Shown piece by piece: positions 1 to 64,000 of a stretch of 64,000 nt of DNA. The notes beneath the pieces are model-generated. The model saw only the letters and a program-made list of their open reading frames with translations. It searched no databases and had not been told where the DNA came from. Numbering within the stretch: position 1 is the first letter of the stretch; each line of letters starts with the position of its first letter. The position numbers and the translations under genes were made by a program. Source of the stretch: Acidobacteriaceae bacterium (GTDB lineage Bacteria; Acidobacteriota; Terriglobia; Terriglobales; Acidobacteriaceae); assembly GCA_030041435.1 (NCBI GenBank), contig JASHNW010000019.1, positions 1 through 64,000 of the forward strand, given 5' to 3'.

Positions 1-235
1 CGAAAAGCAAAGAGCGCCGCTGCAATTCCGCGGCATCGGCCGTCTTGCCTACGTCCATGGCGATGCCGTAGACCGGATCGGGCCCGCTGCAGTGGGGATC
101 GCGCAGGCTCCTGCGGATGTCGTCGAGGCGGCGCAGCTCCGGCGCGGGACCGAAGACGCCGGCGCCGTACCGGAAGCCGAGGCTGCTGGCCTCGAGACGG
201 ATATCGAAGCCGGGATCGAAGCGCACCGGGGCCAC
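1..235 (-). CDS. Cupin-type glucose-6-phosphate isomerase-like protein, N-terminal fragment
   Basis: The 5' part of a gene that runs off the left edge of the window. I chose a GTG start because a GGAG Shine-Dalgarno lies nine bases upstream and the start is only four bases past the stop of the preceding cupin gene. The visible 78 residues include FRYGAGVFGPAPELRRLDD and SGPDPVYGIAMDVGK, which I associate from memory with the N-terminus of the cupin glucose-6-phosphate isomerase family (PF06560). The metal-binding cupin core would lie outside the window, so the catalytic residues cannot be checked. The spacing implies co-transcription with the next gene. The function is an inference from the N-terminus only. 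Confidence 0.55.
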   Translation of the reverse strand, partial: MAPVRFDPGFDIRLEASSLGFRYGAGVFGPAPELRRLDDIRRSLRDPHCSGPDPVYGIAMDVGKTADAAELQRRSLLF

Positions 236-239
236 GTTA

Positions 240-833
240 TCAGTCTCCAGAGACAAAGACCGGTTGTCCATCGCGCTCCACCAGGCGGGCGCCGAAGCCG
301 CGCTCGGCGATAGTTCCGTAGTCGTATCCGGCATCGCTGCCCCAGCAGGCCCAGAACACGAGGGGCGCGTTGCCGGTGTTGGCGACGCGGTGCGCGTGCT
401 CGCCACGGATGTAGTGAAGGCTTCCGGGTGTCATCGTCTCCCCCCAGGTACGGCGTTCTGCATCCATGCGGATGAGCATGCCACTGCCGGAAACGGTGGC
501 GTAGTATTCGGCGCGCGTGGGGTTCGAGTGAAAATGGCCGTGGGTCATGAAATATTCGTCGCCCACTTTTCCTGGCTGCAGCACGGTCACGCCCCAGAAC
601 AGGCCGCCTTCGGTGCCTGGACTTACGGGCAGCCACGAGCGCACGCGGTAGACCTCACGAGCGGGATCGAGGCGGCCGTGTGCGGCACGATCGTGAAAGA
701 CGGCGGCGAGATCGCGGAGGGTCTTGAAGCTCTCGAGTACGGGCTCACCGGTCATTGCGCCGCGAGGCCAGTCCAGCAAAACGGGCGGAGGGAGGACGGC
801 CGAAGATGCAGACGGGGCAGCGGAGTTTTCCAT
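240..833 (-). CDS. Cupin-type glucose-6-phosphate isomerase
   Basis: A 197-residue single-domain cupin of the metal-dependent phosphoglucose isomerase family (PF06560), which interconverts glucose-6-phosphate and fructose-6-phosphate in the cytoplasm and is unrelated to the common Pgi fold. The first cupin motif is THGHFHSNPTRAEYY, giving candidate metal ligands H100, H102 and E109. The second is YIRGEHAHRVANTG, giving H146 or H148. The conserved C-terminal stretch GFGARLVERDG is typical of the family. It is first in a two-gene unit with a second cupin. It is divergent from a DeoR-type regulator gene, and two GTTCGTTT copies lie in the shared upstream region, suggesting sugar-responsive control. 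Related sugar isomerases or epimerases of the cupin fold remain possible. Confidence 0.75.
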   Translation of the reverse strand: MENSAAPSASSAVLPPPVLLDWPRGAMTGEPVLESFKTLRDLAAVFHDRAAHGRLDPAREVYRVRSWLPVSPGTEGGLFWGVTVLQPGKVGDEYFMTHGHFHSNPTRAEYYATVSGSGMLIRMDAERRTWGETMTPGSLHYIRGEHAHRVANTGNAPLVFWACWGSDAGYDYGTIAERGFGARLVERDGQPVFVSGD

Positions 834-1159
834 GACAGGAAGGAATGGTAGCAGAGGATATGTTCGTTTTCAATAGTAACAATCATAATTTGCGTTCGTT
901 TATACGCCATTAGAAAAACGATGCCCACGTCGACCTGATTCCGGCCCATGGCAAAGGGCTATCGGCGCCTCCTGCTGGTGCTGGCCGCAGGCAAACCGCG
1001 CGCGGATCGGAACTTGTGATTCGGGATTCTTTTAGCGGCTTTCGAACACAGCAGGTTTCCTATATAAACATCTCGTTCGCATTGGGGCCTTCCCTGCGCT
1101 TCCCGATTTCGAATGGGCAGGACGCGAGGGAGGGGATTGCTGCGGCGGCGAGGGGAGAT
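834..1159. promoter_or_regulatory. Divergent promoter region between isomerase and DeoR regulator genes
   Basis: An AT-richer stretch of about 326 bases between two divergent genes. It holds two direct copies of GTTCGTTT at 863-870 and 895-902, 32 bases apart, or about three helical turns. The first lies within ATGTTCGTTTT (861-871), repeated exactly at 11012-11022 upstream of the TonB-dependent receptor gene. DeoR-family repressors often bind short repeats of this type, so the adjacent regulator is the natural candidate. That assignment is an inference. The 3' part of the region may be the untranslated leader of the regulator gene or a longer N-terminus starting at GTG 1016. Confidence 0.4.
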
Positions 1160-2005
1160 ATGGTCAAGCGCGTGAAACGAAAGAAAGCAGTGCAGGGTGG
1201 CGGAAGCGCTGAAGTGGCGCAGGGCCGGGAGAAGCAGCAGAAGAGGACCAACTCAATCCTGAGCTCGCTGCAGGAGACCGGCTCGGTAGCGGTCGACGAC
1301 CTGGCCGAGCAGCTCAGCGTTTCTGTGGTGACCATCCGGCGCGATCTCGACCTGCTGGAACAGCAGGGCCTGCTGCGCCGCACGCACGGCGGCGCGGTCT
1401 CTATTGAGCCGCTGTTCTACGAGCCCTTCAAGAAAGATCGCTCGTTTCTGGCGCAGGTGGAACGGCAGGCCAACGAGAAGCGGCGCATCGGGCGCGCCGC
1501 AGCCGCGCTCATCCTGCCGGGCGAGACGATTGCCATCACGCCGGGCACGACGACGGCGGAGATCATTCGCGGATTGCCGCTGAACAGCAAGATCACCGTG
1601 GTGACGAACACCGCCAACATTGCGATGGAACTCTCGAAGCGGAAGGACATTAACGTGTTCGTGACGGGCGGCCATCTGCACGGCGACTGGTTTTCGCTGG
1701 TAGGCCCAACGGCGATCCGGAGCCTTGAGAACATGCTCATCCACACCATGTTCGTTGGAGCCGACGGCATCGATCCGGAGTGGGGCGTGAGCTGTTTCAA
1801 CGCCGACGAAGCGGAGCTGAACGCCACCATGGTGCGGCACGCGCGCCGCCACATTGCGGTTGTGGACCACACCAAGCTCAACGTGGTGGCGAACTGGCGC
1901 ATCTGCGAGACCGGCGTGCTGCGCACGCTGATTACGGATACCGCCGCTACCGACGAACTGATCGCTCCGTACCAGAAGCTGGGCATCGAAGTGCTGCGCG
2001 TCTGA
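1160..2005 (+). CDS. DeoR/GlpR-family transcriptional regulator
   Basis: A 281-residue cytoplasmic regulator. The N-terminal winged helix-turn-helix covers roughly residues 28-80, with the recognition segment VTIRRDLDLLEQQGLLRRTHGG, the DeoR signature (written here only to identify it). The C-terminal DeoR sensor domain, a ribose-isomerase-like fold that binds sugar phosphates, carries TPGTTTAEI and FVGADGIDPEWGVSC. I chose the ATG at 1160, which follows AGGGGAG by only two bases. A GTG at 1016 would add 48 residues that look non-family, so the start is uncertain. It is divergent from sugar isomerase genes and upstream of a six-hairpin glycosidase, so local control of sugar use is likely. The effector cannot be read from the sequence. 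Confidence 0.85.
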   Translation: MVKRVKRKKAVQGGGSAEVAQGREKQQKRTNSILSSLQETGSVAVDDLAEQLSVSVVTIRRDLDLLEQQGLLRRTHGGAVSIEPLFYEPFKKDRSFLAQVERQANEKRRIGRAAAALILPGETIAITPGTTTAEIIRGLPLNSKITVVTNTANIAMELSKRKDINVFVTGGHLHGDWFSLVGPTAIRSLENMLIHTMFVGADGIDPEWGVSCFNADEAELNATMVRHARRHIAVVDHTKLNVVANWRICETGVLRTLITDTAATDELIAPYQKLGIEVLRV

Positions 2006-2106
2006 GCCGGGGAGCGAACGATACAGCGGCGGCGGCTGCCGGAGACTGGCCTGCCGGTGAGCGGCGTGACATTCTGACCGATATCAGCGTAATCGTAACT
2101 TTGTGC

Positions 2107-2131
2107 TGTATGATTTGTGGCGAATCATACA
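2107..2131. promoter_or_regulatory. Operator-like perfect dyad upstream of the glycosidase gene
   Basis: A perfect inverted repeat, TGTATGATT then seven bases then AATCATACA, centred at 2119 and ending 25 bases before the glycosidase ATG. Its length and spacing fit a dimeric repressor site. It does not resemble the GTTCGTTT motif of the DeoR intergenic region, so another regulator may act here. It could also fold as a hairpin in the leader RNA. Confidence 0.45.
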
Positions 2132-2156
2132 TTTCTTTGTTCCGGGAGCGATTTCG

Positions 2157-4355
2157 ATGAACCGCCGCAATTTTCTCAAAGGCTCGGCGGGGGCTGCCGT
2201 GCTCGCTGCCGGCGCTCCGCCTCTGCGCGCACTGGCGCCCACGCTGCGTCCGGCGATCCCGAGCCTGGCCGACCTGGCGAGCGTGCGGATGACGCACGGG
2301 TTCATGGAGCTGTTCAACCTGCCCATCGCGATGAACGACTGGGGGTATGCACAAACGGTCAAATCGGTCTCGGCCATCAGCGCCATCGCCTTTCCGCCCT
2401 ACGCCTGCTGCGGCGTTCCCAGCATCCCGTGGAGCCCCGGATACCTGACGACCTGCGAGCTGTATGTGAACGGACGGCTCGCGTCGATCTCCGACAATCC
2501 GGCGCAGGCGGTGACGTACCAGTGGTTCCCGCATCGCGTAGTGCGGGAGCAAACCGTCGACGAGTTGCACATCCGCACGGCGATGTTCCTGCCCGCCGAG
2601 ACGCGCGCGGCCGTGGAGACGATCGAAGTGCGCAACACGGCGGCGGCGAGCCGCGAGGTCACGCTCGAGTTCAATCTGCGCGCGGGCGTCATCCACAGGG
2701 GAACGACGTGGTTCAACGAGCTTCCGGGCGAGGGCGACAATCGGGCGACGTGGAGTGCCGCGCAGGGGCGGATCACGTTTGCGGCGCAGCACTCGGCTGC
2801 TGCGTGCGCGCAGGGGATCCATCCACCGGCGCAGGAAGTACGCGGCGGCAACGTGCTGCGCTTCACGCTGCGCATGCAGCCGAGCGAGCGGCGGGAGTTC
2901 CACTTTGTGGCCGCGATTGCCGGCAACGCAGCCGATGCGGAGGGTCTGCACGACCGATTGCAGGAGAACTATGCAGCGCTCGATCGCGACAACGAGGATG
3001 CATTTGAGCGGCTGGTGCGGTCGGCGTTTACGCCGGGCAACAGCGACTTCTCCGGGCATCTGCCGCAGTTGAAGACGGACAACGAAACGCTGTGGGACCT
3101 GTACCACAACGGATTCAAGGGGCTGCTGACGGCGCGGCGGCGATCGCCGGACTCCGCCTACGGGCCAACGCTGCTCACGCTGAGCGGGCACGTGCTGCCC
3201 ACGCTGAGCTTTCCGTGGGACACGGCGCTGACCAGCCTGAGCCTCGCGCTGCTGGACCCGCAGCCTCTGCGGCAACTGGTGGAAGTCTGGTTCCAGCGCG
3301 ACATGCACCAGCACCTGGCGACGGACTATGTGACCGGCGACGCGATTGGGCCATGGTACGGCGTCAACGATATGGCGATCGTGCGCTGCGCACAGAACTA
3401 TCTGCGGGTGACAGGCGATTTCGCGTGGCTCGACAAGACCGCCGGCGAACGCACCGTGATCGAGCATCTGCACGATCACGCCACGTACTGGAAGAAGCTG
3501 GTGAAGACGGGGAGTGGGCTGGCCGACTACGGAGAGATTTCGAACTTGCTGGAAGTGGTGAGCACTTATCTGCACGAAGTGGCCGGGATGAATGCGGGCA
3601 ACGTGGCCAGCATGCGATTTGTGGCGGAGTTGCTGGAGCGGCGCGGTCAGGGCGCGCAGGCTGCCGCGCTGCGTGCCGATGCGCAGGATCTTGCTGCACG
3701 CATCAATCGGCTCCTCTATGTGGACGGCAAGGGGTGGTGGCGCTGCGGCCAGCCGGACGGGAGTTTCAACGAAGTGCGGCACTGCTACGACTTTCTGGCC
3801 GTGCTCGACAACATGAGCGAAGACCTGACAGCGCGGCAGAAAACGGAGATGGCGCAGTTCTTCCACCAGCAGCTCGCGTCGAAAAAGTGGATGCGCGCGT
3901 TGTCGGCCGGCGATCCGGACGCGACGTGGAACATCCGCCCGGACCACAGTTGCCTGGGCGCATACGCGGCGTGGCCTCCCATGTGCGCGAAGGGGCTGTA
4001 TAAGTGCGAGTCGCCGGCACAAATTGTCCCTTGGCTGACAGAAGTGGCGAAGGCAGGACGCCAGGGGCCGATCGGTCAGGGGCATTTTACGGAGGACGTG
4101 ATGCCGGCGCTGGCGGGGGGCGCGCACAAGGCGTCAGAAGATGCGCCGTATATCGAGGACTGGTGTTGCATTTCCGGAGGCGCGTTCACCGACCTCGTGA
4201 TCGAGTCGATCTTCGGCGTAGAGCCTGCGCTGTACGGCGGGATGCGAGCGACGCCGCAGCTGGCGGAATTCGATGCCGCGGCACGGCTCGAGAACCTGCA
4301 CTACCAGGGCGCGGAATACGCCGCGAGCCACAGCGGTGTGAAGCGGATCAGCTAA
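2157..4355 (+). CDS. Tat-exported (alpha/alpha)6 six-hairpin glycosidase
   Basis: A 732-residue enzyme that begins MNRRNFLKGSAGAAVLAAG, a twin-arginine signal peptide. The start has GGGAG eight bases upstream. The first 330 residues look like an all-beta domain. The rest is helical-barrel-like, with FPWDTALTSLSLALLD and SEDAPYIEDWCCISGG resembling the substrate-binding W-D motif and the C-terminal part of GH63/GH37/GH78-type six-hairpin hydrolases. No exact family or substrate can be fixed by eye. It follows a DeoR regulator in the same direction and is preceded by a dyad operator. Convergent to it is an esterase gene, suggesting shared degradation of a decorated plant or microbial oligosaccharide (inference). 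Confidence 0.65.
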   Translation: MNRRNFLKGSAGAAVLAAGAPPLRALAPTLRPAIPSLADLASVRMTHGFMELFNLPIAMNDWGYAQTVKSVSAISAIAFPPYACCGVPSIPWSPGYLTTCELYVNGRLASISDNPAQAVTYQWFPHRVVREQTVDELHIRTAMFLPAETRAAVETIEVRNTAAASREVTLEFNLRAGVIHRGTTWFNELPGEGDNRATWSAAQGRITFAAQHSAAACAQGIHPPAQEVRGGNVLRFTLRMQPSERREFHFVAAIAGNAADAEGLHDRLQENYAALDRDNEDAFERLVRSAFTPGNSDFSGHLPQLKTDNETLWDLYHNGFKGLLTARRRSPDSAYGPTLLTLSGHVLPTLSFPWDTALTSLSLALLDPQPLRQLVEVWFQRDMHQHLATDYVTGDAIGPWYGVNDMAIVRCAQNYLRVTGDFAWLDKTAGERTVIEHLHDHATYWKKLVKTGSGLADYGEISNLLEVVSTYLHEVAGMNAGNVASMRFVAELLERRGQGAQAAALRADAQDLAARINRLLYVDGKGWWRCGQPDGSFNEVRHCYDFLAVLDNMSEDLTARQKTEMAQFFHQQLASKKWMRALSAGDPDATWNIRPDHSCLGAYAAWPPMCAKGLYKCESPAQIVPWLTEVAKAGRQGPIGQGHFTEDVMPALAGGAHKASEDAPYIEDWCCISGGAFTDLVIESIFGVEPALYGGMRATPQLAEFDAAARLENLHYQGAEYAASHSGVKRIS

Positions 4356-5170
4356 GCCGGCCGCACCGCTTCGCTCGCGAGGCGGGAGACGAAGCGCAGG
4401 GTGCTGCGCACGTGCTGCTGCCAGTACGGCCAGTCGTGGCCGCCGGGATGCTCTTCATAATCGTGCGGGATGCGCGCGCGCAGCAGAGCCGCGTGCAATG
4501 CGCGATTGCTAACCAGAAGCGAATCTTCGCTTCCGCAGTCGAAGCGAATGGGTGGAAGCGATAAGCGGTTACGGCGCATCCAGTAGAGAAGGTCCGCGTC
4601 GCGTTTGCCGGCGCCGAGATCCTTTTCCAGCGAGTCCTGCACAAACTGGCTCAGATCGGCGAGGCTGGTGACGGGCGAGTGCGCGGAAATGCCGGCCACG
4701 CGCGATGCGTGCTTTGCGCCGATGCGGAGAGCGCCGAAGCCACCCATGGAGAGGCCGGCGAGAAAGACCTTGCGCGTCTGGATTTGCGGAAAGAAATCGC
4801 GCACGCAGGCGGGCACGTCATCGATGATCCACGACTCAGCGTCGAAGTGCTTGTGAGCAACGTAGCCTGAGCCGTCGCTCCACAGGCCGTCGGAGGGCAT
4901 GGCGACGGCCAAAGGAGCGATCTCTCCGGCGCCGATCATCTCCCCCGCGATGGACGGCAGATTGCCCAGCGCCCACCAGTTCCAGTGGCTGCCGTAAACG
5001 CCGTGCATCAGGATGAGCAGGGGCAGCCGGCGTTCGGCGGCAGCGGGCGGCAGATAGAGCGTCACATCGGCGCGTTGCCGGAGCGCCGGCGAGCACAGAG
5101 TGAGCAGCCGTACGCCGGGATGGCCGGACAATTCTTCCGACAGGACCGGATTACGAATGCCGCTGACCAT
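4352..5170 (-). CDS. Esterase, tributyrin esterase/esterase D family
   Basis: A 272-residue alpha/beta hydrolase of the putative-esterase family (PF00756). The nucleophile elbow is GLSMGG with Ser141. Asp216 in CGSEDSLL and His245 in GGHDWPYW complete a plausible triad. The oxyanion region is LMHGVYGSHWNW. No signal peptide is evident, so it appears cytoplasmic. GAGGAG precedes the ATG by five bases. It overlaps the stop codon region of the convergent glycosidase by four bases and lies 41 bases downstream of a DUF4185-like gene on the same strand, so the three minus-strand genes from 7581 to 4352 may form one unit. Likely substrates are short acyl or feruloyl-type sugar esters (inference). 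Confidence 0.75.
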   Translation of the reverse strand: MVSGIRNPVLSEELSGHPGVRLLTLCSPALRQRADVTLYLPPAAAERRLPLLILMHGVYGSHWNWWALGNLPSIAGEMIGAGEIAPLAVAMPSDGLWSDGSGYVAHKHFDAESWIIDDVPACVRDFFPQIQTRKVFLAGLSMGGFGALRIGAKHASRVAGISAHSPVTSLADLSQFVQDSLEKDLGAGKRDADLLYWMRRNRLSLPPIRFDCGSEDSLLVSNRALHAALLRARIPHDYEEHPGGHDWPYWQQHVRSTLRFVSRLASEAVRPA

Positions 5171-5211
5171 CGCAACTCCTCACTGTGCCCTGCGCGCCCC
5201 GAGTACGAGCG

Positions 5212-6330
5212 CTACAGCGGCGGCATGGGCATGCGCACGACGCGCGGAAAGTAGATGCCGAGATTGGTCGCCAGCTTCGGAACATCGAATGTATTGCACA
5301 CATAGGTGAACACCAGATCGCCGTGCTCGAATTCGGGATGCTCTTTGGCAGCGTAGCAGAAGGTGTTCTTGTCGTAGCCGGGTGTGGCGGGCTGCATTTC
5401 AGGCACGGCGTAGATTACCTGGCCGTCGCTCCACGGGCCGGTGAGCGCGGGCGCGGTGCGCAGCAGTATTTTGCTGGAGAACGCATCCGGATCGAACATG
5501 ACGGCGAGCCAGCGCTTCAGTTCGGGATGGTAGCGAATGGAAAGCTCGGGCGAGCCCTTGTGCATCACCTCCTGGGCTGCGGCAGGATCGAAGCCGGGCT
5601 GCCATTGGCCATCGCTTGCCAGATACTGGAGGTTCTTCCTGGGCTCGCTGAGGCCGGCCAGTGGAATGCGCGTGGCGAGCAGCGGCCGGCTGCCGCTCTC
5701 GCGCAGCGCGAAGATGTACGCATCCGCGCCGTCGACCACTGCTGTAGCCGAGGGATACGCGTGCGCGCCGTCGGGCACCAGCGGGAAGTAGTCGATCTTC
5801 CAGGTCTGCGCGTCGGGGCCGGGCGCGGGGATGCGAGCGAGATCGGCGCCGCATGTTTCAAACCCCATGGCCGCAGTCTGGGCCGGTGCATTGCGCACGC
5901 AGAGCAGCGTCACCCAGAGATCGTTGCCGGAGACGAAGCCATCCAGCGCCCAGTACCAGGTGTTGGGGTGCTGCGGCTGGAAGAAGGAAACGGGATGCCC
6001 CTCTGCGTCTTTGCGGATCGCATACCGCAGGCTCCAGCGGCCGTCGGCGCAGGTGGAGATGCCGATGCTGTTGCGAACCATCTGCGGGATGGCGTTCTTC
6101 ACAACGCGCTGCTCGCCATAGAGCGTGTCGCCGAAGATCCACACCTCGCGCCCGTCGGGCAGTGGAATGGAATAGGCGGCATCGGCGCCGAGCCATCCAT
6201 AAGCCTGCCCGTGCTCGAGCGGGAATCTGGGCGTGCAGCCGGCATCGGCCGCGGCGGCAAAGGCGCTGTATGCGGAGAAGAACAGCAGGAACATCGCGGA
6301 CAGTGCGATGGCGCGAGGGCAACCCTTCAT
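5212..6330 (-). CDS. Secreted DUF4185/DUF5005-like beta-propeller protein
   Basis: A 372-residue protein with a Sec signal peptide (MKGCPRAIALSAMFLLFFSA then an Ala-rich cleavage site near residue 28). The mature part starts with YGWLGADAAYSIPLPDG and WIFGDTLYG, the opening pattern of DUF4185/DUF5005 proteins, which are predicted five-bladed propellers related to glycosyl hydrolases. It is clearly paralogous to the next gene upstream: WLGADxAYSIP, WIFxDT, a matching MVRNSIGIST/IHNSIAIST segment, and a shared C-terminal FCYAAKEHxEFE. GAGGAG lies ten bases before the ATG. It is periplasmic or extracellular. No catalytic residues can be assigned, and carbohydrate binding or hydrolysis is an inference from the fold and neighbours. 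Confidence 0.7.
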   Translation of the reverse strand: MKGCPRAIALSAMFLLFFSAYSAFAAAADAGCTPRFPLEHGQAYGWLGADAAYSIPLPDGREVWIFGDTLYGEQRVVKNAIPQMVRNSIGISTCADGRWSLRYAIRKDAEGHPVSFFQPQHPNTWYWALDGFVSGNDLWVTLLCVRNAPAQTAAMGFETCGADLARIPAPGPDAQTWKIDYFPLVPDGAHAYPSATAVVDGADAYIFALRESGSRPLLATRIPLAGLSEPRKNLQYLASDGQWQPGFDPAAAQEVMHKGSPELSIRYHPELKRWLAVMFDPDAFSSKILLRTAPALTGPWSDGQVIYAVPEMQPATPGYDKNTFCYAAKEHPEFEHGDLVFTYVCNTFDVPKLATNLGIYFPRVVRMPMPPL

Positions 6331-6396
6331 CGTTTTTCCACTCCTCAGGCAGCGGCTGGCGCGGGCATTGCGCGCGGACAGGCCGGATAATCCGGT

Positions 6397-7581
6397 CTAC
6401 CTGCTCGGCAGCGATTGCGTGACAACGACTGGATGATAGAGGTTCATGTTATTCGTTACGTCGCTCTCGACAGTGGAATTGCAGGCGTACGTGAAAAAGA
6501 TCTGGCCGGGAGTCTCGAACTCGACGTGTTCCTTGGCCGCATAACAAAAGACGTTGGGCGTGTAGTTCGGATTGCCGGGCTGCATCTCCGGATAGGTATA
6601 CAGCGTCTCCACTGAGCCCCATCCGCCGGTCATGGAAGCCGAAAGACGGTAATACGCATAGTCCTTCAGGCCGGAGGGGTAAACGGCAATCCACTGATTT
6701 GTGGAGCTGTGATAGCGAACGGTCATCTCCGTCGCTGCGGGATTAACGATGGGCGCATTGTCGGCGGGCAGAGTGGTGGCCGTGTCGGACCAGGATTCCC
6801 AGGAGCCGCTCGTATTCAGGTATTGCCAGTCGGTGTTGCCGGGGCGCGCGAGATTGTTGAGGTCCGCGAGCGGCAGGCGCAGCAGAGCGAGGTACGGCGT
6901 CGTGCCCACTCCGGTGAAAAAGTACGCGTAATTCGCGCCCTGCGGGTTGGAGGGATCGGGATTGCCGTTCGGTCCCTGGTTCACGACGATGGAAATGCCG
7001 GGCACCGCATTTCCGCCGGTGTTGAGCTGCTGATAGGCGATCTTCCATTGCGAGGGCGGGGCTGTGTAGTTGCTGATGCTGGCCAGCTGCGCCCCGCTGT
7101 ACGCAAATCCAAAGGCCCCGCTGCCCTGCGCGTGCATCTGCATGAGCGCCAGATAGAGGGTGCCGTTGTACGTGAAGCCATCCATGGGCCAGAACCAGTC
7201 AGTGCCGGGCGCCGTAAACACCGCGCTCTGATTCGCGGTGCCCATCCCCGGCCAGTAGTACTGGAAGCTGCAATTGCCGCTGGAGCAGGTGGAGATGGCG
7301 ATGGAATTGTGGATGAATCCGTTGGACTGCGTGCGGCTGGCCGCGGTCGCAGGGCCGACAAACGTGTCGGCGAAAATCCACAGGCTCTGGCCGGTTCCGA
7401 TGGGAATGGAATACGCGCCGTCAGCGCCGAGCCAGCCCTGCTGATAGGGAAAGTACCCGGACGACTGCGGCTGCGTGGGCGGCGTCACCGGCTGCGTTCC
7501 CGATCCGCCGCCGCCGCACGCGGCGGGGAAGAAGACGGCGAAGAGCGAGGTGAGGAGTGCGATCGATTCCCTGATGTGCAT
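6397..7581 (-). CDS. DUF4185/DUF5005-like lipoprotein, paralog of the adjacent gene
   Basis: A 394-residue protein with a signal peptide ending in FFPAAC followed by a Gly-rich tether, GGGGSG. That is a reasonable lipobox, so it is probably lipid-anchored where the paralog is soluble. After a Pro/Gln/Thr linker, the domain starts GWLGADGAYSIPIGTG and WIFADTFVG. It shares the whole architecture of the 5212-6330 protein, including FCYAAKEHVEFE near the C-terminus. It has lower identity and small insertions such as the NQGPNGNPDPSNPQG loop. GAGG lies five bases before the ATG. The tandem arrangement indicates local duplication with divergence in localisation. Confidence 0.7.
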   Translation of the reverse strand: MHIRESIALLTSLFAVFFPAACGGGGSGTQPVTPPTQPQSSGYFPYQQGWLGADGAYSIPIGTGQSLWIFADTFVGPATAASRTQSNGFIHNSIAISTCSSGNCSFQYYWPGMGTANQSAVFTAPGTDWFWPMDGFTYNGTLYLALMQMHAQGSGAFGFAYSGAQLASISNYTAPPSQWKIAYQQLNTGGNAVPGISIVVNQGPNGNPDPSNPQGANYAYFFTGVGTTPYLALLRLPLADLNNLARPGNTDWQYLNTSGSWESWSDTATTLPADNAPIVNPAATEMTVRYHSSTNQWIAVYPSGLKDYAYYRLSASMTGGWGSVETLYTYPEMQPGNPNYTPNVFCYAAKEHVEFETPGQIFFTYACNSTVESDVTNNMNLYHPVVVTQSLPSR

Positions 7582-7705
7582 GGGCGCCTCAGGCTTATGC
7601 GTTGCGATGCCGCGCAGAATTCCAGTAGAGAACGGGATCTCTGCATCGGCGAGCGGATGGCATGCTCCGCCCGCCGATGGCGGTCGTTCCTGAACAGCTC
7701 GTCGC

Positions 7706-10700
7706 CTAGAAGATGATCTTCAGAGCGAGCTGAATCTGGCGCGCCGTTCCCGTGCCCACCTGGCTTGCATCCTGATCGGCGATGGTCGAGCCAACCTCAC
7801 CGAAGGTCGTATTGACGGTGCAGCCGAAGACCGAAAACGAATTGCAGATTCCAACGCCAGGATTGCCGAAGTTGGGGTGATTCAGAATATTGAACAAATC
7901 ACCGCGGAATTGCAACTTCGCTTTCTCCGTGAGCGGGAAGTTTTTCATCCCGGAGAAATCCCACTGGGCGAAGCCGGGACCGCGCAGGCTGTTGCGGCCG
8001 ACGTTTCCGATTGTGGAAGGATCGCCAGGAGTTCCGTTGAAGGTCGGCGGAACTTCGTACGCGGCTACGTTATAGGTGTGATACGGCCAGGAGAAGTTCG
8101 AAAGCTTCACGGGCTGGCCGGTCGAGTTGGGACGCGTGGACAAACCAAAGATGCCGCCGCCGGAGTCAGTCACGTTGATCGCATCGCCGGAGCGCACCTG
8201 GACGATGGTGGAAGTCTGCCAGCCGCCGAGAACGGTGCGCATAAATGCGCTGTGCCCATTTAGATCCGTGAAGTTGTACACCACGCTGCCGGTCAGGTTG
8301 TGGCGGATGTCCCAGTCGCCGTTGCCAAAGTCATCGCGCGGATTGTACGGATCGGAGTAGCTGTTGAAGACGTTCACCATGTCGTCGATCTCGTGCGACC
8401 AGGTGTAATTTGTTTCCAGGTTGAGCTTGCCCACGTTGTGGCGCAGTTGCACCTGGAGCGCGTTGTAGTTCGATTGCAACTCGTCCGGCTCGTAATACTC
8501 ATTGGCAAATCCGGACAATGGATAGGCCTGGGTGAAGTAGTTCGGCGGGTTCAGGTTCTCCGCTGCGAAATCGATGCCCGCATCCTGGCGGTGATCTTCG
8601 TTGCCGGTGTAGTTGACCGTCAGAACCGTGTTGCGCAGGATCTCCTGCTGAATGCCCACCAGCCAGTTCGGCGAATACGGGTCGTGCATAGTCCGCGGCA
8701 CGATGTACACGTTTTGTGTGCCCGCAGGCAGCGGCGGGTTTGTCATCGGATAAACCAGCGGCACCTCGAAAGCGTTCAATGAGTAGCTTTCGTAGGCGGG
8801 ATTGTTGCTCACCAGGTTGGTCCCAAAGTGCATTGGATTAAAGAACAACCCATAGTAAGCATGAATCACCGTCTTGCCACGGCCGAACGGATCGTAGTTC
8901 AGGCCGAGACGCGGAGCCACATCGTAGGTCGGCCCCTGATAGGCCGTTTGGCTGGCAGGGAGAAACGACTGGCTGGCAAAGTCGAAGTTCGGCGCCACGC
9001 TGTTCCTGAAGCTCCACGCCGTGTTGATGCCCGTGCGCAACCCTGCATTCAGCGTGAGCTTTGGAGTGACGCGCCAGTCGTCCTCGGCGTACAGATCCCA
9101 GTTGGAGTTGCGAACGCCCACGAAGCCGGGGAATCCGATCTTCTCCAGGGTGAACGGCTGGTCGTCCTCGAGATTGGAGAAGCTGCCGAAAGAGTAGCTC
9201 TGCAGGGGGCGGAGCCACTCGTTGATCCGGTTCAACTGGATGTGCGCGCCGAAGCGGATGGTATGGCTTCTCGCTGTTTTGGTCGCATTATCGAATATCT
9301 CGAACTTCGACTGCGGGTTGATCTGGTTGAAACTGAGCGGCGCGCCAGGCAGCGAACCGAGATTCACGAAGAAGCCGCCAAACTGCGTGAAGGGTTGCGG
9401 AGTATCGGAATCCGTATTCGAGTAGAAGCTGTGGAACGCTACGCTCAGCTCGTTGACCAGGGTCGGCGTGAACGTGTGCGTCTCGTCGATCATCGTGGAC
9501 TTATTGATCTCATCGAGCGGCGTTGTCTGCCCCTGATTCAACCCGAGCTGCTGATTCGTCAGCCCGTTGTCGATGTTGAAGCGGCCAAAAATCCGATCCT
9601 TGTCGCCAATGTTGTAATCCACGCGAATCGCGCCGCTGTCTTCGCGCAGAGTAGTGGAGAAGGCAGCGGGGTCAAAGACGAGCTGGGCTCCTCCGGCAGT
9701 GGTTTGAGCGTTCGTCATGTCTGCAGTTCCGGGAACCGCGCAGGAAGCGGGCGCCGGGATGGAGGTGCAGCCGGCGGGCAACGGCGCCATTTGCGCGAGC
9801 ACGGGGTGCATGGCGGGAACGAAAAGCGAGCGCACGTATGCGCTGGGCACCTCGTAGAGCGCGTTGATCTGCGTGGTGTGCTGGCGGATGCCTTCATAGC
9901 TGGCGAAGAAGAAGAGTTTGTTCCTCACAAACGGTCCGCCGAGATTGGCCCCGAACTGGTTCATCCGCAGCGGCACTTTCGGATTCGTCAGCGTGTTCGC
10001 GAAATAATCGTTGGCGTCCAGCGCATCGTTGCGGAAAAAATCGAACACCTCGCCGTGGAACTGATTCGTTCCGCCCTTGGTGACGATGTTCATTTGCGGA
10101 CCCAGCGAATCGCCTACCTCGGCACTGTAACCGCTGTTGGCGAAATCGATTTCCTGAATGCTGTCGATACTCGCCCGCGTGAGGCGGTTCGCCTCATTGC
10201 CTTCCGTCTCGTCGAAGCCGTTCACATCGGGACGCGTCGAATTCTGACCGTCCAGAGTGACGTTGAGACCGGTCAGGAAGTTTTCCTGCCCATTGACGCT
10301 GCCCTGGAAGTATCCGGTGGAGTTGATGGAACCGGGAGCAATCTCGAGGAAGTCCATCACGTCGCGACCGTTCGTGGGCAGATTGCGCACCTGGTCCTCA
10401 TTCATGGTCGTCCCGGCGGTTGCGCTGTTGGTATCGACCGTGACAGACGTTCCCGTGACCGTAACATTCTCGGTTGCGGCGGCAACGGCCAGCTTAAGAT
10501 CGACGCGCACCGTGGCGCCCACATTGAGAGCGAAGGGCTTCGTCGTCGTCGTGGAGAACTGACTGGCTGAAGCCGTGACCACATAGTTGCCGAAAGGCAG
10601 GCCGGGCGCCGAGAAGATGCCCTCGGTATTGGTTTCCGCGTTGATGACGCTGCCTGTGCCGGTATTGGAGATGCTCACCGACGCATGCGAAATGACTGCT

Positions 10701-10888
10701 CCCGATGGATCCGTGACGGTGCCGGTGATCGTACCGGTGTCGAATGTGCTGGCGGTCTGCGCCGCGGCCCCACATACGGTAAGAGATCCGATCGCAATCG
10801 CCACCGCCGCAAGGCGGCCGACAGCCCAACGGGAACTCAGCCTTCCTTCCCTGAAAATCCAACCGATTTTGCTGCGGATTCCAGACAT
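7706..10888 (-). CDS. Oar-like TonB-dependent receptor with N-terminal carboxypeptidase-regulatory domain
   Basis: A 1060-residue outer-membrane protein. The ATG at 10888 is preceded by AGGAGG at five bases. The open frame continues far upstream, but that part is non-homologous. A signal peptide covers roughly residues 1-45, followed by a CarboxypepD_reg-like domain (GTITGTVTDPSGAVISHASV), a plug domain (EDQVRNLPTNGRDVMDFLE, GPQMNIVTKGGTNQFHGEVF) and a long barrel ending in an aromatic residue (LALKIIF). Acidobacterial Oar-type receptors import polymers or large substrates with TonB energy. No SusD partner is adjacent, as is usual for this type. The neighbouring GH130 and DUF4185 genes point to a glycan substrate. 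Upstream sites (10931-10955, 11012-11022) suggest specific regulation. Confidence 0.88.
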   Translation of the reverse strand: MSGIRSKIGWIFREGRLSSRWAVGRLAAVAIAIGSLTVCGAAAQTASTFDTGTITGTVTDPSGAVISHASVSISNTGTGSVINAETNTEGIFSAPGLPFGNYVVTASASQFSTTTTKPFALNVGATVRVDLKLAVAAATENVTVTGTSVTVDTNSATAGTTMNEDQVRNLPTNGRDVMDFLEIAPGSINSTGYFQGSVNGQENFLTGLNVTLDGQNSTRPDVNGFDETEGNEANRLTRASIDSIQEIDFANSGYSAEVGDSLGPQMNIVTKGGTNQFHGEVFDFFRNDALDANDYFANTLTNPKVPLRMNQFGANLGGPFVRNKLFFFASYEGIRQHTTQINALYEVPSAYVRSLFVPAMHPVLAQMAPLPAGCTSIPAPASCAVPGTADMTNAQTTAGGAQLVFDPAAFSTTLREDSGAIRVDYNIGDKDRIFGRFNIDNGLTNQQLGLNQGQTTPLDEINKSTMIDETHTFTPTLVNELSVAFHSFYSNTDSDTPQPFTQFGGFFVNLGSLPGAPLSFNQINPQSKFEIFDNATKTARSHTIRFGAHIQLNRINEWLRPLQSYSFGSFSNLEDDQPFTLEKIGFPGFVGVRNSNWDLYAEDDWRVTPKLTLNAGLRTGINTAWSFRNSVAPNFDFASQSFLPASQTAYQGPTYDVAPRLGLNYDPFGRGKTVIHAYYGLFFNPMHFGTNLVSNNPAYESYSLNAFEVPLVYPMTNPPLPAGTQNVYIVPRTMHDPYSPNWLVGIQQEILRNTVLTVNYTGNEDHRQDAGIDFAAENLNPPNYFTQAYPLSGFANEYYEPDELQSNYNALQVQLRHNVGKLNLETNYTWSHEIDDMVNVFNSYSDPYNPRDDFGNGDWDIRHNLTGSVVYNFTDLNGHSAFMRTVLGGWQTSTIVQVRSGDAINVTDSGGGIFGLSTRPNSTGQPVKLSNFSWPYHTYNVAAYEVPPTFNGTPGDPSTIGNVGRNSLRGPGFAQWDFSGMKNFPLTEKAKLQFRGDLFNILNHPNFGNPGVGICNSFSVFGCTVNTTFGEVGSTIADQDASQVGTGTARQIQLALKIIF

Positions 10889-11296
10889 CTTTGCCTCCTG
10901 AAACCAAGCCTCGCCAACTCTGACTCTCATAGAACACACAGGCAGCATGTGTTCTGTTACTCGCGTTAAACAGTACTGCTTGTTTCTTAATGCTGTCAAG
11001 CGAAACCTTAAATGTTCGTTTTGTCCACACACGGACATGGAAAGCCCCCGAATGTCGCCAGCCGACAGGAAAATTCCGGTGCTGTTGCCGGTATCGCTGC
11101 GGCCCGACGGTACCGAGCGCCGAGACTCGGGGAGCGTGGAGGTCAGGATTCTCAACGTTGAATAACCGGCAGCCACCAGAAAACCGGAGCGGCGGCTCGA
11201 ATGCCAGCGCGCACAAGCTGCCGCGATGCGACTGGACGCTCCCGCGCCGGCGCAGCGAGTGCGCCGAGGGGGTCCCTCCGATAGAATCGACTCGGC
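10889..11296. promoter_or_regulatory. Divergent upstream region with a dyad and a DeoR-region-type motif
   Basis: About 408 bases between the receptor gene and a divergent cytochrome gene. It contains AGAACACA, nine bases, then TGTGTTCT (10931-10955), a perfect eight-base dyad 42 bases upstream of the receptor ATG. It also has ATGTTCGTTTT (11012-11022), which matches the isomerase/DeoR intergenic region exactly. The stretch 11040-11290 is GC-rich with no convincing gene. Confidence 0.4.
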
Positions 11297-11674
11297 ATGA
11301 GGAAGGTTTTTCCAGGGGTTGTGCAGGCGGGCTCTGCCTTTGTGTGGTGTTTCATCCTTTTGGCCGCGGCCCTTTGGGCTTCGGATCATCCGGTACAGCA
11401 GCGCGGGGCCTTCGAGTTCCATACCCAGGGCTGCGAACGTTGCCACAGCATTACCGGCGTCGGAGGCCAGCGCGCGCCCGACCTGAGCAGCGTGGGACTG
11501 CGTCGAACGCCGCGCGAGATCCGGAGACAAATTATGAGAGGCGGTCATGGTATGCCGCCCTTCGGAAAAGTGCTGCCCGGCAAAGAAGTGGACGATCTGG
11601 TTACATTCCTGTCTTCCTGCCGTAGCGATGAGGCGCCCGGCTGCCGCGAATGGGATGCGCCTTCGGCGCAATAA
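11297..11674 (+). CDS. Small class I c-type cytochrome
   Basis: A 125-residue protein with an N-terminal hydrophobic segment (residues 10-28) serving as signal peptide or anchor. A single heme-binding motif, C46-E-R-C49-H50, is present, and GGHGMPPFG offers Met86 as the sixth heme ligand. This is the layout of a monoheme class I cytochrome c that shuttles electrons in the periplasm. It lies alone, divergent from the receptor gene and convergent to the GH130 gene. A palindromic element lies between the two convergent ends. The partner enzyme is not apparent. The multiheme proteins further downstream are candidates only by proximity. Confidence 0.8.
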   Translation: MRKVFPGVVQAGSAFVWCFILLAAALWASDHPVQQRGAFEFHTQGCERCHSITGVGGQRAPDLSSVGLRRTPREIRRQIMRGGHGMPPFGKVLPGKEVDDLVTFLSSCRSDEAPGCREWDAPSAQ

Positions 11675-11701
11675 AGACTGCGCGTCTCTTATCGTCCGGC
11701 G

Positions 11702-11820
11702 CTATAGCAGTTTCGGAATTGGTGTAGACCGAAGGCACACGCTCAAGTGGCTTTTTAATCAGGAAAAAGCCACCCTGTACCGGCCTCAAAAAGTCTGCGT
11801 GTATTCCGAAACTGTTCTAG
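11702..11820. repeat. 119-bp imperfect palindromic element (MITE-like or bidirectional terminator)
   Basis: The outer arms are CTATAGCAGTTTCGGAAT (11702-11719) and ATTCCGAAACTGTTCTAG (11803-11820), which match at 16 of 18 positions when one is inverted. At the centre is a perfect ten-base stem, GTGGCTTTTT (11747-11756) and AAAAAGCCAC (11764-11773), with a seven-base loop. Both outer ends carry TA, compatible with a TA target duplication. The right arm supplies the TAG stop codon of the convergent GH130 gene. The central stem with T and A tracts would also act as a terminator in both directions. Confidence 0.6.
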
Positions 11821-12950
11821 TGACTCTCGAGTTCTTCTCCCGGCCCTGGTGCTATGGCAACCGCCACCAGCGAATCGGCGCATCCATAATAGAGCAGCCA
11901 CTGGTGGTGAAAGCAGACCAGGCCCTCGGCAAAGGTCGTTCCGGCCTCGTACTGGCCGGTCTTCTCGTAAGGAAAAGTGGGTTTCAGAACCGGATCGTCC
12001 GTTCGCGCCAGCAGATGCGCGGGATTCTGTGCGTCGAACAATGCTTCGCCGGCGGAATAGGTATTTGCCTCGAGCTGCGGATCGCCGCCGGAAGCGGCAT
12101 TTTTGCCGTTGTAGATCACAACAATTCCGCGCTGGGTGAGCACTGGCGGTGGGCCGGTTTCCGGGAAACTGCTGTCGAAGCGGCCGGGCCGCGGCCTGAG
12201 CACCTGGACAGGTTCGCCGCGCGCATCTTCAACTGGCATCCAGTGGATCAGATCCTGAGAGGTGGCAAGATGTATGGCGCCCTCGCCCCAATACATCCAA
12301 TACCTGCCGCGAATGCGAACCGCGATCAGCCTGCCGTCGCGCAGCGCCGTCACAATACCCGCGGACTTATACTTCAGGTTCGCGTACTTTCCCCCTTCCG
12401 CATCGAGAAAGGCGGGGCCGTGTTTGGTCCAGTGCTCGAGATCCGGCGAGGTGGCGATGCCGACCGAATAGGTCCTGCGATTCCATTGTGTATAAGTCAG
12501 CACATACGTGCCGTCCTCAGCTTCGACAATGCGCGGGTCTTCGACCCCGCCCGGCCACTCACGTAACTCCTGGGTGTCGCGAGCCGGGAAAAACACCGGC
12601 GTGGCGCGGCGGGTGAAGTGAATCCCGTCAGCGCTCTCGGCAAGTCCCAGCCGCGAGGTGTGCATCCCGATTTGCATCGCGCCGGTATCGTCTTCGGCGC
12701 GATAGAGCACATCGACGACGCCGTTCCGCACCACGGCGGCGGGATTAAACGTGTGCAGCGCCTCCCAGTGCACGGCGGTTCCGCGGATGGGATCGTGAAA
12801 CACCGATGCGGGGTTGGGAGCGATCACGGGGTTTCCGGCGGCCGGCCGCGTGAAGGGCCCAATTTGCCAGGATCGGTGCCCGGTCTGCTGCGCGCCTGCG
12901 AGCAGCACGGCAAATATCGGCGCCAGCATTCTGCGCGGAATCGGCAGCAT
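11817..12950 (-). CDS. GH130-family glycosidase/phosphorylase, secreted
   Basis: A 377-residue protein with a signal peptide (MLPIPRRMLAPIFAVLLAGA). I chose the ATG at 12950 because GGAGG lies nine bases upstream. An ATG at 12983 has no ribosome site. The five-bladed propeller shows GH130 hallmarks: ALHTFNPAAVVRNG, LYRAEDD, GGVEDPRIV and FPETGPPP. GH130 enzymes phosphorolyse or hydrolyse beta-mannosides. An exported member without access to phosphate donors in the cytoplasm is more likely a hydrolase (inference). It ends inside the right arm of a palindromic element. It is the last gene of the long minus-strand run that includes the CRTAC and multiheme genes, with a 68-base gap to the preceding gene. 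Confidence 0.75.
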   Translation of the reverse strand: MLPIPRRMLAPIFAVLLAGAQQTGHRSWQIGPFTRPAAGNPVIAPNPASVFHDPIRGTAVHWEALHTFNPAAVVRNGVVDVLYRAEDDTGAMQIGMHTSRLGLAESADGIHFTRRATPVFFPARDTQELREWPGGVEDPRIVEAEDGTYVLTYTQWNRRTYSVGIATSPDLEHWTKHGPAFLDAEGGKYANLKYKSAGIVTALRDGRLIAVRIRGRYWMYWGEGAIHLATSQDLIHWMPVEDARGEPVQVLRPRPGRFDSSFPETGPPPVLTQRGIVVIYNGKNAASGGDPQLEANTYSAGEALFDAQNPAHLLARTDDPVLKPTFPYEKTGQYEAGTTFAEGLVCFHHQWLLYYGCADSLVAVAIAPGPGEELESH

Positions 12951-13018
12951 CTTTCGTATCCTCCGCTCGACAGCTTTGGCCATATCGGACGAAATGACGT
13001 CCCGAGACCTGGTATGGC

Positions 13019-13516
13019 TCAGAAGAGATTTCCGGCTACCTGCTCCGCGAGCTGCTCCAGCGGATCGTCCTGCTCGTCCGAGGACTTTGGCGGTCGCTTA
13101 TGCCCGCGGAGAATCAGGGCGAAATGGACGTCGCGCACCCTGCCGCTCACCATTTCCGCCATCGCGCCATGCGCGCCAGGAAGCCGGCACCTGACCGCCT
13201 CATTGCCGATTCCGGTCAGCGCGGTGCCGTTCTCCGGGCAGGCGGTGTTGCTGGCTGCGCCGACGAGAATCTCCAGCGATTCCGTGGGCGGGTTGCCTCG
13301 CGAAAACCGGCAGGCGCCCTCGTCGGGATTCGTCACAGTAACGGTGACAGATACGTCTCCGCCCAATACCCTGGCGGCGCTACCCTGCGTGAGCCATGGA
13401 CAGGCCGCCGGCGGTGCTGGCTGCGCTTGCGGGACAGCGTTAGGAGCAGTGCTCTGCGACGCCGCCGGTGAAGCGCAGCACGCAAACAGCAGAGCTGGTA
13501 AAAGGAGCGCCCGCAT
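13019..13516 (-). CDS. Hypothetical secreted protein
   Basis: A 165-residue protein that I do not recognise. It has a short signal peptide (MRALLLPALLFACCASPAAS), in which FAC-C could also be a lipobox. An Ala/Pro/Gln linker follows, then a domain with CPWLTQGSAARVLGG and four Cys residues after the linker (CPWL, ACRFS, TACPE, VRCRLPG) that could form two disulfides. The tail is charged. The layout resembles DUF3558-like or other small secreted domains, without a firm match. Its start is three bases past the CRTAC stop codon with no Shine-Dalgarno, suggesting translational coupling to that gene. Confidence 0.6.
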   Translation of the reverse strand: MRALLLPALLFACCASPAASQSTAPNAVPQAQPAPPAACPWLTQGSAARVLGGDVSVTVTVTNPDEGACRFSRGNPPTESLEILVGAASNTACPENGTALTGIGNEAVRCRLPGAHGAMAEMVSGRVRDVHFALILRGHKRPPKSSDEQDDPLEQLAEQVAGNLF

Positions 13517-13519
13517 CGT

Positions 13520-15424
13520 TCAGGGCCAGGTCTTCCGCTTTGCCGCCGGCATAGGCCCGGAACTCAGAATTCTCCCGCCTTCCTGGATGACATAGAGTTG
13601 ATTCACGGCGAGGTTCCGCACCTGGTCCACCTGGCCTGAGAGCCAGCGTATCTCAACCATATCCACCTGCTTCGCCTGATCGAGCCCGAAATGCATGCGC
13701 AGATCGTTTTGCGAGAAGTAACTCCCGCCACTGCGCAGTTCATCCATCTGCGCCAGGGGCTTCGCGGCGCCGGGAACGGTTGTAGCCGTAACCGTAACCC
13801 GGCTCCCGATGCCGGAACGGTTCGACTTCACCCCCACGAGTTTGATCTTGATCCAGTTGCGATTCAGGGTAGAGTCGCAGCGGAGCAGCTGCGGCAGAGC
13901 GTTGATACAGTTGACAGCGACATCGATGACGCCATCGTTGTCGTAATCCCCGAAGGCAGTGCCGCGCGCAGGAGCATTCTCCAGAATTCCCGGGCCGCCC
14001 TGATTCGTAACATCCTCAAAGCGTCCGTTACGCAGGTTTCGGTACAAATATTTGTGCTCGGCGTATTTCAGGTCGGCATTGGACTTATCGACTTCGGGAT
14101 ATACATGACCGTTCGACATAAGGATATCGAGCCAGCCGTCGTTATCCATATCGAAGAATCCGACGCCCCATCCTAACAGGCGAGTATTGACGCCTAACCC
14201 GCTCGGATAGGTTCTGTCTTCGAAGTTAGCATCGCCAAGATTCGTGTAGAGGGAATCGGTATCGCCCGCGAAATTTGTTTTCACGACGTCCAGATTGCCG
14301 TCGCGATTGTAGTCTCCAATAGAGACGCCCATACCCGCCTGTGGTTTGGCTTCCGCCGACAGCGCGGCGCCCGCCTCGATCGCTATGTCACGGAAGGTAC
14401 CGTCTTTCTGGTTGAGGTAGAGGGTCGCGGGAGCGGAATCGTTGGCGACATAGATATCGGGCCAGCCGTCGTTATCCAGATCGGACGCAGCCACGCTCAG
14501 ACCGTAGGTGCCCACTGCGGTCCACATCCCGGCCTTTTCGCTGACATCGGTGAACGTCCCGTCTCCGTTGTTGTGGTAGAGAATATTCCTGCCCCCGGGC
14601 AGTCCTGGAGGACCGCAGGCCACCAGCATTCCTTTATAGGTGCAGGGCCCATCCTGCGGGCGCGGCGCCGTTTTCAGATCGAGATCGACGTAGTTGGCCA
14701 CAAACAGGTCGAGGTGGCCGTCGCGATCGTAGTCGACGAAGGTGCAGCCGGTGTTCCACCTGGTTTTGGGACCCGGCTGCATCAGCCCGGCCTGCTCAGT
14801 AACATTTGTGAATCTGCCATCGCCAAGATTGCGATACAGGGCATTCTGACCGTAGTACGTGACGAATAAGTCGTCGTGGCCGTCGTTGTCGTAATCGCCC
14901 ACGCAGCAGGCCTGTCCCCACCCCGTCTTATGCTCCAGACCGGAGCCTGCGGTCACATCGGTGAAGGTGCCGTCGCGATTGTTCTTAAAGAGGTGACAGT
15001 GCGGCTCGCTGCCCGGAGCGAATCCTTCCAGGCGCCAGCCATTCACCAGGAAAAGGTCGAGCCAGCCGTCGTTGTCGTAATCGTAGAAAGCGAGGCCGCA
15101 GCCGGTTGTCTCCAGCAAATATTTGTTCGCGCCTACATCGCCGTAGATGGTTTCGACGTCGAGGCCGGAATGCTGAATCACGTCGACAAAAGATACTCCG
15201 AGAGGAGTTCCTTCAATCGGCGATTTCGGTCCGGGCGGCGGTGGGGCAGGCCTGGCGTCGTAGGTACGCTCCTGCGGTCCGATTTTTATGGGATTCTCAG
15301 GAGCAGTCTGCGCCTGCTGCGGCGGAGGCGATGCCAGAGCGACGATATCGGCAAAGGGCAAAACCAATGCCGTGCGGCTGAGGGAGTGGATAAACCTGCG
15401 GCGATTCAAGGAATGACCCTTCAC
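13520..15424 (-). CDS. CRTAC protein: FG-GAP/VCBS propeller plus ASPIC/UnbV domain (copy A)
   Basis: A 634-residue exported protein. The N-terminus, LNRRRFIHSLSRTALVLPFAD, is a twin-arginine-like signal (identified by its RRRF core). Residues about 90-500 carry repeated DYDNDGxxDLF units (for example FYDYDNDGWLDLFLVNGW), the calcium-binding FG-GAP/VCBS repeats of a seven-bladed propeller. The last 110 residues form an ASPIC/UnbV domain (IGSRVTVTAT, GGSYFSQNDLRMHFGL, EIRWLSGQ). Such proteins are predicted extracellular binding proteins with no known enzymatic role. The ATG overlaps the stop of the five-heme gene by four bases (ATGA), so the two are translationally coupled. It is paralogous throughout to the 21263-23140 protein. 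Confidence 0.85.
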   Translation of the reverse strand: MKGHSLNRRRFIHSLSRTALVLPFADIVALASPPPQQAQTAPENPIKIGPQERTYDARPAPPPPGPKSPIEGTPLGVSFVDVIQHSGLDVETIYGDVGANKYLLETTGCGLAFYDYDNDGWLDLFLVNGWRLEGFAPGSEPHCHLFKNNRDGTFTDVTAGSGLEHKTGWGQACCVGDYDNDGHDDLFVTYYGQNALYRNLGDGRFTNVTEQAGLMQPGPKTRWNTGCTFVDYDRDGHLDLFVANYVDLDLKTAPRPQDGPCTYKGMLVACGPPGLPGGRNILYHNNGDGTFTDVSEKAGMWTAVGTYGLSVAASDLDNDGWPDIYVANDSAPATLYLNQKDGTFRDIAIEAGAALSAEAKPQAGMGVSIGDYNRDGNLDVVKTNFAGDTDSLYTNLGDANFEDRTYPSGLGVNTRLLGWGVGFFDMDNDGWLDILMSNGHVYPEVDKSNADLKYAEHKYLYRNLRNGRFEDVTNQGGPGILENAPARGTAFGDYDNDGVIDVAVNCINALPQLLRCDSTLNRNWIKIKLVGVKSNRSGIGSRVTVTATTVPGAAKPLAQMDELRSGGSYFSQNDLRMHFGLDQAKQVDMVEIRWLSGQVDQVRNLAVNQLYVIQEGGRILSSGPMPAAKRKTWP

Positions 15425-17637
15425 GGTTTCCGGGCCTGGGCGACAGCCTCGCTTCCCTGCGGAAGCTCGGTGTGCAGATGCCAGGGAACACTTTCGTTGG
15501 AGATTTCGGGGTGGTGACGCAGATAGTCGAGCGAATAGGTGGGCGCGGAGGGGTCTACCCGCTTGATGGTATAGAGTTCCGCTTGCTGCGCCGCTTTCTG
15601 CTTCATGCCCATCCTGCGATACAGGATGGCGAGATTGTAGTGCGCTGCAAGATCGTCGGGATCGATGGCCTGAAGAGCCTGAAACTGCTGTACGGCTTCC
15701 GCGCTGCGATGTTGCTGATACAGCGAGATACCCAGATCCCGGCGCGCATCGCGGCAGTCGGGAAAGCGCGCCACAACTTTTTCGAGATCGGCGACCTCTG
15801 CCTGAGAATGCCGTTCCCGGCGCTCCACCTGCGCCATGTAATAAAGAGCGCGCGGGTCATCGGGGCGCAGCGCGAGCGCCTTCTCCAAAGGAGCGCGGGC
15901 CGCGGCATATTTTTCCCATGAAAGATAGGTAATCCCCAGGTTGACGTACCCATCCTTATAGTCCGGCATCAGGCGCACGACCTGCTGGAAGGCCTGCAGG
16001 GCATCGGCATACTGCTGCTCGTCGAGCAGCCCGATGCCGAGGTTGTTCCAGCGCATCCAGTCCGGGTTGTCGCCGGCCAGCGGCGGCGACACGGGATTCA
16101 CACCCAGGTTGACCGTCCTGGATTTCTCGGCCAGCTCCACCACCGGATAGGCAGGATGGTCTTTTCCGAACACATTATTCAGATAACTCTGACGGAGATG
16201 GCGGTAGTTGATTCGCGCGGTTATGGTCAGCGGTCCCCTGGCATCCGCGGGGATTCGAAACTGGTACCGAATCAGCACAGATCGTCCGGCCTGGATGGTA
16301 TTGTCGTAGGCCACGGAATGAATCGTCCAGACTTTATGGTTGTCGACAAAATCGCCGCTGGTATCGACCGGGCGATTATCAAAAATATGCGCGCGCTCGT
16401 CGAGCATACCGTCCGGTTTCAGGTAGCCGCTCTCATCAATCGTCGCGCCCGAAGCGTCGGTGACGCTGAACTGGACCCACGCCTGATAGAGGTCACGCAC
16501 TTCGGGAAGAAGAGAGTGGCCGATCCCCTTGCTTTGAATAACGACCCACGTCTCCACCACGGAATCCGGCTGCAGCGTGAAGGGCTCAGAACCCAGCGGA
16601 GCCACGAGGGCGCCGTCTCCCACCTTTAACCCGAACAGGTCGATGTTGAGATAGTCGCCGCTCTTGAGAAATGCGATGGTTTGATCGAGTTGCTCGTCGA
16701 ATTTGTAGTAGAAGGGAACGGCTGTGTTCCCCGCCAGCCATCGATGCGAAGCCAGCATGCCCTGGCTCGCGCCGTAATCCGGCAGCTGGATGGGGGTGCG
16801 CTTCATGTGGCAATCCTGACAGGTTTTGAAGTCTCCTGGGTAGAAAGTCAGAGGGTTCTGCTGCGAGAATTTCGAGTTCTGCCACTCGTCATAAGTGGTA
16901 AACGCGCGAATCCACTTATAACCGTTCAGTTGCGGCGGCAGATTGGCCTTGTGGCAGGCGGAGCAAAATACAGCTGTCCGATAGAAGTCCTGCATGACAG
17001 CCTTCGCATGGCGATCGACATGAGCCAGGATTTCGGAGTCGGGAGGAATGCCCGGCAGGCGATTGCCCTGGGCGTCGACCATGACCGCGGGCACTCCCAT
17101 CACAAAGCTTCCATTGCCCAGCTTGCTGTCGACGCTCTGGATGGAATGGCAGGTCATGCAGGTTAAGCCATTTCGATCGAAGGAGCGATCGAGGGTGAAA
17201 CCCGGATCGAGCGCGCCCGCGAGCACGGCGACGGGATTGTGACAACTATCGCAGTGCCGCGCAAACGCGATTCCCTTCGTCCGTATCAGGATGTTGACGC
17301 TGGCGCGATAGAAAGGCGTTCGGAAGGAATTGGAGTGCAGCGCCTGGCGCCATTCGTGGTACGCCTCCTGATGACAATGCCCGCAGTAGGCGGCGTCGGG
17401 AAAGGCGCTCGCGGGAAGAAAGTCGTCGCCCACGACTGCCGCGTTCCCCGGTCCCGAGATGTTGTCTTTCCCGAAAGAAAAACTGTAGTTGTCGCGAATC
17501 TTATCGGCATAGGCGGCGCGGGCGCTGACGGCCTGGGCGCGCTGGTCCTCATCGGACTGGAACGCGCTGAGGCGCAGTCCCGACACGCCCGACAGGATCA
17601 GGATCACGGGAAGCAGGTACCGGACGCCGAGTTTCAT
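15421..17637 (-). CDS. Five-heme cytochrome c fused to TPR repeats
   Basis: A 738-residue exported protein with an N-terminal hydrophobic signal (residues 5-25). The CxxCH heme sites are CGHCH (85-89), CDSCH (129-133), CMTCH (160-164), CSACH (225-229) and CQDCH (273-277). The first lies in a context (CGHCHQEAYHEWRQALHS) like cytochrome c554-type proteins. A beta-rich middle (about 300-510) follows, then at least four TPR units (about 530-710; for example DALQAFQQVVRLMPDYKDGY). It precedes the CRTAC copy A gene with a four-base overlap. A TATAGT hexamer on the minus strand at 17723-17728 may be a promoter -10 element for this pair. The predicted role is periplasmic or surface electron transfer or redox catalysis; the substrate is unknown. 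Confidence 0.85.
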   Translation of the reverse strand: MKLGVRYLLPVILILSGVSGLRLSAFQSDEDQRAQAVSARAAYADKIRDNYSFSFGKDNISGPGNAAVVGDDFLPASAFPDAAYCGHCHQEAYHEWRQALHSNSFRTPFYRASVNILIRTKGIAFARHCDSCHNPVAVLAGALDPGFTLDRSFDRNGLTCMTCHSIQSVDSKLGNGSFVMGVPAVMVDAQGNRLPGIPPDSEILAHVDRHAKAVMQDFYRTAVFCSACHKANLPPQLNGYKWIRAFTTYDEWQNSKFSQQNPLTFYPGDFKTCQDCHMKRTPIQLPDYGASQGMLASHRWLAGNTAVPFYYKFDEQLDQTIAFLKSGDYLNIDLFGLKVGDGALVAPLGSEPFTLQPDSVVETWVVIQSKGIGHSLLPEVRDLYQAWVQFSVTDASGATIDESGYLKPDGMLDERAHIFDNRPVDTSGDFVDNHKVWTIHSVAYDNTIQAGRSVLIRYQFRIPADARGPLTITARINYRHLRQSYLNNVFGKDHPAYPVVELAEKSRTVNLGVNPVSPPLAGDNPDWMRWNNLGIGLLDEQQYADALQAFQQVVRLMPDYKDGYVNLGITYLSWEKYAAARAPLEKALALRPDDPRALYYMAQVERRERHSQAEVADLEKVVARFPDCRDARRDLGISLYQQHRSAEAVQQFQALQAIDPDDLAAHYNLAILYRRMGMKQKAAQQAELYTIKRVDPSAPTYSLDYLRHHPEISNESVPWHLHTELPQGSEAVAQARKP

Positions 17638-17797
17638 GGGCTTCAGGGGCGAAACCGCTTATCGGTTGACGTATTTCTGACGCAGCACAGGATCTGAGAT
17701 AGCCGCAGGAAAAGCCTGAGGCACTATAGCAAAACCATTGCAGCGCTGGATACGGAAAAGCATGGCGCCGGAAGCCCGGAAACATACCCATGCGCGA

Positions 17798-19576
17798 TCA
17801 CGGATGACCCTGCTGCTGCGCCGGCGTCTGCAGGGCTTTCGCTTTCTGCCTTTCAATGGCCGCCTCGCCAACCTTGCCCTGCCGCTGAAGCGCGTTGGCG
17901 AGACCGAGATGAGCCTCGGCGTAATCGGGATCGAAACTGAGCGCGTCGCGAAACGCCACGATGGCGTCGGCGACCTTGCCATTCTTCAGCAGATCGTTGC
18001 CGGAATTGCTGGAAACTTCGGCCCGTTGCCGGTTCATGTTGGCGCGCATCAGATCGGCCGCTTTGCGGCGCTCCGCAGCAGCCTGCGTCGGCTGATTCTG
18101 TTTCACCAGCACGGCCGCATAGGTGAGATACGGATCGGGCTGGCCGGGCCGCTGCCGAATGGCTTCCTGTAAAGCCGCTGCCGCTTCAGGCAACTGGTCA
18201 AGATGGTTGTAGACGCTTCCCAGCGTCGCCCATCCATCGCCATTGGCGGGCTGGAGGCGCAACGAGGCGTTCAGTTCCCGCGCCGCGTCGGCGTAACGGC
18301 CGGCCTGCAGATACAGCAAGCCAAGGGCGTAAGGCGCTTCGGGCGAGGAGGGGGCGAGAGTCTCGGCCTTCTGGAACTCGGGGATCGCGTCGGCGTCATC
18401 GTCCTTCATCTTCAAAGCGAGGCCGAGGTTGTAATGCAACTGGGGCGCGTCCGGCGTGAGCTCCAGTGCGGCGCGCAGCTGAGTCACCGCATCGTCGAAC
18501 CGGCTGAGCTGGATATAGGCGGCGGCAAGATTCTCGTGAGCCGTGGGGTTTTGCGGGGCGAGCGAGACGGCGCGCTCAAGAAGCGGAACCGCATCCGTCG
18601 CTCGCTGTGCCTGGCAAAGCGCCATGCCGAGATTGGTCAGAGCGTCTGGATTCGCCGCATCCGCCGCGGCTTTCTCGAGCAGCGGGATGGCCTCATCCAC
18701 CTGATTCGTGCGCTGCAGCACCAGGCCGAGCTGATAGGCTGCCGCGGTCGATCCGGGATTGAGCGCCACGGCGCGGCGCAGGACCGGGAGCGCGTCCTGG
18801 TCGTTTCCGGCGGCTGCGAGCGTCTGGCCGAGCTCCAGCGCAATCGCGGCATTGCCGGGCGCGAGATCGTACGCCCTTCTCAGCTCCTGCAGCGCGCCGG
18901 GCTGCTGTTCGGCTTCGAGTGTCACTCCCAGATGGAAATGAGCCATCGCCAGCCCAGGATCGATTCGCAGCGCGGCGCTGAATGCCTGTTGCGCATGGAT
19001 CCAGTCCCGCTGCTGTGCGTAAATCGCGCCTAATTCGTCCTGCCACTCGCCGTTACGCGGAGCTTCCGCCGCCGCCTGCTTCATCTTCTCCACGGCGGGG
19101 CCAGGCTGCCCGGCTGCGGCCAGGCATCGCGCGTACTCTGCAAGAACCGCAGCCTGCAGTGGACGCTTTTCACGGCGAGACGCTGCTTCGAGTTTCGCAA
19201 ACCACGGGAGCGCTTGCGCCGGCTGCCCGCTTTGCTGCCAGGCGAGCGCCAGGTTTTCCTGCGCACTGGTGTCGCCAGGCTTCATGGCCAGGGCCTTCTC
19301 GAGTTCACGAATACCGGCCGCCGTCTCTCCCAGCCGCACCAGAACCCCGCCCAGAGCGCTGTGACCCTGTTCCGCGGAGGGAGCCAGGCGCACGACATTC
19401 TCAAAATCGACGCGCGCCGCCTGAAGGTCGCTGCGGGACAGCGCGGCCACGCCTGCACGATAATCGGCGTCCGCCTGCCGCAGGCTCGGCGATGGTTCCT
19501 GCGCGCCGCACATCGCGGCCAGGGCCAGGCATGCAGCCAGCCCCGCCAGCCACGCGTTGAGGAGATGCAGACGCAA
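17798..19576 (-). CDS. Long secreted TPR protein (copy A)
   Basis: A 592-residue protein of about 14 TPR units after a signal peptide (LLNAWLAGLAACLALAAMCG). I chose the TTG at 19576. GGAG lies upstream at an ideal distance, and the reading frame further upstream would overlap the seven-heme gene and lacks family resemblance. It aligns along its whole length with the 582-residue protein at 23434-25182, including CGAQ at the mature start, NPDALTNLGxAL/EPLTNLGLAL, NGDGWAxLGSVY and RKAADLxRxxxNRQRA near the end. TPR arrays mediate protein-protein contacts. Here it probably scaffolds envelope redox proteins encoded next to it (inference). It lies 29 bases after the seven-heme gene. Confidence 0.8.
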   Translation of the reverse strand: MRLHLLNAWLAGLAACLALAAMCGAQEPSPSLRQADADYRAGVAALSRSDLQAARVDFENVVRLAPSAEQGHSALGGVLVRLGETAAGIRELEKALAMKPGDTSAQENLALAWQQSGQPAQALPWFAKLEAASRREKRPLQAAVLAEYARCLAAAGQPGPAVEKMKQAAAEAPRNGEWQDELGAIYAQQRDWIHAQQAFSAALRIDPGLAMAHFHLGVTLEAEQQPGALQELRRAYDLAPGNAAIALELGQTLAAAGNDQDALPVLRRAVALNPGSTAAAYQLGLVLQRTNQVDEAIPLLEKAAADAANPDALTNLGMALCQAQRATDAVPLLERAVSLAPQNPTAHENLAAAYIQLSRFDDAVTQLRAALELTPDAPQLHYNLGLALKMKDDDADAIPEFQKAETLAPSSPEAPYALGLLYLQAGRYADAARELNASLRLQPANGDGWATLGSVYNHLDQLPEAAAALQEAIRQRPGQPDPYLTYAAVLVKQNQPTQAAAERRKAADLMRANMNRQRAEVSSNSGNDLLKNGKVADAIVAFRDALSFDPDYAEAHLGLANALQRQGKVGEAAIERQKAKALQTPAQQQGHP

Positions 19577-19605
19577 AGTTGCTCCAGCCGCCACAGGGTA
19601 GCAGT

Positions 19606-21261
19606 TTAAGGATGTGCGCAGGGCTGCGCGCCAGCGGCAATCGCCAGCGACAGTCGCCGGGCCGCGTCGTTGTCCGGAGAGAAGAGCAGGACGCGGCGCA
19701 GGGTCTGTGCAGCCGCTTCCGCGCCGCCGGAGCGGCACTGCGCAATGGCGAGATCGATGCCCGCGGCGCTGGCCCCGGGGTCGTGCTGAAAGACGGATTG
19801 CCACAACGGCAGGGCCGCAGCGAAATCGCCGGCCTGCGCATCCAGAACGGCGAGGTCCCCGGCCGCCGTTTCGTTGAAGGGATCGGCGTGCAGCGCCTGC
19901 TGGTATTCAGCTTTCGCCCGCTCCCGATTTCCGCTCACCTGCTCCAGAAATCCGAGTTCCATATGCAGCTCCGCGTCGGACGCCTGTGCGGGATCGGCCG
20001 TCTCGGCCTCGAGCAGCAGGCGCATCGCGCGTTCGCCGGCGGCCCGGTCGCCGCGCAACGCCAGCTGCGCCCATGCCACTCCTTCATCGCGCGCGCCGGG
20101 GTGAAGACCGCCGATTGGAACCAGCTCGTCCGCGGATAACGGGCTGACAAACGGCTTCGAGACAATCTGGATGCGGTGGTCGGTTACCTGCTCGTGCGCG
20201 ATATCCTGGGTCTCCTCACGCGGCATGTGGCAGGAGGTGCAGTCAGGATTGTCGGCATGATGGCCGGAAGCGAGGCCCGCATGGCAGGCGAGGCACTTGC
20301 CTCGATAAAACGCGACACGATCTTCCGCGGCAGGCGAAGAGTGAGGATCGTGGCAGGTAGTGCAGGTGAGGCGATCGCCACTCGCCCGCTTGCATGCGCT
20401 CTCCAGCAGCGATTCCCACTGGCTGGTGGCGCGTCCCCCAGGGCCGGCCTTGCGCCCATCTTCAAAATACACTGCCTCGTCGAAGAGATCGTCACCCGGC
20501 CGGAATGCGCCCAGTTGCTGTCCCCGCTTCACGACGGCGACTTCTCCTTCCAGATGACATTCGAGGCAGATGGAATCGCGGCGGACCGGATCCAGGCTGG
20601 AGGGATTCAGGATGGGCCCCCTGCCGTGTTCGGCGAGGTGCCGGGACGGATCGCCATGGCACGACGCGCAGGAAATGCCTCCACGCGGAAACGGAAGTCC
20701 CTGGAAGTGGTTGCGTGCATCGGGCAGCGACGCCTGCACGTTGCTGGCGTGGCAATGCAGGCAGCCGGGATCGACAGGCAGAGTCAAAGGCATCTCGCGC
20801 GCGTCGAGGAAATTGGGCGTCATGTCCCAGAGCTGTTTTTTCGCATACCAGTTAATGGGAATTTCGTACCAGTAGCCCTCGCGCTCGAAGATCCAGGTGC
20901 GGCCGCGCCGGCCCGATCCGAGATAGTAGCGAAGCAACACTTTCCCTTTCAGCGCGCGATCCGGAGCGGCGTTGGGCCGTTCCCAGGAAAGCCACACCTG
21001 GCCCTGATCGAGAATCGTCCGGTAGTGCACCCCGGAGGCGGCGTGGGTGAAATCGGCCGCCATGAACCCCTCGGCGGCGGGCCCGGAGGCGTGCGCCATG
21101 GGTGTGCGCTTCCACGAATCGTAAATCTGCCGGTGGCAGGCGGCGCAGACCGCATCAGGATCCGGCGGCGGCGCGGAAGATTCGGGACGAACGCCGGCAT
21201 AGGCGAGAACGCCGGCCGCCATCCAGCAGGCTGTGAGCAGGGCAGCCCAACGCCGACGCAC
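19606..21261 (-). CDS. Seven-heme cytochrome c fused to TPR repeats
   Basis: A 551-residue exported protein with a signal peptide (about residues 5-23). The CxxCH sites are CAACH (39-43), CLHCH (167-171), CASCH (198-202), CLECH (232-236), CTTCH (300-304), CLACH (323-327) and CTSCH (341-345). They are arranged like octaheme and multiheme reductase/oxidase-type TPR cytochromes. Five or so TPR units follow from about residue 385. The start is a GTG one base after the stop of CRTAC copy B, indicating translational coupling. The heme part is not obviously homologous to the five-heme protein beyond the CxxCH pattern, so the equivalent position in the duplicated cassette is filled by a different cytochrome type. 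Confidence 0.85.
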   Translation of the reverse strand: MRRRWAALLTACWMAAGVLAYAGVRPESSAPPPDPDAVCAACHRQIYDSWKRTPMAHASGPAAEGFMAADFTHAASGVHYRTILDQGQVWLSWERPNAAPDRALKGKVLLRYYLGSGRRGRTWIFEREGYWYEIPINWYAKKQLWDMTPNFLDAREMPLTLPVDPGCLHCHASNVQASLPDARNHFQGLPFPRGGISCASCHGDPSRHLAEHGRGPILNPSSLDPVRRDSICLECHLEGEVAVVKRGQQLGAFRPGDDLFDEAVYFEDGRKAGPGGRATSQWESLLESACKRASGDRLTCTTCHDPHSSPAAEDRVAFYRGKCLACHAGLASGHHADNPDCTSCHMPREETQDIAHEQVTDHRIQIVSKPFVSPLSADELVPIGGLHPGARDEGVAWAQLALRGDRAAGERAMRLLLEAETADPAQASDAELHMELGFLEQVSGNRERAKAEYQQALHADPFNETAAGDLAVLDAQAGDFAAALPLWQSVFQHDPGASAAGIDLAIAQCRSGGAEAAAQTLRRVLLFSPDNDAARRLSLAIAAGAQPCAHP

Positions 21262-21262
21262 C

Positions 21263-23140
21263 TCAGGCCCGCCTCATCTCAGGCAGCAGATACGCCTTCG
21301 GTTCTCTTGCACCCTCCTCCACGAGGTATAACCGATCCGCCGGAAGATCTCTGAATGTATCGACCTGGCCGGAAGGCCAGCGGACTTCGATCTCGTCGAC
21401 TGTCTTTGCCTGATCGAGCCCGAAGTGGAGGCGCAGGTCGCTCTGAGAAAAGTAGCTGCCGCCGCTGCGCACCTCGTCGATCAACACCAGCGGCGCCGGC
21501 CGGTCCGGCTGCGTTTTTGCCACTACGCGCACGCGCGCGCCAATGCCCGTGCGGTTGGACCGGACTCCGGCGAGCTTGACCTTCACCCAGTGGCGTCGCC
21601 AGGTCGAGTCGCAGCGAAGCAGTTGCGGGAGGGAATTCACGCAATTCACCACGACATCGATATCGCCATCGTTGTCGTAGTCGCCAAAAGCGCAGCCGCG
21701 CGCCGGAACGGCAGCGGTAATGCCGGGCCCGCCCTCGGCGCTTACGTCTTCAAAGCGTCCATTGCGCAGGTTGCGGTAGAGGTACTTGTGCTCGGCGTAC
21801 GGAGCCTCCGTCTTGACGGTGCTCACTTCCGGATAGACATGGCCGTTGGCGACAAAAAGGTCGAGCCACGCGTCGTTGTCCATATCGAGAAAGCCGATGC
21901 CCCAGCCCAGATAGCGGGTGTTGACGCCCAGCCCGGATTGGTAAGTTCGGTCTTCAAAGTTACCCGCCCCGAGGCCGGCATAAAGCGAATCGGTGTCGCC
22001 GGCGAAATTTGTCTTGGCGATATCCAGCCAGCCGTCGCGATTGTAGTCGCCCACCGTCACGCCCATGCCGGCCTGCGGCCCGCCATCGGGCGAGAAAGCA
22101 ACGCCGGCTTCAATGGCGACGTCGCGAAACGTGCCGTCCTTCTGGTTCTGATAGAGCGTGGCTGCCGTGGAGTCGTTGGCGACGTAGATATCCGGCCAGC
22201 CGTCATTATCGAAATCGGCGACGGCTACGCCCAGCGCATAGTTGCCGTAGGTATTCCACATCCCGGCCTTCTGGGAAACATCGGTAAACGTTCCATTGCC
22301 GTTGTTGTGATAGAGAATGTTCTTCCCCGGAGCCAGTCCCGGAGGACCGCAGGCCACCAGGATGCCTTTGTACAGGCATGGGCCGGACTCCGGCAGGGGC
22401 GCCGTTCTCAGATCGAAGTCGATGTAGTTGCTGACATAAAGGTCCAGATGGCCGTCGCGGTCGTAGTCGAGAAACGCGCAGCCGGAATTCCATCGCGTCG
22501 TGGGTTGCACGAGCCCCGCCTTCGCCGTTACGTCGGTAAAGGTTCCGTCGCCGTTGTTGCGAAACAGCACGTTCTGCCCGTAATAGCTGACAAACAGATC
22601 GTCCCAGCCATCGTTATCGTAATCGCCTACGCAGCAGGCCTGGCCCCATCCGCTGCGACCCAGGCCGGATTTTGCGGTGACGTCGGTGAAGGTTCCGTCG
22701 CGGTTGTTGCGGAACAGGTGACAAGTCGGCTCGGCGCCCTTCGCAAATCCCTCCAGGCGCCAGCCGTTCACCAGGAAGATGTCGAGCCATCCGTCCTGAT
22801 CGTAGTCGTAGAAGGCGACCCCGCAGCCGGTGGTTTCCAGCAGATATTTATTCGTTCCCTCGCCGCCGAAGATCGTCTTCGCGTTCAATCCGCTCTGTGT
22901 GGCGACATCGACAAATTGCACCCCGAGGGGAGTTCCGGCAATTGGCGAGACCGGTCCGGGCGGCGGGGGCATGGGCTTTGCGCTGTACGACTGCTGCGCG
23001 CCGGGCTTGCCCGCCGGCGCCTGCTGCGCGGCCATCGGCGCATCGCGCTTCCATGGAGGCGTGGCCAGCCGCAGCACATCCGCAAAGGGCAGGACGAGCG
23101 CGCTGCGGCTGAGCGATCCCAAAAATTGCCGGCGATTCAT
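21263..23140 (-). CDS. CRTAC protein: FG-GAP/VCBS propeller plus ASPIC/UnbV domain (copy B)
   Basis: A 625-residue exported protein starting MNRRQFLGSLSRSALVLPF, a twin-arginine signal nearly the same as in copy A (SLSR-T/S-ALVLPFAD). The propeller repeats FYDYDQDGWLDIFLVNGW, CVGDYDNDGWDDLFVSYYG and others follow, then the C-terminal ASPIC/UnbV domain (IGARVRVVAKT, GGSYFSQSDLRLHFGL, EVRWPSGQ). It aligns end to end with copy A. The Asp-rich loops suggest calcium binding. It is 293 bases downstream of the long TPR gene, with a mobile-element-like repeat in the gap, and one base from the seven-heme gene. CRTAC proteins are mostly uncharacterised. Confidence 0.85.
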   Translation of the reverse strand: MNRRQFLGSLSRSALVLPFADVLRLATPPWKRDAPMAAQQAPAGKPGAQQSYSAKPMPPPPGPVSPIAGTPLGVQFVDVATQSGLNAKTIFGGEGTNKYLLETTGCGVAFYDYDQDGWLDIFLVNGWRLEGFAKGAEPTCHLFRNNRDGTFTDVTAKSGLGRSGWGQACCVGDYDNDGWDDLFVSYYGQNVLFRNNGDGTFTDVTAKAGLVQPTTRWNSGCAFLDYDRDGHLDLYVSNYIDFDLRTAPLPESGPCLYKGILVACGPPGLAPGKNILYHNNGNGTFTDVSQKAGMWNTYGNYALGVAVADFDNDGWPDIYVANDSTAATLYQNQKDGTFRDVAIEAGVAFSPDGGPQAGMGVTVGDYNRDGWLDIAKTNFAGDTDSLYAGLGAGNFEDRTYQSGLGVNTRYLGWGIGFLDMDNDAWLDLFVANGHVYPEVSTVKTEAPYAEHKYLYRNLRNGRFEDVSAEGGPGITAAVPARGCAFGDYDNDGDIDVVVNCVNSLPQLLRCDSTWRRHWVKVKLAGVRSNRTGIGARVRVVAKTQPDRPAPLVLIDEVRSGGSYFSQSDLRLHFGLDQAKTVDEIEVRWPSGQVDTFRDLPADRLYLVEEGAREPKAYLLPEMRRA

Positions 23141-23165
23141 CGTGAGAAAACTAACACAGCCATGC

Positions 23166-23436
23166 TAGAGGCTGTTATTAACTTTCGCGCGGCCGGCGTT
23201 GCGAGGGAAAATCGGGCCAGACGAAGCCGAGCCCGAAGGCTGTGGCGGGCCCACTGTCGAGGGCGAGAATGAAGTATGGCCCGATTTTCCCCGCAACCCG
23301 CAGGGCTGGGGTCCATTTTCCTCATTTGATCGTCGCTCGTCGCTCGCAGACTCCCGGTATGCGTCGCTCCTTGTTCCTCGAACTGAGAAAAATGGGCTCC
23401 CAGCGCCGGTCGTGGGAAAGTTAATAACAGCCTCTA
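23166..23436. mobile_element. MITE-like non-autonomous element with perfect 19-bp terminal inverted repeats
   Basis: The ends are GAGGCTGTTATTAACTTTC at 23168-23186 and its exact inverse at 23416-23434, each flanked outwardly by TA (23166-23167 and 23435-23436). That fits a 267-bp element with a TA target duplication, as in IS630/Tc1-like or some IS5-group insertions. No transposase fits inside. A second, nested perfect 15-base inverted repeat, GGGAAAATCGGGCCA, lies at 23205-23219 and 23277-23291. A weaker one pairs CCATTTTCCTCA with TGAGAAAAATGG in the right half. The right end supplies the TAG stop of the long TPR gene. Confidence 0.7.
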
Positions 23437-25182
23437 AGGTTTTTTTGCAGTGAGCGCCTCGGCCTTCTGCCGTTCCGCGGCGGCTTCGGCGGTGCGGCCC
23501 TGCTCGGCCAGCGCCGCGCTCAGCTGCAGGTGGGCATCCGCATAGTTTGGGTCGCTGCCAATCGCCTCCTGGTACCGCGAGATGGCATCGGCAATAGCGC
23601 CCTTAGCGAGCAGGGCATTGCCGGCATTGGTGTCAAATACAGCGCGCTGGCGATTCACCGCAACCCGCGTCAGATCCGCGGCCTTTTTGCGTTCCGCCAT
23701 CGCTTCGTCCTGCCTCCCCTGTTCCTGCAGAACGCTGGCCAGGGTGATGTGAGGACCAGGCTGGTCGGGCAGCAGTTCGATAGCCTTCCGTAAAGCCGCC
23801 GCTGCGTCGTCATACTTGCCCTGCTGGCGGTAGACGCTGCCCAGAACCGCCCATCCGTCGCCATTTTGCGGACGACGCTCCAGCGCCTCGCGAAAATTCC
23901 GTACCGCATCGTCGAACCGGCCATCCTGCATATAAAGGATACCCAGCGTATACGGCGCATCGGGCGATTCCGGATCGAGGCGGAGCGCGGATTCCAGCTC
24001 GGCAATCGCGTCCGGCAGATCGTCTTTCAGCTTGAAGGCCAGCCCCAGATCGTAGTGCAGGTGAGCGTCCTCGGGAGCGAACTTCAGGCCGGTTTGAAAT
24101 TCGCGGACCGCGTCGTCCACGTCGTTCTCCTGCAGATAGGCGACGCCGAGATCCTGATGAACCGTGGGGCTCTCGGGCGTGAGCGCGGCCGCCCGCAGGT
24201 AAAGAGGGACAGCCTCTTTCGCCCGACCGGTCTGCACCAGCGCCAGTCCCAGGTTGGTGAGGGGTTCGGCCTGCTGCGGGCGCGCGTCGACCACCTTTTG
24301 AAAGAGAGGAATCGCATCGGTCTCTTTGCCCGAGCGCTGCAGGGCCAGCGCCAGCTGATAGTCCGCGTCGAGCAGGTTCGGATCGAGTGCAATCGCCTGC
24401 TGGAAATGCGGAATGGCGTGCTCGTCGTCGTTGGCCGCTTCGAGCGCGTTCCCCCACTCGAACTCGACGGAAGCGTTGTGAGGATCGAGCTGCGCCGCGA
24501 GGGTGAACTCCGCCGCAGCGCGGTCCATCCGCTGTTCGTGGCTCAGCACTGCCGCCAGGTGCAGATGCGCTGAAGCCATCCCGGGGTCGATCTGAAGCGC
24601 TTCGCCCAGGGTTGTTTCCGCATCCGTCCAGCGGCCGGCCTGCGCGTAGAGCGATCCCAGCTGGTCAAGCAGGATGACATTCTGCGGATCGGACGCGACC
24701 GCCCTCCCCATGATCCCGATGGCGCCCGCGGTGTCGGGCACAGCAGCCAGGTCCCGCGCCCAGACGGCCAGTAAATCGGCGCGGAGCGGAGATGCGCGGT
24801 CCATTGCCTCGAACAGCGGAATCGCTTTGTCCGGGGATCCGATCTGGCTGTAAGCCTCGGCCAGATTTTCCTCCGCATTGCGGTCGCCGGGGTTCAGCTG
24901 GAGGGCGGTTTCCAGCTCCGCGATGGCCTGCGGATACTGGCCCAGGGCATAGAGCACAACCCCCAGCGCGCCGTGCCCCTCTTCAATCCCGGGCGCCAGT
25001 TGAACGGCCAGACCAAACTCAGTGCGCGCCGTATTCAGATCGCCTCGCGTATACGCGTCCGTGCCCGCGCGAAAGGCCTGATCGGCTTGCTGCATCGCGG
25101 TTTGCTGTGCCCCGCACAACACCGGTTCGGCCAGCAAACAAGCCGCCAGCGCCAGGCAACGCCGTATTGACTTCGAGTCCAT
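23434..25182 (-). CDS. Long secreted TPR protein (copy B)
   Basis: A 582-residue protein with a signal peptide (IRRCLALAACLLAEPVLCG) and about 14 TPR units through its length, for example AIAELETALQLNPGDRNAEE and DAVRNFREALERRPQNGDGW. It is paralogous to the 592-residue TPR protein at 17798-19576, sharing the distinctive C-terminal RKAADLTRVAVNRQRA region. Its TAG stop is made from the last bases of the MITE-like element, so the original C-terminus may have been altered. The shared family ending (ERQKAxAL) is nevertheless intact, so the loss is at most a few residues. It starts 14 bases after the preceding TPR gene. AGGAG abuts the ATG directly, suggesting coupling. Confidence 0.8.
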   Translation of the reverse strand: MDSKSIRRCLALAACLLAEPVLCGAQQTAMQQADQAFRAGTDAYTRGDLNTARTEFGLAVQLAPGIEEGHGALGVVLYALGQYPQAIAELETALQLNPGDRNAEENLAEAYSQIGSPDKAIPLFEAMDRASPLRADLLAVWARDLAAVPDTAGAIGIMGRAVASDPQNVILLDQLGSLYAQAGRWTDAETTLGEALQIDPGMASAHLHLAAVLSHEQRMDRAAAEFTLAAQLDPHNASVEFEWGNALEAANDDEHAIPHFQQAIALDPNLLDADYQLALALQRSGKETDAIPLFQKVVDARPQQAEPLTNLGLALVQTGRAKEAVPLYLRAAALTPESPTVHQDLGVAYLQENDVDDAVREFQTGLKFAPEDAHLHYDLGLAFKLKDDLPDAIAELESALRLDPESPDAPYTLGILYMQDGRFDDAVRNFREALERRPQNGDGWAVLGSVYRQQGKYDDAAAALRKAIELLPDQPGPHITLASVLQEQGRQDEAMAERKKAADLTRVAVNRQRAVFDTNAGNALLAKGAIADAISRYQEAIGSDPNYADAHLQLSAALAEQGRTAEAAAERQKAEALTAKKP

Positions 25183-25196
25183 CTCCTGTCGCCCTG

Positions 25197-26222
25197 CTAC
25201 GGATTGGAGGATGCGGGAACGGCCGCCCCCTGCAATTTCTGCAGAACCTGAAATTCCCGCTCCGCGTCCTCTTTGCGTCCACTGGCCGCGAATGCCCGGC
25301 CCAGCAACATGTGGGCCATGGAATTCGACGGGTCCATCTTCACCGCCCGTTCCAGATACATCATGGCGGTAACCGGGTCATTCTCTTCCAGCAGCGCCTT
25401 GCCCAGCAGAATATAGGGACCGCTGGCGTTCGGTTCCAGCAGCACGGCGCGATCGAGGACCTGTTGGGCACTGGCGAATTGACCGCCGCGCAGGTAGGCG
25501 TCCCCCATGCGGTCGTAGGTCTCGCCGTCCAGCGGGTTCACTTTGATTTCTTTCCCCAGTTCGACCAGGGCGCCGGAGACATCGCCGTTGGCCAGATCGA
25601 TCTCGCCTAGCAGACGATGCGCGAGCGGCAGGCGAGAATCGAGCTGCACGGCCTGTTGAGCGGCTGCCGCGGCGGGCGCCGTCAGTTCCTGGCGAAAGAG
25701 CATGCGCGCGGTCACCAGCCACGCCGCCGCGGAATCCGGGGCGAAATCGTACTGTGCCGCGAAAGCATGGCGCGCATCGTCGTAACGCTTCGCATCGATA
25801 TAACAAAGCCCCAGCACGTAATTGGGATCGGCGTTGGCAATCCGTCCGGCTGCGTGAGCCTTCTCCAGCAGAGGAATCGCCTCTTGCGGTTTGCCCATCC
25901 GGTACAGCGCCACGCCGCGCATCTGCGTGGACTCGAGGTCGGATGGGTCCTGGGCGATGGCCCGCGCGAACGACGCCGCGGCCTCCGCCATGCGATTGTT
26001 CTCGTACTCCACGATGCCGCGCAATCGCTCTACGCCGGCTGGTTCCGGGTTCGCACTGGCCAGCGTATCGAGTTCGCGCCGAGCGTCGTCCAGCTTCCCC
26101 TGAGCCATGAGGGAACGCACGGATGCAACCGACGGCGCAGGGGCAGCGGCGTCAGTCTGTCCCGGCGAGCAGGTTGCCGTGGCAACCAGGGTAAGGACAG
26201 AGAGCCAGGAAGCCCGTGACAT
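25197..26222 (-). CDS. Secreted TPR protein
   Basis: A 341-residue protein with an N-terminal signal (MSRASWLSVLTLVATATC). Cys18 could be lipidated, although TATC is a poor lipobox. About eight TPR units follow, for example EAIPLLEKAHAAGRIANADP and ASAQQVLDRAVLLEPNASG. It lies 66 bases downstream of the Oar-like receptor gene and 14 bases upstream of long TPR copy B, so it is probably the first of the TPR genes in the same transcript. It has no counterpart in the other half of the duplicated cassette. It likely provides protein-protein contacts in the periplasm. Confidence 0.75.
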   Translation of the reverse strand: MSRASWLSVLTLVATATCSPGQTDAAAPAPSVASVRSLMAQGKLDDARRELDTLASANPEPAGVERLRGIVEYENNRMAEAAASFARAIAQDPSDLESTQMRGVALYRMGKPQEAIPLLEKAHAAGRIANADPNYVLGLCYIDAKRYDDARHAFAAQYDFAPDSAAAWLVTARMLFRQELTAPAAAAAQQAVQLDSRLPLAHRLLGEIDLANGDVSGALVELGKEIKVNPLDGETYDRMGDAYLRGGQFASAQQVLDRAVLLEPNASGPYILLGKALLEENDPVTAMMYLERAVKMDPSNSMAHMLLGRAFAASGRKEDAEREFQVLQKLQGAAVPASSNP

Positions 26223-26288
26223 GATGCGGGAAGTGTACTCCTGCGGGATGTACGGAGGGGAGCATTGCTCCCCTCCGACAAGAGGCGG

Positions 26289-29200
26289 TTAGAACTGCAC
26301 GCGTCCGGAGAACTGCAGCTGGCGCGGATTGGTGTAAATGCCGAGCGCCGGCTCGCCGGTGATCGTCCCCGGTGCATTCGTGAGTGTGGTGGACGGAGTG
26401 CCGGGATTGATGTGGTTGAATCCGTTGAACGCATCGATCCGGAACTGCGCCAGAATGCTCTCATGGATGGGGAAATTCTTCTGGAGTGAAAGGTCTCCAT
26501 TAAAGTAGCCCGGCCCATAGAAGCTGTTTCTTCCGATATTTCCGAACTTGTCGAGACCCGCTTCCGTGAATGTCCCGGCGGCAGGCGTTTGCCAGAAGGT
26601 CCGAGTGTGACTGACTGCATCAAACCCGGACAAGCTGGTATGGAGAGCACCCCTTCTGCCCACCGGGTAACAGGGCGCGCTGCCCGGAACCGAAGCGCCG
26701 CATCCGCCGCCGACATTCAGAGTGAAAGGCAAACCATTCGACCAGTTCAGGACGGGACTGAATTGCCACCCTCCGATGACCTCGTCCTCCCAGCGTGGAG
26801 CATTGCCGGCAAGCATCTGGCCGCGGCCGAACGGCAGCTGATATATACCGTAGATCACCAGTTGCTGGGTGCGGAGCCAGTCGTCCGGTCCGTAGGTCGC
26901 GGCCTTATCCCAGGTGTAGAAGCCGCTGTTGAAGTTGAAGGAGCGCTGCCATGCATACTGGACGTTGAAGGACAGGCCACGCGTATATTGCTTGGCCAGG
27001 GTCACCTGCAGCGCGTTGAAATTGGTGTTCTGGTCGTCGCCGTAGTAGCTGATGCCCTGCGTCCATCCGCACATCCCGGGTGCGACGAAAGGCTCGTTCA
27101 GCGCCATCAGCTGAGCTTCATAACTGCCATTCGTACAGGCGGTCAGTCCGCCCCCGTAGAAGCGGGAAAGGAAGTTTGAGGTCGATGTTCCGCCATTCGC
27201 CGCAATCGCGCCGCCGGCGACGCTCGGGTCGTAGTGCAGCGCCGAGCCGTTCACGCTGTAGACCGATGGCAGGAACATGCCCTCCTCATTGGGATTGGTG
27301 TTGTTGCCGTCGCCCGCGCTCAGCGTGTGCGTTCCCTTGTTTCCCACGTAGGCGACCGTAATCGAGAGCGTCGGTGTCAGAGCGCGCTGCACGCTGAGAT
27401 TCCACGCGTCGAGGGTGGGCAGCCGCAGGGTGTTGGGCCGAGCTTTAGGGCTCACGTTAAAGCCGGGGGCCGGCAGCAATCCGTTGGAAGGCACGGCGGG
27501 AAATACATTGGCCGGCGGACCCGTCGCGAGAGTAAAGGCCGCGCTCGTGGTTGTAGGCGCGCTGACCGACTGGTTGGCGAGAACCGGCAGGTTCTGCGTT
27601 ACCACGTGACCGAAGATCGATCCGAACACGCCGAGGTCAAAGCTGCGCCCGTAACCGGCGCGCACCACTGTCTTCTGATCCGGAGACCAGGCGACTCCGA
27701 TGCGGGGATTCCAGGCGTTGGTAGCGGCGCCCCACCCCATGTCGCTGGGAACGTTGCCATAGCCTGCGACCCGCAAATAGCCATCGGTCTGGTAGCCAGC
27801 CGACCCGCCATTGAGTTCCATCAGGGCGCCGTTGCCTTTGCCGTTCACGGACTCAGGGGAATACAGCTCGTACCGCAGTCCGTAGTTGATGGTCAGCGAC
27901 GGGCGGGGACGCCAGGTATCCTGCGCATAGAAGAAGTCGCGCTTCTGGAATTCCTTGGCGTTGGTGGAAACGCTCACGTAACGGTTGAAGCTGGACACGT
28001 TGCCGAGCACAAAGCTGGCCATGCCCAGGCCGCCCGAGCTGCCCCCGTTGGAAGTCGGTCCGGGAGCGAAGTTCAGCAGCCCGGTGCGGTCGGAGTCGCT
28101 GGGTACGCGCAGGTTGCGTGCGTAGCGGAGATCGACGCCGAACTTGTAGGCGTGATTCCCGATGATCTTCGTCCAGTTGTTCACAACCTGGAACTGATCC
28201 TCGCGTTCCGTCAGCGGACAATTGCAGCGGGTGATATTCAGTCCCGATCCGTACTGAGCGCCACCGCCGGTCGGGTTGCTGGGGCCGTTAGGCGCGAATA
28301 TGTTTGCATCTGCGATGTTGAACCCAGGCGCGCCGCTGGTGAAGGCGTTGCCTGGAATGTTCATGCCGGGTATGCCGAGTTGGGTGGCAAATTCGGTTGT
28401 CTGGTCGTATTTGTGGTCGATGACGTTATAGCGGTAGTAGCCCAGCCGGAAGTCGGTCAGCAGCGTAGGACCCACAGTAATATCCATGCCCGCCGCCAGG
28501 CTGTCGTCGGCTCCCTGGGAAACGCCTCCGTAACCTCCGATGCCAAAGCCGGGTCCTCCCGCATCCCCGAACATGGTGGTGCCGGAGAGCACATCGGTGA
28601 AACGGCTGAATCGCCCGAATGCATGCATGCTTTGGGACAGGGTGTCATCCACGCGGACGTCCCACTGGTTGTTGTTGAAGAGGCCGGTGCCGCTGGCGGC
28701 ATAGTTGTCCATCACAGCGCCAGCTCCCCCCTTATTGGGAGCGTAAGGCTGCAGCAGCTTCAGCAGGGCCAGCGCCTGCGACGATAACTGAGCTGTGGGG
28801 ATCACATTGCCCGGATACGGCACCGAGCCACCCGACGTCTGCTGGTAGATCAGCTGGGGCTGGCCGGCAGATGTTGCATACTCACTGAAATCGCAGCCCG
28901 CAATCCCGTTACTCGCCGTCGCCTGCCCCAGGCACGTCGAGATCAGGTGCGCGGTGGGAACAGTCGCGGTTGCCGCCGTGCCCACTTTCTGCCGAACGCC
29001 CTGGTAGTCGCCGAAGAAGAACAGATGGTCTTTGAAGATCGGACCGCCAACCGATCCACCGAACTGGCTTTTCAATCCGGGCGGGAAAGTGGTGCCTGGG
29101 AACTGGGTATAGGGATCGCGGCCAAGGTTCGCGCTGCTCTCACGATAGTCGAATGCACTGCCGTGGAAATGATTGGATCCCGACTTCGTCTGCGCTGAAA

Positions 29201-29924
29201 TAAACGAGGAGACGGCCTTGCCGAATTCAGCGTCGAAATTCTGGGTGGTGATCTTGGTTTCCGAGAGTGCATCCAGCGGCGGATTGATGACGATAATCCC
29301 GAGGATGGGGTCCTGGTTGTCAGTCCCGTCAAGCTGATAGGCCACACCACCGAAGGCCTGCCCATCCACCTGGATCTGTTTGCTGGCCTGCGGATTCTCA
29401 TCGGCCGCGTGATTCCAGCTCAGCGATTGCGCTCCGGGCAGCAGCAATTGAAGATTCGCAAAATTGCGATCGGGAATGGGAAGGTCCTCGACCTCCTTGG
29501 TGGTAAATTCGGTGGCCACATCGGCGCGGTCGGTGTTCAGTTCCGGAATGGTATCCGCGCTCACATTCACCGTCTGGGTGGCGGCGCCGATCTTGAGTGC
29601 GGCATCGATTTTCGGAGATGTGTCGGCCTGCACCAGAACGCCCGTCGCCTCGAAGGTTGCAAATCCCTGGGCCTCTACCTTCACGTTGTAGGTATCGGGA
29701 ATCAGGTGCTCAACAAGGTATTCGCCCGATGCATTCGACTTGACTGAAACCGAGGTGCCTTTCGATATGTCCGAGACGGTGATCGTGGCGTTGGGAACGA
29801 CGGCGCCTGTGTTGTCGGTTACCGTCCCGACGATCGAGCCGTAGACCGCTTGCGCGTGTGCGGTGGACGAAAAACTGAGCGCCACGACCGCAGCGCAGGC
29901 CAGAATCAGCCTGGAGATTTTCAT
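26289..29924 (-). CDS. Oar-like TonB-dependent receptor with N-terminal carboxypeptidase-regulatory domain
   Basis: A 1211-residue outer-membrane protein whose ATG has GGGAGG five bases upstream. A signal peptide (MKISRLILACAAVVALSFSS, cut near AHA-QA) precedes a CarboxypepD_reg domain (GSIVGTVTDNTGAVVPNATI), a plug (LPIPDRNFANLQLLLPGAQS, SSFISAQTKSGSNHFHGSAF) and a large barrel ending LQFSGRVQF. Its C-terminal segment GNIGRNSFYGPGYFNGDLSL matches the equivalent part of the first receptor, so the two are members of one expanded family rather than recent copies. It leads the minus-strand run with the TPR, CRTAC and multiheme genes, and may import or display the substrate of that system (inference). 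Confidence 0.9.
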   Translation of the reverse strand: MKISRLILACAAVVALSFSSTAHAQAVYGSIVGTVTDNTGAVVPNATITVSDISKGTSVSVKSNASGEYLVEHLIPDTYNVKVEAQGFATFEATGVLVQADTSPKIDAALKIGAATQTVNVSADTIPELNTDRADVATEFTTKEVEDLPIPDRNFANLQLLLPGAQSLSWNHAADENPQASKQIQVDGQAFGGVAYQLDGTDNQDPILGIIVINPPLDALSETKITTQNFDAEFGKAVSSFISAQTKSGSNHFHGSAFDYRESSANLGRDPYTQFPGTTFPPGLKSQFGGSVGGPIFKDHLFFFGDYQGVRQKVGTAATATVPTAHLISTCLGQATASNGIAGCDFSEYATSAGQPQLIYQQTSGGSVPYPGNVIPTAQLSSQALALLKLLQPYAPNKGGAGAVMDNYAASGTGLFNNNQWDVRVDDTLSQSMHAFGRFSRFTDVLSGTTMFGDAGGPGFGIGGYGGVSQGADDSLAAGMDITVGPTLLTDFRLGYYRYNVIDHKYDQTTEFATQLGIPGMNIPGNAFTSGAPGFNIADANIFAPNGPSNPTGGGAQYGSGLNITRCNCPLTEREDQFQVVNNWTKIIGNHAYKFGVDLRYARNLRVPSDSDRTGLLNFAPGPTSNGGSSGGLGMASFVLGNVSSFNRYVSVSTNAKEFQKRDFFYAQDTWRPRPSLTINYGLRYELYSPESVNGKGNGALMELNGGSAGYQTDGYLRVAGYGNVPSDMGWGAATNAWNPRIGVAWSPDQKTVVRAGYGRSFDLGVFGSIFGHVVTQNLPVLANQSVSAPTTTSAAFTLATGPPANVFPAVPSNGLLPAPGFNVSPKARPNTLRLPTLDAWNLSVQRALTPTLSITVAYVGNKGTHTLSAGDGNNTNPNEEGMFLPSVYSVNGSALHYDPSVAGGAIAANGGTSTSNFLSRFYGGGLTACTNGSYEAQLMALNEPFVAPGMCGWTQGISYYGDDQNTNFNALQVTLAKQYTRGLSFNVQYAWQRSFNFNSGFYTWDKAATYGPDDWLRTQQLVIYGIYQLPFGRGQMLAGNAPRWEDEVIGGWQFSPVLNWSNGLPFTLNVGGGCGASVPGSAPCYPVGRRGALHTSLSGFDAVSHTRTFWQTPAAGTFTEAGLDKFGNIGRNSFYGPGYFNGDLSLQKNFPIHESILAQFRIDAFNGFNHINPGTPSTTLTNAPGTITGEPALGIYTNPRQLQFSGRVQF

Positions 29925-30314
29925 GCTTGCCTCCCAAAAGATCTTCCAGGAGCTAAAGCTCCCAATCCCGCACGCCGGTCAGGAAGTATGACATCGATTT
30001 TCCCGGCGAAACTGCTCTTCCCGTGGAGGTAGGTGCGGCCCTTTCGGTGCAGTTCCGGTGTCCGCGAGGATAATTTGCGTGTACAGTCGCTGCGAATGTG
30101 CCTTGCGTTTCGGATCGCGGCTGGCGGCGAGAGACAAGCGCCGCTTAACTGGGAATAGCCGCACGACTCGGCAACACTTCTCTACTGAGCCAGTGACTTT
30201 AGGCGGATGCCTGGTGGCTTGTCAAGAGGAAAACAATCGATTGCGCATTGCGGCTACGCGAATTCTCGAGGCAGCACAGCGCCTAACATCCGCACCTCCC
30301 AGGACTAACTCAAG
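29925..30314. promoter_or_regulatory. Divergent promoter region of the receptor and the redoxin-monooxygenase pair
   Basis: About 390 bases between divergent transcripts. GGAGCT-AA-AGCTCC (29949-29962) is a perfect dyad or small hairpin 25 bases upstream of the receptor start. CAATCGATTG (30234-30243) is a ten-base palindrome in a locally AT-richer stretch about 70 bases before the redoxin gene. I could not assign confident -35/-10 pairs. Shared control of both sides is possible because of the arrangement. Confidence 0.3.
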
Positions 30315-30968
30315 ATGAATCGATTTAGTGGTTCAGGTATTCCGTCGGGCTCGCTGCGCGTGCTACCGTTGCTGCTTATGGTGCCGCGCGCAAGCATTGT
30401 GCTGCTGTGTGGGCTGTTCCTTTGCTGTGGATCGAAGGCTACGGGCGCCGACAAGCCTTTTGGCGTGGACCTCGATGGCCGGCCTGTCGATCAACTCGCG
30501 CCTCCGGGGTCACGGGCGGTCGTGCTGTTCTTTTCCGCGTCGGATTGCCCCATTTCCAATCGCTACATTCCCGAAATCGAACGCCTGGATCGCGAATTCT
30601 CTCCCAGCGGTGTTCGCTTCTGGTGGGTTTACCCCAACCCGGAAGACACCGCTGAGGTGGTTCGCCGCCACCAGGAGCAGTTCGGTATCCACGCCGATGC
30701 TGTGCTGGACACGCAACAGCGGCTCACCACGATGGCTCGGGCGACGATTACGCCGGAGGTCGCGGTGTTTATTCCTGCCGGAGGAGGACTGCGCGAAGTC
30801 TACCGGGGGCGGATCGACAACCGCTATCTTGCTCTGGGACAGGAACGTCCGTCGGCAACAAGGCATGATCTCGAGGATGCGATCCGAGCGCTGATTGCGA
30901 ACCGCTCGGTTCCGGAGCCAGGCGGTCCGCCCGTCGGCTGCTCCATTGTGCGGCTCGATGAACGATGA
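30315..30968 (+). CDS. Thioredoxin-fold redoxin preceding a copper monooxygenase
   Basis: A 217-residue protein. It has an N-terminal hydrophobic export segment (about 15-40) with a Cys pair at its end. The domain has a thioredoxin/AhpC-TlpA fold: VVLFFSASDCPISNRYIPEI, with a single active Cys78 in D-C-P-I-S in place of CxxC. A second Cys sits near the C-terminus (PPVGCSIVRLDE) and may act as the resolving residue. Its last four bases overlap the start of the monooxygenase gene (ATGA), so the two are translationally coupled. It is probably periplasmic and may deliver electrons, reduce disulfides or protect the copper enzyme (inference). Confidence 0.75.
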   Translation: MNRFSGSGIPSGSLRVLPLLLMVPRASIVLLCGLFLCCGSKATGADKPFGVDLDGRPVDQLAPPGSRAVVLFFSASDCPISNRYIPEIERLDREFSPSGVRFWWVYPNPEDTAEVVRRHQEQFGIHADAVLDTQQRLTTMARATITPEVAVFIPAGGGLREVYRGRIDNRYLALGQERPSATRHDLEDAIRALIANRSVPEPGGPPVGCSIVRLDER

Positions 30969-33175
30969 GACTCCTGGGCTTTTGTGTGGTGGCGGTCGCC
31001 GCAGTCGCGGTTGTGACCCCCCTGTACACTCATCCGCCCGTTCACGCCGCGGAGACACCCGTGACCTGGAGCCGGCAAATCGCGCCCCTTGTCTATCGTA
31101 ACTGCGCCGCGTGTCATCACCCCGGGGGCGCAGGACCCTTCAGCCTCCTCGCTTATTCCGACGCCCGCCGTCGCGGACGGCAAATCCTCGAGGTCACCCA
31201 GTCGCGCTACATGCCGCCATGGCTCCCTGCGCCCGGCTACGGAGATTTTGCGGATGCACGCCGCCTGAACGACGAGGATCTCGCGCTCATAAAAAAATGG
31301 GTGGAGTCGGGAATGCCCGAGGGCAATCCCGCGGAGACTCCGCCCCCGCCCCATTACGACGCCACCTGGCAGATGGGCAAGCCCGATCTGATCCTATCCA
31401 TCGAGCGCCCCTGGACTCTGAAGGCTTCCGGCAGCGACGTTTTTCGCAACTTCATCCTTCCCTACCCGCTTGCCCAAACCCATTACATTCGCGCCATGGA
31501 AATCCTGCCGGGAACGCCCCAGGTGGTGCATCACGCCAACGTTCTCATCGATCGCACCGCATCTTTCCGGCGCCAGCACCCAGGTGAATGGAAGGATGGA
31601 GTGCCCGGCATGGAACTGGAACTGGATGCGGGCAACACTTTCGACCCGGACAGTCATTTTCTTTTCTGGAAGCCGGACACGCCGCTGCTGGTGGAACCGC
31701 CGGGGATGACATGGCGGCTCGATCCCGGCAACGACCTCATTCTCAACATGCACCTGAAACCGAGCGGCAAATCGGAAACCATCGATGCGCAGATTGGCCT
31801 CTATTTCGCCGACAAACCGGCCACCCGCCACCCCATGCTGCTGCAGCTTGACGACGACCGGGACCTCGACATCCCGGCGGGCGATCGCAATTTTGTCGTG
31901 CACGACGAGCTAACCCTTCCCATCGACGTGGAGGTCCTGGGCATCTACCCCCATGCTCACTACCTGGGCCACGTGCTCGAAGGCTGGGCGATCCTCCCGA
32001 ACGGACAAAAGAAGTGGCTCATCCGCATTCCCAACTGGGATATCGATCGCCAGTCTGTCTATCGCTACCGCAATCCAGTATTTCTGCCGCGTGGGTCTGT
32101 CCTGCACATGCACTACGCATATGACAACTCGGATGCGAACGTCCACAATCCAAACTCGCCGCCGATTCGTGTGCGCGCAGGCAATCGCTCCGTCGACGAA
32201 ATGGCGCATCTCTGGGTCCAGGTTTTACCGGTTAACGTTCCAAAAGGAAGTCCCGATCCGCGTCTGCTCCTGGAGCAGGCATGGATGGAACATCGCCTGA
32301 GCAGGGAGCCCGGTGACTCCATAGCGCTGTACGACCTCGCCTCTGCGGAGGCGGGCTTGGGAAGGTACAGCGAAGCCGCGGCCGCCTATCGCAAACTGCT
32401 GCGTGCAGATCCGGGCGACTCGCGCACGCTCAACAGCATGGGGGCCGCGCTGGACAAGGCCGGCGACGCCGCAGGCGCCAAAGAGGCATTTCGCCAGGCC
32501 ATTGCAGCTGACTCCGGCAACTGCGACGCACGCTTCAATCTGGGTAGCATCGAGCTGAAACACGCTGTTTTTGACGAGGCGGAACATCAGTTCCGCGAAA
32601 TGCTGGCCCGGTGTCCAGCCGATGCGGCTGCCCGCAGCGGGCTGGGAGTCGCGCTGGCCGGTGAGGGCCGTGACGCGGAAGCCGCGGGCGAATTCCAGAG
32701 TGCGCTGACTCTGGACCCGCAGAATTTCACCGCCCTCTATCATCTGGGGGAAATGGCGATCGCAGCCGGCCGTCCTGGGGATGCCATCGATTTCCTTCTC
32801 GCGGCATCGAAACAGAACCCGAACGATATCGACACCCGCGAGCGGCTTGCCATGGCCCTGGCACAGTCCGGACGATCCGCCGACGCGCTGGTTCAGCTGC
32901 GTGAAGCTGAGCTTCTCGCACCCGACAGCGCAGACCTGCACGCCCTGCTCTCCCAGCTGCTGGCCGAGACCGGCCAGTTGCGGGAGGCGATTGACGAACA
33001 GAATGAGGCTCTGCGGTTGCAGCCGCGGGACGCGGATGGCTGGAACAGCCTGGGTGTCCTGGAAGCGCGCATCGGTAAGCCGGACGCAGCGCGGCTCGAT
33101 TTTCAGCATGCGCTGCAGCTTGAGCCCGGCGACGCGCAGGCCCGCGCAAATCTGGCGCAGCTCCCTCCGCAATGA
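30965..33175 (+). CDS. Cytochrome c / type II copper monooxygenase / TPR fusion protein
   Basis: A 736-residue exported protein with three parts. After a signal peptide (about 1-29) comes a monoheme domain with C47-A-A-C50-H51. Residues about 130-420 resemble the ascorbate-dependent type II copper monooxygenases (PHM/DBH family). His189-His190 in QVVHHANVL and His263 in NMHLKPSG match the CuH site. His330/His332 in GIYPHAHYLG and Met382 in LHMHYAYDN match the CuM site. From about 435 to the end are eight TPR units. All expected copper ligands are present, so an active oxygenase that takes electrons through its own heme is plausible. The substrate is unknown. It is coupled to the redoxin gene upstream, and a repeat element follows 34 bases after the stop. 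Confidence 0.8.
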   Translation: MRLLGFCVVAVAAVAVVTPLYTHPPVHAAETPVTWSRQIAPLVYRNCAACHHPGGAGPFSLLAYSDARRRGRQILEVTQSRYMPPWLPAPGYGDFADARRLNDEDLALIKKWVESGMPEGNPAETPPPPHYDATWQMGKPDLILSIERPWTLKASGSDVFRNFILPYPLAQTHYIRAMEILPGTPQVVHHANVLIDRTASFRRQHPGEWKDGVPGMELELDAGNTFDPDSHFLFWKPDTPLLVEPPGMTWRLDPGNDLILNMHLKPSGKSETIDAQIGLYFADKPATRHPMLLQLDDDRDLDIPAGDRNFVVHDELTLPIDVEVLGIYPHAHYLGHVLEGWAILPNGQKKWLIRIPNWDIDRQSVYRYRNPVFLPRGSVLHMHYAYDNSDANVHNPNSPPIRVRAGNRSVDEMAHLWVQVLPVNVPKGSPDPRLLLEQAWMEHRLSREPGDSIALYDLASAEAGLGRYSEAAAAYRKLLRADPGDSRTLNSMGAALDKAGDAAGAKEAFRQAIAADSGNCDARFNLGSIELKHAVFDEAEHQFREMLARCPADAAARSGLGVALAGEGRDAEAAGEFQSALTLDPQNFTALYHLGEMAIAAGRPGDAIDFLLAASKQNPNDIDTRERLAMALAQSGRSADALVQLREAELLAPDSADLHALLSQLLAETGQLREAIDEQNEALRLQPRDADGWNSLGVLEARIGKPDAARLDFQHALQLEPGDAQARANLAQLPPQ

Positions 33176-33209
33176 GTCTGAACAGCGCAACGGATTCGCG
33201 CGCTTCCCT

Positions 33210-33322
33210 GTCGCAATTCCTGAGTCGGCGTATCCCGAAGCCGCTCGACTCAAGTCGACGCGACCCTCAGGGAGCGGCGGCCTTGCGCTGCATCCGAAAG
33301 GCCACAGGAACTCAGGAATTGC
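33210..33322. repeat. Downstream repeat element, copy 1, with 13-bp terminal inverted repeats
   Basis: Starts 34 bases after the monooxygenase stop codon. The first 50 bases (33210-33259) match 43 of 50 positions with the inverse of 44118-44167, which follows the sensor kinase stop. GCAATTCCTGAGT (33213-33225) is repeated as the exact inverse at 33310-33322, so the whole 113-base element can fold as a long-range hairpin. A local stem CGGC...GCCG closes around TATCCCGAA in both copies (CGG-T in copy 2, still able to pair by wobble). Function is unknown: a REP-like or MITE-like sequence, or a 3'-end processing or termination signal. Confidence 0.55.
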
Positions 33323-33457
33323 CGTAAACGAAACCACAGGACACCGCGGCCGGAAGGCGCGATGGGAAGATCCCGCCAAAAAAATCTGTCCGTGTCACGG
33401 CCTGCATTGGAGCCGCCGGATTGCGTATGATGCAGTACGCGAAGGGTGGAGCTGAAT

Positions 33458-35185
33458 ATGAAAGGTGTTGTCTCTTCTTCGAGCCGCATGACGGCAGTCC
33501 TGGGAGCCGCGCTGGCTCTGCTGCTCACCCTGGTTCAGATCGAGGCGTGGCCGCAACAGGGACAACCAGCCGCCCCGCCATCGTCCGCGGCGGCCATCGA
33601 TGCTTACATCGACCATGCATGGAGCACGCTGCGGCGCTCGATGCTCGATTGCGCAACCCTGGCCGATCCTAAAGTTACAACGGAACTGGTTCTCTGGCTG
33701 CCGCGGGATTTTGCCGAACCGCCGGATGTCGCGCCTCTGGAGAAAAGATGCAAAGTGCGCGTGGAGCGCCTGCCGGTGAAAATCGACAGGCTGGGCGAGA
33801 ATATCCGGTTGCCCGCGCAGGGACTTTTATACCTGCCCTATCCCTATGTTGTCCCCGGCGGGCGCTTCAACGAGATGTATGGGTGGGACAGCTACTTCAT
33901 CGTGCTGGGTCTGCTGCAAAGCGGGCGCGTGGACATGGCGCGCGGCATGGTGGAGAACTTCTTCTTCGAGATTGCCAACTACGGCGGCGTGCTGAATGCG
34001 AATCGGACCTACTATCTCACTCGGTCGCAGCCGCCCTTCTTATCGTCGGAGATTCGCGACGTCTGGGCGGCGGAGATCGCGGCCGGCAGGAACCAGGATG
34101 CGCGCGCCTGGCTGGAGCACGCTTATGGATACGCGGTGCGCGATCACGCGCTGTGGATAAGCCAGCCGCATCGCGCAGGAGATACCGGCCTCGCGCGCTA
34201 CTTCGATTTCGGCGAAGGTCCGGTGGCCGAGATGGCCGATGACGACACCTACTATCAGAACGTCATCGCGTGGCTGCTCGCCCACCCCGGCGTGCACACG
34301 GATTACCTGATCGATGGCCCCGAAAATCCCGGCCCCGGCGATCGTGAAAAGCTCGCGGCGATCAGTTGCGACCCCGGCCTCTCGGCCGTTTGCGCGCGCG
34401 CGCACAATGGCGTGCACTGGCTGACCAAAGATTTTTACAAGGGCGACCGCACCATGCGCGAGTCCGGCTTCGATCCGAGTTTCCGCTTCGGCGTATTCAA
34501 TGGATCCGCGCACCACTACGCTCCGGTGTGCCTGAACGCTCTGCTTTACAAATATGAGCTCGATCTGGCGTGGATGGCCGGCCGGCTCGGAAAGCCCGGC
34601 GATGAAGAGAAATGGAACCAGGCAGCCCAGGCGCGGCGCGCGGCCATGGACCGCTATTTGTGGAATGCGCAGAAGGGCATGTATTTCGACTACGATTTCG
34701 TCGCCGCGAGGCAGTCGAGTTACAACTATCTGACCACGTTCTATCCGCTGTGGGCCGGCGCCGCGAGCGCGGAGCAGGCACGGCGCGTGGAAGCAAATCT
34801 AAGCCTGTTCGAACACAAGGGCGGACTCGCCATGAGCACCACGGACTCAGGCGTGCAATGGGATTTGCCGTATGGCTGGGCACCGGCTACCTGGATCGCG
34901 ATCGACGGAATGCGAACCACGGGCGATCTCGAGGACGCGACCCGCGTTTCTCAGGAATTCATGGCAACCATCCGCGACAGTTTCGCCTGCGACCACACCA
35001 TCCGCGAAAAATTCAATGTGGTCACCGGGTCGTCGGAATTTCAGGTCGCCGCGGGCTATCGCCAGAACGTTGTCGGCTTCGGCTGGACCAATGCTGTCTA
35101 CGGGAAAATGGAGGCCTTGCTGCGAAACGCCGGCATCTCCGAGGCTGCGGACGCGCAGATGCCTCCTGTCTGCCGGCAGCATTGA
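33458..35185 (+). CDS. treA: Periplasmic trehalase, GH37
   Basis: A 575-residue secreted enzyme that hydrolyses alpha,alpha-trehalose to two glucoses. The ATG at 33458 has GGAG six bases upstream and starts a signal peptide (MTAVLGAALALLLTLVQIEA core). Both family signatures are present: PGGRFNEMYGWDSY (133-146) and QWDLPYGWAP. The catalytic Asp339 lies in RESGFDPSFR and the catalytic Glu in the conserved REKFN. The length matches periplasmic TreA of enterobacteria (about 550-565 residues). It stands alone between the repeat element and a decayed gene, transcribed in the same direction as the monooxygenase. I used the symbol treA because of the signal peptide; treF is the cytoplasmic form. 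Confidence 0.92.
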   Translation: MKGVVSSSSRMTAVLGAALALLLTLVQIEAWPQQGQPAAPPSSAAAIDAYIDHAWSTLRRSMLDCATLADPKVTTELVLWLPRDFAEPPDVAPLEKRCKVRVERLPVKIDRLGENIRLPAQGLLYLPYPYVVPGGRFNEMYGWDSYFIVLGLLQSGRVDMARGMVENFFFEIANYGGVLNANRTYYLTRSQPPFLSSEIRDVWAAEIAAGRNQDARAWLEHAYGYAVRDHALWISQPHRAGDTGLARYFDFGEGPVAEMADDDTYYQNVIAWLLAHPGVHTDYLIDGPENPGPGDREKLAAISCDPGLSAVCARAHNGVHWLTKDFYKGDRTMRESGFDPSFRFGVFNGSAHHYAPVCLNALLYKYELDLAWMAGRLGKPGDEEKWNQAAQARRAAMDRYLWNAQKGMYFDYDFVAARQSSYNYLTTFYPLWAGAASAEQARRVEANLSLFEHKGGLAMSTTDSGVQWDLPYGWAPATWIAIDGMRTTGDLEDATRVSQEFMATIRDSFACDHTIREKFNVVTGSSEFQVAAGYRQNVVGFGWTNAVYGKMEALLRNAGISEAADAQMPPVCRQH

Positions 35186-35189
35186 CCTC

Positions 35190-35590
35190 ACGGCCCGACG
35201 CGCCATTGTCACCCGAATGCGGGTGATCTCGTAGCCGCCGCTCTTGCCCCGGTTGAACCAAAACCCCGGCTGCCCGCCTGCAATCGTATCGTCCCTGGCC
35301 CATCTGCACGCCGCTCTTCCTGACTGTGATCGTCTCGCCTCCGTCGCCACATCGCCGGTCGTCATGCCATATTTCTTCCCCGGCCCATGCAACAGACAGG
35401 TCTCAGCCAGCAGCCCATTCCGTCGCACCTCAATTCAGACGCCCTCGGGAGTGACGAGATCGGATTGGGCCCACGTGACCCAGGAACTGGTCTCCTGTAC
35501 AGGGCCGGGGCTTCGGCGAGGAGCCTGAGCCCCGCTTCCGCGGCGGGTCTTATCCGCAGCGCCTTCGAGTGCACTGGGGATATGAGACCG
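35190..35590 (-). pseudogene. Probable remnant of a decayed minus-strand gene
   Basis: The 549 bases between trehalase and the next gene hold no intact gene. The minus strand reads as a broken coding sequence. An open stretch ending SSWVTWAQSDLVTPEGV meets a TGA at 35435-35437, continues in the same frame as IEVRRNGLLAETCLLHGPGK, then needs a frame change to read ETITVRKSGVQMGQGRYD, and another to read PGFWFNRGKSGGYEITRIRV. I do not recognise the parent family. Codon-like composition and continuity across frame changes support decay rather than chance, but weakly. Confidence 0.3.
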
Positions 35591-35734
35591 GTTCAGCCTG
35601 GATGGTCTTCGATCCTCACCAGTGAATTGAACTGATGGTTAGAGAACTTTAACTGAATACAGAACCAAGCTGGCCAATGCAGTGCCTGCTCTCCGGTCAG
35701 CGAGGACCCTGAGTCCCGCTGATTGGAGAAATGG

Positions 35735-36799
35735 GTGTCGAAACAAGGCATCGGTGTCCTTGCGCTTGGACTATGTATGGTCGTGATTGCGTGCGGCGTT
35801 TCCCCTCCTGCGCTGCAGAACTCTGCGCCTGCACAGCCGGCCACTGCGGCCGTTTTCGCACTGTGGCCTCATGTTTCGGGCAGGGTTGGATCGTACGACG
35901 CCCAGACCGCCCAGGACGTGACCGAGATGGCTGCCGACGGCCTCACCATGCTCCTCAAAGCCGGCGTCGGTAATTCGATGGAATCCGACATGGCGAACAA
36001 CAACGTGAGCCTGATCGACCCCTACCCATGGTCCCTCATCGAAGAGTATGGATGCGCTGGCTACTTCGCCGGACAATCCGCATCGTGCCAAATTAGCGAT
36101 TCCACTTCGACCTGGATCCTTTCCCAGTTCCAGTCCCACCTTGCCGCTCAGGAAGGCAACAGCAATGTGATCGCATATTGGTTTCTCGACGATTACCCCG
36201 GGGGCGACGTAAGCGCCCTGCTGCAGAAAATGCACGATCTGCTGGTCGCTTCCAATAACGATCCATCCGCTCTTTTCCCGCGCCCCGCGATGTGCGGTTT
36301 CGGCGGGCGCATTGCCCCGCTCAGCGACAGGAACATCAGCGCCGCGGATCCCCTGATGTCGTATTTCGAGACTGCCCTCACCAATTTCAGCCCGAGCTAC
36401 TGCGATCTGGTAGCGCTCTATCCCTATGCGATCAACGACGGCGCCGACCCTAACGACCCTTCCCAATTCGACTGGTCCATGACCTATCTGCTGCCGGCAA
36501 TGTTCGGGGACCTTGAGAATCGCGGATGGAATCGTTCGATCCAGCCTCTGGTCGGGGTACCCCAGGCGTTCGGGTACGGTAATTATGTGGCGCCCACAGG
36601 AGCCGACCTCACCACCCAGATGACAGCCTACTGTAAGGCGGGCGCGGTAGCGCTTCTCGCGTACTCATGGGATGACTCTTATCTTGCGGAGAATCCGAAT
36701 AGTTCCTCTGCTGAACCGGTGAACAGCGCCGACTTGCGGGCCGGTCTCGCGCGTGGTTTGACACAGTGCCTCAGTTATTGGCCGCACATCTCCGGCTAA
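35735..36799 (+). CDS. Hypothetical lipoprotein, glycosidase-like
   Basis: A 354-residue protein. The GTG start at 35735 has GGAG six bases upstream. The signal peptide ends GLCMVVIACG, a good lipobox (VIAC), so Cys20 is probably lipidated and the protein anchored in the outer or inner membrane. The mature part has segments suggestive of a TIM-barrel glycosidase (VIAYWFLDDYPGGD, CDLVALYPYAIND, GAVALLAYSWDDSY) with Asp pairs at strand ends. I cannot place it in a GH family. No operon partner is obvious; the upstream neighbour is a decayed gene. It is probably surface-exposed and may bind or cut glycans (inference). Confidence 0.65.
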   Translation: MSKQGIGVLALGLCMVVIACGVSPPALQNSAPAQPATAAVFALWPHVSGRVGSYDAQTAQDVTEMAADGLTMLLKAGVGNSMESDMANNNVSLIDPYPWSLIEEYGCAGYFAGQSASCQISDSTSTWILSQFQSHLAAQEGNSNVIAYWFLDDYPGGDVSALLQKMHDLLVASNNDPSALFPRPAMCGFGGRIAPLSDRNISAADPLMSYFETALTNFSPSYCDLVALYPYAINDGADPNDPSQFDWSMTYLLPAMFGDLENRGWNRSIQPLVGVPQAFGYGNYVAPTGADLTTQMTAYCKAGAVALLAYSWDDSYLAENPNSSSAEPVNSADLRAGLARGLTQCLSYWPHISG

Positions 36800-37156
36800 C
36801 CGCGCCAGGCGCCGGCCCGTGAGCAGTTGCACGCCCCGGGCGTGCCTGGGTGCAGGCTCCCGTGCTGAGTAACGATCCGGATCCCGGCATCGCGACACCT
36901 GTTTCATCCCCAGCGTGACCGTCGTTCGAGCCTTGCAGGACGCTTTTTTTCCTCGACAACCGCACCGGGCCGGGGTACGCTCTTTTCCACTCGGTCGGGC
37001 CGCGCTGCACCCTCCGCTGTATCCCCCCGCACCACCTTCCGCGCATGCTCCCATTGCTGTCTGCACACGGGCCCAGGACACCGTTTCCTGTATTCCATCG
37101 CTGACATACGGACATATCGTTCAGGTTTTTTCCTTAACCCACGTAAGGAGTTGACC
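36800..37156. other. Intergenic region with a strong hairpin
   Basis: A 357-base gap between two plus-strand genes. GCACGCC-CCG-GGCGTGC (36829-36845) is a perfect seven-base stem 30 bases after the lipoprotein stop, placed like a terminator but without a T tract. The remainder is GC-rich with a TTTTTTT run near 36946 and a TTTTTT run near 37129. I see no further gene. The AAGGAG ribosome site for the next gene is at its end. Confidence 0.45.
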
Positions 37157-39577
37157 ATGAGCATACGTTCACTCTCGAACGTTCTCCGTACCGGTGCACT
37201 CTTGTGCTCGGTCTGTCTCGCTACCAGTGCCGCGCGCGCCCAGGCGGCCCAACAGACGATCACGCTCGACCCAGGCTCGCGCAATCCCGCAACCGAAGTG
37301 ACGGTGAAGGGCGAAGCCTCTTTTGCCAACCCTCCGGCGAATTTCTACGCCTTCACGTCAGCGCGCGCCGGATCGCCCGGCAGCCCGGAAGAGATCAGGC
37401 TCCGTTTTGCTGCGCCGACTACTCTGCTCGGAATCCAGTCAACCAAAGATTTCCCCATCGAGCCAGGCGGCAGCTGCGCGGAGGGACGTTCCTTCGCGGC
37501 TGGTGACACCTGCGTCCTGTTCGTCCGCTTCACGCCGCAGGGCGCGGGCCGGCGGCTGGGCAGGCTGACCATCACGCACAGCGGATCGCCGGAGCCCGCG
37601 GCTCTTGGCCTGGGCGGCTATGGATATGCCCCCATCGTCAGCTTCACGCCGGCGGCCATCTCCACCGTCCCCGGCACCTATCCGTCGAATACAGGCCTGC
37701 TGAGCGCAGCGCAGAACCTTACCGTCGACGGCAGCGATACCCTGTACATCGCCGACACCGGCAACGGCATCATCCGCTACCTGGACTCCAGCGGCACGTT
37801 CAAGAGCCTCGCCACCGGATACACCAGTCCGCTCGGCATCGCCGTCGACACCTTCGGCGAGGTCTACTTCGACGAGCCCGCCGCCGGCGTTCTGTATGAG
37901 ATCTACGATTACGGCCCGGTGGTGACGATCAGCGGGTCGACGACGGGAAGCACCTGCACAGTCTCAACGCCGTGCACGCTGGGCGCTACCGCGCTGGAAA
38001 ATCCCGGAATGCTGAGCATGGACCAGTACAACCAGCTGTTTTTCCCGGAGGAAACCCACGGCGCGGTGATGGCAACGGTGCAGCCGGTGCCGGCTACCAT
38101 GGTTTATCTGTACGACCCATTCCCCTATCAGGACAGCCCGACCAGCGCGTTCGTAGCAGATGCGGACGGCGAATACCTCTACACCCTGTGGGCCACCTCG
38201 GGGAACTGCGAAATCCAGCAACAGTCGCTCTATGACGCGGAAAATTCCATCATATCTTTCAGCAAGGTCGCGGGCGGCAGAACCTGCGGGCTCAGCGGCG
38301 GCGGCGGTCAGGCGGGGAATGCCGAAATCGGCAGTGTCATCGGCCAGATGGCCTTCGATGTCGCCGGCAACCTCTACTTCACTGACAATGTGAACCAGAA
38401 GGTTCGCCGCATCAGCTACGCCACGGGAATCATTTCGGGCATCGCCGGAAGCGGAGTTGCCGGCTATACCGGCGATGGCGGCGAAGCCACCGCCGCGGAA
38501 CTGAGTTACCCCACCGGCCTGGCAGTCGATTCCCAGGGGCAGGTGTACATCATCAGCGGAACCACCGCTGCCAAAGGCGGCGCGCAGGTCGTCCGCAAAC
38601 TCGGTCCCAATGGAAATCTGGCGTTCGGGAACGAGCCGTCGGGTTCCACGAGCGCGGCACAAATCGTGACCGTATCCAACGTCGGCAACTACCCTGCAGT
38701 CCTCACCAGCTATTTCTTCGGCGGCGCGGATCCGACCGACTTTTCCATCGACCCCAAAACCACGAGTTGCCTGCTCACCGCCGGAAGCAGCCTGCCCGCA
38801 GGGCAGCAGTGCCAGGTGGGGGTTCTGTTCAAGCCGGGTGCGACAGGCGCCCGGTCGGGCACGCTGGTCTTCGTCGATAACACCGTGAACAGCTCCAACA
38901 CCGTGATATTGAGCGGAACCGGCACAGCAGCCCTGGTCACGGTCACGCCCGGCGCGGTAACGTTCCCGGCGACAACGCCTGCCCAGTCCGCCACGGCGCC
39001 GGTCACGCTGACCAACACCGGCAATGCCGACCTGACCATTTCCGCCATCAGCATCGGCGGCGCCAATCCGGCCATGTTCAGCTACACCAATGGCTGCGGC
39101 GCGGGTCCCATCGCGCCTAAAGCTGCCTGCACGGTGCAGGTCACCTTTAAGCCGGCCGCGGCGGCGAGCTACTCGGCGGCCATCAAAATCACTGACAACG
39201 CCGCGGACAGTCCGCAATCCATCACCATGACGGGAACCGGCCGCGCGACCTACGAGTCAACCGTGAACCTGTCCTCGTCTGCCAATCCTGCCACGACCTG
39301 CAAGCCGGTGGCCTTTACCATCACCGTCAGGGGATCCGGTGGCGGCGTGCCGACGGGTATTGTGGAGCTGAAGAAGGGCACGAGCGTGGTGGGCCTCGCC
39401 ACCCTCAGCAACGGATCGGCGACGTTCTCCACCACCGCGCTGGCGGTGGGAGCGAATCTGCTGACCGCCAGCTATGATGGCGACGCCACCCATGCCGCAT
39501 CCACCTCAAGCGTCCTGACGCAGATGGTGGCGACGGGCCAGTCGTGCCTCGGCGTCAGTCCGGGCGGAGGCCGGTGA
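37157..39577 (+). CDS. Secreted NHL-repeat / choice-of-anchor-D / Ig-like surface protein
   Basis: An 806-residue protein. The ATG at 37157 follows AAGGAG by six bases and starts a signal peptide (about 1-30, ending AARAQA). After an anchor-like domain, residues about 170-480 carry NHL-type propeller units (LTVDGSDTLYIADTGNG, MAFDVAGNLYFTDNVNQKVR, LAVDSQGQVYIISG). Two choice-of-anchor-D/ASH-like beta domains follow (about 490-700; SFKP-type endings such as GVLFKPGATGARSGTL and QVTFKPAAAASYSAAI). The last 90 residues form a bacterial Ig-like domain (GIVELKKGTSVVGLATL). Such proteins are common on Terriglobia surfaces and are thought to bind ligands or other cells. No enzyme motif is visible. 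Confidence 0.75.
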   Translation: MSIRSLSNVLRTGALLCSVCLATSAARAQAAQQTITLDPGSRNPATEVTVKGEASFANPPANFYAFTSARAGSPGSPEEIRLRFAAPTTLLGIQSTKDFPIEPGGSCAEGRSFAAGDTCVLFVRFTPQGAGRRLGRLTITHSGSPEPAALGLGGYGYAPIVSFTPAAISTVPGTYPSNTGLLSAAQNLTVDGSDTLYIADTGNGIIRYLDSSGTFKSLATGYTSPLGIAVDTFGEVYFDEPAAGVLYEIYDYGPVVTISGSTTGSTCTVSTPCTLGATALENPGMLSMDQYNQLFFPEETHGAVMATVQPVPATMVYLYDPFPYQDSPTSAFVADADGEYLYTLWATSGNCEIQQQSLYDAENSIISFSKVAGGRTCGLSGGGGQAGNAEIGSVIGQMAFDVAGNLYFTDNVNQKVRRISYATGIISGIAGSGVAGYTGDGGEATAAELSYPTGLAVDSQGQVYIISGTTAAKGGAQVVRKLGPNGNLAFGNEPSGSTSAAQIVTVSNVGNYPAVLTSYFFGGADPTDFSIDPKTTSCLLTAGSSLPAGQQCQVGVLFKPGATGARSGTLVFVDNTVNSSNTVILSGTGTAALVTVTPGAVTFPATTPAQSATAPVTLTNTGNADLTISAISIGGANPAMFSYTNGCGAGPIAPKAACTVQVTFKPAAAASYSAAIKITDNAADSPQSITMTGTGRATYESTVNLSSSANPATTCKPVAFTITVRGSGGGVPTGIVELKKGTSVVGLATLSNGSATFSTTALAVGANLLTASYDGDATHAASTSSVLTQMVATGQSCLGVSPGGGR

Positions 39578-39697
39578 AACAGGGTTGCACGTTGTGAAGG
39601 TTGTTCATCTCAACCGCGGGCGAGACGCTGCTGTGCGCTCTCGCCCGCAAATCAAGGCGGAATGCGGCGCCGGAATCGTTCCGCCTTCGGCGCCGTT

Positions 39698-40441
39698 TTA
39701 CGCTTCCGCCGGGCTCCTGCGCGCTTTCCTGCCCGATGGAGTGTGAGCCCCGTTCGCGGAGTTTTCCAGGTTCTGCGACGACTGCGCCATGGTCAGGTGC
39801 CGCGTCATGACGGCGCGCGCCTCGGCCGTATTGCGCGAGCGGATGGCGCGGTAGATTTCCCGGTGCAGCTCGGCGGACTCCTTCAGATCGCGCGAGCGCT
39901 CGGCGGTTTTGCGCCGTTCGTCGTAGAGAGCCGACGTGATGGTTTCCATCAGCGCCGCCAGAATGGGATTGCCGGAGGCCTGGGCAATCACCCGGTGAAA
40001 GCGGATGTCGTGAATCAGGTACTCCATGGGATTGTCGACGGTGGCGTACATTTCCGCGACTTCCTCTGACATGGAGGCGAAGTGCTGTTCGCGTCCGCGC
40101 TCCGCGGCGAGGGCGGCCAGTTCGCTCTCGAGAATGCGGCGGGCCTCGAACATCTGCCACGACTGGAAGCCGTGCAGCGCGCCCAGCAGGCTGAGCGAAG
40201 ATTTGCCGATCTCCGGAGGCCCCTCCGCGACGAAGGTGCCGACGCCATGGCGGACATCCATCACGCCCATGGCAGCCAGATAGCCGATGCCGGTGCGCAG
40301 ACTGGCGCGGCTGATGCGCAGCTTGCGGGCAAACTCCCGCTCCGGCGGTATGCGATCGCCAGGCTGCAGGCCGCCCGTCTCGATCATGTTCCGGATGTGG
40401 TTAACCACTCGCATGGTCATGTGCGTATCGGTTTTTGACAT
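39698..40441 (-). CDS. GntR/FadR-family transcriptional regulator
   Basis: A 247-residue regulator. The ATG at 40441 has GGGAG five bases upstream. Residues about 5-75 form the GntR winged helix-turn-helix (LQPGDRIPPEREFARKL, SRASLRTGIGYLAAMGV). The C-terminal all-helical FCD ligand domain includes FEARRILESELAALAA and DIRFHRVIAQASGNPIL, where Asp and His residues can bind a metal and a carboxylate sugar acid. It is divergent from uxaC, with a GntR-type operator between them, so it most likely controls hexuronate breakdown in the manner of ExuR/UxuR (inference). The C-terminal 20 residues are basic and unusual. Confidence 0.85.
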   Translation of the reverse strand: MSKTDTHMTMRVVNHIRNMIETGGLQPGDRIPPEREFARKLRISRASLRTGIGYLAAMGVMDVRHGVGTFVAEGPPEIGKSSLSLLGALHGFQSWQMFEARRILESELAALAAERGREQHFASMSEEVAEMYATVDNPMEYLIHDIRFHRVIAQASGNPILAALMETITSALYDERRKTAERSRDLKESAELHREIYRAIRSRNTAEARAVMTRHLTMAQSSQNLENSANGAHTPSGRKARRSPAEA

Positions 40442-40577
40442 CTTCGCTCCCGGGGCCGTGGCCGGAATCCTTGCATTCTGTCTCGCTATGCGAGATTTCG
40501 AGCGGTTGTTCCGGCGGTAATGTTCTGATATGGATGAAAGTACCACCGTAGCGGCCATTGCAGCGGTGTATTCTTGT

Positions 40578-40586
40578 GGTCAGACC
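40578..40586. promoter_or_regulatory. GntR-type operator candidate between regulator and uxaC
   Basis: GGTCAGACC is a perfect palindrome with the GT-NNN-AC core typical of FadR-subfamily GntR sites. It lies in the divergent intergenic region, 48 bases upstream of the uxaC ATG. Confidence 0.45.
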
Positions 40587-40634
40587 TCTAAGACAGTCGC
40601 GGAGGTCACAAAAAAAGCGAACCCTGGCGGCGCT

Positions 40635-42044
40635 ATGAACCTGATGCATGAGGACCGGCTTTTCCCGGCGGTTCCGGAAACACGCGCGATTGCGAAGAGG
40701 CTCTACGCGGAAATTCGCGAGCTGCCCCTCATCAGTCCCCACGGCCATACGCAGGCCGGCTGGTTTGCGCGGAACGAGCCGTTCCCCGACCCGGCAAAAC
40801 TGCTGGTGCAGCCCGACCACTATATCTTTCGCATGCTCTACAGCCAGGGCATTCCTCTGGAAGACCTGGAAATCGGCGCCGAGGAGCTAAAGGATCCGCG
40901 GCGGGTGTGGCGCATCTTCGCGGAGAACTACTACCTGTTCCGCGGAACGCCGACGCGCATGTGGCTGGACTATGCGTTTCAGGAGCTGTTTGGGCTGACG
41001 GATCGGCTTTCCGGAGCGACCGCGGACCTGTACTTCGATGCGATCTCCGCGCGGCTGCGCACGCCGGAGTTTCGGCCGCGCGCGCTCTACGAGCGGTTTC
41101 GCCTGGAAGTGCTGGCGACGACGGACTCGCCGCTCGACTCGCTGTCCGATCATGAAGCGGTGCGGCAGTCGGGATGGAGGCCGCGCGGGGCCGCTCCGAG
41201 AATTCTGCCCACCTTCCGGCCGGACTCGGTGGTCGATCCGGATTTTGCCGGATTTGCGGAGAACGTGGCGAAGCTGGGCGCGATGACCGGCGAGAACAGC
41301 GGAACCTGGGACGGTTATCTGCGCGCGCTGGCCCGGACGCGGGAACGTTTTAAGGCGCTGGGATGCACAGCGACCGATCATGGCCATCCCACCGCGCAGA
41401 CCGCGCACCTGCCGCATTGCGAGGCAGCCCGGTTATTCGATGAAGTGCTCGCGGGCCGCGCCGGCGACGCGCGCAACGAGCTGTTCCGGGCGCAGATGCT
41501 GACGGAAATGGCGCGCATGAGCGTGGACGACGGACTGGTGATGCAGCTGCACCCGGGATCGTTCCGCAATCACAACCGGCAGCTCTACGAGCGCTTCGGA
41601 CGCGACGTGGGCGCGGACATCCCCATGCCGACGGATTATGTGACCGGACTGCAGCCGCTGCTGGACCTCTACGGCAACGAGAAAAACTTCACGCTGATCC
41701 TGTTTACCCTCGACGAGACGACGTACAGCCGCGAGCTGGCGCCGCTGGCCGGGCATTATCCATGCCTGCGCCTGGGGCCGCCGTGGTGGTTCCACGACAG
41801 CCCGGAGGGCATGCTTCGCTTCCGCGAGCAGGTGACGGAGACAGCGGGCTTCTACAACACCGTCGGCTTCAACGACGACACGCGCGCTTTTCTGTCCATC
41901 CCGGCGCGGCACGATGTGGCGCGGCGCATCGACTGCGTGTGGCTGGCGCGCCTGGTGGCGGAGCATCGCATGGACGAAGACGAGGCGGTAGAAGTGGCCC
42001 ACGATCTGGCCTGCAATCTGGTGCGCCGAGCCTACCGGCTCTGA
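40635..42044 (+). CDS. uxaC: Glucuronate isomerase (uronate isomerase)
   Basis: A 469-residue cytoplasmic enzyme that converts D-glucuronate to D-fructuronate and D-galacturonate to D-tagaturonate, the first step of hexuronate catabolism. Family marks are ISPHGHT with the metal-binding His36/His38, WLDYAFQELFGL, ATDHGHPT, MQLHPGSFRNHN, DIPMPTDYVTGLQPLL and the C-terminal GFNDDTRAFLSIPARHD. The length matches the E. coli enzyme (470 residues). I chose the ATG at 40635; another ATG at 40644 is possible, and neither has a strong ribosome site. It is divergent from a GntR regulator with an operator-like palindrome between them. Other hexuronate genes are not adjacent. Confidence 0.95.
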   Translation: MNLMHEDRLFPAVPETRAIAKRLYAEIRELPLISPHGHTQAGWFARNEPFPDPAKLLVQPDHYIFRMLYSQGIPLEDLEIGAEELKDPRRVWRIFAENYYLFRGTPTRMWLDYAFQELFGLTDRLSGATADLYFDAISARLRTPEFRPRALYERFRLEVLATTDSPLDSLSDHEAVRQSGWRPRGAAPRILPTFRPDSVVDPDFAGFAENVAKLGAMTGENSGTWDGYLRALARTRERFKALGCTATDHGHPTAQTAHLPHCEAARLFDEVLAGRAGDARNELFRAQMLTEMARMSVDDGLVMQLHPGSFRNHNRQLYERFGRDVGADIPMPTDYVTGLQPLLDLYGNEKNFTLILFTLDETTYSRELAPLAGHYPCLRLGPPWWFHDSPEGMLRFREQVTETAGFYNTVGFNDDTRAFLSIPARHDVARRIDCVWLARLVAEHRMDEDEAVEVAHDLACNLVRRAYRL

Positions 42045-42183
42045 AGCGGGCAGGCGATCGCTCGATTTCTGCGATGGTGGTCGGACCTCGTCCGGACAGC
42101 CGCACCCTGCCCGGCGTGGATTTCGCATGGAGAGGGCTTCTCCGCGGTGGACCGGCCGGCGCAAGAACTAAACTACCATCACC

Positions 42184-42639
42184 ATGTCCTCGCTCTCGCC
42201 ACAACCCGCCGCAAAGGTGAGCAGCATCGTCGTCCGCACATCGGATAAGGACTGGCTTCCCCGTCTCACGCAGGCCTATCGCGACCGCGTTCAGGTGGAG
42301 CTGATCGACGACGCCTGCCTTGGCATCGATCCCGCTACGCAGTCCCTGCTGCAGATGGGCCTGGCCGGCCGGCTCACGCGCAAGGAATGGACTGCCGTCG
42401 CCATCTCCGGCGGCATGACGGTCTTTGGCGCCACGATGGTAATCCTGGCCATCGTCGACCCCGATCCCACCAGCAAACTGACGCTGCTGGTCGCCAGCGG
42501 AGCGCTGCTCGCGCTCACCGGCGGCTTCCAGACCGTGCGTCTGCTGACGCGCCAGACCCCTCCTAACATCGTCATCTCGCCGAAAGGCATCCGCATCGAG
42601 TGGAACCAGAGCAGCGGGTCAGGTCCGAGTTGGCGATAA
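42184..42639 (+). CDS. Small two-span membrane protein of unknown function
   Basis: A 151-residue protein that I do not recognise. After a soluble N-terminal 75 residues there are two hydrophobic segments (ISGGMTVFGATMVILAI and LTLLVASGALLALTGG), then a short C-terminal stretch (PNIVISPKGIRIEWN) of the type seen at the start of PH-like domains. No ribosome site is visible at the ATG; codon composition and the two clear spans support it. It lies 140 bases after uxaC and upstream of a serine hydrolase gene. Confidence 0.55.
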   Translation: MSSLSPQPAAKVSSIVVRTSDKDWLPRLTQAYRDRVQVELIDDACLGIDPATQSLLQMGLAGRLTRKEWTAVAISGGMTVFGATMVILAIVDPDPTSKLTLLVASGALLALTGGFQTVRLLTRQTPPNIVISPKGIRIEWNQSSGSGPSWR

Positions 42640-42764
42640 CTCACTCGCAACGTGGGGTTCGCGTCCTTCCGCCCGCACTCGGTCCTTTGCCGCCGTCTGC
42701 GGCAGAGGGCCGCGCAGTCCAGGTCCACGCGACGCGTTGGTCCGGAGCACCTGAGCCGGGGCAG

Positions 42765-44045
42765 ATGCGTATTATCATGGGCGGCATGTCGACGTGGGTA
42801 CGCATCATCCTCGCTGCCCTGCTGTTCGGAGTTCTGCTCTCACCCGCGGCTGGGCTTGCGCAGGGCTTGGCGTTCCATCAGCGCTTCAATGCGGTCCTGG
42901 CCCAGCACGGGATTGTGGGCGGCGGAATCGCCATCGTTCATGGGCAGGAGCCGGCAACGGAGTTTTTCTTCGGGGCGATGCGGAACGGCACGCATCAGCG
43001 CATCGACGGCGAGACCTCGTATAACTGGGCATCGATCACCAAGACCCTGACGGCGATCGCTATCCTGCAGCTGCGCGATCGCGGCAAACTCTCGCTGAAT
43101 GACCCCGCGGTGCGCTATGTGCCGGAGCTGCAGCAGGTCCACGACGAATTCGGGCCGATCGATGCGATCACGATTCGCGACCTGCTCACGCACAGCGCCG
43201 GCTTTCGCAATCCTACGTGGCCGTGGGACTGCGACGATCGAACGAACTGCGACTGGCAGCCTTTTGAGCCGACACACTGGGCTCAGGTGGCGGCTATGCT
43301 GCCGTACACGCACGTCGCGTTCGCCCCAGGCACCCAGTGGAGCTATTCCAATCTGGGCTACGTCTTCCTGGGGCAGATCATCGAACGGCTTAGCGGCGAC
43401 GATTTCGAGGTCTACATCGATAAGAACATTCTGAAGCCGCTGGGCATGACCGAGAGCTACTTCGATCGCTCCCCTTATTTCCTGGAATCGCATGTCTCGG
43501 CGAGTTATCTGCGCGCCGGAGACAAGCTCACCGAGCAGCCATTCAACTTCGATACCGGAATCACGACCTCAAACAGCGGCTTGAAAGCGCCGATCGCGGA
43601 TATGGTGAAGTATGCGCGTTTCCTCATCGGCGATCCCGCCAATCCGGTCTACGACGTTGTCCTGAAGCGCAGTTCTCTTGAGGAAGCGTGGACCGGTGTG
43701 CTGCCCGTTGCGGAACGGGACAAGGCCTCGACCGCCTACACGAAAGATGGACCGAAAATGGGCCTCGGCTTCTTCGTGCTCAATCTCAACGGCCACCGCT
43801 ACGTGTACCACGACGGTGACCAGGGCGGATTTTCATCTGAGATGTTCATCGATCCGGCGCGGCACGCGGCCGCCATTCTCGCGGTCAACACGACCGATAC
43901 GGGAGCGCCTGCACCATCGGCCGCCCTGCATCCTCAGTCCAATACCGAGCCGGAGCCCGGCACCGATCTGCGCCTCACCCTGCGTCAGGATCTCATCGAC
44001 CACGTGTTTCCTTCATTCGCAGGGAAGAGCGCTTCGGACAGATAG
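42765..44045 (+). CDS. Beta-lactamase-family serine hydrolase
   Basis: A protein of about 426 residues with a signal peptide (WVRIILAALLFGVLLSPAAG). The class C beta-lactamase/penicillin-binding fold is shown by the active-site tetrad SITK (in SYNWASITKTL), the YSN motif (TQWSYSNLGY) and HDG (YVYHDGDQGG) replacing KTG, as in esterase-type members. Members act as peptidases, esterases or transacylases, so beta-lactam resistance should not be assumed. Three in-frame ATGs (42765, 42777, 42786) are possible starts; I took the first, which has GGGG just upstream. It is periplasmic. The neighbours give no substrate hint. Confidence 0.8.
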   Translation: MRIIMGGMSTWVRIILAALLFGVLLSPAAGLAQGLAFHQRFNAVLAQHGIVGGGIAIVHGQEPATEFFFGAMRNGTHQRIDGETSYNWASITKTLTAIAILQLRDRGKLSLNDPAVRYVPELQQVHDEFGPIDAITIRDLLTHSAGFRNPTWPWDCDDRTNCDWQPFEPTHWAQVAAMLPYTHVAFAPGTQWSYSNLGYVFLGQIIERLSGDDFEVYIDKNILKPLGMTESYFDRSPYFLESHVSASYLRAGDKLTEQPFNFDTGITTSNSGLKAPIADMVKYARFLIGDPANPVYDVVLKRSSLEEAWTGVLPVAERDKASTAYTKDGPKMGLGFFVLNLNGHRYVYHDGDQGGFSSEMFIDPARHAAAILAVNTTDTGAPAPSAALHPQSNTEPEPGTDLRLTLRQDLIDHVFPSFAGKSASDR

Positions 44046-44117
44046 CCCTGACGAGAAGCGCCGTCGCACGGGTGGCATCAGGAGGCTGCCGGATCAGCCT
44101 GTGCCACTCCTGCTCGT

Positions 44118-44167
44118 GTGGACTTAAGCATAGCGGCTTCGGGATACACCGACTGAGGAATTGCGAC
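44118..44167 (-). repeat. Downstream repeat element, copy 2
   Basis: Read on the minus strand, these 50 bases match 43 of 50 positions of 33210-33259 and begin 20 bases after the sensor kinase stop codon. The core GTATCCCGAAGCCGCT is identical in both copies. Unlike copy 1, I find no matching inverted end beyond it, so this is a partial copy or only the conserved half. Confidence 0.55.
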
Positions 44168-44187
44168 GGCGCCGCGGATGAACCGGA

Positions 44188-46050
44188 TTACCGCATCGCT
44201 TTCTCTTCCTGGTTCGCTTCGGCCTCGGCCGCTTCCTCCTGCAGCCCCGTCGCCGGGAAAAAAACGCTGAAGACTGTTCCGGTCGACGAACCGATGGAGC
44301 GGCTCCGCACGCGAACTGTCCCGCGATGTTTGCGAATGATCTGCTCGCTCACCCACAAACCCAGCCCCGTCCCGGTCGCTTCTTTGGTAGTAAAGAACGG
44401 CTCGAAAATGTGCAGTTTGGCGTCGGATGAAATCCCCACGCCGGTATCGGCAACGGAGACGCGAACGCCGGGTACGCCACGCTGTTCCACGGTGCGGGCG
44501 CGCACCAGGAGCCTCCCGCCGCCCGGGGTCATCGCGTCCAGCGCGTTGGTAACGAGGTTGGCGAACAGCTGGCGCAGCTCCCCGGCGAAACAGAACAGGG
44601 GCAGGTCCTCTTCGTATTGGCGGATCAGCTCCACCTGAGCAGCGCCGATGCGGCCGATGTGCAGCGTGAGCACCGAGTCCAGCAGCTCCCGGATATTGGC
44701 GGGGGCCGGCAAGGTCGACTGGCGGTAGAAGCGCAGCGTCTGCTGCGTGATCTCCGAGACACGGGTAACTTCCTGTGCGGCCAGGTCGGCGAAGCGCGCC
44801 GCGGACGGGGAGAGGTGTTCCTGGCGGACGAGGTAGAGCAGGTTGGTGATGGCCTCGAGCGGGTTGTTGATTTCGTGCGCTACGGAAGCGGCGAGGCGTC
44901 CGGCGGCGGCCAGCTTTTCCGTCCGCCTCAGGGCTTCCTCGGAGCGCTTCTGCTCGGTTGTATCCACCAGGATGGCGCCCACCCAGCGCGTGGATTCCGG
45001 ATCGGTGCGCACCGGGTAGAGGTGCGCGAGCCAGCTGCGCCAGCGGCCAGGCTCGGCTTCCCAGGCCAGCTCCAGGTTGCGCACCGGCTCGCCGGCGGTG
45101 AAGACGTACTCGATGTTGTGCTCGAGCCTGGCTGCGGCGGCAGGAGGCAGAATGCCGCCCACGCCGCGGCCCAGGTGCAGGGCGAAGGCGTAGCCGTTCA
45201 TGTCCGCGAGGAACTGGTTGACGCGCACGAAGCGGTACTTGCGGTCGAAGAAAGCGAAGCCGATGGGCGCGTTGGCCAGCATGGAATCCAGCAGGGCCAG
45301 GGTTTCGTTCAGGCCGGCGCGCTGCTCCTGCATGGCCGCCACCATGCGATTGAAGGCGACAGTCAGGTCGGCAGCCTCGGTGGCTGACTTGACCGGCAGC
45401 GGAAACGCCGCCGTGTCCTCGGCATCCTGCACCAGGCCGCGCGAGGCGCGGGTCAGCAGGCCCAGCTGCCGCGTGATGGACTGGGTGAGCACGGCGGCGA
45501 TGCCGGTGCATCCAACCAGAACGAAGACCGCCCACAGGCCGGTAATGCGCAGCAACGACCGCAGGTCCTCGTGGTCCTGGTGCTCGTTGGGGTAAATCCA
45601 GGCCAGGTCGCGAAGCTGGCCATGCTCGCGAATGGGCGCGACGGCCTCCCACCCGGCAGGCGACGCGGTAAAGATGACGGGCTGCGTCAGCTCGCGGAGA
45701 AACGATTTCTCGCGGTTGGAAAGAGCGAGTTTGCCCAGCATGTTGGGATCGGTACTGGCCTGGGTGCGGCCCGCGAGGTCAGTGATCTGCGCGGCGCTCA
45801 CGCTGGGGGCCTGGGCTACGCTCTGCACCACTCGCTGCAACTCCTCCGCGTGGTTGTCCTCAAGCGCCATGGTGCCCATCGATGCAGCGAGGTATGCCTG
45901 ATTTTCCAGGCGGCGCTGCAGGCGCTGGTTCAGCTCTCTGCGCTGCTGGTGTACGACAATCACGGCGAAGATAGCGACCACGATGACCTCAAAGAGGACC
46001 AGTGCCGCCATCAATTGCCCGCGCATCGTGCGTGGTCTGGGAAACTTCAT
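44188..46050 (-). CDS. Membrane sensor histidine kinase (HAMP-PAS-HisKA-HATPase)
   Basis: A 620-residue inner-membrane kinase. Span 1 (about 13-34) and span 2 (about 170-192) flank a periplasmic sensor domain. A HAMP linker follows (QSITRQLGLL to about 245), then a PAS domain (about 250-360), the dimerisation box with phospho-acceptor His392 (SVAHEINNPLEAI), and the ATPase with N502 (NLVTNALDA), DTGVGIS, EPFFTTK and GTGLGL. I used the ATG at 46050; a TTG nine bases earlier is possible. No response regulator gene is adjacent, so it is an orphan in this window. It is followed by a repeat element on the same strand. Confidence 0.88.
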   Translation of the reverse strand: MKFPRPRTMRGQLMAALVLFEVIVVAIFAVIVVHQQRRELNQRLQRRLENQAYLAASMGTMALEDNHAEELQRVVQSVAQAPSVSAAQITDLAGRTQASTDPNMLGKLALSNREKSFLRELTQPVIFTASPAGWEAVAPIREHGQLRDLAWIYPNEHQDHEDLRSLLRITGLWAVFVLVGCTGIAAVLTQSITRQLGLLTRASRGLVQDAEDTAAFPLPVKSATEAADLTVAFNRMVAAMQEQRAGLNETLALLDSMLANAPIGFAFFDRKYRFVRVNQFLADMNGYAFALHLGRGVGGILPPAAAARLEHNIEYVFTAGEPVRNLELAWEAEPGRWRSWLAHLYPVRTDPESTRWVGAILVDTTEQKRSEEALRRTEKLAAAGRLAASVAHEINNPLEAITNLLYLVRQEHLSPSAARFADLAAQEVTRVSEITQQTLRFYRQSTLPAPANIRELLDSVLTLHIGRIGAAQVELIRQYEEDLPLFCFAGELRQLFANLVTNALDAMTPGGGRLLVRARTVEQRGVPGVRVSVADTGVGISSDAKLHIFEPFFTTKEATGTGLGLWVSEQIIRKHRGTVRVRSRSIGSSTGTVFSVFFPATGLQEEAAEAEANQEEKAMR

Positions 46051-46137
46051 GGTTAGCAAAACACCTGCATGTTTGCCGCCTCCTGGGGATGGCCGGCAAT
46101 CGCTGTTCTTTCGTGGCCCCGGCGGCTCGTAATCGGC

Positions 46138-47175
46138 TCAGGAACGCTGCGCGCCCGCCAGAGCGCCGGCCGGGGAGCGCAGCTTCTCTTTCAGGTCCTC
46201 GGCAATCTGGCGCCCGTGAAAGCGCCCGTTCTCAATAAAGATCTCGTTGGTGCGATCTCCGGCGATGATGACGCCGGCCAGATAAATGCCCGGTACATTG
46301 CTTTCGAGGCTGCGCGGATCGCACGCCGGGCAACGGAATTCACCCTCGATCCTGACGCCGAGCGACTCGAGAAATTCGAAATCGGGCCGGTAGCCGGTCA
46401 TGGCCAGCACGGCATCGTTGGGCAGAATGAGCGGCCCCTGCGGCGTCTCCAGCGTCACGGAGTCCGGATCGATGCGCACGACCGACGTCCGAAAGTGGGC
46501 TGCGATTTCGCCGTTTTTGATGCGGTTCTCGATGTCGGGCAGGATCCAGTACTTCACGTGGCGATGCATGGCCGCGCCGCGATGGACCAGGGTGACGCGC
46601 GCTCCGTGCCGCCACAGTTCCAGCGCCGCGATGGCGGCCGAATTCTTGCCGCCGATGACGAGGACGTCGAGGCCGTAGTAGGGGTGCGGGTCGTCGTAGT
46701 AGTGGTGCACCTTGGGAAGATCTTCGCCCGGAATGTTCATCGGGTTGGGCAGATCGTAGTAACCGGTGGCAACGACAACTTTGCGGGCGGTGTACGCGCG
46801 AGCACGGTCGAATTCATCGCGGGTGCGGACGGTGAAGTTCAGGTCTTCGCCGGAAACCTGCTCGACCCGCTGGTAGGGGCGGACGTCGAGCTGATAATGC
46901 ATGGCGACCTTGCGGTAGTACTCGAGCGCCTCGTTGCGCGTGGGCTTGGCGTTGGGGCTGGGAAAGGGGATGTCGCCGATCTCCAGCAGCTCGGAGGTGG
47001 TAAAAAACGTCATGTGCGACGGGTAGTGGAAGAGCGAGTTGCAAAGGCAGCCCTTGTCGACGAGGGCGGCGCGGAATCCGGCGCGCTGCGCCTCTATGGC
47101 GCAGGCCATGCCCGTGGGCCCGGCGCCGATGACGAGGACGTCGAAGGAATCCTGCTCCCGCGCAAGGTTACTCAT
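46138..47175 (-). CDS. ypdA: YpdA-family bacillithiol disulfide reductase-like flavoprotein
   Basis: A 345-residue FAD/NAD(P)H-dependent oxidoreductase. The FAD-binding GAGPTG lies at the N-terminus (VLVIGAGPTGMACAIEA), the NAD(P)H site is VLVIGGKNSAAIAALEL, and the later FAD motif is GIYLAGVIIAG. It lacks the CxxC of thioredoxin reductases, but has KGCLCNSLFHYP early in the chain as YpdA proteins do. YpdA reduces bacillithiol disulfide. Its presence in Acidobacteriota suggests use of bacillithiol, although no bsh genes are in the window. It is divergent from the fumarase gene with an 88-base gap. Confidence 0.85.
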   Translation of the reverse strand: MSNLAREQDSFDVLVIGAGPTGMACAIEAQRAGFRAALVDKGCLCNSLFHYPSHMTFFTTSELLEIGDIPFPSPNAKPTRNEALEYYRKVAMHYQLDVRPYQRVEQVSGEDLNFTVRTRDEFDRARAYTARKVVVATGYYDLPNPMNIPGEDLPKVHHYYDDPHPYYGLDVLVIGGKNSAAIAALELWRHGARVTLVHRGAAMHRHVKYWILPDIENRIKNGEIAAHFRTSVVRIDPDSVTLETPQGPLILPNDAVLAMTGYRPDFEFLESLGVRIEGEFRCPACDPRSLESNVPGIYLAGVIIAGDRTNEIFIENGRFHGRQIAEDLKEKLRSPAGALAGAQRS

Positions 47176-47263
47176 CTCTCTAGCTTAGACGATGGGCGCG
47201 CGGGCTGGTGGGCGCAGACGGGCGCAGCGGGGTTAACCTGAATAGAAGGACTATCCGATCGAC

Positions 47264-48787
47264 ATGGCGACGATTCAGCAGGAAGACTTTATCCAGAGCA
47301 TTGCGGATGCTCTGCAGTACATCAGCTACTACCATCCGGTGGATTACATCACCAGCCTGGCGCGGGCTTACGAGCGAGAGCAATCGCCGGCGGCGAAGGA
47401 CGCGATCGCGCAAATCCTGGTCAATTCGCGCATGTGCGCGGAGGGCCATCGGCCCATTTGCCAGGACACCGGCATCGTGACGGTGTTTCTGAAGATCGGC
47501 ATGGACGTGCGCTGGAACACGACCATGACGGTGCAGGAGATGGCCGATGCGGGCGTGCGGCGGGCGTATCTCGACCCGGACAACACGCTGCGGGCATCGA
47601 TCCTGGCCGATCCGGCGGGGGCGCGGAAGAATACGAAGGACAATACGCCGGCGGTCGTCAGTGTGGAGATGGTGCGCGGCGGCGCGGTGGAAGTGACGGT
47701 CGCGGCCAAGGGCGGCGGGAGCGAGGCGAAGTCGAAATTCATCATGCTCAACCCTTCCGACTCCGTCGTGGAGTGGGTGCTGAAGACGGTGCCGACCATG
47801 GGCGCAGGGTGGTGTCCGCCAGGAATGCTGGGGATCGGGATTGGCGGCACGGCGGAGAAGGCGATGCTGCTGGCAAAAGAATCGCTGATGGACCCCATCG
47901 ACATGCGCGACCTGCTGGAGCGCGGGCCGAAGAACCGCCTGGAGGAGATGCGGATCGAGATTTACGACAAGGTGAACAAGTTGGGCATTGGCGCGCAGGG
48001 ACTGGGCGGGCTGACGACCGTGCTCGACGTGAAGATTCGCGACTATCCGACCCATGCGGCGAATCTGCCGGTGGCGATGATTCCCAACTGCGCGGCCACG
48101 CGGCATGCGCACTTTGTGCTGGATGGAAGCGGGCCGGTGGCGCTGGAGCCGCCGTCGCTCGAGGACTGGCCGACGCTGACCTATGACGTGTCCAGTGCGC
48201 GGCGGGTGAATCTGGACACGGTGACGCGCGCGGAAGTGGCGACGTGGAAGCCCGGCGAGGTGGTGCTGCTGCGCGGCAAGCTGCTGACCGGGCGCGATGC
48301 GGCGCACAAGCGCATGACCGATATGCTGAGCCGCGGCGAGAAGCTGCCGGTGGACTTCACGAATCGCTTCATCTACTACGTGGGGCCGGTGGATCCGGTG
48401 CGCGAGGAAGTGATGGGGCCGGCGGGGCCGACCACGGCGACGCGCATGGACAAATTCACGCGGCAGATGCTGGAGCAAACCGGGCTGCTGGGCATGGTGG
48501 GCAAGGCGGAGCGCGGGCCGGCGGCGATTGAGGCGATCCGCGACAACCAGGCCGTGTATCTGATGGCCGTGGGCGGCGCGGCGTATCTGGTGTCGAAGGC
48601 CATCCGCGCCGCGAAGGTGGTCGCGTTCGAGGACCTGGGCATGGAAGCGATCTACGAATTCGAGGTTGAGGACATGCCGGTCACCGTAGCCGTCGACGCG
48701 CAGGGGACCTCGGTGCACGAAACCGGGCCGAAGGAGTGGAAGGCGAAGATTCAGACGGAGTTTGCAGGCGTGCCGATCCTGGCGTGA
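47264..48787 (+). CDS. fumA: Class I fumarate hydratase (4Fe-4S)
   Basis: A 507-residue single-chain class I fumarase of the citric acid cycle, joining the alpha and beta parts that are separate genes in some organisms. Candidate iron-sulfur ligands are Cys66 (RPICQDTG), the Cys in GAGWCPPGMLGIGIGGT and that in PNCAATRHAHF. The beta part is recognised by LLRGKLLTGRDAAHKRM and GPTTATRMD, and ends AVGGAAYLVSKAI. The length is close to E. coli FumA (548). An AAGGA lies 13 bases before the ATG. The next gene is 200 bases on, beyond low-complexity sequence rich in GGGCTC repeats. Confidence 0.93.
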   Translation: MATIQQEDFIQSIADALQYISYYHPVDYITSLARAYEREQSPAAKDAIAQILVNSRMCAEGHRPICQDTGIVTVFLKIGMDVRWNTTMTVQEMADAGVRRAYLDPDNTLRASILADPAGARKNTKDNTPAVVSVEMVRGGAVEVTVAAKGGGSEAKSKFIMLNPSDSVVEWVLKTVPTMGAGWCPPGMLGIGIGGTAEKAMLLAKESLMDPIDMRDLLERGPKNRLEEMRIEIYDKVNKLGIGAQGLGGLTTVLDVKIRDYPTHAANLPVAMIPNCAATRHAHFVLDGSGPVALEPPSLEDWPTLTYDVSSARRVNLDTVTRAEVATWKPGEVVLLRGKLLTGRDAAHKRMTDMLSRGEKLPVDFTNRFIYYVGPVDPVREEVMGPAGPTTATRMDKFTRQMLEQTGLLGMVGKAERGPAAIEAIRDNQAVYLMAVGGAAYLVSKAIRAAKVVAFEDLGMEAIYEFEVEDMPVTVAVDAQGTSVHETGPKEWKAKIQTEFAGVPILA

Positions 48788-48991
48788 GGACTGCGGCGGG
48801 CTCAGAGCGCAGGGCTCAGGGCTCCGAGGAGCGGGGCTCTGCGGTGATTGCGATCAACGGCTTTTTAGGTCATTTTCGAGTTGCCGGCAATCCACCCACA
48901 ATCGGTCAATCAGAGCGCTGGATCGTACCCGAGACGTCATCTATTACACGAGGTCGGCAGTGCCGCCTTTGAGGGATGTACAAAGCGTCGC

Positions 48992-49627
48992 ATGCAAGTC
49001 CATGCTCTCGACATGGCCATGGATAAAGCCGTGAACGGGCCACTGACAGGTGATCAGCCAAAGAGCGACCTGCACGTCTACCGCGTCTCTGCGGCGAACA
49101 AAACTGTCGCTGTGATGCTGGGCGTCGTTCAGTTCTGCCTGGCGGGGTGGCTAGGTTCCGGCTTGTTTGTTTCGCAAATTCGGGCACGGCTCGCACACGA
49201 GGGCTTGAGCACCACAGCTAATCTCGTCGTCACATTGGCGTTGCTTGGTCTCGCACTGTTCTCGGCAATTCGACCGTTTCAACTGCGCGTGACAATCACG
49301 AACTCGCAGGTTGAGGTCGTCAGGGCATTCCGCACCTACACCGTTCCGTTCGCGGAGATTTCAGGTCGTCGTTTCACGGGCGGCAAAAGTGGAAGCGGCA
49401 TATATCTTTACCGCCGGGGCAAGTCGCGCGTCCTTGTGAGCGAATCATTATTCCCACTGGATGATTTCTACAAGCGATGGAGAGCTTCGATCTACGACCT
49501 CGACATGGCAGACAGGCTCAAGCGCAAGGCGGCCGGCAAAGAACGGGCGATGGATTGGTTCTTTGACACCAATGATTCCGAACAGCATCCGGCGATTGGC
49601 GGCCCTGACATCAATCGCCTGGCTTAA
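48992..49627 (+). CDS. Hypothetical membrane protein with PH-like domain
   Basis: A protein of about 211 residues with two hydrophobic spans (VAVMLGVVQFCLAGWLGSGL and ANLVVTLALLGLALFSAI), then a region resembling bacterial PH domains (RVTITNSQVEVVRAFRTYTV, PFAEISGRRF). I do not recognise a family function. Several in-frame starts exist (48992, 49013, 49019), none with a good ribosome site. GC content seems lower than in neighbouring genes, which could indicate a different history, but this was judged by eye. Confidence 0.55.
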   Translation: MQVHALDMAMDKAVNGPLTGDQPKSDLHVYRVSAANKTVAVMLGVVQFCLAGWLGSGLFVSQIRARLAHEGLSTTANLVVTLALLGLALFSAIRPFQLRVTITNSQVEVVRAFRTYTVPFAEISGRRFTGGKSGSGIYLYRRGKSRVLVSESLFPLDDFYKRWRASIYDLDMADRLKRKAAGKERAMDWFFDTNDSEQHPAIGGPDINRLA

Positions 49628-49680
49628 CGGAAAAGCAACCTCCCCTTCTGGCTGGGTCACCGGCCACCCGGCAATAAATA

Positions 49681-50034
49681 CTATTTGGGCAGGACGGTTA
49701 CGGGCTCATCCTGCTTCACGGTGTAAGCAATCACAAACCGGACCGGCTCCGTTGCGCTGGCGTTGCGGGAGACGGTGTGAACCAGGTGCGCCGCGTCGAC
49801 GAAGCTTTGACCTTCCTGGATCGGGACGACTTCATCGTCGGCGAATGCGGAAAGGATCGTTCCGCTCAGCATGTATCCCAGACCAACGACGGGATGACGA
49901 TGACCGCTCCCGTCAGCGCCGGGGACGTACTCGATCAGGTAGAGCCGCGTCTCCCACCCGGGAAGGCCCTCCACGGGAGCCGAACCCAGCAGCGTGCGAT
50001 GAATCGGCTTGACTGCTTCGCGGTTAACAGGCAA
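49681..50034 (-). CDS. Small cupin-domain protein
   Basis: A 117-residue single-domain cupin. Motif 1 is SGHRHPVVGLGYMLSG, with two His, but the usual Glu is replaced by the G-L-G-Y segment. Motif 2 is FVDAAHLVHTVSRNAS, with two His. A metal site is therefore plausible but not standard. Cupins of this size include small dioxygenases and isomerases as well as binding proteins, so no reaction is assigned. It lies downstream of the nicotinate phosphoribosyltransferase gene on the same strand with a gap of about 117 bases. Confidence 0.7.
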   Translation of the reverse strand: MPVNREAVKPIHRTLLGSAPVEGLPGWETRLYLIEYVPGADGSGHRHPVVGLGYMLSGTILSAFADDEVVPIQEGQSFVDAAHLVHTVSRNASATEPVRFVIAYTVKQDEPVTVLPK

Positions 50035-50151
50035 AAGCTGCCTCCGTTCTGCGCACGATGGTTGGATACGGGGAGGGAGGCATTGGATTCCGGGCGTGTC
50101 ATCGGCAATGCGAAAGCCGCTCGGTCTCGGGGAGGTGGAGAGGATGACGGA

Positions 50152-51534
50152 TCAGGTGCGGATCGGCTGGCGCGCGAAGCCCTCGGTCCCAAAGACGCGC
50201 CGGTAGCGCTCGATCTCCGCGGCGGGCCCCAGCGCCTTGTCGGGGTTATCGGAGAGTTTGATGGCGGGGCATCCGCCGGCGTCCTGCAGCTTGCAGACGA
50301 CACGCGGCGGGTCAAAGCCGTCGCCGCGCGGGCTGCAGTCGCGGAAATCGTTGGTGAGCAGCGTGCCCCAGCCGGCGCTGAAGCGGATGCGCGGCTCCGG
50401 CCTCCAGCGGCGGGTGTCCAGAAAATCTTCGGCACGGCGGAATTCGGCGGCGGAGGCGCCCGGAGCGATGCATCCGGAGAAGGTGGCGTGCAGCGCGAGG
50501 ATGGAATCGACGTCGAGCGAATCCGAGGCGATGAAGAGTTTCGTGCGTGGATCGCGCTCGCGCTGCTCCAGCCATGCAATGTATTCCTCGCCGGCAATCA
50601 AGGGATCCTTGCTGTCGGCGCGCTGGCCGGTCCAGTCCGCCACCCAGTCCGGAGCGCCGCGCAGGAACTGCGTCGTGCCGAAGGTGTCGGGCAGGAGGAT
50701 AAGCAGCTCGCCCTGGTAGGTCTGCTGCCACAGCTCGAGGACGCGGTACTGCGACTGCCTCAGCTCGTCAACGTTGCGGGCCATGGCCGCCAGTGCCATG
50801 GGAATCTCATGGGCGTTGGTGCCGATGGCCTCGAAGTCGTGCTTGTAGGCCAGGTAGGCGTTGGAGGTTCCCGAGAAAGCCGGGCCGAGGACGTCGCCCA
50901 TGGCCTGCACGACATATTCCTGCCACAGAAAGCTGTGCCGGCGGCGCGTGCCGAAGTCGCTCACACGCAGCAGCGGCACGCCGCGCAGGCGCGCCATCTT
51001 GTCCCACAGCCGCGACTTGGCGCGCGCGTAGAGAATGTCCAGCTCGAGCTCGCTGAGGCGGCGGAGGCCGGCGCGCGTTCGCAGCTCGCTCACGATGGAA
51101 AGCGCGTAGATTTCCCAGAGCGTGGTCTCGGGCCAGAGTCCGTGAAAGGTGAGAGCAAGCTGGCCGTCCTCCGCGGACAGTTCCCAGGGTGAGAGGCGGA
51201 AGCCGTGTTCCAGCCAGTCGAGGAATGCCGGTTCGAAGATGCCGCGGCGTCCGTAAAACGTATTGCCGGCCAGCCAGACCAGTTCGGATTTATAAAAATG
51301 GAGCTCGGCCACATGATCGAGCTGCGCGCGCAGCTCGTCGGCATCGACAACATCGGCGAAGCGAATTTCCGTGCCGCGATTGACGAGCGAAAATGTAGCC
51401 GGCGTTTGCGGAAAATTCTTCCAGATGAACTGGAGCATGAGGAGCTTGTAGAAATCCGTGTCGAGCAGCGACCGGACAATGGGATCCAGCTCCCAGTTAT
51501 GGTTGTGCGCGCGCCGGGCCAGGTTCAGGATCAT
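50152..51534 (-). CDS. pncB: Nicotinate phosphoribosyltransferase
   Basis: A 460-residue enzyme of NAD salvage that joins nicotinate with PRPP to give nicotinate mononucleotide. Family marks are LLDTDFYKLLMLQF, LVNRGTEIRF, LWEIYALSIV, VSDFGTRRRHSF (with the active-site His), SGTSNAYLAYKHD, GTNAHEIPMA and the PRPP-side SDSLDVDSIL. I used the ATG at 51534; one six codons upstream is also open. It follows mqnC with a 44-base gap on the same strand, so the two may be co-transcribed. Confidence 0.92.
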   Translation of the reverse strand: MILNLARRAHNHNWELDPIVRSLLDTDFYKLLMLQFIWKNFPQTPATFSLVNRGTEIRFADVVDADELRAQLDHVAELHFYKSELVWLAGNTFYGRRGIFEPAFLDWLEHGFRLSPWELSAEDGQLALTFHGLWPETTLWEIYALSIVSELRTRAGLRRLSELELDILYARAKSRLWDKMARLRGVPLLRVSDFGTRRRHSFLWQEYVVQAMGDVLGPAFSGTSNAYLAYKHDFEAIGTNAHEIPMALAAMARNVDELRQSQYRVLELWQQTYQGELLILLPDTFGTTQFLRGAPDWVADWTGQRADSKDPLIAGEEYIAWLEQRERDPRTKLFIASDSLDVDSILALHATFSGCIAPGASAAEFRRAEDFLDTRRWRPEPRIRFSAGWGTLLTNDFRDCSPRGDGFDPPRVVCKLQDAGGCPAIKLSDNPDKALGPAAEIERYRRVFGTEGFARQPIRT

Positions 51535-51578
51535 GACGAGCCATCGAGGCAATGCATTGGATGCGCGGGGGACGCAGA

Positions 51579-52625
51579 CTAGTTCAGAAACATGGTCCGG
51601 TAGAGGGTGTCGCGCTGGACCGGCTTGAAGCCGGCGTCGCGAATGATGCGGCGGAGTTCTTCTTCCGTGGTGCAGTTCGAGGTGCCGGCGGCTTTGACTA
51701 CGTTCTCCTCCAGCATCACCGAGCCGACATCGTTGCCGCCGAAGCGCAGGCCCAGTTGCAGGACCTTCAGCCCCTGCGTCACCCAGCTTGACTGCACGTT
51801 CTCGATGTTATCGAGATAGAGCCGCGCGATGGCGAGCACCTTCAGGTACTCGACCGCGGTCGCTTCGTCCCATCCGCGGCCGCCGAGGGCCGTGTGTTTG
51901 GGCTGGAAGCTCCAGGGGATGAAAGCGGTGAATCCGCCAGTCTCCTCCTGCAGGCGGCGAATGACGTCGAAGTGATTGACGCGCTGTTCGAAGCTCTCAC
52001 CGACGCCGAACATCATGGTGGCTGTCGTGCGCATGCCCAACTGGTGAGCGGTGCGATGGACGAGGACCCAGTCTTCAGTGCGGCACTTGAGGCGCGCGAT
52101 GCGATGCCGGACTTCGTCATCGAGGATCTCCGCGCCGCCGCCGGGGATGGAGTCGAGGCCGGCCTCGCGCAGGCGCTGGATGGTTTCGCGCACGGATAGT
52201 TCGCTGTACTCGGCGATGGCCAGAATTTCGGATGCGGAGAAGCAGTGCAGCCAGATCGACGGAAAGCGCTGCTTGATGCCGCGCAGGAGCCGCTCGAACC
52301 AGTCGATTTTGAGGTCGGGATGCAGGCCGCCCTGCATCAGCACGCCGGTGCCGCCCATTTCGAGGGTCTCGGCTATCTTGGCGTAGATGGTGTCGAAGTC
52401 GAGGATGTATCCTTCAGAAGCCTGCTTGCCTTTCAGCGGGCGATAGAAAGCGCAGAAGGTGCAGTACTCCGTGCAGAAGTTGGTGTAGTTGATGTTGCGA
52501 TCGATAATGTACGTGACCACGCCCTCGGGGTGCAGGCGTTTGCGCACGGCGTCGGCTTCCATGCCAAGGCCGATGAGGTCGTCGGAGCGGAAGTAGTCGA
52601 GCGCCTGCTCGCGAGAAAGCGGCAT
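51579..52625 (-). CDS. mqnC: Cyclic dehypoxanthine futalosine synthase (menaquinone pathway)
   Basis: A 348-residue radical SAM enzyme of the futalosine route to menaquinone. The 4Fe-4S motif is C51-x3-C55-x2-C58 in NINYTNFCTEYCTFCAFYR, a hallmark of MqnC. Other family stretches are GGTGVLMQGGLHPDL, GLDSIPGGGAEI, MMFGVGES and ENVVKAAGTSNC. The ATG at 52625 starts MPLSREQALDYF, matching the usual N-terminus; the open frame upstream has no resemblance to the family. Its presence shows the host makes menaquinone by the futalosine route, consistent with a quinone pool fed by the cytochromes in the window. The other mqn genes are elsewhere. Confidence 0.93.
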   Translation of the reverse strand: MPLSREQALDYFRSDDLIGLGMEADAVRKRLHPEGVVTYIIDRNINYTNFCTEYCTFCAFYRPLKGKQASEGYILDFDTIYAKIAETLEMGGTGVLMQGGLHPDLKIDWFERLLRGIKQRFPSIWLHCFSASEILAIAEYSELSVRETIQRLREAGLDSIPGGGAEILDDEVRHRIARLKCRTEDWVLVHRTAHQLGMRTTATMMFGVGESFEQRVNHFDVIRRLQEETGGFTAFIPWSFQPKHTALGGRGWDEATAVEYLKVLAIARLYLDNIENVQSSWVTQGLKVLQLGLRFGGNDVGSVMLEENVVKAAGTSNCTTEEELRRIIRDAGFKPVQRDTLYRTMFLN

Positions 52626-52810
52626 AATTCCATTGTCGGGAAAAACCGGCGGCGCGTCCAGCCGGTCTCGCTGGTGCGGGCGGCTCGCAGCATGCCAATT
52701 CTCCGCCGGGCCAGCAACGCAGTCGCAGCCAGGACGCATCGCAGGGACCATCAGCTCAACGCAATCACCCTTGTTTGTTTCTGGAAATTAAATCCACCGA
52801 GAGGGGCTTT

Positions 52811-54013
52811 ATGTATCGAAACCTGTCGCTGCATCTACGCCAATTCCCTGTCCTGTTGCTTCTGCTGGTGGCGCCGCTGTGTCTTCCCATTGCTGCGCAG
52901 GACAAGAAAGCGCCTGCGTCGGCTCCCGATGTGCTGGTGCTGTCGAATGGCGATACCCTGCACGGAACATTTGTGAAAGCGATCGGCGGGACGGTGACGT
53001 TCCATAGCGACCCGCTGGGCGACCTGAATGTGGCCTGGGCCAAAATCCAGTCCCTGCACGTGAGCGAGAACGTGGCCGTGCTCAACAAAAATATGAAGGC
53101 CCGCGGCAGGCATGCGATCGGCCATCTGCCTGTCGGCCCGCTGGAGGCGACGAGCGAGACGGTGACGCTCCATCCGCAGAATCAACCGGCGGCTGCGCCG
53201 ATTCCGGTCAGGGACGCGCAGTTCATTGTCGACCAGACGACGCTGGAGAAGCAGTTGTACCACGAGCCTGGCTTCCTGACCGGCTGGAATGGGTCGGCGA
53301 CAGCGGGCGCAACGCTGGTGACGGCCACGCAGGATCAATACACGGTGTCCGGCGGCATCGGGCTGGTGCGAGTGGTGCCGACGGTGAGCTGGCTGGACAC
53401 GCGCAATCGCACTTCGACGGATTTCAGCGGCTCGTTCGGCAAGATCACCGAGCCGGCGTATATCAGCGCAGGGGTCTACACGCCGGCGAGCTCAACCAAA
53501 TCGTCGATCGTCCACTTCGACGCGGAGCGCGACGAGTACGTGTCGCCACGGTTCTTTGCGCTGGGGCAGACGGCCCTCGACCACAACTACAGCCAGGACC
53601 TGAATCTGCAGCAGATCTACGGCGGCGGCATGGGCTGGACTGCGCTGAAGACTCCGAAACAGGAAGGCGATCTGAAGGCGACCGTGCAGTATGAGAAGCA
53701 GGATTTTATCGCCGGCGCCGGCTCCACGAACCAGAACCTGATTGGGTCGACCTTTGCGGCCAGCTACATCCTGAAGCTGAAACTCGTAACCTGGACGCAG
53801 GGGCTGGCCTATATTCCGGCGTGGAACACTCCCCGAGCCTATTCAGCGAACGAGACCAATACCTTCGCGTTCCCGGCCTATAAGAACTTCGGCTTCTCCG
53901 TGGGCACGCTGGACAGCTATCTGAACGACCCGCCGGCGACTGAGCCGCCCACAAAGCGAAACTCGTTCCAGTTCACAATGGGGTTAACTTATGCGATCAA
54001 GTCAAAGTACTAA
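52811..54013 (+). CDS. DUF481 outer-membrane beta-barrel protein
   Basis: A 400-residue protein. GAGGGG lies four bases before the ATG, followed by a signal peptide (FPVLLLLLVAPLCLPIAAQ). Residues about 38-100 form a small beta domain (VLVLSNGDTLHGTFVKAIGG, typical of the N-terminal part of these proteins). Residues 160-400 are amphipathic strands of a DUF481 barrel ending in LTYAIKSKY, with a C-terminal Tyr fitting outer-membrane insertion signals. Such proteins are induced by salt or stress in some bacteria; function here is unknown. The stop codon lies inside a tandem palindrome. Confidence 0.75.
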   Translation: MYRNLSLHLRQFPVLLLLLVAPLCLPIAAQDKKAPASAPDVLVLSNGDTLHGTFVKAIGGTVTFHSDPLGDLNVAWAKIQSLHVSENVAVLNKNMKARGRHAIGHLPVGPLEATSETVTLHPQNQPAAAPIPVRDAQFIVDQTTLEKQLYHEPGFLTGWNGSATAGATLVTATQDQYTVSGGIGLVRVVPTVSWLDTRNRTSTDFSGSFGKITEPAYISAGVYTPASSTKSSIVHFDAERDEYVSPRFFALGQTALDHNYSQDLNLQQIYGGGMGWTALKTPKQEGDLKATVQYEKQDFIAGAGSTNQNLIGSTFAASYILKLKLVTWTQGLAYIPAWNTPRAYSANETNTFAFPAYKNFGFSVGTLDSYLNDPPATEPPTKRNSFQFTMGLTYAIKSKY

Positions 54014-54028
54014 TTAGTACTAATTAGT
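54009..54028. repeat. Tandem pair of ten-base palindromes
   Basis: ACTAATTAGT occurs twice head to tail without a gap, each a perfect palindrome. The first copy contains the TAA stop of the DUF481 gene. It could be an operator with two half-occupied sites for the downstream membrane protein gene, or a weak AT-rich terminator stem. Confidence 0.45.
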
Positions 54029-54150
54029 GAATGATGGAGGCATTACCCGCATAACATATTCGATGGCGTAGGCCCGGCATCGTTACAGGAACGCGGTATG
54101 ATTCTCGGAATGGTGCTGTGCGACCTGCAGGTCCGGAGAGCCTGGCGGCA

Positions 54151-54729
54151 ATGCTGATGGCGGCCGCCATGAATCCCCCGCCGCCCTTGCCCACCGCCCT
54201 GCGGCACACAGGGGAATTCTGGACCCAGACCGGAATCGCGATCGCCCACCATCCGCTGGCAGTGTTGATTTGCGCAGTCGTCCCCGCTGCGGCGCGTGGT
54301 TACATTCTGCTGCGCGGCCGGCATCTGGAGCGAGGACAGCTTGCGCTGCTTGAGTTTGTCGTCACCATCTGGCGTGTGCTGCTCTGCGGAGTCGCTGTTT
54401 GGATTGCATGCTCGGGGCGGGAATGGCAGATATTGTCGGCCCAGGTGGGCGCGATGGCTGCCTGGCAGGTAGCGATCAATCGGTTCGCTGCCTACGCGGC
54501 CCATCACCTGCGCATCATCCTGTGGCAACTGCTGTTTTATGCCGTTGCTTTTCTGCTGGCGGGAAAAATCGTCGCATGGCTCGTGCAGGCCATCGCAAAG
54601 AGCAATGGGTGGCTGCGGGAATCGCACCACCGCATGGCCGCAATCAGCGTGCTGCGCAATTTGATCCTTGTGCCTGTAGCCGTCGTCTACGCCGTCGAGA
54701 TGGCGAGGCCGGTGTTTCGATTGAGCTGA
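54151..54729 (+). CDS. Hypothetical multi-span membrane protein
   Basis: A protein of about 192 residues with roughly four hydrophobic segments (PLAVLICAVVPAAARGYIL, FVVTIWRVLLCGVAVWIA, LLFYAVAFLLAGKIVAW, LRNLILVPVAVVYAVEM). I do not recognise the family. I took the ATG at 54151, which has GGAGAG ten bases upstream; the ATGs at 54157 and 54169 and a GTG at 54118 remain possible. It is convergent to the TPR gene, with stop codons four bases apart. Confidence 0.6.
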   Translation: MLMAAAMNPPPPLPTALRHTGEFWTQTGIAIAHHPLAVLICAVVPAAARGYILLRGRHLERGQLALLEFVVTIWRVLLCGVAVWIACSGREWQILSAQVGAMAAWQVAINRFAAYAAHHLRIILWQLLFYAVAFLLAGKIVAWLVQAIAKSNGWLRESHHRMAAISVLRNLILVPVAVVYAVEMARPVFRLS

Positions 54730-54733
54730 CGGC

Positions 54734-55492
54734 TTAAGAACCGCTGCTCGCTCCCAGGTCCTTCAGCGCTTTGCGCGCTTCTTTCGCGTGGGGCCCGTCG
54801 GGCAATGCGGTGAGATAGAGCTGGTAATTGCTGATCGCGGTCCCGCGCTGGTTCAGATGGCGCGCCGCCTCTGCCAGCCCGAATACCGCCTCAGCGTTGC
54901 CGGGATCGACCCGGGCGGCTTCAGCGAAGCGGCCGTAGGCGCCTTTGTAATCGCCGGTGCGCAGGTAGAACAACCCCACCTGCGTATCCTGGCGGCCCAG
55001 CTTCGGGTCTAGAGCCGTTCCGCCGGCGTCCGCCGACGATGCGTCGGTATCCGGAAGATCGAGGTCTTTGACCCCGCTCTGGCTGGAACTGAAGTCCTTG
55101 CCGGGTGCGCCGGGGTTGGCCCCGCTCGGCGGCGGCGCGCTGGTTTCATCCTGTTGAGCGGCCTTTTGGGATTGCGCTTCGGGAAATGGGTTCCGATCCG
55201 CTGTGGAGGGCTTCGCGGAGGGCGCCTGCGGAGCGGGAGCGGCGGGCACCGAATTGCTGTCCTGCTGATCGGCCTGGTGAGCCGCGGCCTCCGACTGCGC
55301 CTCCGGAAACGGGTTCTGCTCAGCTTCCGAGGGCTTTTTCTTCTGTGGCGTCGGCGAGCCGGAATTCTTTGCTGCCGAATGGTTCGCGGCGGGCGGATTC
55401 TGCTGCTGCGGCGGCGCGGACTGGTCCTGCTGCTGGGCCAGGCAGGGCAAGCCCAGCGCGAACACCATGACGCCAATGAACAGACGGCCCAT
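54734..55492 (-). CDS. Secreted low-complexity protein with C-terminal TPRs
   Basis: A 252-residue protein with a signal peptide (MGRLFIGVMVFALGLPCLAQ). A Gln/Pro/Ala/Ser-rich disordered region follows (about 20-160), containing the repeated unit NPFPEAQSEAA / NPFPEAQSQKA. The last 90 residues have two or three TPR units (VGLFYLRTGDYKGAYGRFAE, AAARHLNQRGTAISNYQLYL). The role is unknown. A flexible linker with a small TPR head suggests an envelope adaptor. It is divergent from the SET-domain gene with a 66-base gap. Confidence 0.7.
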   Translation of the reverse strand: MGRLFIGVMVFALGLPCLAQQQDQSAPPQQQNPPAANHSAAKNSGSPTPQKKKPSEAEQNPFPEAQSEAAAHQADQQDSNSVPAAPAPQAPSAKPSTADRNPFPEAQSQKAAQQDETSAPPPSGANPGAPGKDFSSSQSGVKDLDLPDTDASSADAGGTALDPKLGRQDTQVGLFYLRTGDYKGAYGRFAEAARVDPGNAEAVFGLAEAARHLNQRGTAISNYQLYLTALPDGPHAKEARKALKDLGASSGS

Positions 55493-55558
55493 CTCTCTTT
55501 ATTTTAGACGCGCGATGGGGCGGGAAAGCGTCCCGGGAATTGCTATTCTGCAATCGAT

Positions 55559-56032
55559 ATGGCTCTCATCATCCGCTCCTCCGCTATCCATGCCGCGGGC
55601 TGCTACACCACCTCGCGCATTCGCAAAGGCACTCAGGTCGTGGAATATACGGGCCCGCGCATTCCCAAGGAAGAGGCGGACGTGAAGTACGCGAACTCGC
55701 CCACCACGTATCTGTTCGGCGTGGGCGACGGGTCGACGGTGATCGACGGGCACGGCACGGCCATGTTCATCAACCACTCGTGCGACCCCAACTGCGAGAC
55801 CGAGGAGATCGACGGCAGGGTGTGGATCATGGCTATCCGCAACATCGCGGCGGGCGAGGAACTGACCTACGACTACTACCTGTACGACGGCGACGACGAC
55901 GAAGCGGCGTGCAACTGCGGCGCGGTGCAATGCCGGCGAACGATGTACGCGCCGGAGGAGATCAGGAAGCGGGCGCGGGCGGCGAAGAAGAAGCAGCGGA
56001 AAAGCGGGCAGCGCACAGGCGGTCAGCGGTAA
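55559..56032 (+). CDS. SET-domain lysine methyltransferase-like protein
   Basis: A 157-residue protein that is almost only a SET domain, a fold that transfers methyl groups from S-adenosylmethionine to lysine. The core NHSCDPNCE and GEELTYDYYLY motifs are intact, as is the post-SET-like Cys cluster CNCGAVQCRRTMY that can bind zinc with the earlier Cys. The last 20 residues are basic and partly encoded by a short tandem repeat (AAGCGGTCAGCGG-type). Bacterial SET proteins of this short type are found in many genomes, and their substrates (ribosomal or DNA-binding proteins) are mostly unknown. Divergent from the TPR gene. Confidence 0.85.
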   Translation: MALIIRSSAIHAAGCYTTSRIRKGTQVVEYTGPRIPKEEADVKYANSPTTYLFGVGDGSTVIDGHGTAMFINHSCDPNCETEEIDGRVWIMAIRNIAAGEELTYDYYLYDGDDDEAACNCGAVQCRRTMYAPEEIRKRARAAKKKQRKSGQRTGGQR

Positions 56033-56067
56033 AGCGGTCAGCGGAATTCTTCTCCGAGTTACGGGCG

Positions 56068-56625
56068 TCAGGCTGATTTAGTCATGCGGACGATGGGCAG
56101 GCTTTCGCCGTTGGCCAGCGGCAATTCGACACGCTCCTGCTCGATGTAACCGTGATGGCGATAAAGGGGGATGCCGGTGAGGGTGGCGCCCATCTCGAAG
56201 CGGGTGAAGCCTTCGGCGTGCGCGGCCTCTTCGCAGAGCGCGAGGATGCGGCTGCCGATTCCCTGGCGCACCCAGTTGGGATGGACGAAGAAGGCGCGAA
56301 TTTTCGCGGCGTCGCTGCGCGGATCGAGGAGAGCGTCGTCGCGGCCCGGACGATGATCGCTGCCATAGGGCGTCTTCCGGCGCGACCATCCACCGCAGGC
56401 GGCAAGGACGGCAGGATCCGCCACCGGCTCCACGGCAAAGTAGGTTCCGTCGGCAATCAGCTGCGTGTCGAGGCCAAGCCAGGTGCCGAGTGCGCCCTCG
56501 ATCTGGGCCGGCGAATAGGCCTGGCGCCCGAGGCCGCGCACCGATGCATCGATGAGAGCCGTGAGACGCGGGATGTCCGCGTGCGTCGCGAGACGGAAGC
56601 GGAAATGATCGAGGCCCACCTGCAT
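56068..56625 (-). CDS. GNAT-family N-acetyltransferase
   Basis: A 185-residue acetyltransferase. The acetyl-CoA loop is VRQGIGSRIL (Q/R-x-x-G-x-G/S). Other marks are IRAFFVHPNWVRQGIG and the terminal beta strand YRHHGYIEQERVELPL. The start MQVGLDHFRFRLATHADIPRL at 56625 fits the family; the reading frame continues upstream through the ybeY region but with no family match. No ribosome site is clear. The substrate is unknown. It is divergent from ybeY. Confidence 0.8.
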   Translation of the reverse strand: MQVGLDHFRFRLATHADIPRLTALIDASVRGLGRQAYSPAQIEGALGTWLGLDTQLIADGTYFAVEPVADPAVLAACGGWSRRKTPYGSDHRPGRDDALLDPRSDAAKIRAFFVHPNWVRQGIGSRILALCEEAAHAEGFTRFEMGATLTGIPLYRHHGYIEQERVELPLANGESLPIVRMTKSA

Positions 56626-56764
56626 TGCAATATTGTACGAAGGCGGCAGGCGCTCCGATCGCGGCGAGTCTGCGCGCCGCGATGCGCGTTTCGATACAAT
56701 CGGCATCCTGGAGCTCTTTTCGTGCGCCGGCAGAAGCAAGCCACGCAGTTGCGCGCATCCCGCC

Positions 56765-57331
56765 ATGATTGCGATGGAACCTGCGATACGAGCGAAGTTC
56801 AGCCGCACGCTGCGGCAGCGGACGCTCGCCGCTTTCCTGGCACAGGCCGCTGAGGCGGTGAGGCTGCAGGGGGAAGTGTCGGTGCTTCTGACTACCGACG
56901 CGGAGATCCGGCGGCTGAATCGGGAATTTCGTCATCAGGACAAACCGACTGACGTGCTTTCGTTTCCAGTGGAGAAATTGAGGTCGCACCACGGAGCGCA
57001 CAGAGAACACGGAGGACAGAGAAAGAGCGGCACGCGGCCAGGCACACATTCCAGGGAACCTGAGCTGGCCGGCGATCTGGCGATTTCAGTGGAAACGGCA
57101 GCGCGCCAGGCGGAAGCCGCCGGACATGCGCTGTTTCTGGAACTGGAGGTCTTGCTGCTGCATGGCGTCCTGCACCTGGCGGGCTACGACCACGAGACGG
57201 ACACCGGGCAAATGGCGCGCCGGGAAGCGGCGCTGCGCCGGAGGCTGGGGCTGGCGGCAGGGCTGATCGAGCGGAGCGCGGCTCCGGCGCCACGAGCGGC
57301 ACGAAAGCCGCGCGGGAGCATCCGGCCATGA
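56765..57331 (+). CDS. ybeY: Endoribonuclease YbeY with an in-frame insertion
   Basis: A 188-residue zinc-dependent RNase involved in 16S rRNA 3'-end maturation and ribosome quality control. The metal motif H133-x3-H137-x5-H143 (HGVLHLAGYDH) is intact, as are PTDVLSFPVE and GDLAISVETA. Between the last two lies a segment of about 30 extra residues (71-99, His/Gly/Arg-rich) encoded by CACCACGGAG/ACACGGAGG-type repeats at 56985-57030. It lies where family members have a short loop, so activity may be kept. The C-terminal 30 residues are also longer than usual. It overlaps the next gene by four bases (ATGA), the usual ybeY-corC arrangement. Confidence 0.9.
   Translation: MIAMEPAIRAKFSRTLRQRTLAAFLAQAAEAVRLQGEVSVLLTTDAEIRRLNREFRHQDKPTDVLSFPVEKLRSHHGAHREHGGQRKSGTRPGTHSREPELAGDLAISVETAARQAEAAGHALFLELEVLLLHGVLHLAGYDHETDTGQMARREAALRRRLGLAAGLIERSAAPAPRAARKPRGSIRP
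56985..57030. repeat. Dispersed CACGGAG-type repeat inside ybeY
   Basis: The stretch contains CACCACGGAG, CACAGAGAACACGGAGGAC and AGAGAAAGAG in a row, the pattern of a short imperfect repeat (ACCACGGAGncACAGAGnACACGGAG) that I know from intergenic regions of many bacteria. Here it is within a coding sequence and keeps the frame. Confidence 0.5.
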
Positions 57332-58608
57332 CCGCCACTTCGGCCATTCTGATCGCGATTTTGCTCACCGTGCTGACGCTGGCTTCCTACATCGACCGGC
57401 TGTATTCGGAGATGGGCAAATTCCTGGCGCGGGAGTTCCAGGAAAACATCGATGTGTGGGAGCAGCGCGTGGAGCCGCGTCTGGGGATGAACCGCGACCG
57501 CATTACGCTGTCGGCGGCCATCCTCATGAACCTGTCGCTGGCCTTCCTCACGCTGATATTTGGCATGCTGCTCTTCGCCCGGGCGCGCGCGGGCGACCGG
57601 CCCACCGTGGCGGAAGTCGCGCAGGTGGTGCTGGGCATTGTGCTGGTGATTGTGCTCTTCAACCGGCTGCTGCCCTTTGCCTTTTTCACGCGGACGCGCG
57701 GCGAATGGATCGTTCGCTGGCGCTGGGTCATTCAGTTCCTGCTCTGGGTCGTGCTGCCCATCACGCTGCTCCTGCAGTTTCTGCTGTCGATTGCAGCCCT
57801 GGCCGAGCCGCCGCCCAGCGACAACGGTGAAGCCACAGCCTCGGAGGCGGTGGATGCCCTGATTGAAGCGGGCGAGGAGGAAGGCATCATCGAGGAGAGC
57901 GACCGGGAGCTGGTGCGCTCGGCGGTGGAATTCGGCGACAAAGTGGTGCGGGAAGTGATGACGCCGCGGCCGGCGATCTTTGCCGTGCCGGGATCGCTGA
58001 CTCTGGAGCAGTTCCTCGACCTGATCCGCGCCCGCCCCCTTTCCCGAGTCCCCGTCTACGAGGGCACGCTGGACAATGTGACCGGCATCGCCTTCGCGCA
58101 CGATCTGCTGCAGGTGACCGATGCCGAAGCGAAGACGAAAACGGTGGCCGCGATTCAGCGGGCGGTCACGTTCGTTCCCGAAACGAAGAAGGTGAACGAG
58201 CTGCTGCGCGAGATGCAGCGCGAGAAACAGCACATGCGCATGGTGATCGATGAGTACGGAGGCGTCGCGGGGCTCGTCACCATTGAAGACCTGCTGGAAG
58301 AGCTGGTGGGCGCCATCAGCGACGAGCACGAGAGCGAAGACAGTTCCGCGGTCCTCAGGGAGCCGGGCGGCACCTGGGTGGTTCCGGGCAACCTGGAAAT
58401 TGCGCGCGTGGAGGAGATCCTGGGCGGTGTCGATCTGCCCGAAGATGTGGAAGCGACTACGGCTGGAGGCCTCGTCAGCGAAGCCGCCGGGCGCATTCCG
58501 CAGCCCGGCGAGGTGGTGGAAGGATTCGGGTTGCGCTTCGAGATTCTGGCTTCAACCGACCGCCGCGTGAACCGCCTGCGCATCTCGCGACTGCCGCAGG
58601 CCGCATAA
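57328..58608 (+). CDS. CNNM/CorC-family transporter with CBS domains
   Basis: A 426-residue membrane protein. Four hydrophobic spans (about 5-20, 65-85, 93-115, 130-160) form a DUF21/CNNM-like region, though the extended loop EFQENIDVWEQRVEPRLGMN is unusual. Two CBS domains follow (about 210-335; REVMTPRPAIFAV, VTGIAFAHDLL, MVIDEYGGVAGLVTIEDLLE), and the last 85 residues form the CorC_HlyC transporter-associated domain (GTWVVPGNLEIARVEEIL). The family exports magnesium or cobalt ions and binds adenine nucleotides through CBS. It is between ybeY and era, a conserved order. The symbol corC is often used, but that name fits cytosolic forms better. Confidence 0.88.
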   Translation: MTATSAILIAILLTVLTLASYIDRLYSEMGKFLAREFQENIDVWEQRVEPRLGMNRDRITLSAAILMNLSLAFLTLIFGMLLFARARAGDRPTVAEVAQVVLGIVLVIVLFNRLLPFAFFTRTRGEWIVRWRWVIQFLLWVVLPITLLLQFLLSIAALAEPPPSDNGEATASEAVDALIEAGEEEGIIEESDRELVRSAVEFGDKVVREVMTPRPAIFAVPGSLTLEQFLDLIRARPLSRVPVYEGTLDNVTGIAFAHDLLQVTDAEAKTKTVAAIQRAVTFVPETKKVNELLREMQREKQHMRMVIDEYGGVAGLVTIEDLLEELVGAISDEHESEDSSAVLREPGGTWVVPGNLEIARVEEILGGVDLPEDVEATTAGGLVSEAAGRIPQPGEVVEGFGLRFEILASTDRRVNRLRISRLPQAA

Positions 58609-58618
58609 TCGAGAGAGC

Positions 58619-59641
58619 ATGAAGATGCGCTCCGGTTTCGTCTCGGTCATCGGCCGCCCCAACGCGGGCAAGTCCACGCTGGTCAATGCGCTGGTCGGCG
58701 AGAAAGTCTCCATCGTGACCGCGAAGCCGCAGACGACGCGCACGCGCATCCACGGCATGGTGGAGGTGCCGGAGCGCAAGGGTATTCATCCGGTGGCGCA
58801 GGTTGTTTTTGTCGATACGCCGGGCGTCCATCAGGGCGGCTCCCAGCTGGACCGCACCATGATGCAGGAAATCTGGCAGGCGCTCGAAACGCGCGACGTG
58901 GTGCTGCTGGTCGTGGATGCGGTGCGCAGCCGAGCTCGCGACGAGGGCGGCCCGCTGAAGCTGGACCGCGCCAGCGAAGAGGCGCTGGCCTTCGAGATGA
59001 TCCGCAAACTGAACTGCCCGGTTTTCCTGGTGATCACCAAGATCGACCTCGTCGCGAAAGACCAGCTGCTGCCGCTGATTGACGGACTGAGCAAGCTGCA
59101 TTCGTTCGCGGAGGTGATTCCGGTTTCAGCGAAGACCGGCGACGGGCTGAAGGTGCTGCAGCACAAGATCGCGGAATATCTGCCGGAGGGCCAGCGCTGG
59201 TTCCCGAAGGAACAGTTCACCGATCAGCCGGAGCGGTTCCTCGCGGCGGAACTGATCAGGGAGCAGATCCTGATGGCGACCGGCGAAGAGGTTCCTTATG
59301 CGTCGGCCGTTGTAGTGGAACGCTTCGAAGAACCGGAAGCCAGGCCGGCCACAAAAGGGCGGGCGGGCGACAGCAGAGCGCCAGTCACGCGCATCTCCGC
59401 CGCCATTTACTGCGAGAGGTCGGGGCAGAAGGCGATTTTGATCGGCAAAGGCGGCAGCAAGCTGAAAGAGATTGGCGCAGGCGCGCGGCGCGCCATTGAG
59501 GCGCTGCTGGGCACGCGGGTCTATCTGGAGCTGCACGTGCTGGTGCGCGAACACTGGCGCGATTCGCGCGTCTTTGTCGAATCGCTGGACTGGCGCAAGC
59601 AGCTGGACGTGCTGGCAAAGACGGAAGCGGAGGAGGAGTAA
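58619..59641 (+). CDS. era: GTPase Era
   Basis: A 340-residue GTPase that binds 16S rRNA through a KH domain and acts in 30S assembly. The G1 loop is GRPNAGKST (residues 12-20), G2/G3 are TTRTRIHG and DTPGVHQ, and G4/G5 are TKID and SAK. The KH domain holds AILIGKGGSKLKEIG. The loop EEPEARPATKGRAGDSRAP before the KH domain is longer than in E. coli Era (301 residues). The ATG follows a GAGAG one base away. It lies ten bases after the CNNM gene, so ybeY, this transporter and era form one operon. Confidence 0.95.
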   Translation: MKMRSGFVSVIGRPNAGKSTLVNALVGEKVSIVTAKPQTTRTRIHGMVEVPERKGIHPVAQVVFVDTPGVHQGGSQLDRTMMQEIWQALETRDVVLLVVDAVRSRARDEGGPLKLDRASEEALAFEMIRKLNCPVFLVITKIDLVAKDQLLPLIDGLSKLHSFAEVIPVSAKTGDGLKVLQHKIAEYLPEGQRWFPKEQFTDQPERFLAAELIREQILMATGEEVPYASAVVVERFEEPEARPATKGRAGDSRAPVTRISAAIYCERSGQKAILIGKGGSKLKEIGAGARRAIEALLGTRVYLELHVLVREHWRDSRVFVESLDWRKQLDVLAKTEAEEE

Positions 59642-59661
59642 GTCCTGATCCGGCATAATTC

Positions 59662-60519
59662 CTAGTCCCCTCCGCCGCGCACCATGCGCGTCCGCATCGC
59701 AACCACTCTTTCGCGCAGCTCCAGGGCCGCGGCTTTGCGCTCGGCTGGCGGCTCGCGCTCCGGATAAAATTCGACCTCAGCAGAAATGCCGGGTCGGCCC
59801 AGCGTGGCCAGCAGGTGCGGCGCGAAGTGGATATCGGCGTAATAGCAAAGCTCGCGTTCTTCCCCACCCTGCACGCGGTAGGCGATGGCCGCTGCCGTGG
59901 TTTCCGCGCCCAGCTGGATCGCAGAATCGAGCAACGAGGGGTGGAAGCGCAGGACGGCGCTGCCATCGGTGCTGGTGCCCTCAGGAAACAGCAGGACGGC
60001 GACCCCGGCCCGCAGCACCTCGGCAATCTGCTGCGCGGCTTCGTCGGTGCTGCCGCGGCTTTGCCGGTCGATGAAGATGGTGCCGGCGCAGCGCGCGAAA
60101 AACCCGAAAGCAGGCCAACTTCGGACCTCGCGCTTGGCAACAAAGACGCAGGGTATGGCAGCGGCGTAGACGGGAATATCGAGATAACTGAGGTGGTTCG
60201 AGACGACCAGCCCCTGCGCCGGCCGCGTACCGCGGCATTCCACCGCCATGCCGAGGCGCCGCAGGATCGTCGCGCACGAGCGATGCAGCCAGGCAGCCCG
60301 CTGCCAGAGGTCCAGCCGCGACCCGCAGCGCAGCTGCAGGAAGAGGAAGCGGGCCGCTACGTCTGCCAGGCTGGCCAGCAGAATCAGAAGACGCAGACCG
60401 GCTCGGAGCAGACTTGATCGGCTGCGGAGCCGGGCAGGAAGCGGTTCCGTGCCGCCGGCGACAGCTGAGCCAGATCGAGAAGAGTTAGAAAATCGATGGT
60501 CCCGAATTCGCGATCCCAT
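59662..60519 (-). CDS. 1-acyl-glycerol-3-phosphate-type acyltransferase (OlsA-like)
   Basis: A PlsC-family enzyme of about 285 residues. The acyltransferase motifs are NHLSYLDIP (NHxxxxD), FIDRQSR (block II), FPEGTSTDG (block III) and a fourth block near GRPGISAEVEFYP. An N-terminal hydrophobic segment (LLRAGLRLLILLASLADV) anchors it in the membrane. The ATG at 60519 makes a 136-base overlap with the preceding gene; a shorter non-ATG start cannot be excluded. Following an OlsB-like N-acyltransferase, it is likely the O-acyltransferase that adds the second fatty acid to lyso-ornithine lipid (inference from order); a general phosphatidic acid role is the alternative. Confidence 0.82.
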   Translation of the reverse strand: MGSRIRDHRFSNSSRSGSAVAGGTEPLPARLRSRSSLLRAGLRLLILLASLADVAARFLFLQLRCGSRLDLWQRAAWLHRSCATILRRLGMAVECRGTRPAQGLVVSNHLSYLDIPVYAAAIPCVFVAKREVRSWPAFGFFARCAGTIFIDRQSRGSTDEAAQQIAEVLRAGVAVLLFPEGTSTDGSAVLRFHPSLLDSAIQLGAETTAAAIAYRVQGGEERELCYYADIHFAPHLLATLGRPGISAEVEFYPEREPPAERKAAALELRERVVAMRTRMVRGGGD

Positions 60520-61280
60520 GCCGGTGCGCCGCAGATTCTGGCTCCCACTGCAATATACGTCCTCAGCAGCCTGGGAACTTTTACACCGGCTGGTAGCTCC
60601 GGGGAAGCACGCGGAGGTACATAAGCTCCAACAGGCCGCGTGCACAGGTGCGCAGGAGCAAGAAAGTCCCCTAATTGGTTGTACATAGACCATCCTTCCT
60701 GGGGTTCGCGCGAACTGAGCGAGGAGCAGCCGATCAGATAGCGCAGGCGGTAGAAGCGCGCGTACTGGGCGATGCCGCGCCACAGCAGGGTCAGAACTTC
60801 GCTGCTGCGATGCTCCCGATCGATGGAAGCGCGGCCCAGTTCCAGCACTTCGCCGCGCAGGGATTCGTACGGGGCAAAGTCGAATTCCTGCTCGCTGTAG
60901 TAGCCAAGGTTCCGGCGTGCGGTTGCTCCCGATTGCATGCGGTAAGTGCCGACTACTTCCCGTGTAGAACGGTCTTCTACGATGAGGTGGTCGCAGAAGA
61001 GGTCAAACTGGTCCTGATCCATCCCCGAACGCCAGGAAGAGGCAAAACCCTCGCCCAGTTCCAGGTTGAATACTGCAAAGCGAAGGCGGCAGGCGGCTTC
61101 GCGTTCGGCCAGGGTTTCCGCCAGCCGGACCTGGTACTTTCCTAACTCGACAGCAAGGTGCGGGGATGCCGCCGGGCGGGTCTCCTGGACGGCGGTTGCC
61201 GCTCCTGCTTCAAGATGCAGGGGGCTGGGCAGAGCCACGGCGCAACCTCGCGGTACTTCCACACGTCTGAACAGGAACAC
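60384..61280 (-). CDS. olsB: OlsB-like ornithine N-acyltransferase (GNAT superfamily)
   Basis: A 298-residue protein of the PF13444 acyltransferase type, which includes OlsB, the acyl-ACP-dependent enzyme that makes lyso-ornithine lipid. Characteristic segments are REAACRLRFAVFNLELGEG, DHLIVEDRSTREVVGTYRM, EVLELGRASIDREHRSSEV and YLIGCSSLSS. The C-terminus has a region (SPELPAGVKVPRLLRTYIAV) shared with hemolysin-like members of the family. The start is a GTG at 61280, with another GTG seven codons on. It overlaps the PlsC-like gene by 136 bases, suggesting tight co-expression. Ornithine lipids substitute for phospholipids under phosphate limitation. Confidence 0.75.
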   Translation of the reverse strand: MFLFRRVEVPRGCAVALPSPLHLEAGAATAVQETRPAASPHLAVELGKYQVRLAETLAEREAACRLRFAVFNLELGEGFASSWRSGMDQDQFDLFCDHLIVEDRSTREVVGTYRMQSGATARRNLGYYSEQEFDFAPYESLRGEVLELGRASIDREHRSSEVLTLLWRGIAQYARFYRLRYLIGCSSLSSREPQEGWSMYNQLGDFLAPAHLCTRPVGAYVPPRASPELPAGVKVPRLLRTYIAVGARICGAPAWDREFGTIDFLTLLDLAQLSPAARNRFLPGSAADQVCSEPVCVF

Positions 61281-61495
61281 GAGGTGATCTTGCTGCAGAA
61301 GCAGGAATGGGGCCTTAAAAACCAGAGAAAACCGCGCAAATTTTGAATGAATGCTTTCATTTCAGGAAAATGGCGGAGTTCGACGCCTGGTACCCGGTTA
61401 GAAATTCCTTTGTAACAATCCGTTGTGTTTTGTTATGGTAGGGGAGTTGTATCCGTTCCCCGGATAAGTACCGACTCACCAATTAAGAGAGAAAA
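61281..61495. promoter_or_regulatory. Divergent promoter region with dyad and leader hairpin
   Basis: Between the acyltransferase pair and a small plus-strand gene. AATGAA-TGCT-TTCATT (61346-61361) is a perfect six-base dyad in an AT-rich stretch. TTGTGTTTTGTTATGGTA nearby may hold promoter hexamers for the small gene. GGGGAG and TTCCCC (about 61440-61461) can pair around ATCCG in its leader. Confidence 0.35.
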
Positions 61496-61711
61496 ATGAC
61501 ACGCGAACAACTAATTGCAGCAGTCGATGAAGAGATCAGCCGCCTCGAGAAGGTCCGTGAGTTACTGCAAAGCACGGGCGGTTCCAGGATCGCCACGCCC
61601 ACGTTTGGAAACCGGCCCCGCAAGAAGCGGGTGCTGAGCGCGGAAGCCCGCGCCCGTATTGCTGCAGCGCAGAAGCGGCGCTGGGCGAAGCAGAAAGCCG
61701 CACAGAAGTAA
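61496..61711 (+). CDS. Small basic protein of unknown function
   Basis: A 71-residue protein with two parts. Residues 1-30 are an acidic amphipathic helix (LIAAVDEEISRLEKVRELL), possibly a coiled coil. Residues 42-71 are strongly basic (RPRKKRVLSAEARARIAAAQ then KRRWAKQKAAQK). The AEARARIAAAQKRRWAK pattern recurs in many small acidobacterial proteins that I have seen, and may bind nucleic acids. A well-formed leader with an AT-rich promoter-like stretch supports it as real. Function unknown. Confidence 0.7.
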   Translation: MTREQLIAAVDEEISRLEKVRELLQSTGGSRIATPTFGNRPRKKRVLSAEARARIAAAQKRRWAKQKAAQK

Positions 61712-61885
61712 GCTGCCGGTCCCTGTAACCTGGCTCGGATTGCCCGGATCGTGGCGGCGATTGAGCCGGTACCTGAATCCTTGTCGCCGCACCTGCTGGT
61801 TCCTGCTCACCTGCGGCGGCGAGGCCGGCCTGCGGGATCAACGTTGCACCCTTCCCTCGCCGTTCCTCAGGCGGGGCCGACCCTT

Positions 61886-62254
61886 TTATTTCCTCAGATA
61901 GGCATCCGTTCCTGCGATCCAGTCGGCGCGCGGCGGAGCAAAGACGTCTAGGTCGATGGTGTCTTCCAGCGCTTCTGCGCGGTGCGGCAGGTTAGAAGGG
62001 ATGACCAGCACCTCCCCGGCGCCCACCGTGATCGCACGGCCATCGCCCAGCGTGAACCGCAGCGCCCCCTGCAGGATGTAGGTGATCTGCTCGTTTTCGT
62101 GGCTGTGCTCGGGCACCACGGCTCCGCGGCGCAGAGTCAGCCGCGCCAGCATGGCGCGCTCTCCGTAGACAAACTGGCGGTCGATCAGTGGATTCAGGGT
62201 CTCGACGGGGATGGTGTGGAAGCTGGTGTATTGCAGTTGATTTTTCTCGGTCAA
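61886..62254 (-). CDS. Cupin-domain protein (Cupin_2)
   Basis: A 122-residue single-domain cupin. I chose the TTG at 62254 because GGGAGG lies five bases upstream. The motifs are VPEHSHENEQITYILQG, with the usual two His and Glu, and VIPSNLPHRAEALED, with His. This fits a metal-binding cupin of the type seen in small dioxygenases, isomerases and sensory proteins; the substrate is unknown. It is divergent from an SDR gene, with a 112-base gap. Confidence 0.78.
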   Translation of the reverse strand: MTEKNQLQYTSFHTIPVETLNPLIDRQFVYGERAMLARLTLRRGAVVPEHSHENEQITYILQGALRFTLGDGRAITVGAGEVLVIPSNLPHRAEALEDTIDLDVFAPPRADWIAGTDAYLRK

Positions 62255-62366
62255 ACGCGCCTCCCGACTTCGATTTTCACGCTCGCAGCTGGTCGGCTGA
62301 GTAGCCGCCGCTCCTGATCCCGGCAAGGAACTGGCTCGCCGGAATATCTGCACTATCATAGGGCGC

Positions 62367-63155
62367 ATGGAAACAGGACTGAAAGACCGGGTTGCGATTG
62401 TGGCGGGATCCAGCCAGGGAATTGGCCGAGCCATTGCGCTGGCGTTTGCCGCCGAGGGAGCGCATGTCGCCCTGTGCGCGCGCCGCCGGGAAGTCCTCGA
62501 TGTGGTCGCGGCCGAAGTGCGCAGCCGCTTTGGTGTGGACGCCTTCAGCCAGGCGCTCGACGTGAGCGACGATGCCGCCGTCCGCGCCTTTGTCGATGCC
62601 GCACAGACCCACTTCAAACGCATCGACATTTGCGTTCCCAACGCCGGCGGACCGCCCGCCAAGCCCTTCCTCGCCACCACCATGGAGGAATGGGAGCGAG
62701 CCTGGCAGCTGAACCTGCGCAGCACCGTCAGCTTTTGCCAGGCGGTTCTGCCGTATATGCAGCAGCGGCACTGGGGCCGCATCGTCACCCTCACTTCCTA
62801 CACGGTCAAGCAGCCGGTGCCCGAGTTGGTGCTCTCCAACACCATCCGCGCCGGCGCAATGGGACTGGTGCGCTCGCTGGCCGGGCAGTTTGGGCGAGAC
62901 GGCATTACGGTGAACAACGTCGGCCCCGGGTTCACGGCAACGAGCCGCTCCCGCAGCCTGCTGGAGACGCGGGCAAAGAGTCAGGGGGTGACGGTGGAGG
63001 TGGTGCAGGCCAATCTGGAGAAGGAAATCCCCGTCGGGCGCATGGCGACGCCGGAAGAAGTGGCCGCCATGTTCGTGTTTCTTGCATCGGAAGCGGCGGC
63101 CAGCGTGACCGGACAGACGTTCCTGGTGGACGGGGGGAGTTATAAGGGGCTGTGA
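62367..63155 (+). CDS. Atypical SDR oxidoreductase-like protein lacking the Tyr/Lys catalytic pair
   Basis: A 262-residue Rossmann-fold protein. The cofactor loop is GSSQGIGRAIA (G-x3-G-x-G) and NAG (VPNAGGPP) is present. Ser144 in TLTSYT is at the usual catalytic place, but 13 residues on, where Tyr-x3-Lys is expected, the chain reads SNTIR (Ser157 and Arg161). The rest (GITVNNVGPGFT, GQTFLVDGGSYKG) follows classical SDRs of the FabG type. A known divergent FabG-like group has this change; it may use other residues or act non-enzymatically. Divergent from a cupin gene. Confidence 0.82.
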   Translation: METGLKDRVAIVAGSSQGIGRAIALAFAAEGAHVALCARRREVLDVVAAEVRSRFGVDAFSQALDVSDDAAVRAFVDAAQTHFKRIDICVPNAGGPPAKPFLATTMEEWERAWQLNLRSTVSFCQAVLPYMQQRHWGRIVTLTSYTVKQPVPELVLSNTIRAGAMGLVRSLAGQFGRDGITVNNVGPGFTATSRSRSLLETRAKSQGVTVEVVQANLEKEIPVGRMATPEEVAAMFVFLASEAAASVTGQTFLVDGGSYKGL

Positions 63156-63318
63156 GTCGACCGGTCCTGGCGCTCGTTTGCTTCCTCGCGGTCGAAGGCA
63201 AACCCCGTAGGCAGCGGACGCTGCAATTTGCGCAGCTTCCGAAGTACCCGCATCCTCATCCTGCGGCGAACAAGCTCTGCAAGCTTCCTAATTCCCATCT
63301 CGATTCCCATTTTGCCAC

Positions 63319-64000
63319 TTACTGATCCGCATCCGGCCGCTTATAGGGCGTCTGGATCCAGTGGCGCGCTTCGTTCAGCGCTCCCGCGGTGTTGTCGTTG
63401 GTCTGCAGCGCCTCGCGGTATTCCTGGACGGCGCGGTCGCGCTGGCCGGTCAGGTCGAAGATCTTGCCGATGGCGATGTGGCTCCAGACCTCCGTCCACC
63501 GCGGATCGTCGTCGCCGTTCAGGCAGTCGCGGTAGGCGTTGACCGCAGCCTGGTAATTGCGCATGGAGAACAGCAGCTCCCCAATGCGGTAGCTGGCCAG
63601 CGAGCTCTGCGGATTGGCCTTGAGCGCGTTCTGATATTGCTGCAGCGCACCGCCCGTGTCGCCCTGCGCAGCCAGCTGCTGCCCGCGCAGGATGTCGACG
63701 CGCACCTGCAGGTCGGACGTATTCTTCAGAATCCAGTCGTCGGGATCGATGACCACGCGGCGCGGGCGGCCGAAAGTATCGATGACATATTGCGAGTCGG
63801 TGCCCACTACGTCGATGCGCTGGTCGACCGTCTTGCCTTCGGTCTCAACACGGAGGTCCACCGGCATGTTGAACAGGTCCTGGTCGCTCTGGACCTCGCC
63901 AATGGTGCGGAATCCCTTGTTGTTGCCCAGCCGGTAAACGGCATAATTGTCGATGAAGTTCGGCGCGCCGGTGCCGTCGAGCCACTCGGCAAAGAACGGC
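63319..64000 (-). CDS. C-terminal part of an M1-family aminopeptidase-like protein with TPRs
   Basis: The gene runs off the right edge. The visible 226 residues begin with FFAEWLDGTGAPNFIDNYAV, a sequence typical of the C-terminal region of M1-type metallopeptidases, followed by a beta-rich stretch (DLRVETEGKTVDQRIDVVG, FGRPRRVVIDPDDWIL). The last 150 residues hold three or four TPR units (LAAQGDTGGALQQYQNALKA, LLFSMRNYQAAVNAYRDCLN, QRDRAVQEYREALQTND). The HExxH catalytic part would be outside the window, so activity cannot be checked. Confidence 0.7.
   Translation of the reverse strand, partial: PFFAEWLDGTGAPNFIDNYAVYRLGNNKGFRTIGEVQSDQDLFNMPVDLRVETEGKTVDQRIDVVGTDSQYVIDTFGRPRRVVIDPDDWILKNTSDLQVRVDILRGQQLAAQGDTGGALQQYQNALKANPQSSLASYRIGELLFSMRNYQAAVNAYRDCLNGDDDPRWTEVWSHIAIGKIFDLTGQRDRAVQEYREALQTNDNTAGALNEARHWIQTPYKRPDADQ

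Follow-up and report, generated by a model that had tools for sequence, protein, structure and literature searches.

Two adjacent gene sets, each encoding a long TPR protein, a CRTAC propeller and a multiheme cytochrome, lie within the 64,000-nucleotide stretch of Acidobacteriaceae DNA analysed here (the window). This raises the question of whether they are a duplicated triplet, as an earlier note on this DNA proposed, and whether each set encodes an envelope redox system. The ORF list agrees with that note on the positions of the six ORFs, all on the minus strand. Together with Pfam, it places them in a longer minus-strand run than described, comprising TBDT1, TPR_C, both sets, SM, GH130 and TBDT2 (Table 1). 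Module B reads TBDT1-TPR_C-TPR_B-CRTAC_B-CYT_B, with a divergent c-heme/copper-monooxygenase-like/TPR gene, and module A reads TPR_A-CYT_A-CRTAC_A-SM and is placed between CYT_B and the GH130 gene. The TonB-dependent uptake locus, the glycosidase genes and the divergent gene were missing from the earlier note; trehalase and DUF4185 genes also lie within the window. The one-base gap between CRTAC_B and CYT_B is as described, while the overlap in set A, given as ATGA, reads GTGA. CRTAC_A may alternatively start at an in-frame TTG 15 bases further on, giving MNRRRF (compare MNRRQF in CRTAC_B). Scans for promoter-like sites (3 versus 4.5 expected) and terminator-like sites (23 versus 15.1 expected) were uninformative.

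Table 1. Genes of the uptake locus and its two modules, with the evidence for each assignment.
Feature	Coordinates	Strand	Description	Evidence
TBDT2	7706..11671	-	second TonB-dependent transporter, downstream; true start probably internal	listed ORF
GH130	11817..12983	-	beta-mannosidase-like, next after SM	PF04041, 141 bits
SM	13019..13516	-	small secreted 165-aa protein of unknown family, kept beside CYT_A/CRTAC_A	
CRTAC_A	13520..15424	-	FG-GAP/ASPIC-UnbV propeller, Tat-like leader	Pfam, tree
CYT_A	15421..17637	-	pentaheme cytochrome (predicted PHC/c552 fold), beta-sandwich, TPR tail	Pfam, AlphaFold2 model
TPR_A	17798..19576	-	long TPR protein of module A, start codon TTG	Pfam, tree
CYT_B	19606..21261	-	heptaheme cytochrome, short C-terminal TPR	7 CxxCH
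CRTAC_B	21263..23140	-	FG-GAP/ASPIC-UnbV propeller, Tat-like leader	Pfam, tree, AlphaFold2 model
TPR_B	23434..25182	-	long TPR protein of module B	Pfam, tree, G133 ortholog
TPR_C	25197..26222	-	secreted TPR protein, 341 aa	Pfam
TBDT1	26289..29924	-	Oar/SusC-like TonB-dependent outer-membrane transporter; CarboxypepD_reg, OMP_b-brl_4	PF25183 (612.6 bits), PF13620
copper-type-II-monooxygenase-like protein	30965..33172	+	monoheme c, monooxygenase-like and TPR parts; divergent from TBDT1	

The TPR proteins and the CRTACs are indeed paralogous pairs. In pairwise BLAST, TPR_A and TPR_B are 47% identical over 563 aa and CRTAC_A and CRTAC_B are 69% identical over 627 aa, and both CRTACs carry the reported Tat-like N-terminus SLSR(T/S)ALVLPFAD. 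The heme numbers were also given correctly, with five CxxCH motifs in CYT_A and seven in CYT_B. The best alignment between the cytochromes is a 97-aa TPR stretch (E = 0.004), so CYT_A and CYT_B are not duplicates of each other. In the trees the CRTAC copies are relatives of each other, as are the TPR copies, and the A and B copies fall in different clades, each among genes from its own locus type; TPR_A groups with TPR genes that mostly lie beside a pentaheme gene. The CRTAC-cytochrome neighbourhood is conserved in related genomes. Neither of the two refuting outcomes named in the earlier note, a missing neighbourhood or copies unrelated in trees, was therefore observed. Sets A and B are on different contigs (loci L045 and L085) in the same-genus genome G133, where the TPR_B ortholog is 73% identical. 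Since the heptaheme CYT_B is unrelated to CYT_A, the locus is not a duplicated triplet, and tandem duplication of a triplet was rejected on both trees and on the unrelated cytochromes. Sets A and B are two ancient, separable and movable modules that stand side by side here.

We give about an even chance to our preferred explanation, a TonB-dependent locus for nutrient acquisition, Sus-like in role and without SusD, which carries a pair of separable envelope redox modules of ancient divergence whose cytochrome relays electrons. TBDT1 and TBDT2 match PF25183 and PF13620 and are SusC-like. As in SusC/SusD-type loci, a TonB-dependent transporter with CarboxypepD_reg is accompanied by glycoside hydrolases, including the GH130 protein (466.8 bits against the NCBIfam BT3780-type family, under its cut-off of 550). 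Unlike those loci, the window adds multiheme cytochromes and CRTACs, and SusD_RagB (PF07980) has no match in the genome, with a positive control in Bacteroides ihuae. By analogy, the TPR proteins may stand in for SusD; a TPR gene also follows the TBDT in relatives, for example at L085.

We infer the complex, its electron flow and its substrate. The transporter would import a ligand, probably glycan-derived, and the putative calcium-blade propeller of the CRTAC would bind this ligand or a partner. CRTAC and cytochrome could be kept in one assembly, at the outer membrane or within the periplasm, by the TPR proteins and the cytochrome TPR tails acting as docking surfaces. The cytochrome would then move electrons between the CRTAC/TPR site and the quinone pool or a small cytochrome c of the respiratory chain, and in module B these electrons would probably be used by the copper-monooxygenase-like protein. 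If this redox reading is true, these soil bacteria couple outer-membrane nutrient uptake to multiheme electron transfer.

Pfam finds cytochrome and TPR domains in CYT_A. Its AlphaFold2 model (pLDDT 89.3) has T. tepidum cytochrome c552 (5ze8) as best Foldseek match, with E 8.4e-13 over 480 columns and TM scores of 0.66 (target) and 0.37 (query). The best 50 VIA-align matches to the model are TPR-type and do not include 5ze8, and the heme half is assigned from the Foldseek match together with the sequence. All five CxxCH motifs are invariant in alignment A2 (59 rows). Histidines outside them are also invariant, at 101, 210, 298, 374, 417 and 434 in the heme/beta half and at 720 and 722 at the C-terminus, and may include ligands of bis-His hemes. 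According to the model, CYT_A adopts the ExtKL/c552 PHC fold of pentaheme proteins and ends in a TPR tail. Like the members of the PHC family (c552, Geobacter ExtKL and Gsu2801, cable-bacteria sPHC/lPHC), it has five CxxCH hemes followed by an Ig-like/beta-sandwich domain. It differs from them in its TPR tail, in its pairing with a CRTAC and in scoring far below the ExtKL equivalog cut-off (NCBIfam NF040886, 34.6 against 250 bits). One report describes the PHC family, ExtKL included, as a relative of the archaeal cytochrome nanowire AvECN (PMC11976967).

The predicted PHC fold could point to extracellular electron transfer, with CYT_A and CYT_B in an outer-surface conduit or filament and the CRTAC and TPR proteins as surface anchors. 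We consider this unlikely, given the low ExtKL score, the TBDT as the outer-membrane protein at the locus, and the complex I and sugar genes by which CYT_A relatives sit. For porin-cytochrome conduits (Mtr/Pcc), the MtrB/PioB porin family, PF11854, was searched and had 0 matches in this genome, against a weak control that matched in 1 of 14 genomes, below the cut-off.

We grouped the relatives of the cytochromes into classes by bit score to the window protein, with A1 above 700 in the gene-call count and above 620 in the six-frame recount, the tree and the single-heme count. At L236, CYT_A is followed by cytochrome c, GH13, GH77, GH13 and MFS genes, in favour of a glycan link. An electron link is favoured by seven A2 loci that face a complex I operon and by single-heme neighbours: a small protein with one heme motif is encoded directly beside CYT_A in 22/49 A2 and 7/11 A2b loci; such neighbours are rare for A1 (2/49) and absent for A3 (0/15). 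Ten A3 homologs begin with 3-6 hydrophobic segments, and seven of these ten have two segments with a His.

CRTAC_A and CRTAC_B belong to the CRTAC1/ASPIC-UnbV family, with FG-GAP_3 and UnbV_ASPIC domains (PF07593, 73.1 and 76.8 bits against a cut-off of 23.4; PF13517, about 186 bits). Murine CRTAC1 (9etn) is the first match of the CRTAC_B AlphaFold2 model (pLDDT 87.8) both by Foldseek (E 1.1e-30) and by VIA-align (Z 40.2, 457 residues, 22% identity). The two share an FG-GAP propeller and an UnbV domain, whereas the window CRTACs are bacterial, have a Tat-like leader and adjoin multiheme cytochrome genes. Loops of the D-x-[DN]-x-DG type are visible in their sequences. We know of no reaction assigned to bacterial CRTAC/ASPIC-UnbV proteins.

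Further matches of the CRTAC_B model include GlcNAc-binding PVL-type lectins (Foldseek E 1e-9) and aldos-2-ulose dehydratase (Z 27.6, 361 residues). With glycosidase genes nearby, this could suggest oxidative sugar processing, in which the CRTAC itself would act on oxidised (keto) sugars, as enzyme or as lectin, and periplasmic sugar oxidation would supply the cytochromes with electrons. However, propellers of non-sugar proteins reach equal or higher scores (LGI1, Z 31), so the likeness to sugar proteins is at the fold level only. No sugar dehydrogenase gene was identified beside module A among the neighbours inspected, and we regard sugar processing of this kind as improbable.

The preferred reading of a redox module draws on the pairing of CYT_A with a CRTAC across relatives. 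In the six-frame ORF recount, a same-strand CRTAC lies within 350 bp of 45/49 A1 and 14/15 A3 genes. The earlier gene-call count had found a directly adjoining same-strand CRTAC at 20/20 A1 genes and at 4/315 unrelated control genes, the latter taken from the same fetched loci and not from random genome places; in that count the gaps between paired genes are short or overlapping. Gene-call-based neighbour counts (these two, single-heme and phylum-level) may be low, and CRTAC adjacency was recounted on six-frame ORFs; near-copies, recognised by an identical segment of 100 to 150 residues, entered the counts a single time. In the CYT_A tree, limited to ORFs of at least 600 aa, all 46 A1-clade rows, the window included, have a same-strand CRTAC neighbour, and the four rows without one fall outside this clade. 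The evidence is thus strong that the A1 pentaheme-CRTAC pairing is near-obligate, which offers a concrete, testable partner for CRTACs, whose genes abound in many Acidobacteriota. Since the pairing recurs in related bacteria, the propeller-cytochrome pair is probably a working unit.

The CRTACs downstream and upstream of CYT_A form two distant lineages in the CRTAC tree, a quick tree with long-branch warnings. Mapped on the CYT_A tree, the CRTAC side changes twice, the least possible (shuffled mean 19.5), which is consistent with a single partner switch that left two CRTAC lineages in the same role on opposite sides. A CRTAC does not adjoin 31/49 A2 and 7/11 A2b relatives (six-frame recount), so a CRTAC is dispensable to the pentaheme protein. 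Nor is module A tied to uptake, because a TBDT lies within 5 kb of only 13/49 A1 loci in the same recount. No conserved substrate gene for module A was found in the loci compared. Pfam gave no match for SM or for one homolog, and NCBIfam none for SM; members of the SM family also occur in 14 further loci.

CRTAC, TPR, TBDT and cytochrome genes might also all be expanded in Acidobacteriota and pile up in catabolic islands without cooperating. PF07593 has 20 matches in this genome and up to 46 in another, it is found in 41/99 Acidobacteriota (none found in 58/99), and the neighbours of CYT_B are loose. Against mere proximity stand the CRTAC in every A1-clade row, the partner switch that keeps a CRTAC, the short or overlapping gaps and nine natural TPR-CRTAC fusion proteins at the search threshold used. 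Taken together, these make it distinctly unlikely.

Less constant than the cytochrome-CRTAC pair in the preferred module is the TPR scaffold. TPR_A and TPR_B are TPR arrays in Pfam. Of the modular complex inferred in the earlier note, the CYT_A-CRTAC pairing is conserved far above chance, and the whole triplet is less conserved: among A1 loci with a CRTAC, 10/45 have a TPR_A-type gene no more than 3 kb from the pentaheme gene. These comprise 10/21 loci with a downstream CRTAC and 0/24 with an upstream one, so a scaffold is not always present. We accordingly rejected the view that the pentaheme module always includes a TPR_A-type gene. At the phylum level, CRTAC loci of other families have a TPR gene within two genes in 12/20 cases (background 7/50) and a gene with at least four heme motifs in 4/20 (background 1/50). 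TPR domains are common in cytochrome biogenesis and CYT_A relatives stand beside complex I genes, but it is very improbable that the TPR and CRTAC proteins merely help to assemble or mature envelope cytochromes and are not themselves working parts, as the 20 CRTAC matches of this genome outnumber its PF13435 (6) and CYT_B-like (6) matches and CRTACs elsewhere adjoin TPR genes more often than multiheme genes (12 versus 4 of 20).

Relatives of CYT_B occur in 93/150 genomes of the order. In the six-frame recount, a CRTAC directly adjoins them in 4/24 B1 and 6/21 B2 loci, and a TBDT lies within 5 kb of the heptaheme gene in 18/24 and 13/21. The companions of CYT_B are more often TonB-dependent transporters, TPR genes and the copper-monooxygenase-like protein than CRTACs. 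CYT_B was rejected as an obligate CRTAC partner (adjoining in 10/45 B1 and B2 loci).

Copper type II monooxygenases have the ligand pattern HH, H, HxH, M. The divergent gene matches this pattern, since H189 H190, H263, H330 H332 and M382 are invariant in 7/7 monooxygenase-like members. With E values up to 10 allowed, PF03712 matches all seven (lowest E 0.003), and the window protein scores 11.4 bits, under the gathering score of 23. A PDB profile search with the monooxygenase-like domain returned weak cytochrome c6 matches as its best, and a PF03712 search was empty in this genome and also in 14 control genomes, so it is uninformative. The B1 heptaheme protein (at least 48% identity) is present in 17/22 genomes with the monooxygenase-like protein (at least 51% identity) and in 13/128 without it (p 1.8e-10, kinship ignored; genome sets transcribed by hand from search tables). 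The monooxygenase-like protein is absent from 13/30 B1 genomes, and its gene lies away from the heptaheme gene in 10/17 genomes with both.

A search of the available literature found no description of such propeller-cytochrome modules. More tentatively, CRTAC1-type propellers may serve multiheme redox proteins of bacteria in general as docking or substrate partners. In Acidobacteriota they would form a hitherto undescribed class of envelope redox complex (PHC pentaheme-TPR protein and CRTAC, with TPR scaffolds), and elsewhere they would act in hydrazine-synthase-like complexes. If true, this would be the first lead to the function of the bacterial members of the family that includes vertebrate CRTAC1. 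In HZS-like alpha/CRTAC1/beta-gamma clusters, a CRTAC1 family gene lies between heme-protein genes, according to a published account (PMC12758564). The window differs from these clusters in its cytochromes, which are PHC-type and heptaheme, and in its partners, which are TPR proteins and TBDTs; no HZS subunit family is among the full sets of Pfam and NCBIfam matches of the two cytochromes and the two CRTACs. The same order as in the HZS-like clusters occurs at another Acidobacteriota locus (L245), with HZS_alpha (PF18582), a CRTAC and an octaheme protein that is cut by the contig end.

The genome to which the window belongs is Acidobacteriaceae-like, going by its named relatives, and spans 5.77 Mb in 134 contigs. 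On the minus strand of the window, a run of genes separated by short intergenic gaps comprises two modules: module A, consisting of TPR_A, the pentaheme cytochrome CYT_A, the propeller CRTAC_A and a small secreted protein of 165 aa (SM), and module B, consisting of the TonB-dependent transporter TBDT1, TPR_C, TPR_B, CRTAC_B and the heptaheme cytochrome CYT_B. The single base that an earlier note had counted between the end of CRTAC_B and the start of CYT_B was found again, while the overlap of CYT_A and CRTAC_A, described there as ATGA, actually reads GTGA. A TTG just inside this CRTAC_A start is a possible alternative start. We consider it an evenly balanced question whether the whole is a TonB-dependent uptake locus carrying envelope redox modules.

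Features of the window locus, with minus-strand genes in transcription order, and of two further loci
Feature	Coordinates	Strand	Remark
TBDT1		minus	
TPR_C		minus	
TPR_B		minus	
CRTAC_B		minus	
CYT_B		minus	7 hemes
TPR_A		minus	
CYT_A		minus	5 hemes + TPR part
CRTAC_A		minus	
SM		minus	
GH130		minus	
second TBDT		minus	downstream of GH130
two DUF4185 genes		minus	downstream of GH130
esterase		minus	downstream of GH130
monoheme c + copper-type-II-monooxygenase-like + TPR fusion	30965-33172	divergent from minus-strand run	Pfam match sub-threshold; followed by trehalase gene
glycan-type enzymes (GH130 beta-mannosidase-like, two DUF4185, esterase, trehalase)	4352-12983 and 33446-35185		flank the modules
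HZS-alpha-like gene, CRTAC, octaheme gene	L245 4461-9637		Acidobacteriota
multiheme gene cluster	L158 (G000:C23:84700-103000)		own genome; 10, 11, 13 CxxCH motifs

The two modules had been taken for a duplicated triplet. This stands for the CRTAC pair (69% identical) and the TPR_A/TPR_B pair (47%) but not for the cytochromes, which share only weak matches, the best of them in the TPR part, and a duplicated triplet is rejected. In a 34-row tree, TPR_A falls in a clade of 13 TPR genes, ten of which (window included) neighbour a pentaheme gene. TPR_B groups in a three-row clade with TPR genes from TBDT-TPR-TPR_B-CRTAC loci. A 149-row CRTAC tree built by a quick method places CRTAC_A among 25 CRTACs, the majority encoded downstream of pentaheme genes. 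CRTAC_B belongs to a different clade, of four members, and one 39-row clade encloses both. In genome G133 of the same genus, module B and GH130 are contiguous on contig C58 (L085, TBDT-TPR-TPR_B-CRTAC-CYT_B-GH130), and module A is found on another contig, C14 (L045, TPR_A-CYT_A-CRTAC-SM). Locus L205 reads CYT_B-TPR_A-CYT_A-CRTAC-SM-GH130. The window may be read as a module B into which module A was placed, between CYT_B and GH130.

Relatives of CYT_A and CYT_B occur in 104/150 and 93/150 genomes of the order, respectively (E <= 1e-5). Their neighbourhoods were sampled in 120 loci around chosen matches, three of them obtained through a PF13435 search, and in 80 loci from a genome-collection scan, the best 80 of at least 590 matching stretches. 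When six-frame ORFs were recounted with near-copies removed, a same-strand CRTAC lay within 350 bp of 45/49 A1, 18/49 A2, 4/11 A2b and 14/15 A3 pentaheme genes (classed by bit score to CYT_A), and of 4/24 B1, 6/21 B2 and 2/21 B3/4 heptaheme genes. By gene calls, a CRTAC was directly adjacent on the same strand in 20/20 A1, 10/21 A2 and 13/16 A3 cases, and for 4/315 control genes from the first 120 loci (at least 250 aa, more than three genes from any multiheme gene). That the majority of A2 relatives have no adjacent CRTAC is a result against tight coupling.

The strongest evidence for functional coupling is a switch of partner lineage that leaves a CRTAC next to the gene. In a tree of 55 CYT_A proteins, all 46 rows of the A1 clade (window included) have a CRTAC neighbour, upstream in 24 and downstream in 22, and the four rows without CRTAC fall outside it, with the A2 outgroup. 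The quick 149-row tree assigns the CRTACs on the upstream side and those on the downstream side to distant lineages. A TPR_A-type gene (>200 bits) lies within 3 kb of the pentaheme gene only in the downstream arrangement (10/21 vs 0/24 upstream). Natural TPR and CRTAC fusions of 688-1259 aa also occur (L145_1, L145_2, L146_10, L147_10, L150_12, L151_2, L157_9, L237_3 and L253_12).

Heptaheme genes often have a TBDT within 5 kb (B1 18/24, B2 13/21) and a TPR gene within 3 kb (13/24 and 11/21). The monooxygenase-like fusion protein has an invariant HH/H/HxH/M pattern, which we take to be the copper-ligand pattern of copper type II monooxygenase. It is present (at least 51% identity) in 22/150 genomes and has a strong phyletic link to the B1 heptaheme, which occurs in 17/22 of these genomes vs 13/128 others (p 1.8e-10, not corrected for kinship). 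By coordinates, the two genes lie within about 10 kb in 7/17 genomes with both. Only five His outside the heme motifs are conserved in CYT_B (46 rows), along with Met55 and Met346, so one heme could be ligated by Met or be open.

CYT_A has eight invariant non-motif His in 59 rows, six in the heme/beta half and two C-terminal, a pattern that would be compatible with five hemes of bis-His ligation, as in a relay. Its predicted model (pLDDT 89.3) has the pentaheme c552 5ze8 as top Foldseek match, which a cable-bacteria paper (PMC11976967) connects structurally with its PHC/ExtKL group of pentaheme cytochromes. The CRTAC_B model (pLDDT 87.8) matches murine CRTAC1 (Z 40.2), lectin and dehydratase propellers and many unrelated propellers, so that function is not assignable from the fold. 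A Tat-like RR motif within the first 60 residues was found in 9/10 TPR_A/B-linked, 20/39 A1-linked and 4/22 A2-linked CRTACs, and in 207/1147 other genes, so such a leader is not shared by all CRTACs.

Composition, conservation, ancient paralogy and the predicted folds of the modules are established by these data. Mechanistically, the TPR proteins would act in docking and CRTAC would be a propeller binding a partner or a ligand, perhaps of glycan type. An electron relay might connect the CRTAC site with quinone or cytochrome c, and in module B the copper-monooxygenase-like protein might consume the electrons. Each of these steps is more tentative than the reading of the locus as a whole.

Other pentaheme relatives have other partners. 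Among the first 120 loci, seven of class A2 (L069, L073, L074, L076, L077, L078 and L083) share complex I gene families, confirmed by Pfam for three representatives from L073 and L077; their CRTAC-less pentaheme-TPR paralogs lie next to a complex I (nuo) operon in divergent orientation. A small one-heme-motif protein directly adjoins 22/49 A2 and 7/11 A2b genes, but just 2/49 A1 and 0/15 A3. In the Blastocatellia-type locus L236, genes for a c-type cytochrome, GH13, GH77 and GH13 come directly after the pentaheme gene, and beyond one further gene lies an MFS transporter. Gene sizes in L235, L242 and L243 resemble L236, and we read the L226 neighbours as GH13-like. Ten pentaheme-TPR proteins of class A3 (L146-L150, L152, L154-L157), about 940-1000 aa long, carry 3-6 N-terminal hydrophobic segments, two of them His-bearing in 7/10 proteins and one in 3/10. 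Pfam found no known domain in this region of the one protein examined; the segments are possibly a quinol-linked anchor.

PF07593 matched in 41/99 sampled Acidobacteriota (maximum 46 matches). Outside the family, the best match was taken from 20 of 35 positive genomes; around the CRTAC closest to the locus middle, a TPR gene stood no more than two genes away in 12/20 (vs 7/50 background genes) and a gene carrying four or more heme motifs in 4/20 (vs 1/50). One of these 20 loci, L245, shares its gene order (alpha, CRTAC, heme gene) with the hydrazine synthase (HZS)-like clusters described in a 2025 paper (PMC12758564); its octaheme gene matches HZS-beta weakly and ends at the contig edge. In searches of open-licence papers, among them PMC12758564, PMC3174227, PMC3123361, PMC11976967 and PMC8023676, no description of the module came up. 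The own genome gave zero matches to SusD_RagB and, with a weak control, to MtrB_PioB. Its L158 multiheme cluster is a possible separate electron-transfer system. The acidobacterial module also occurs on contigs labelled Pseudomonadota (L172, L176 and L181) from one bog genome project, which are probably misbinned or misnamed.
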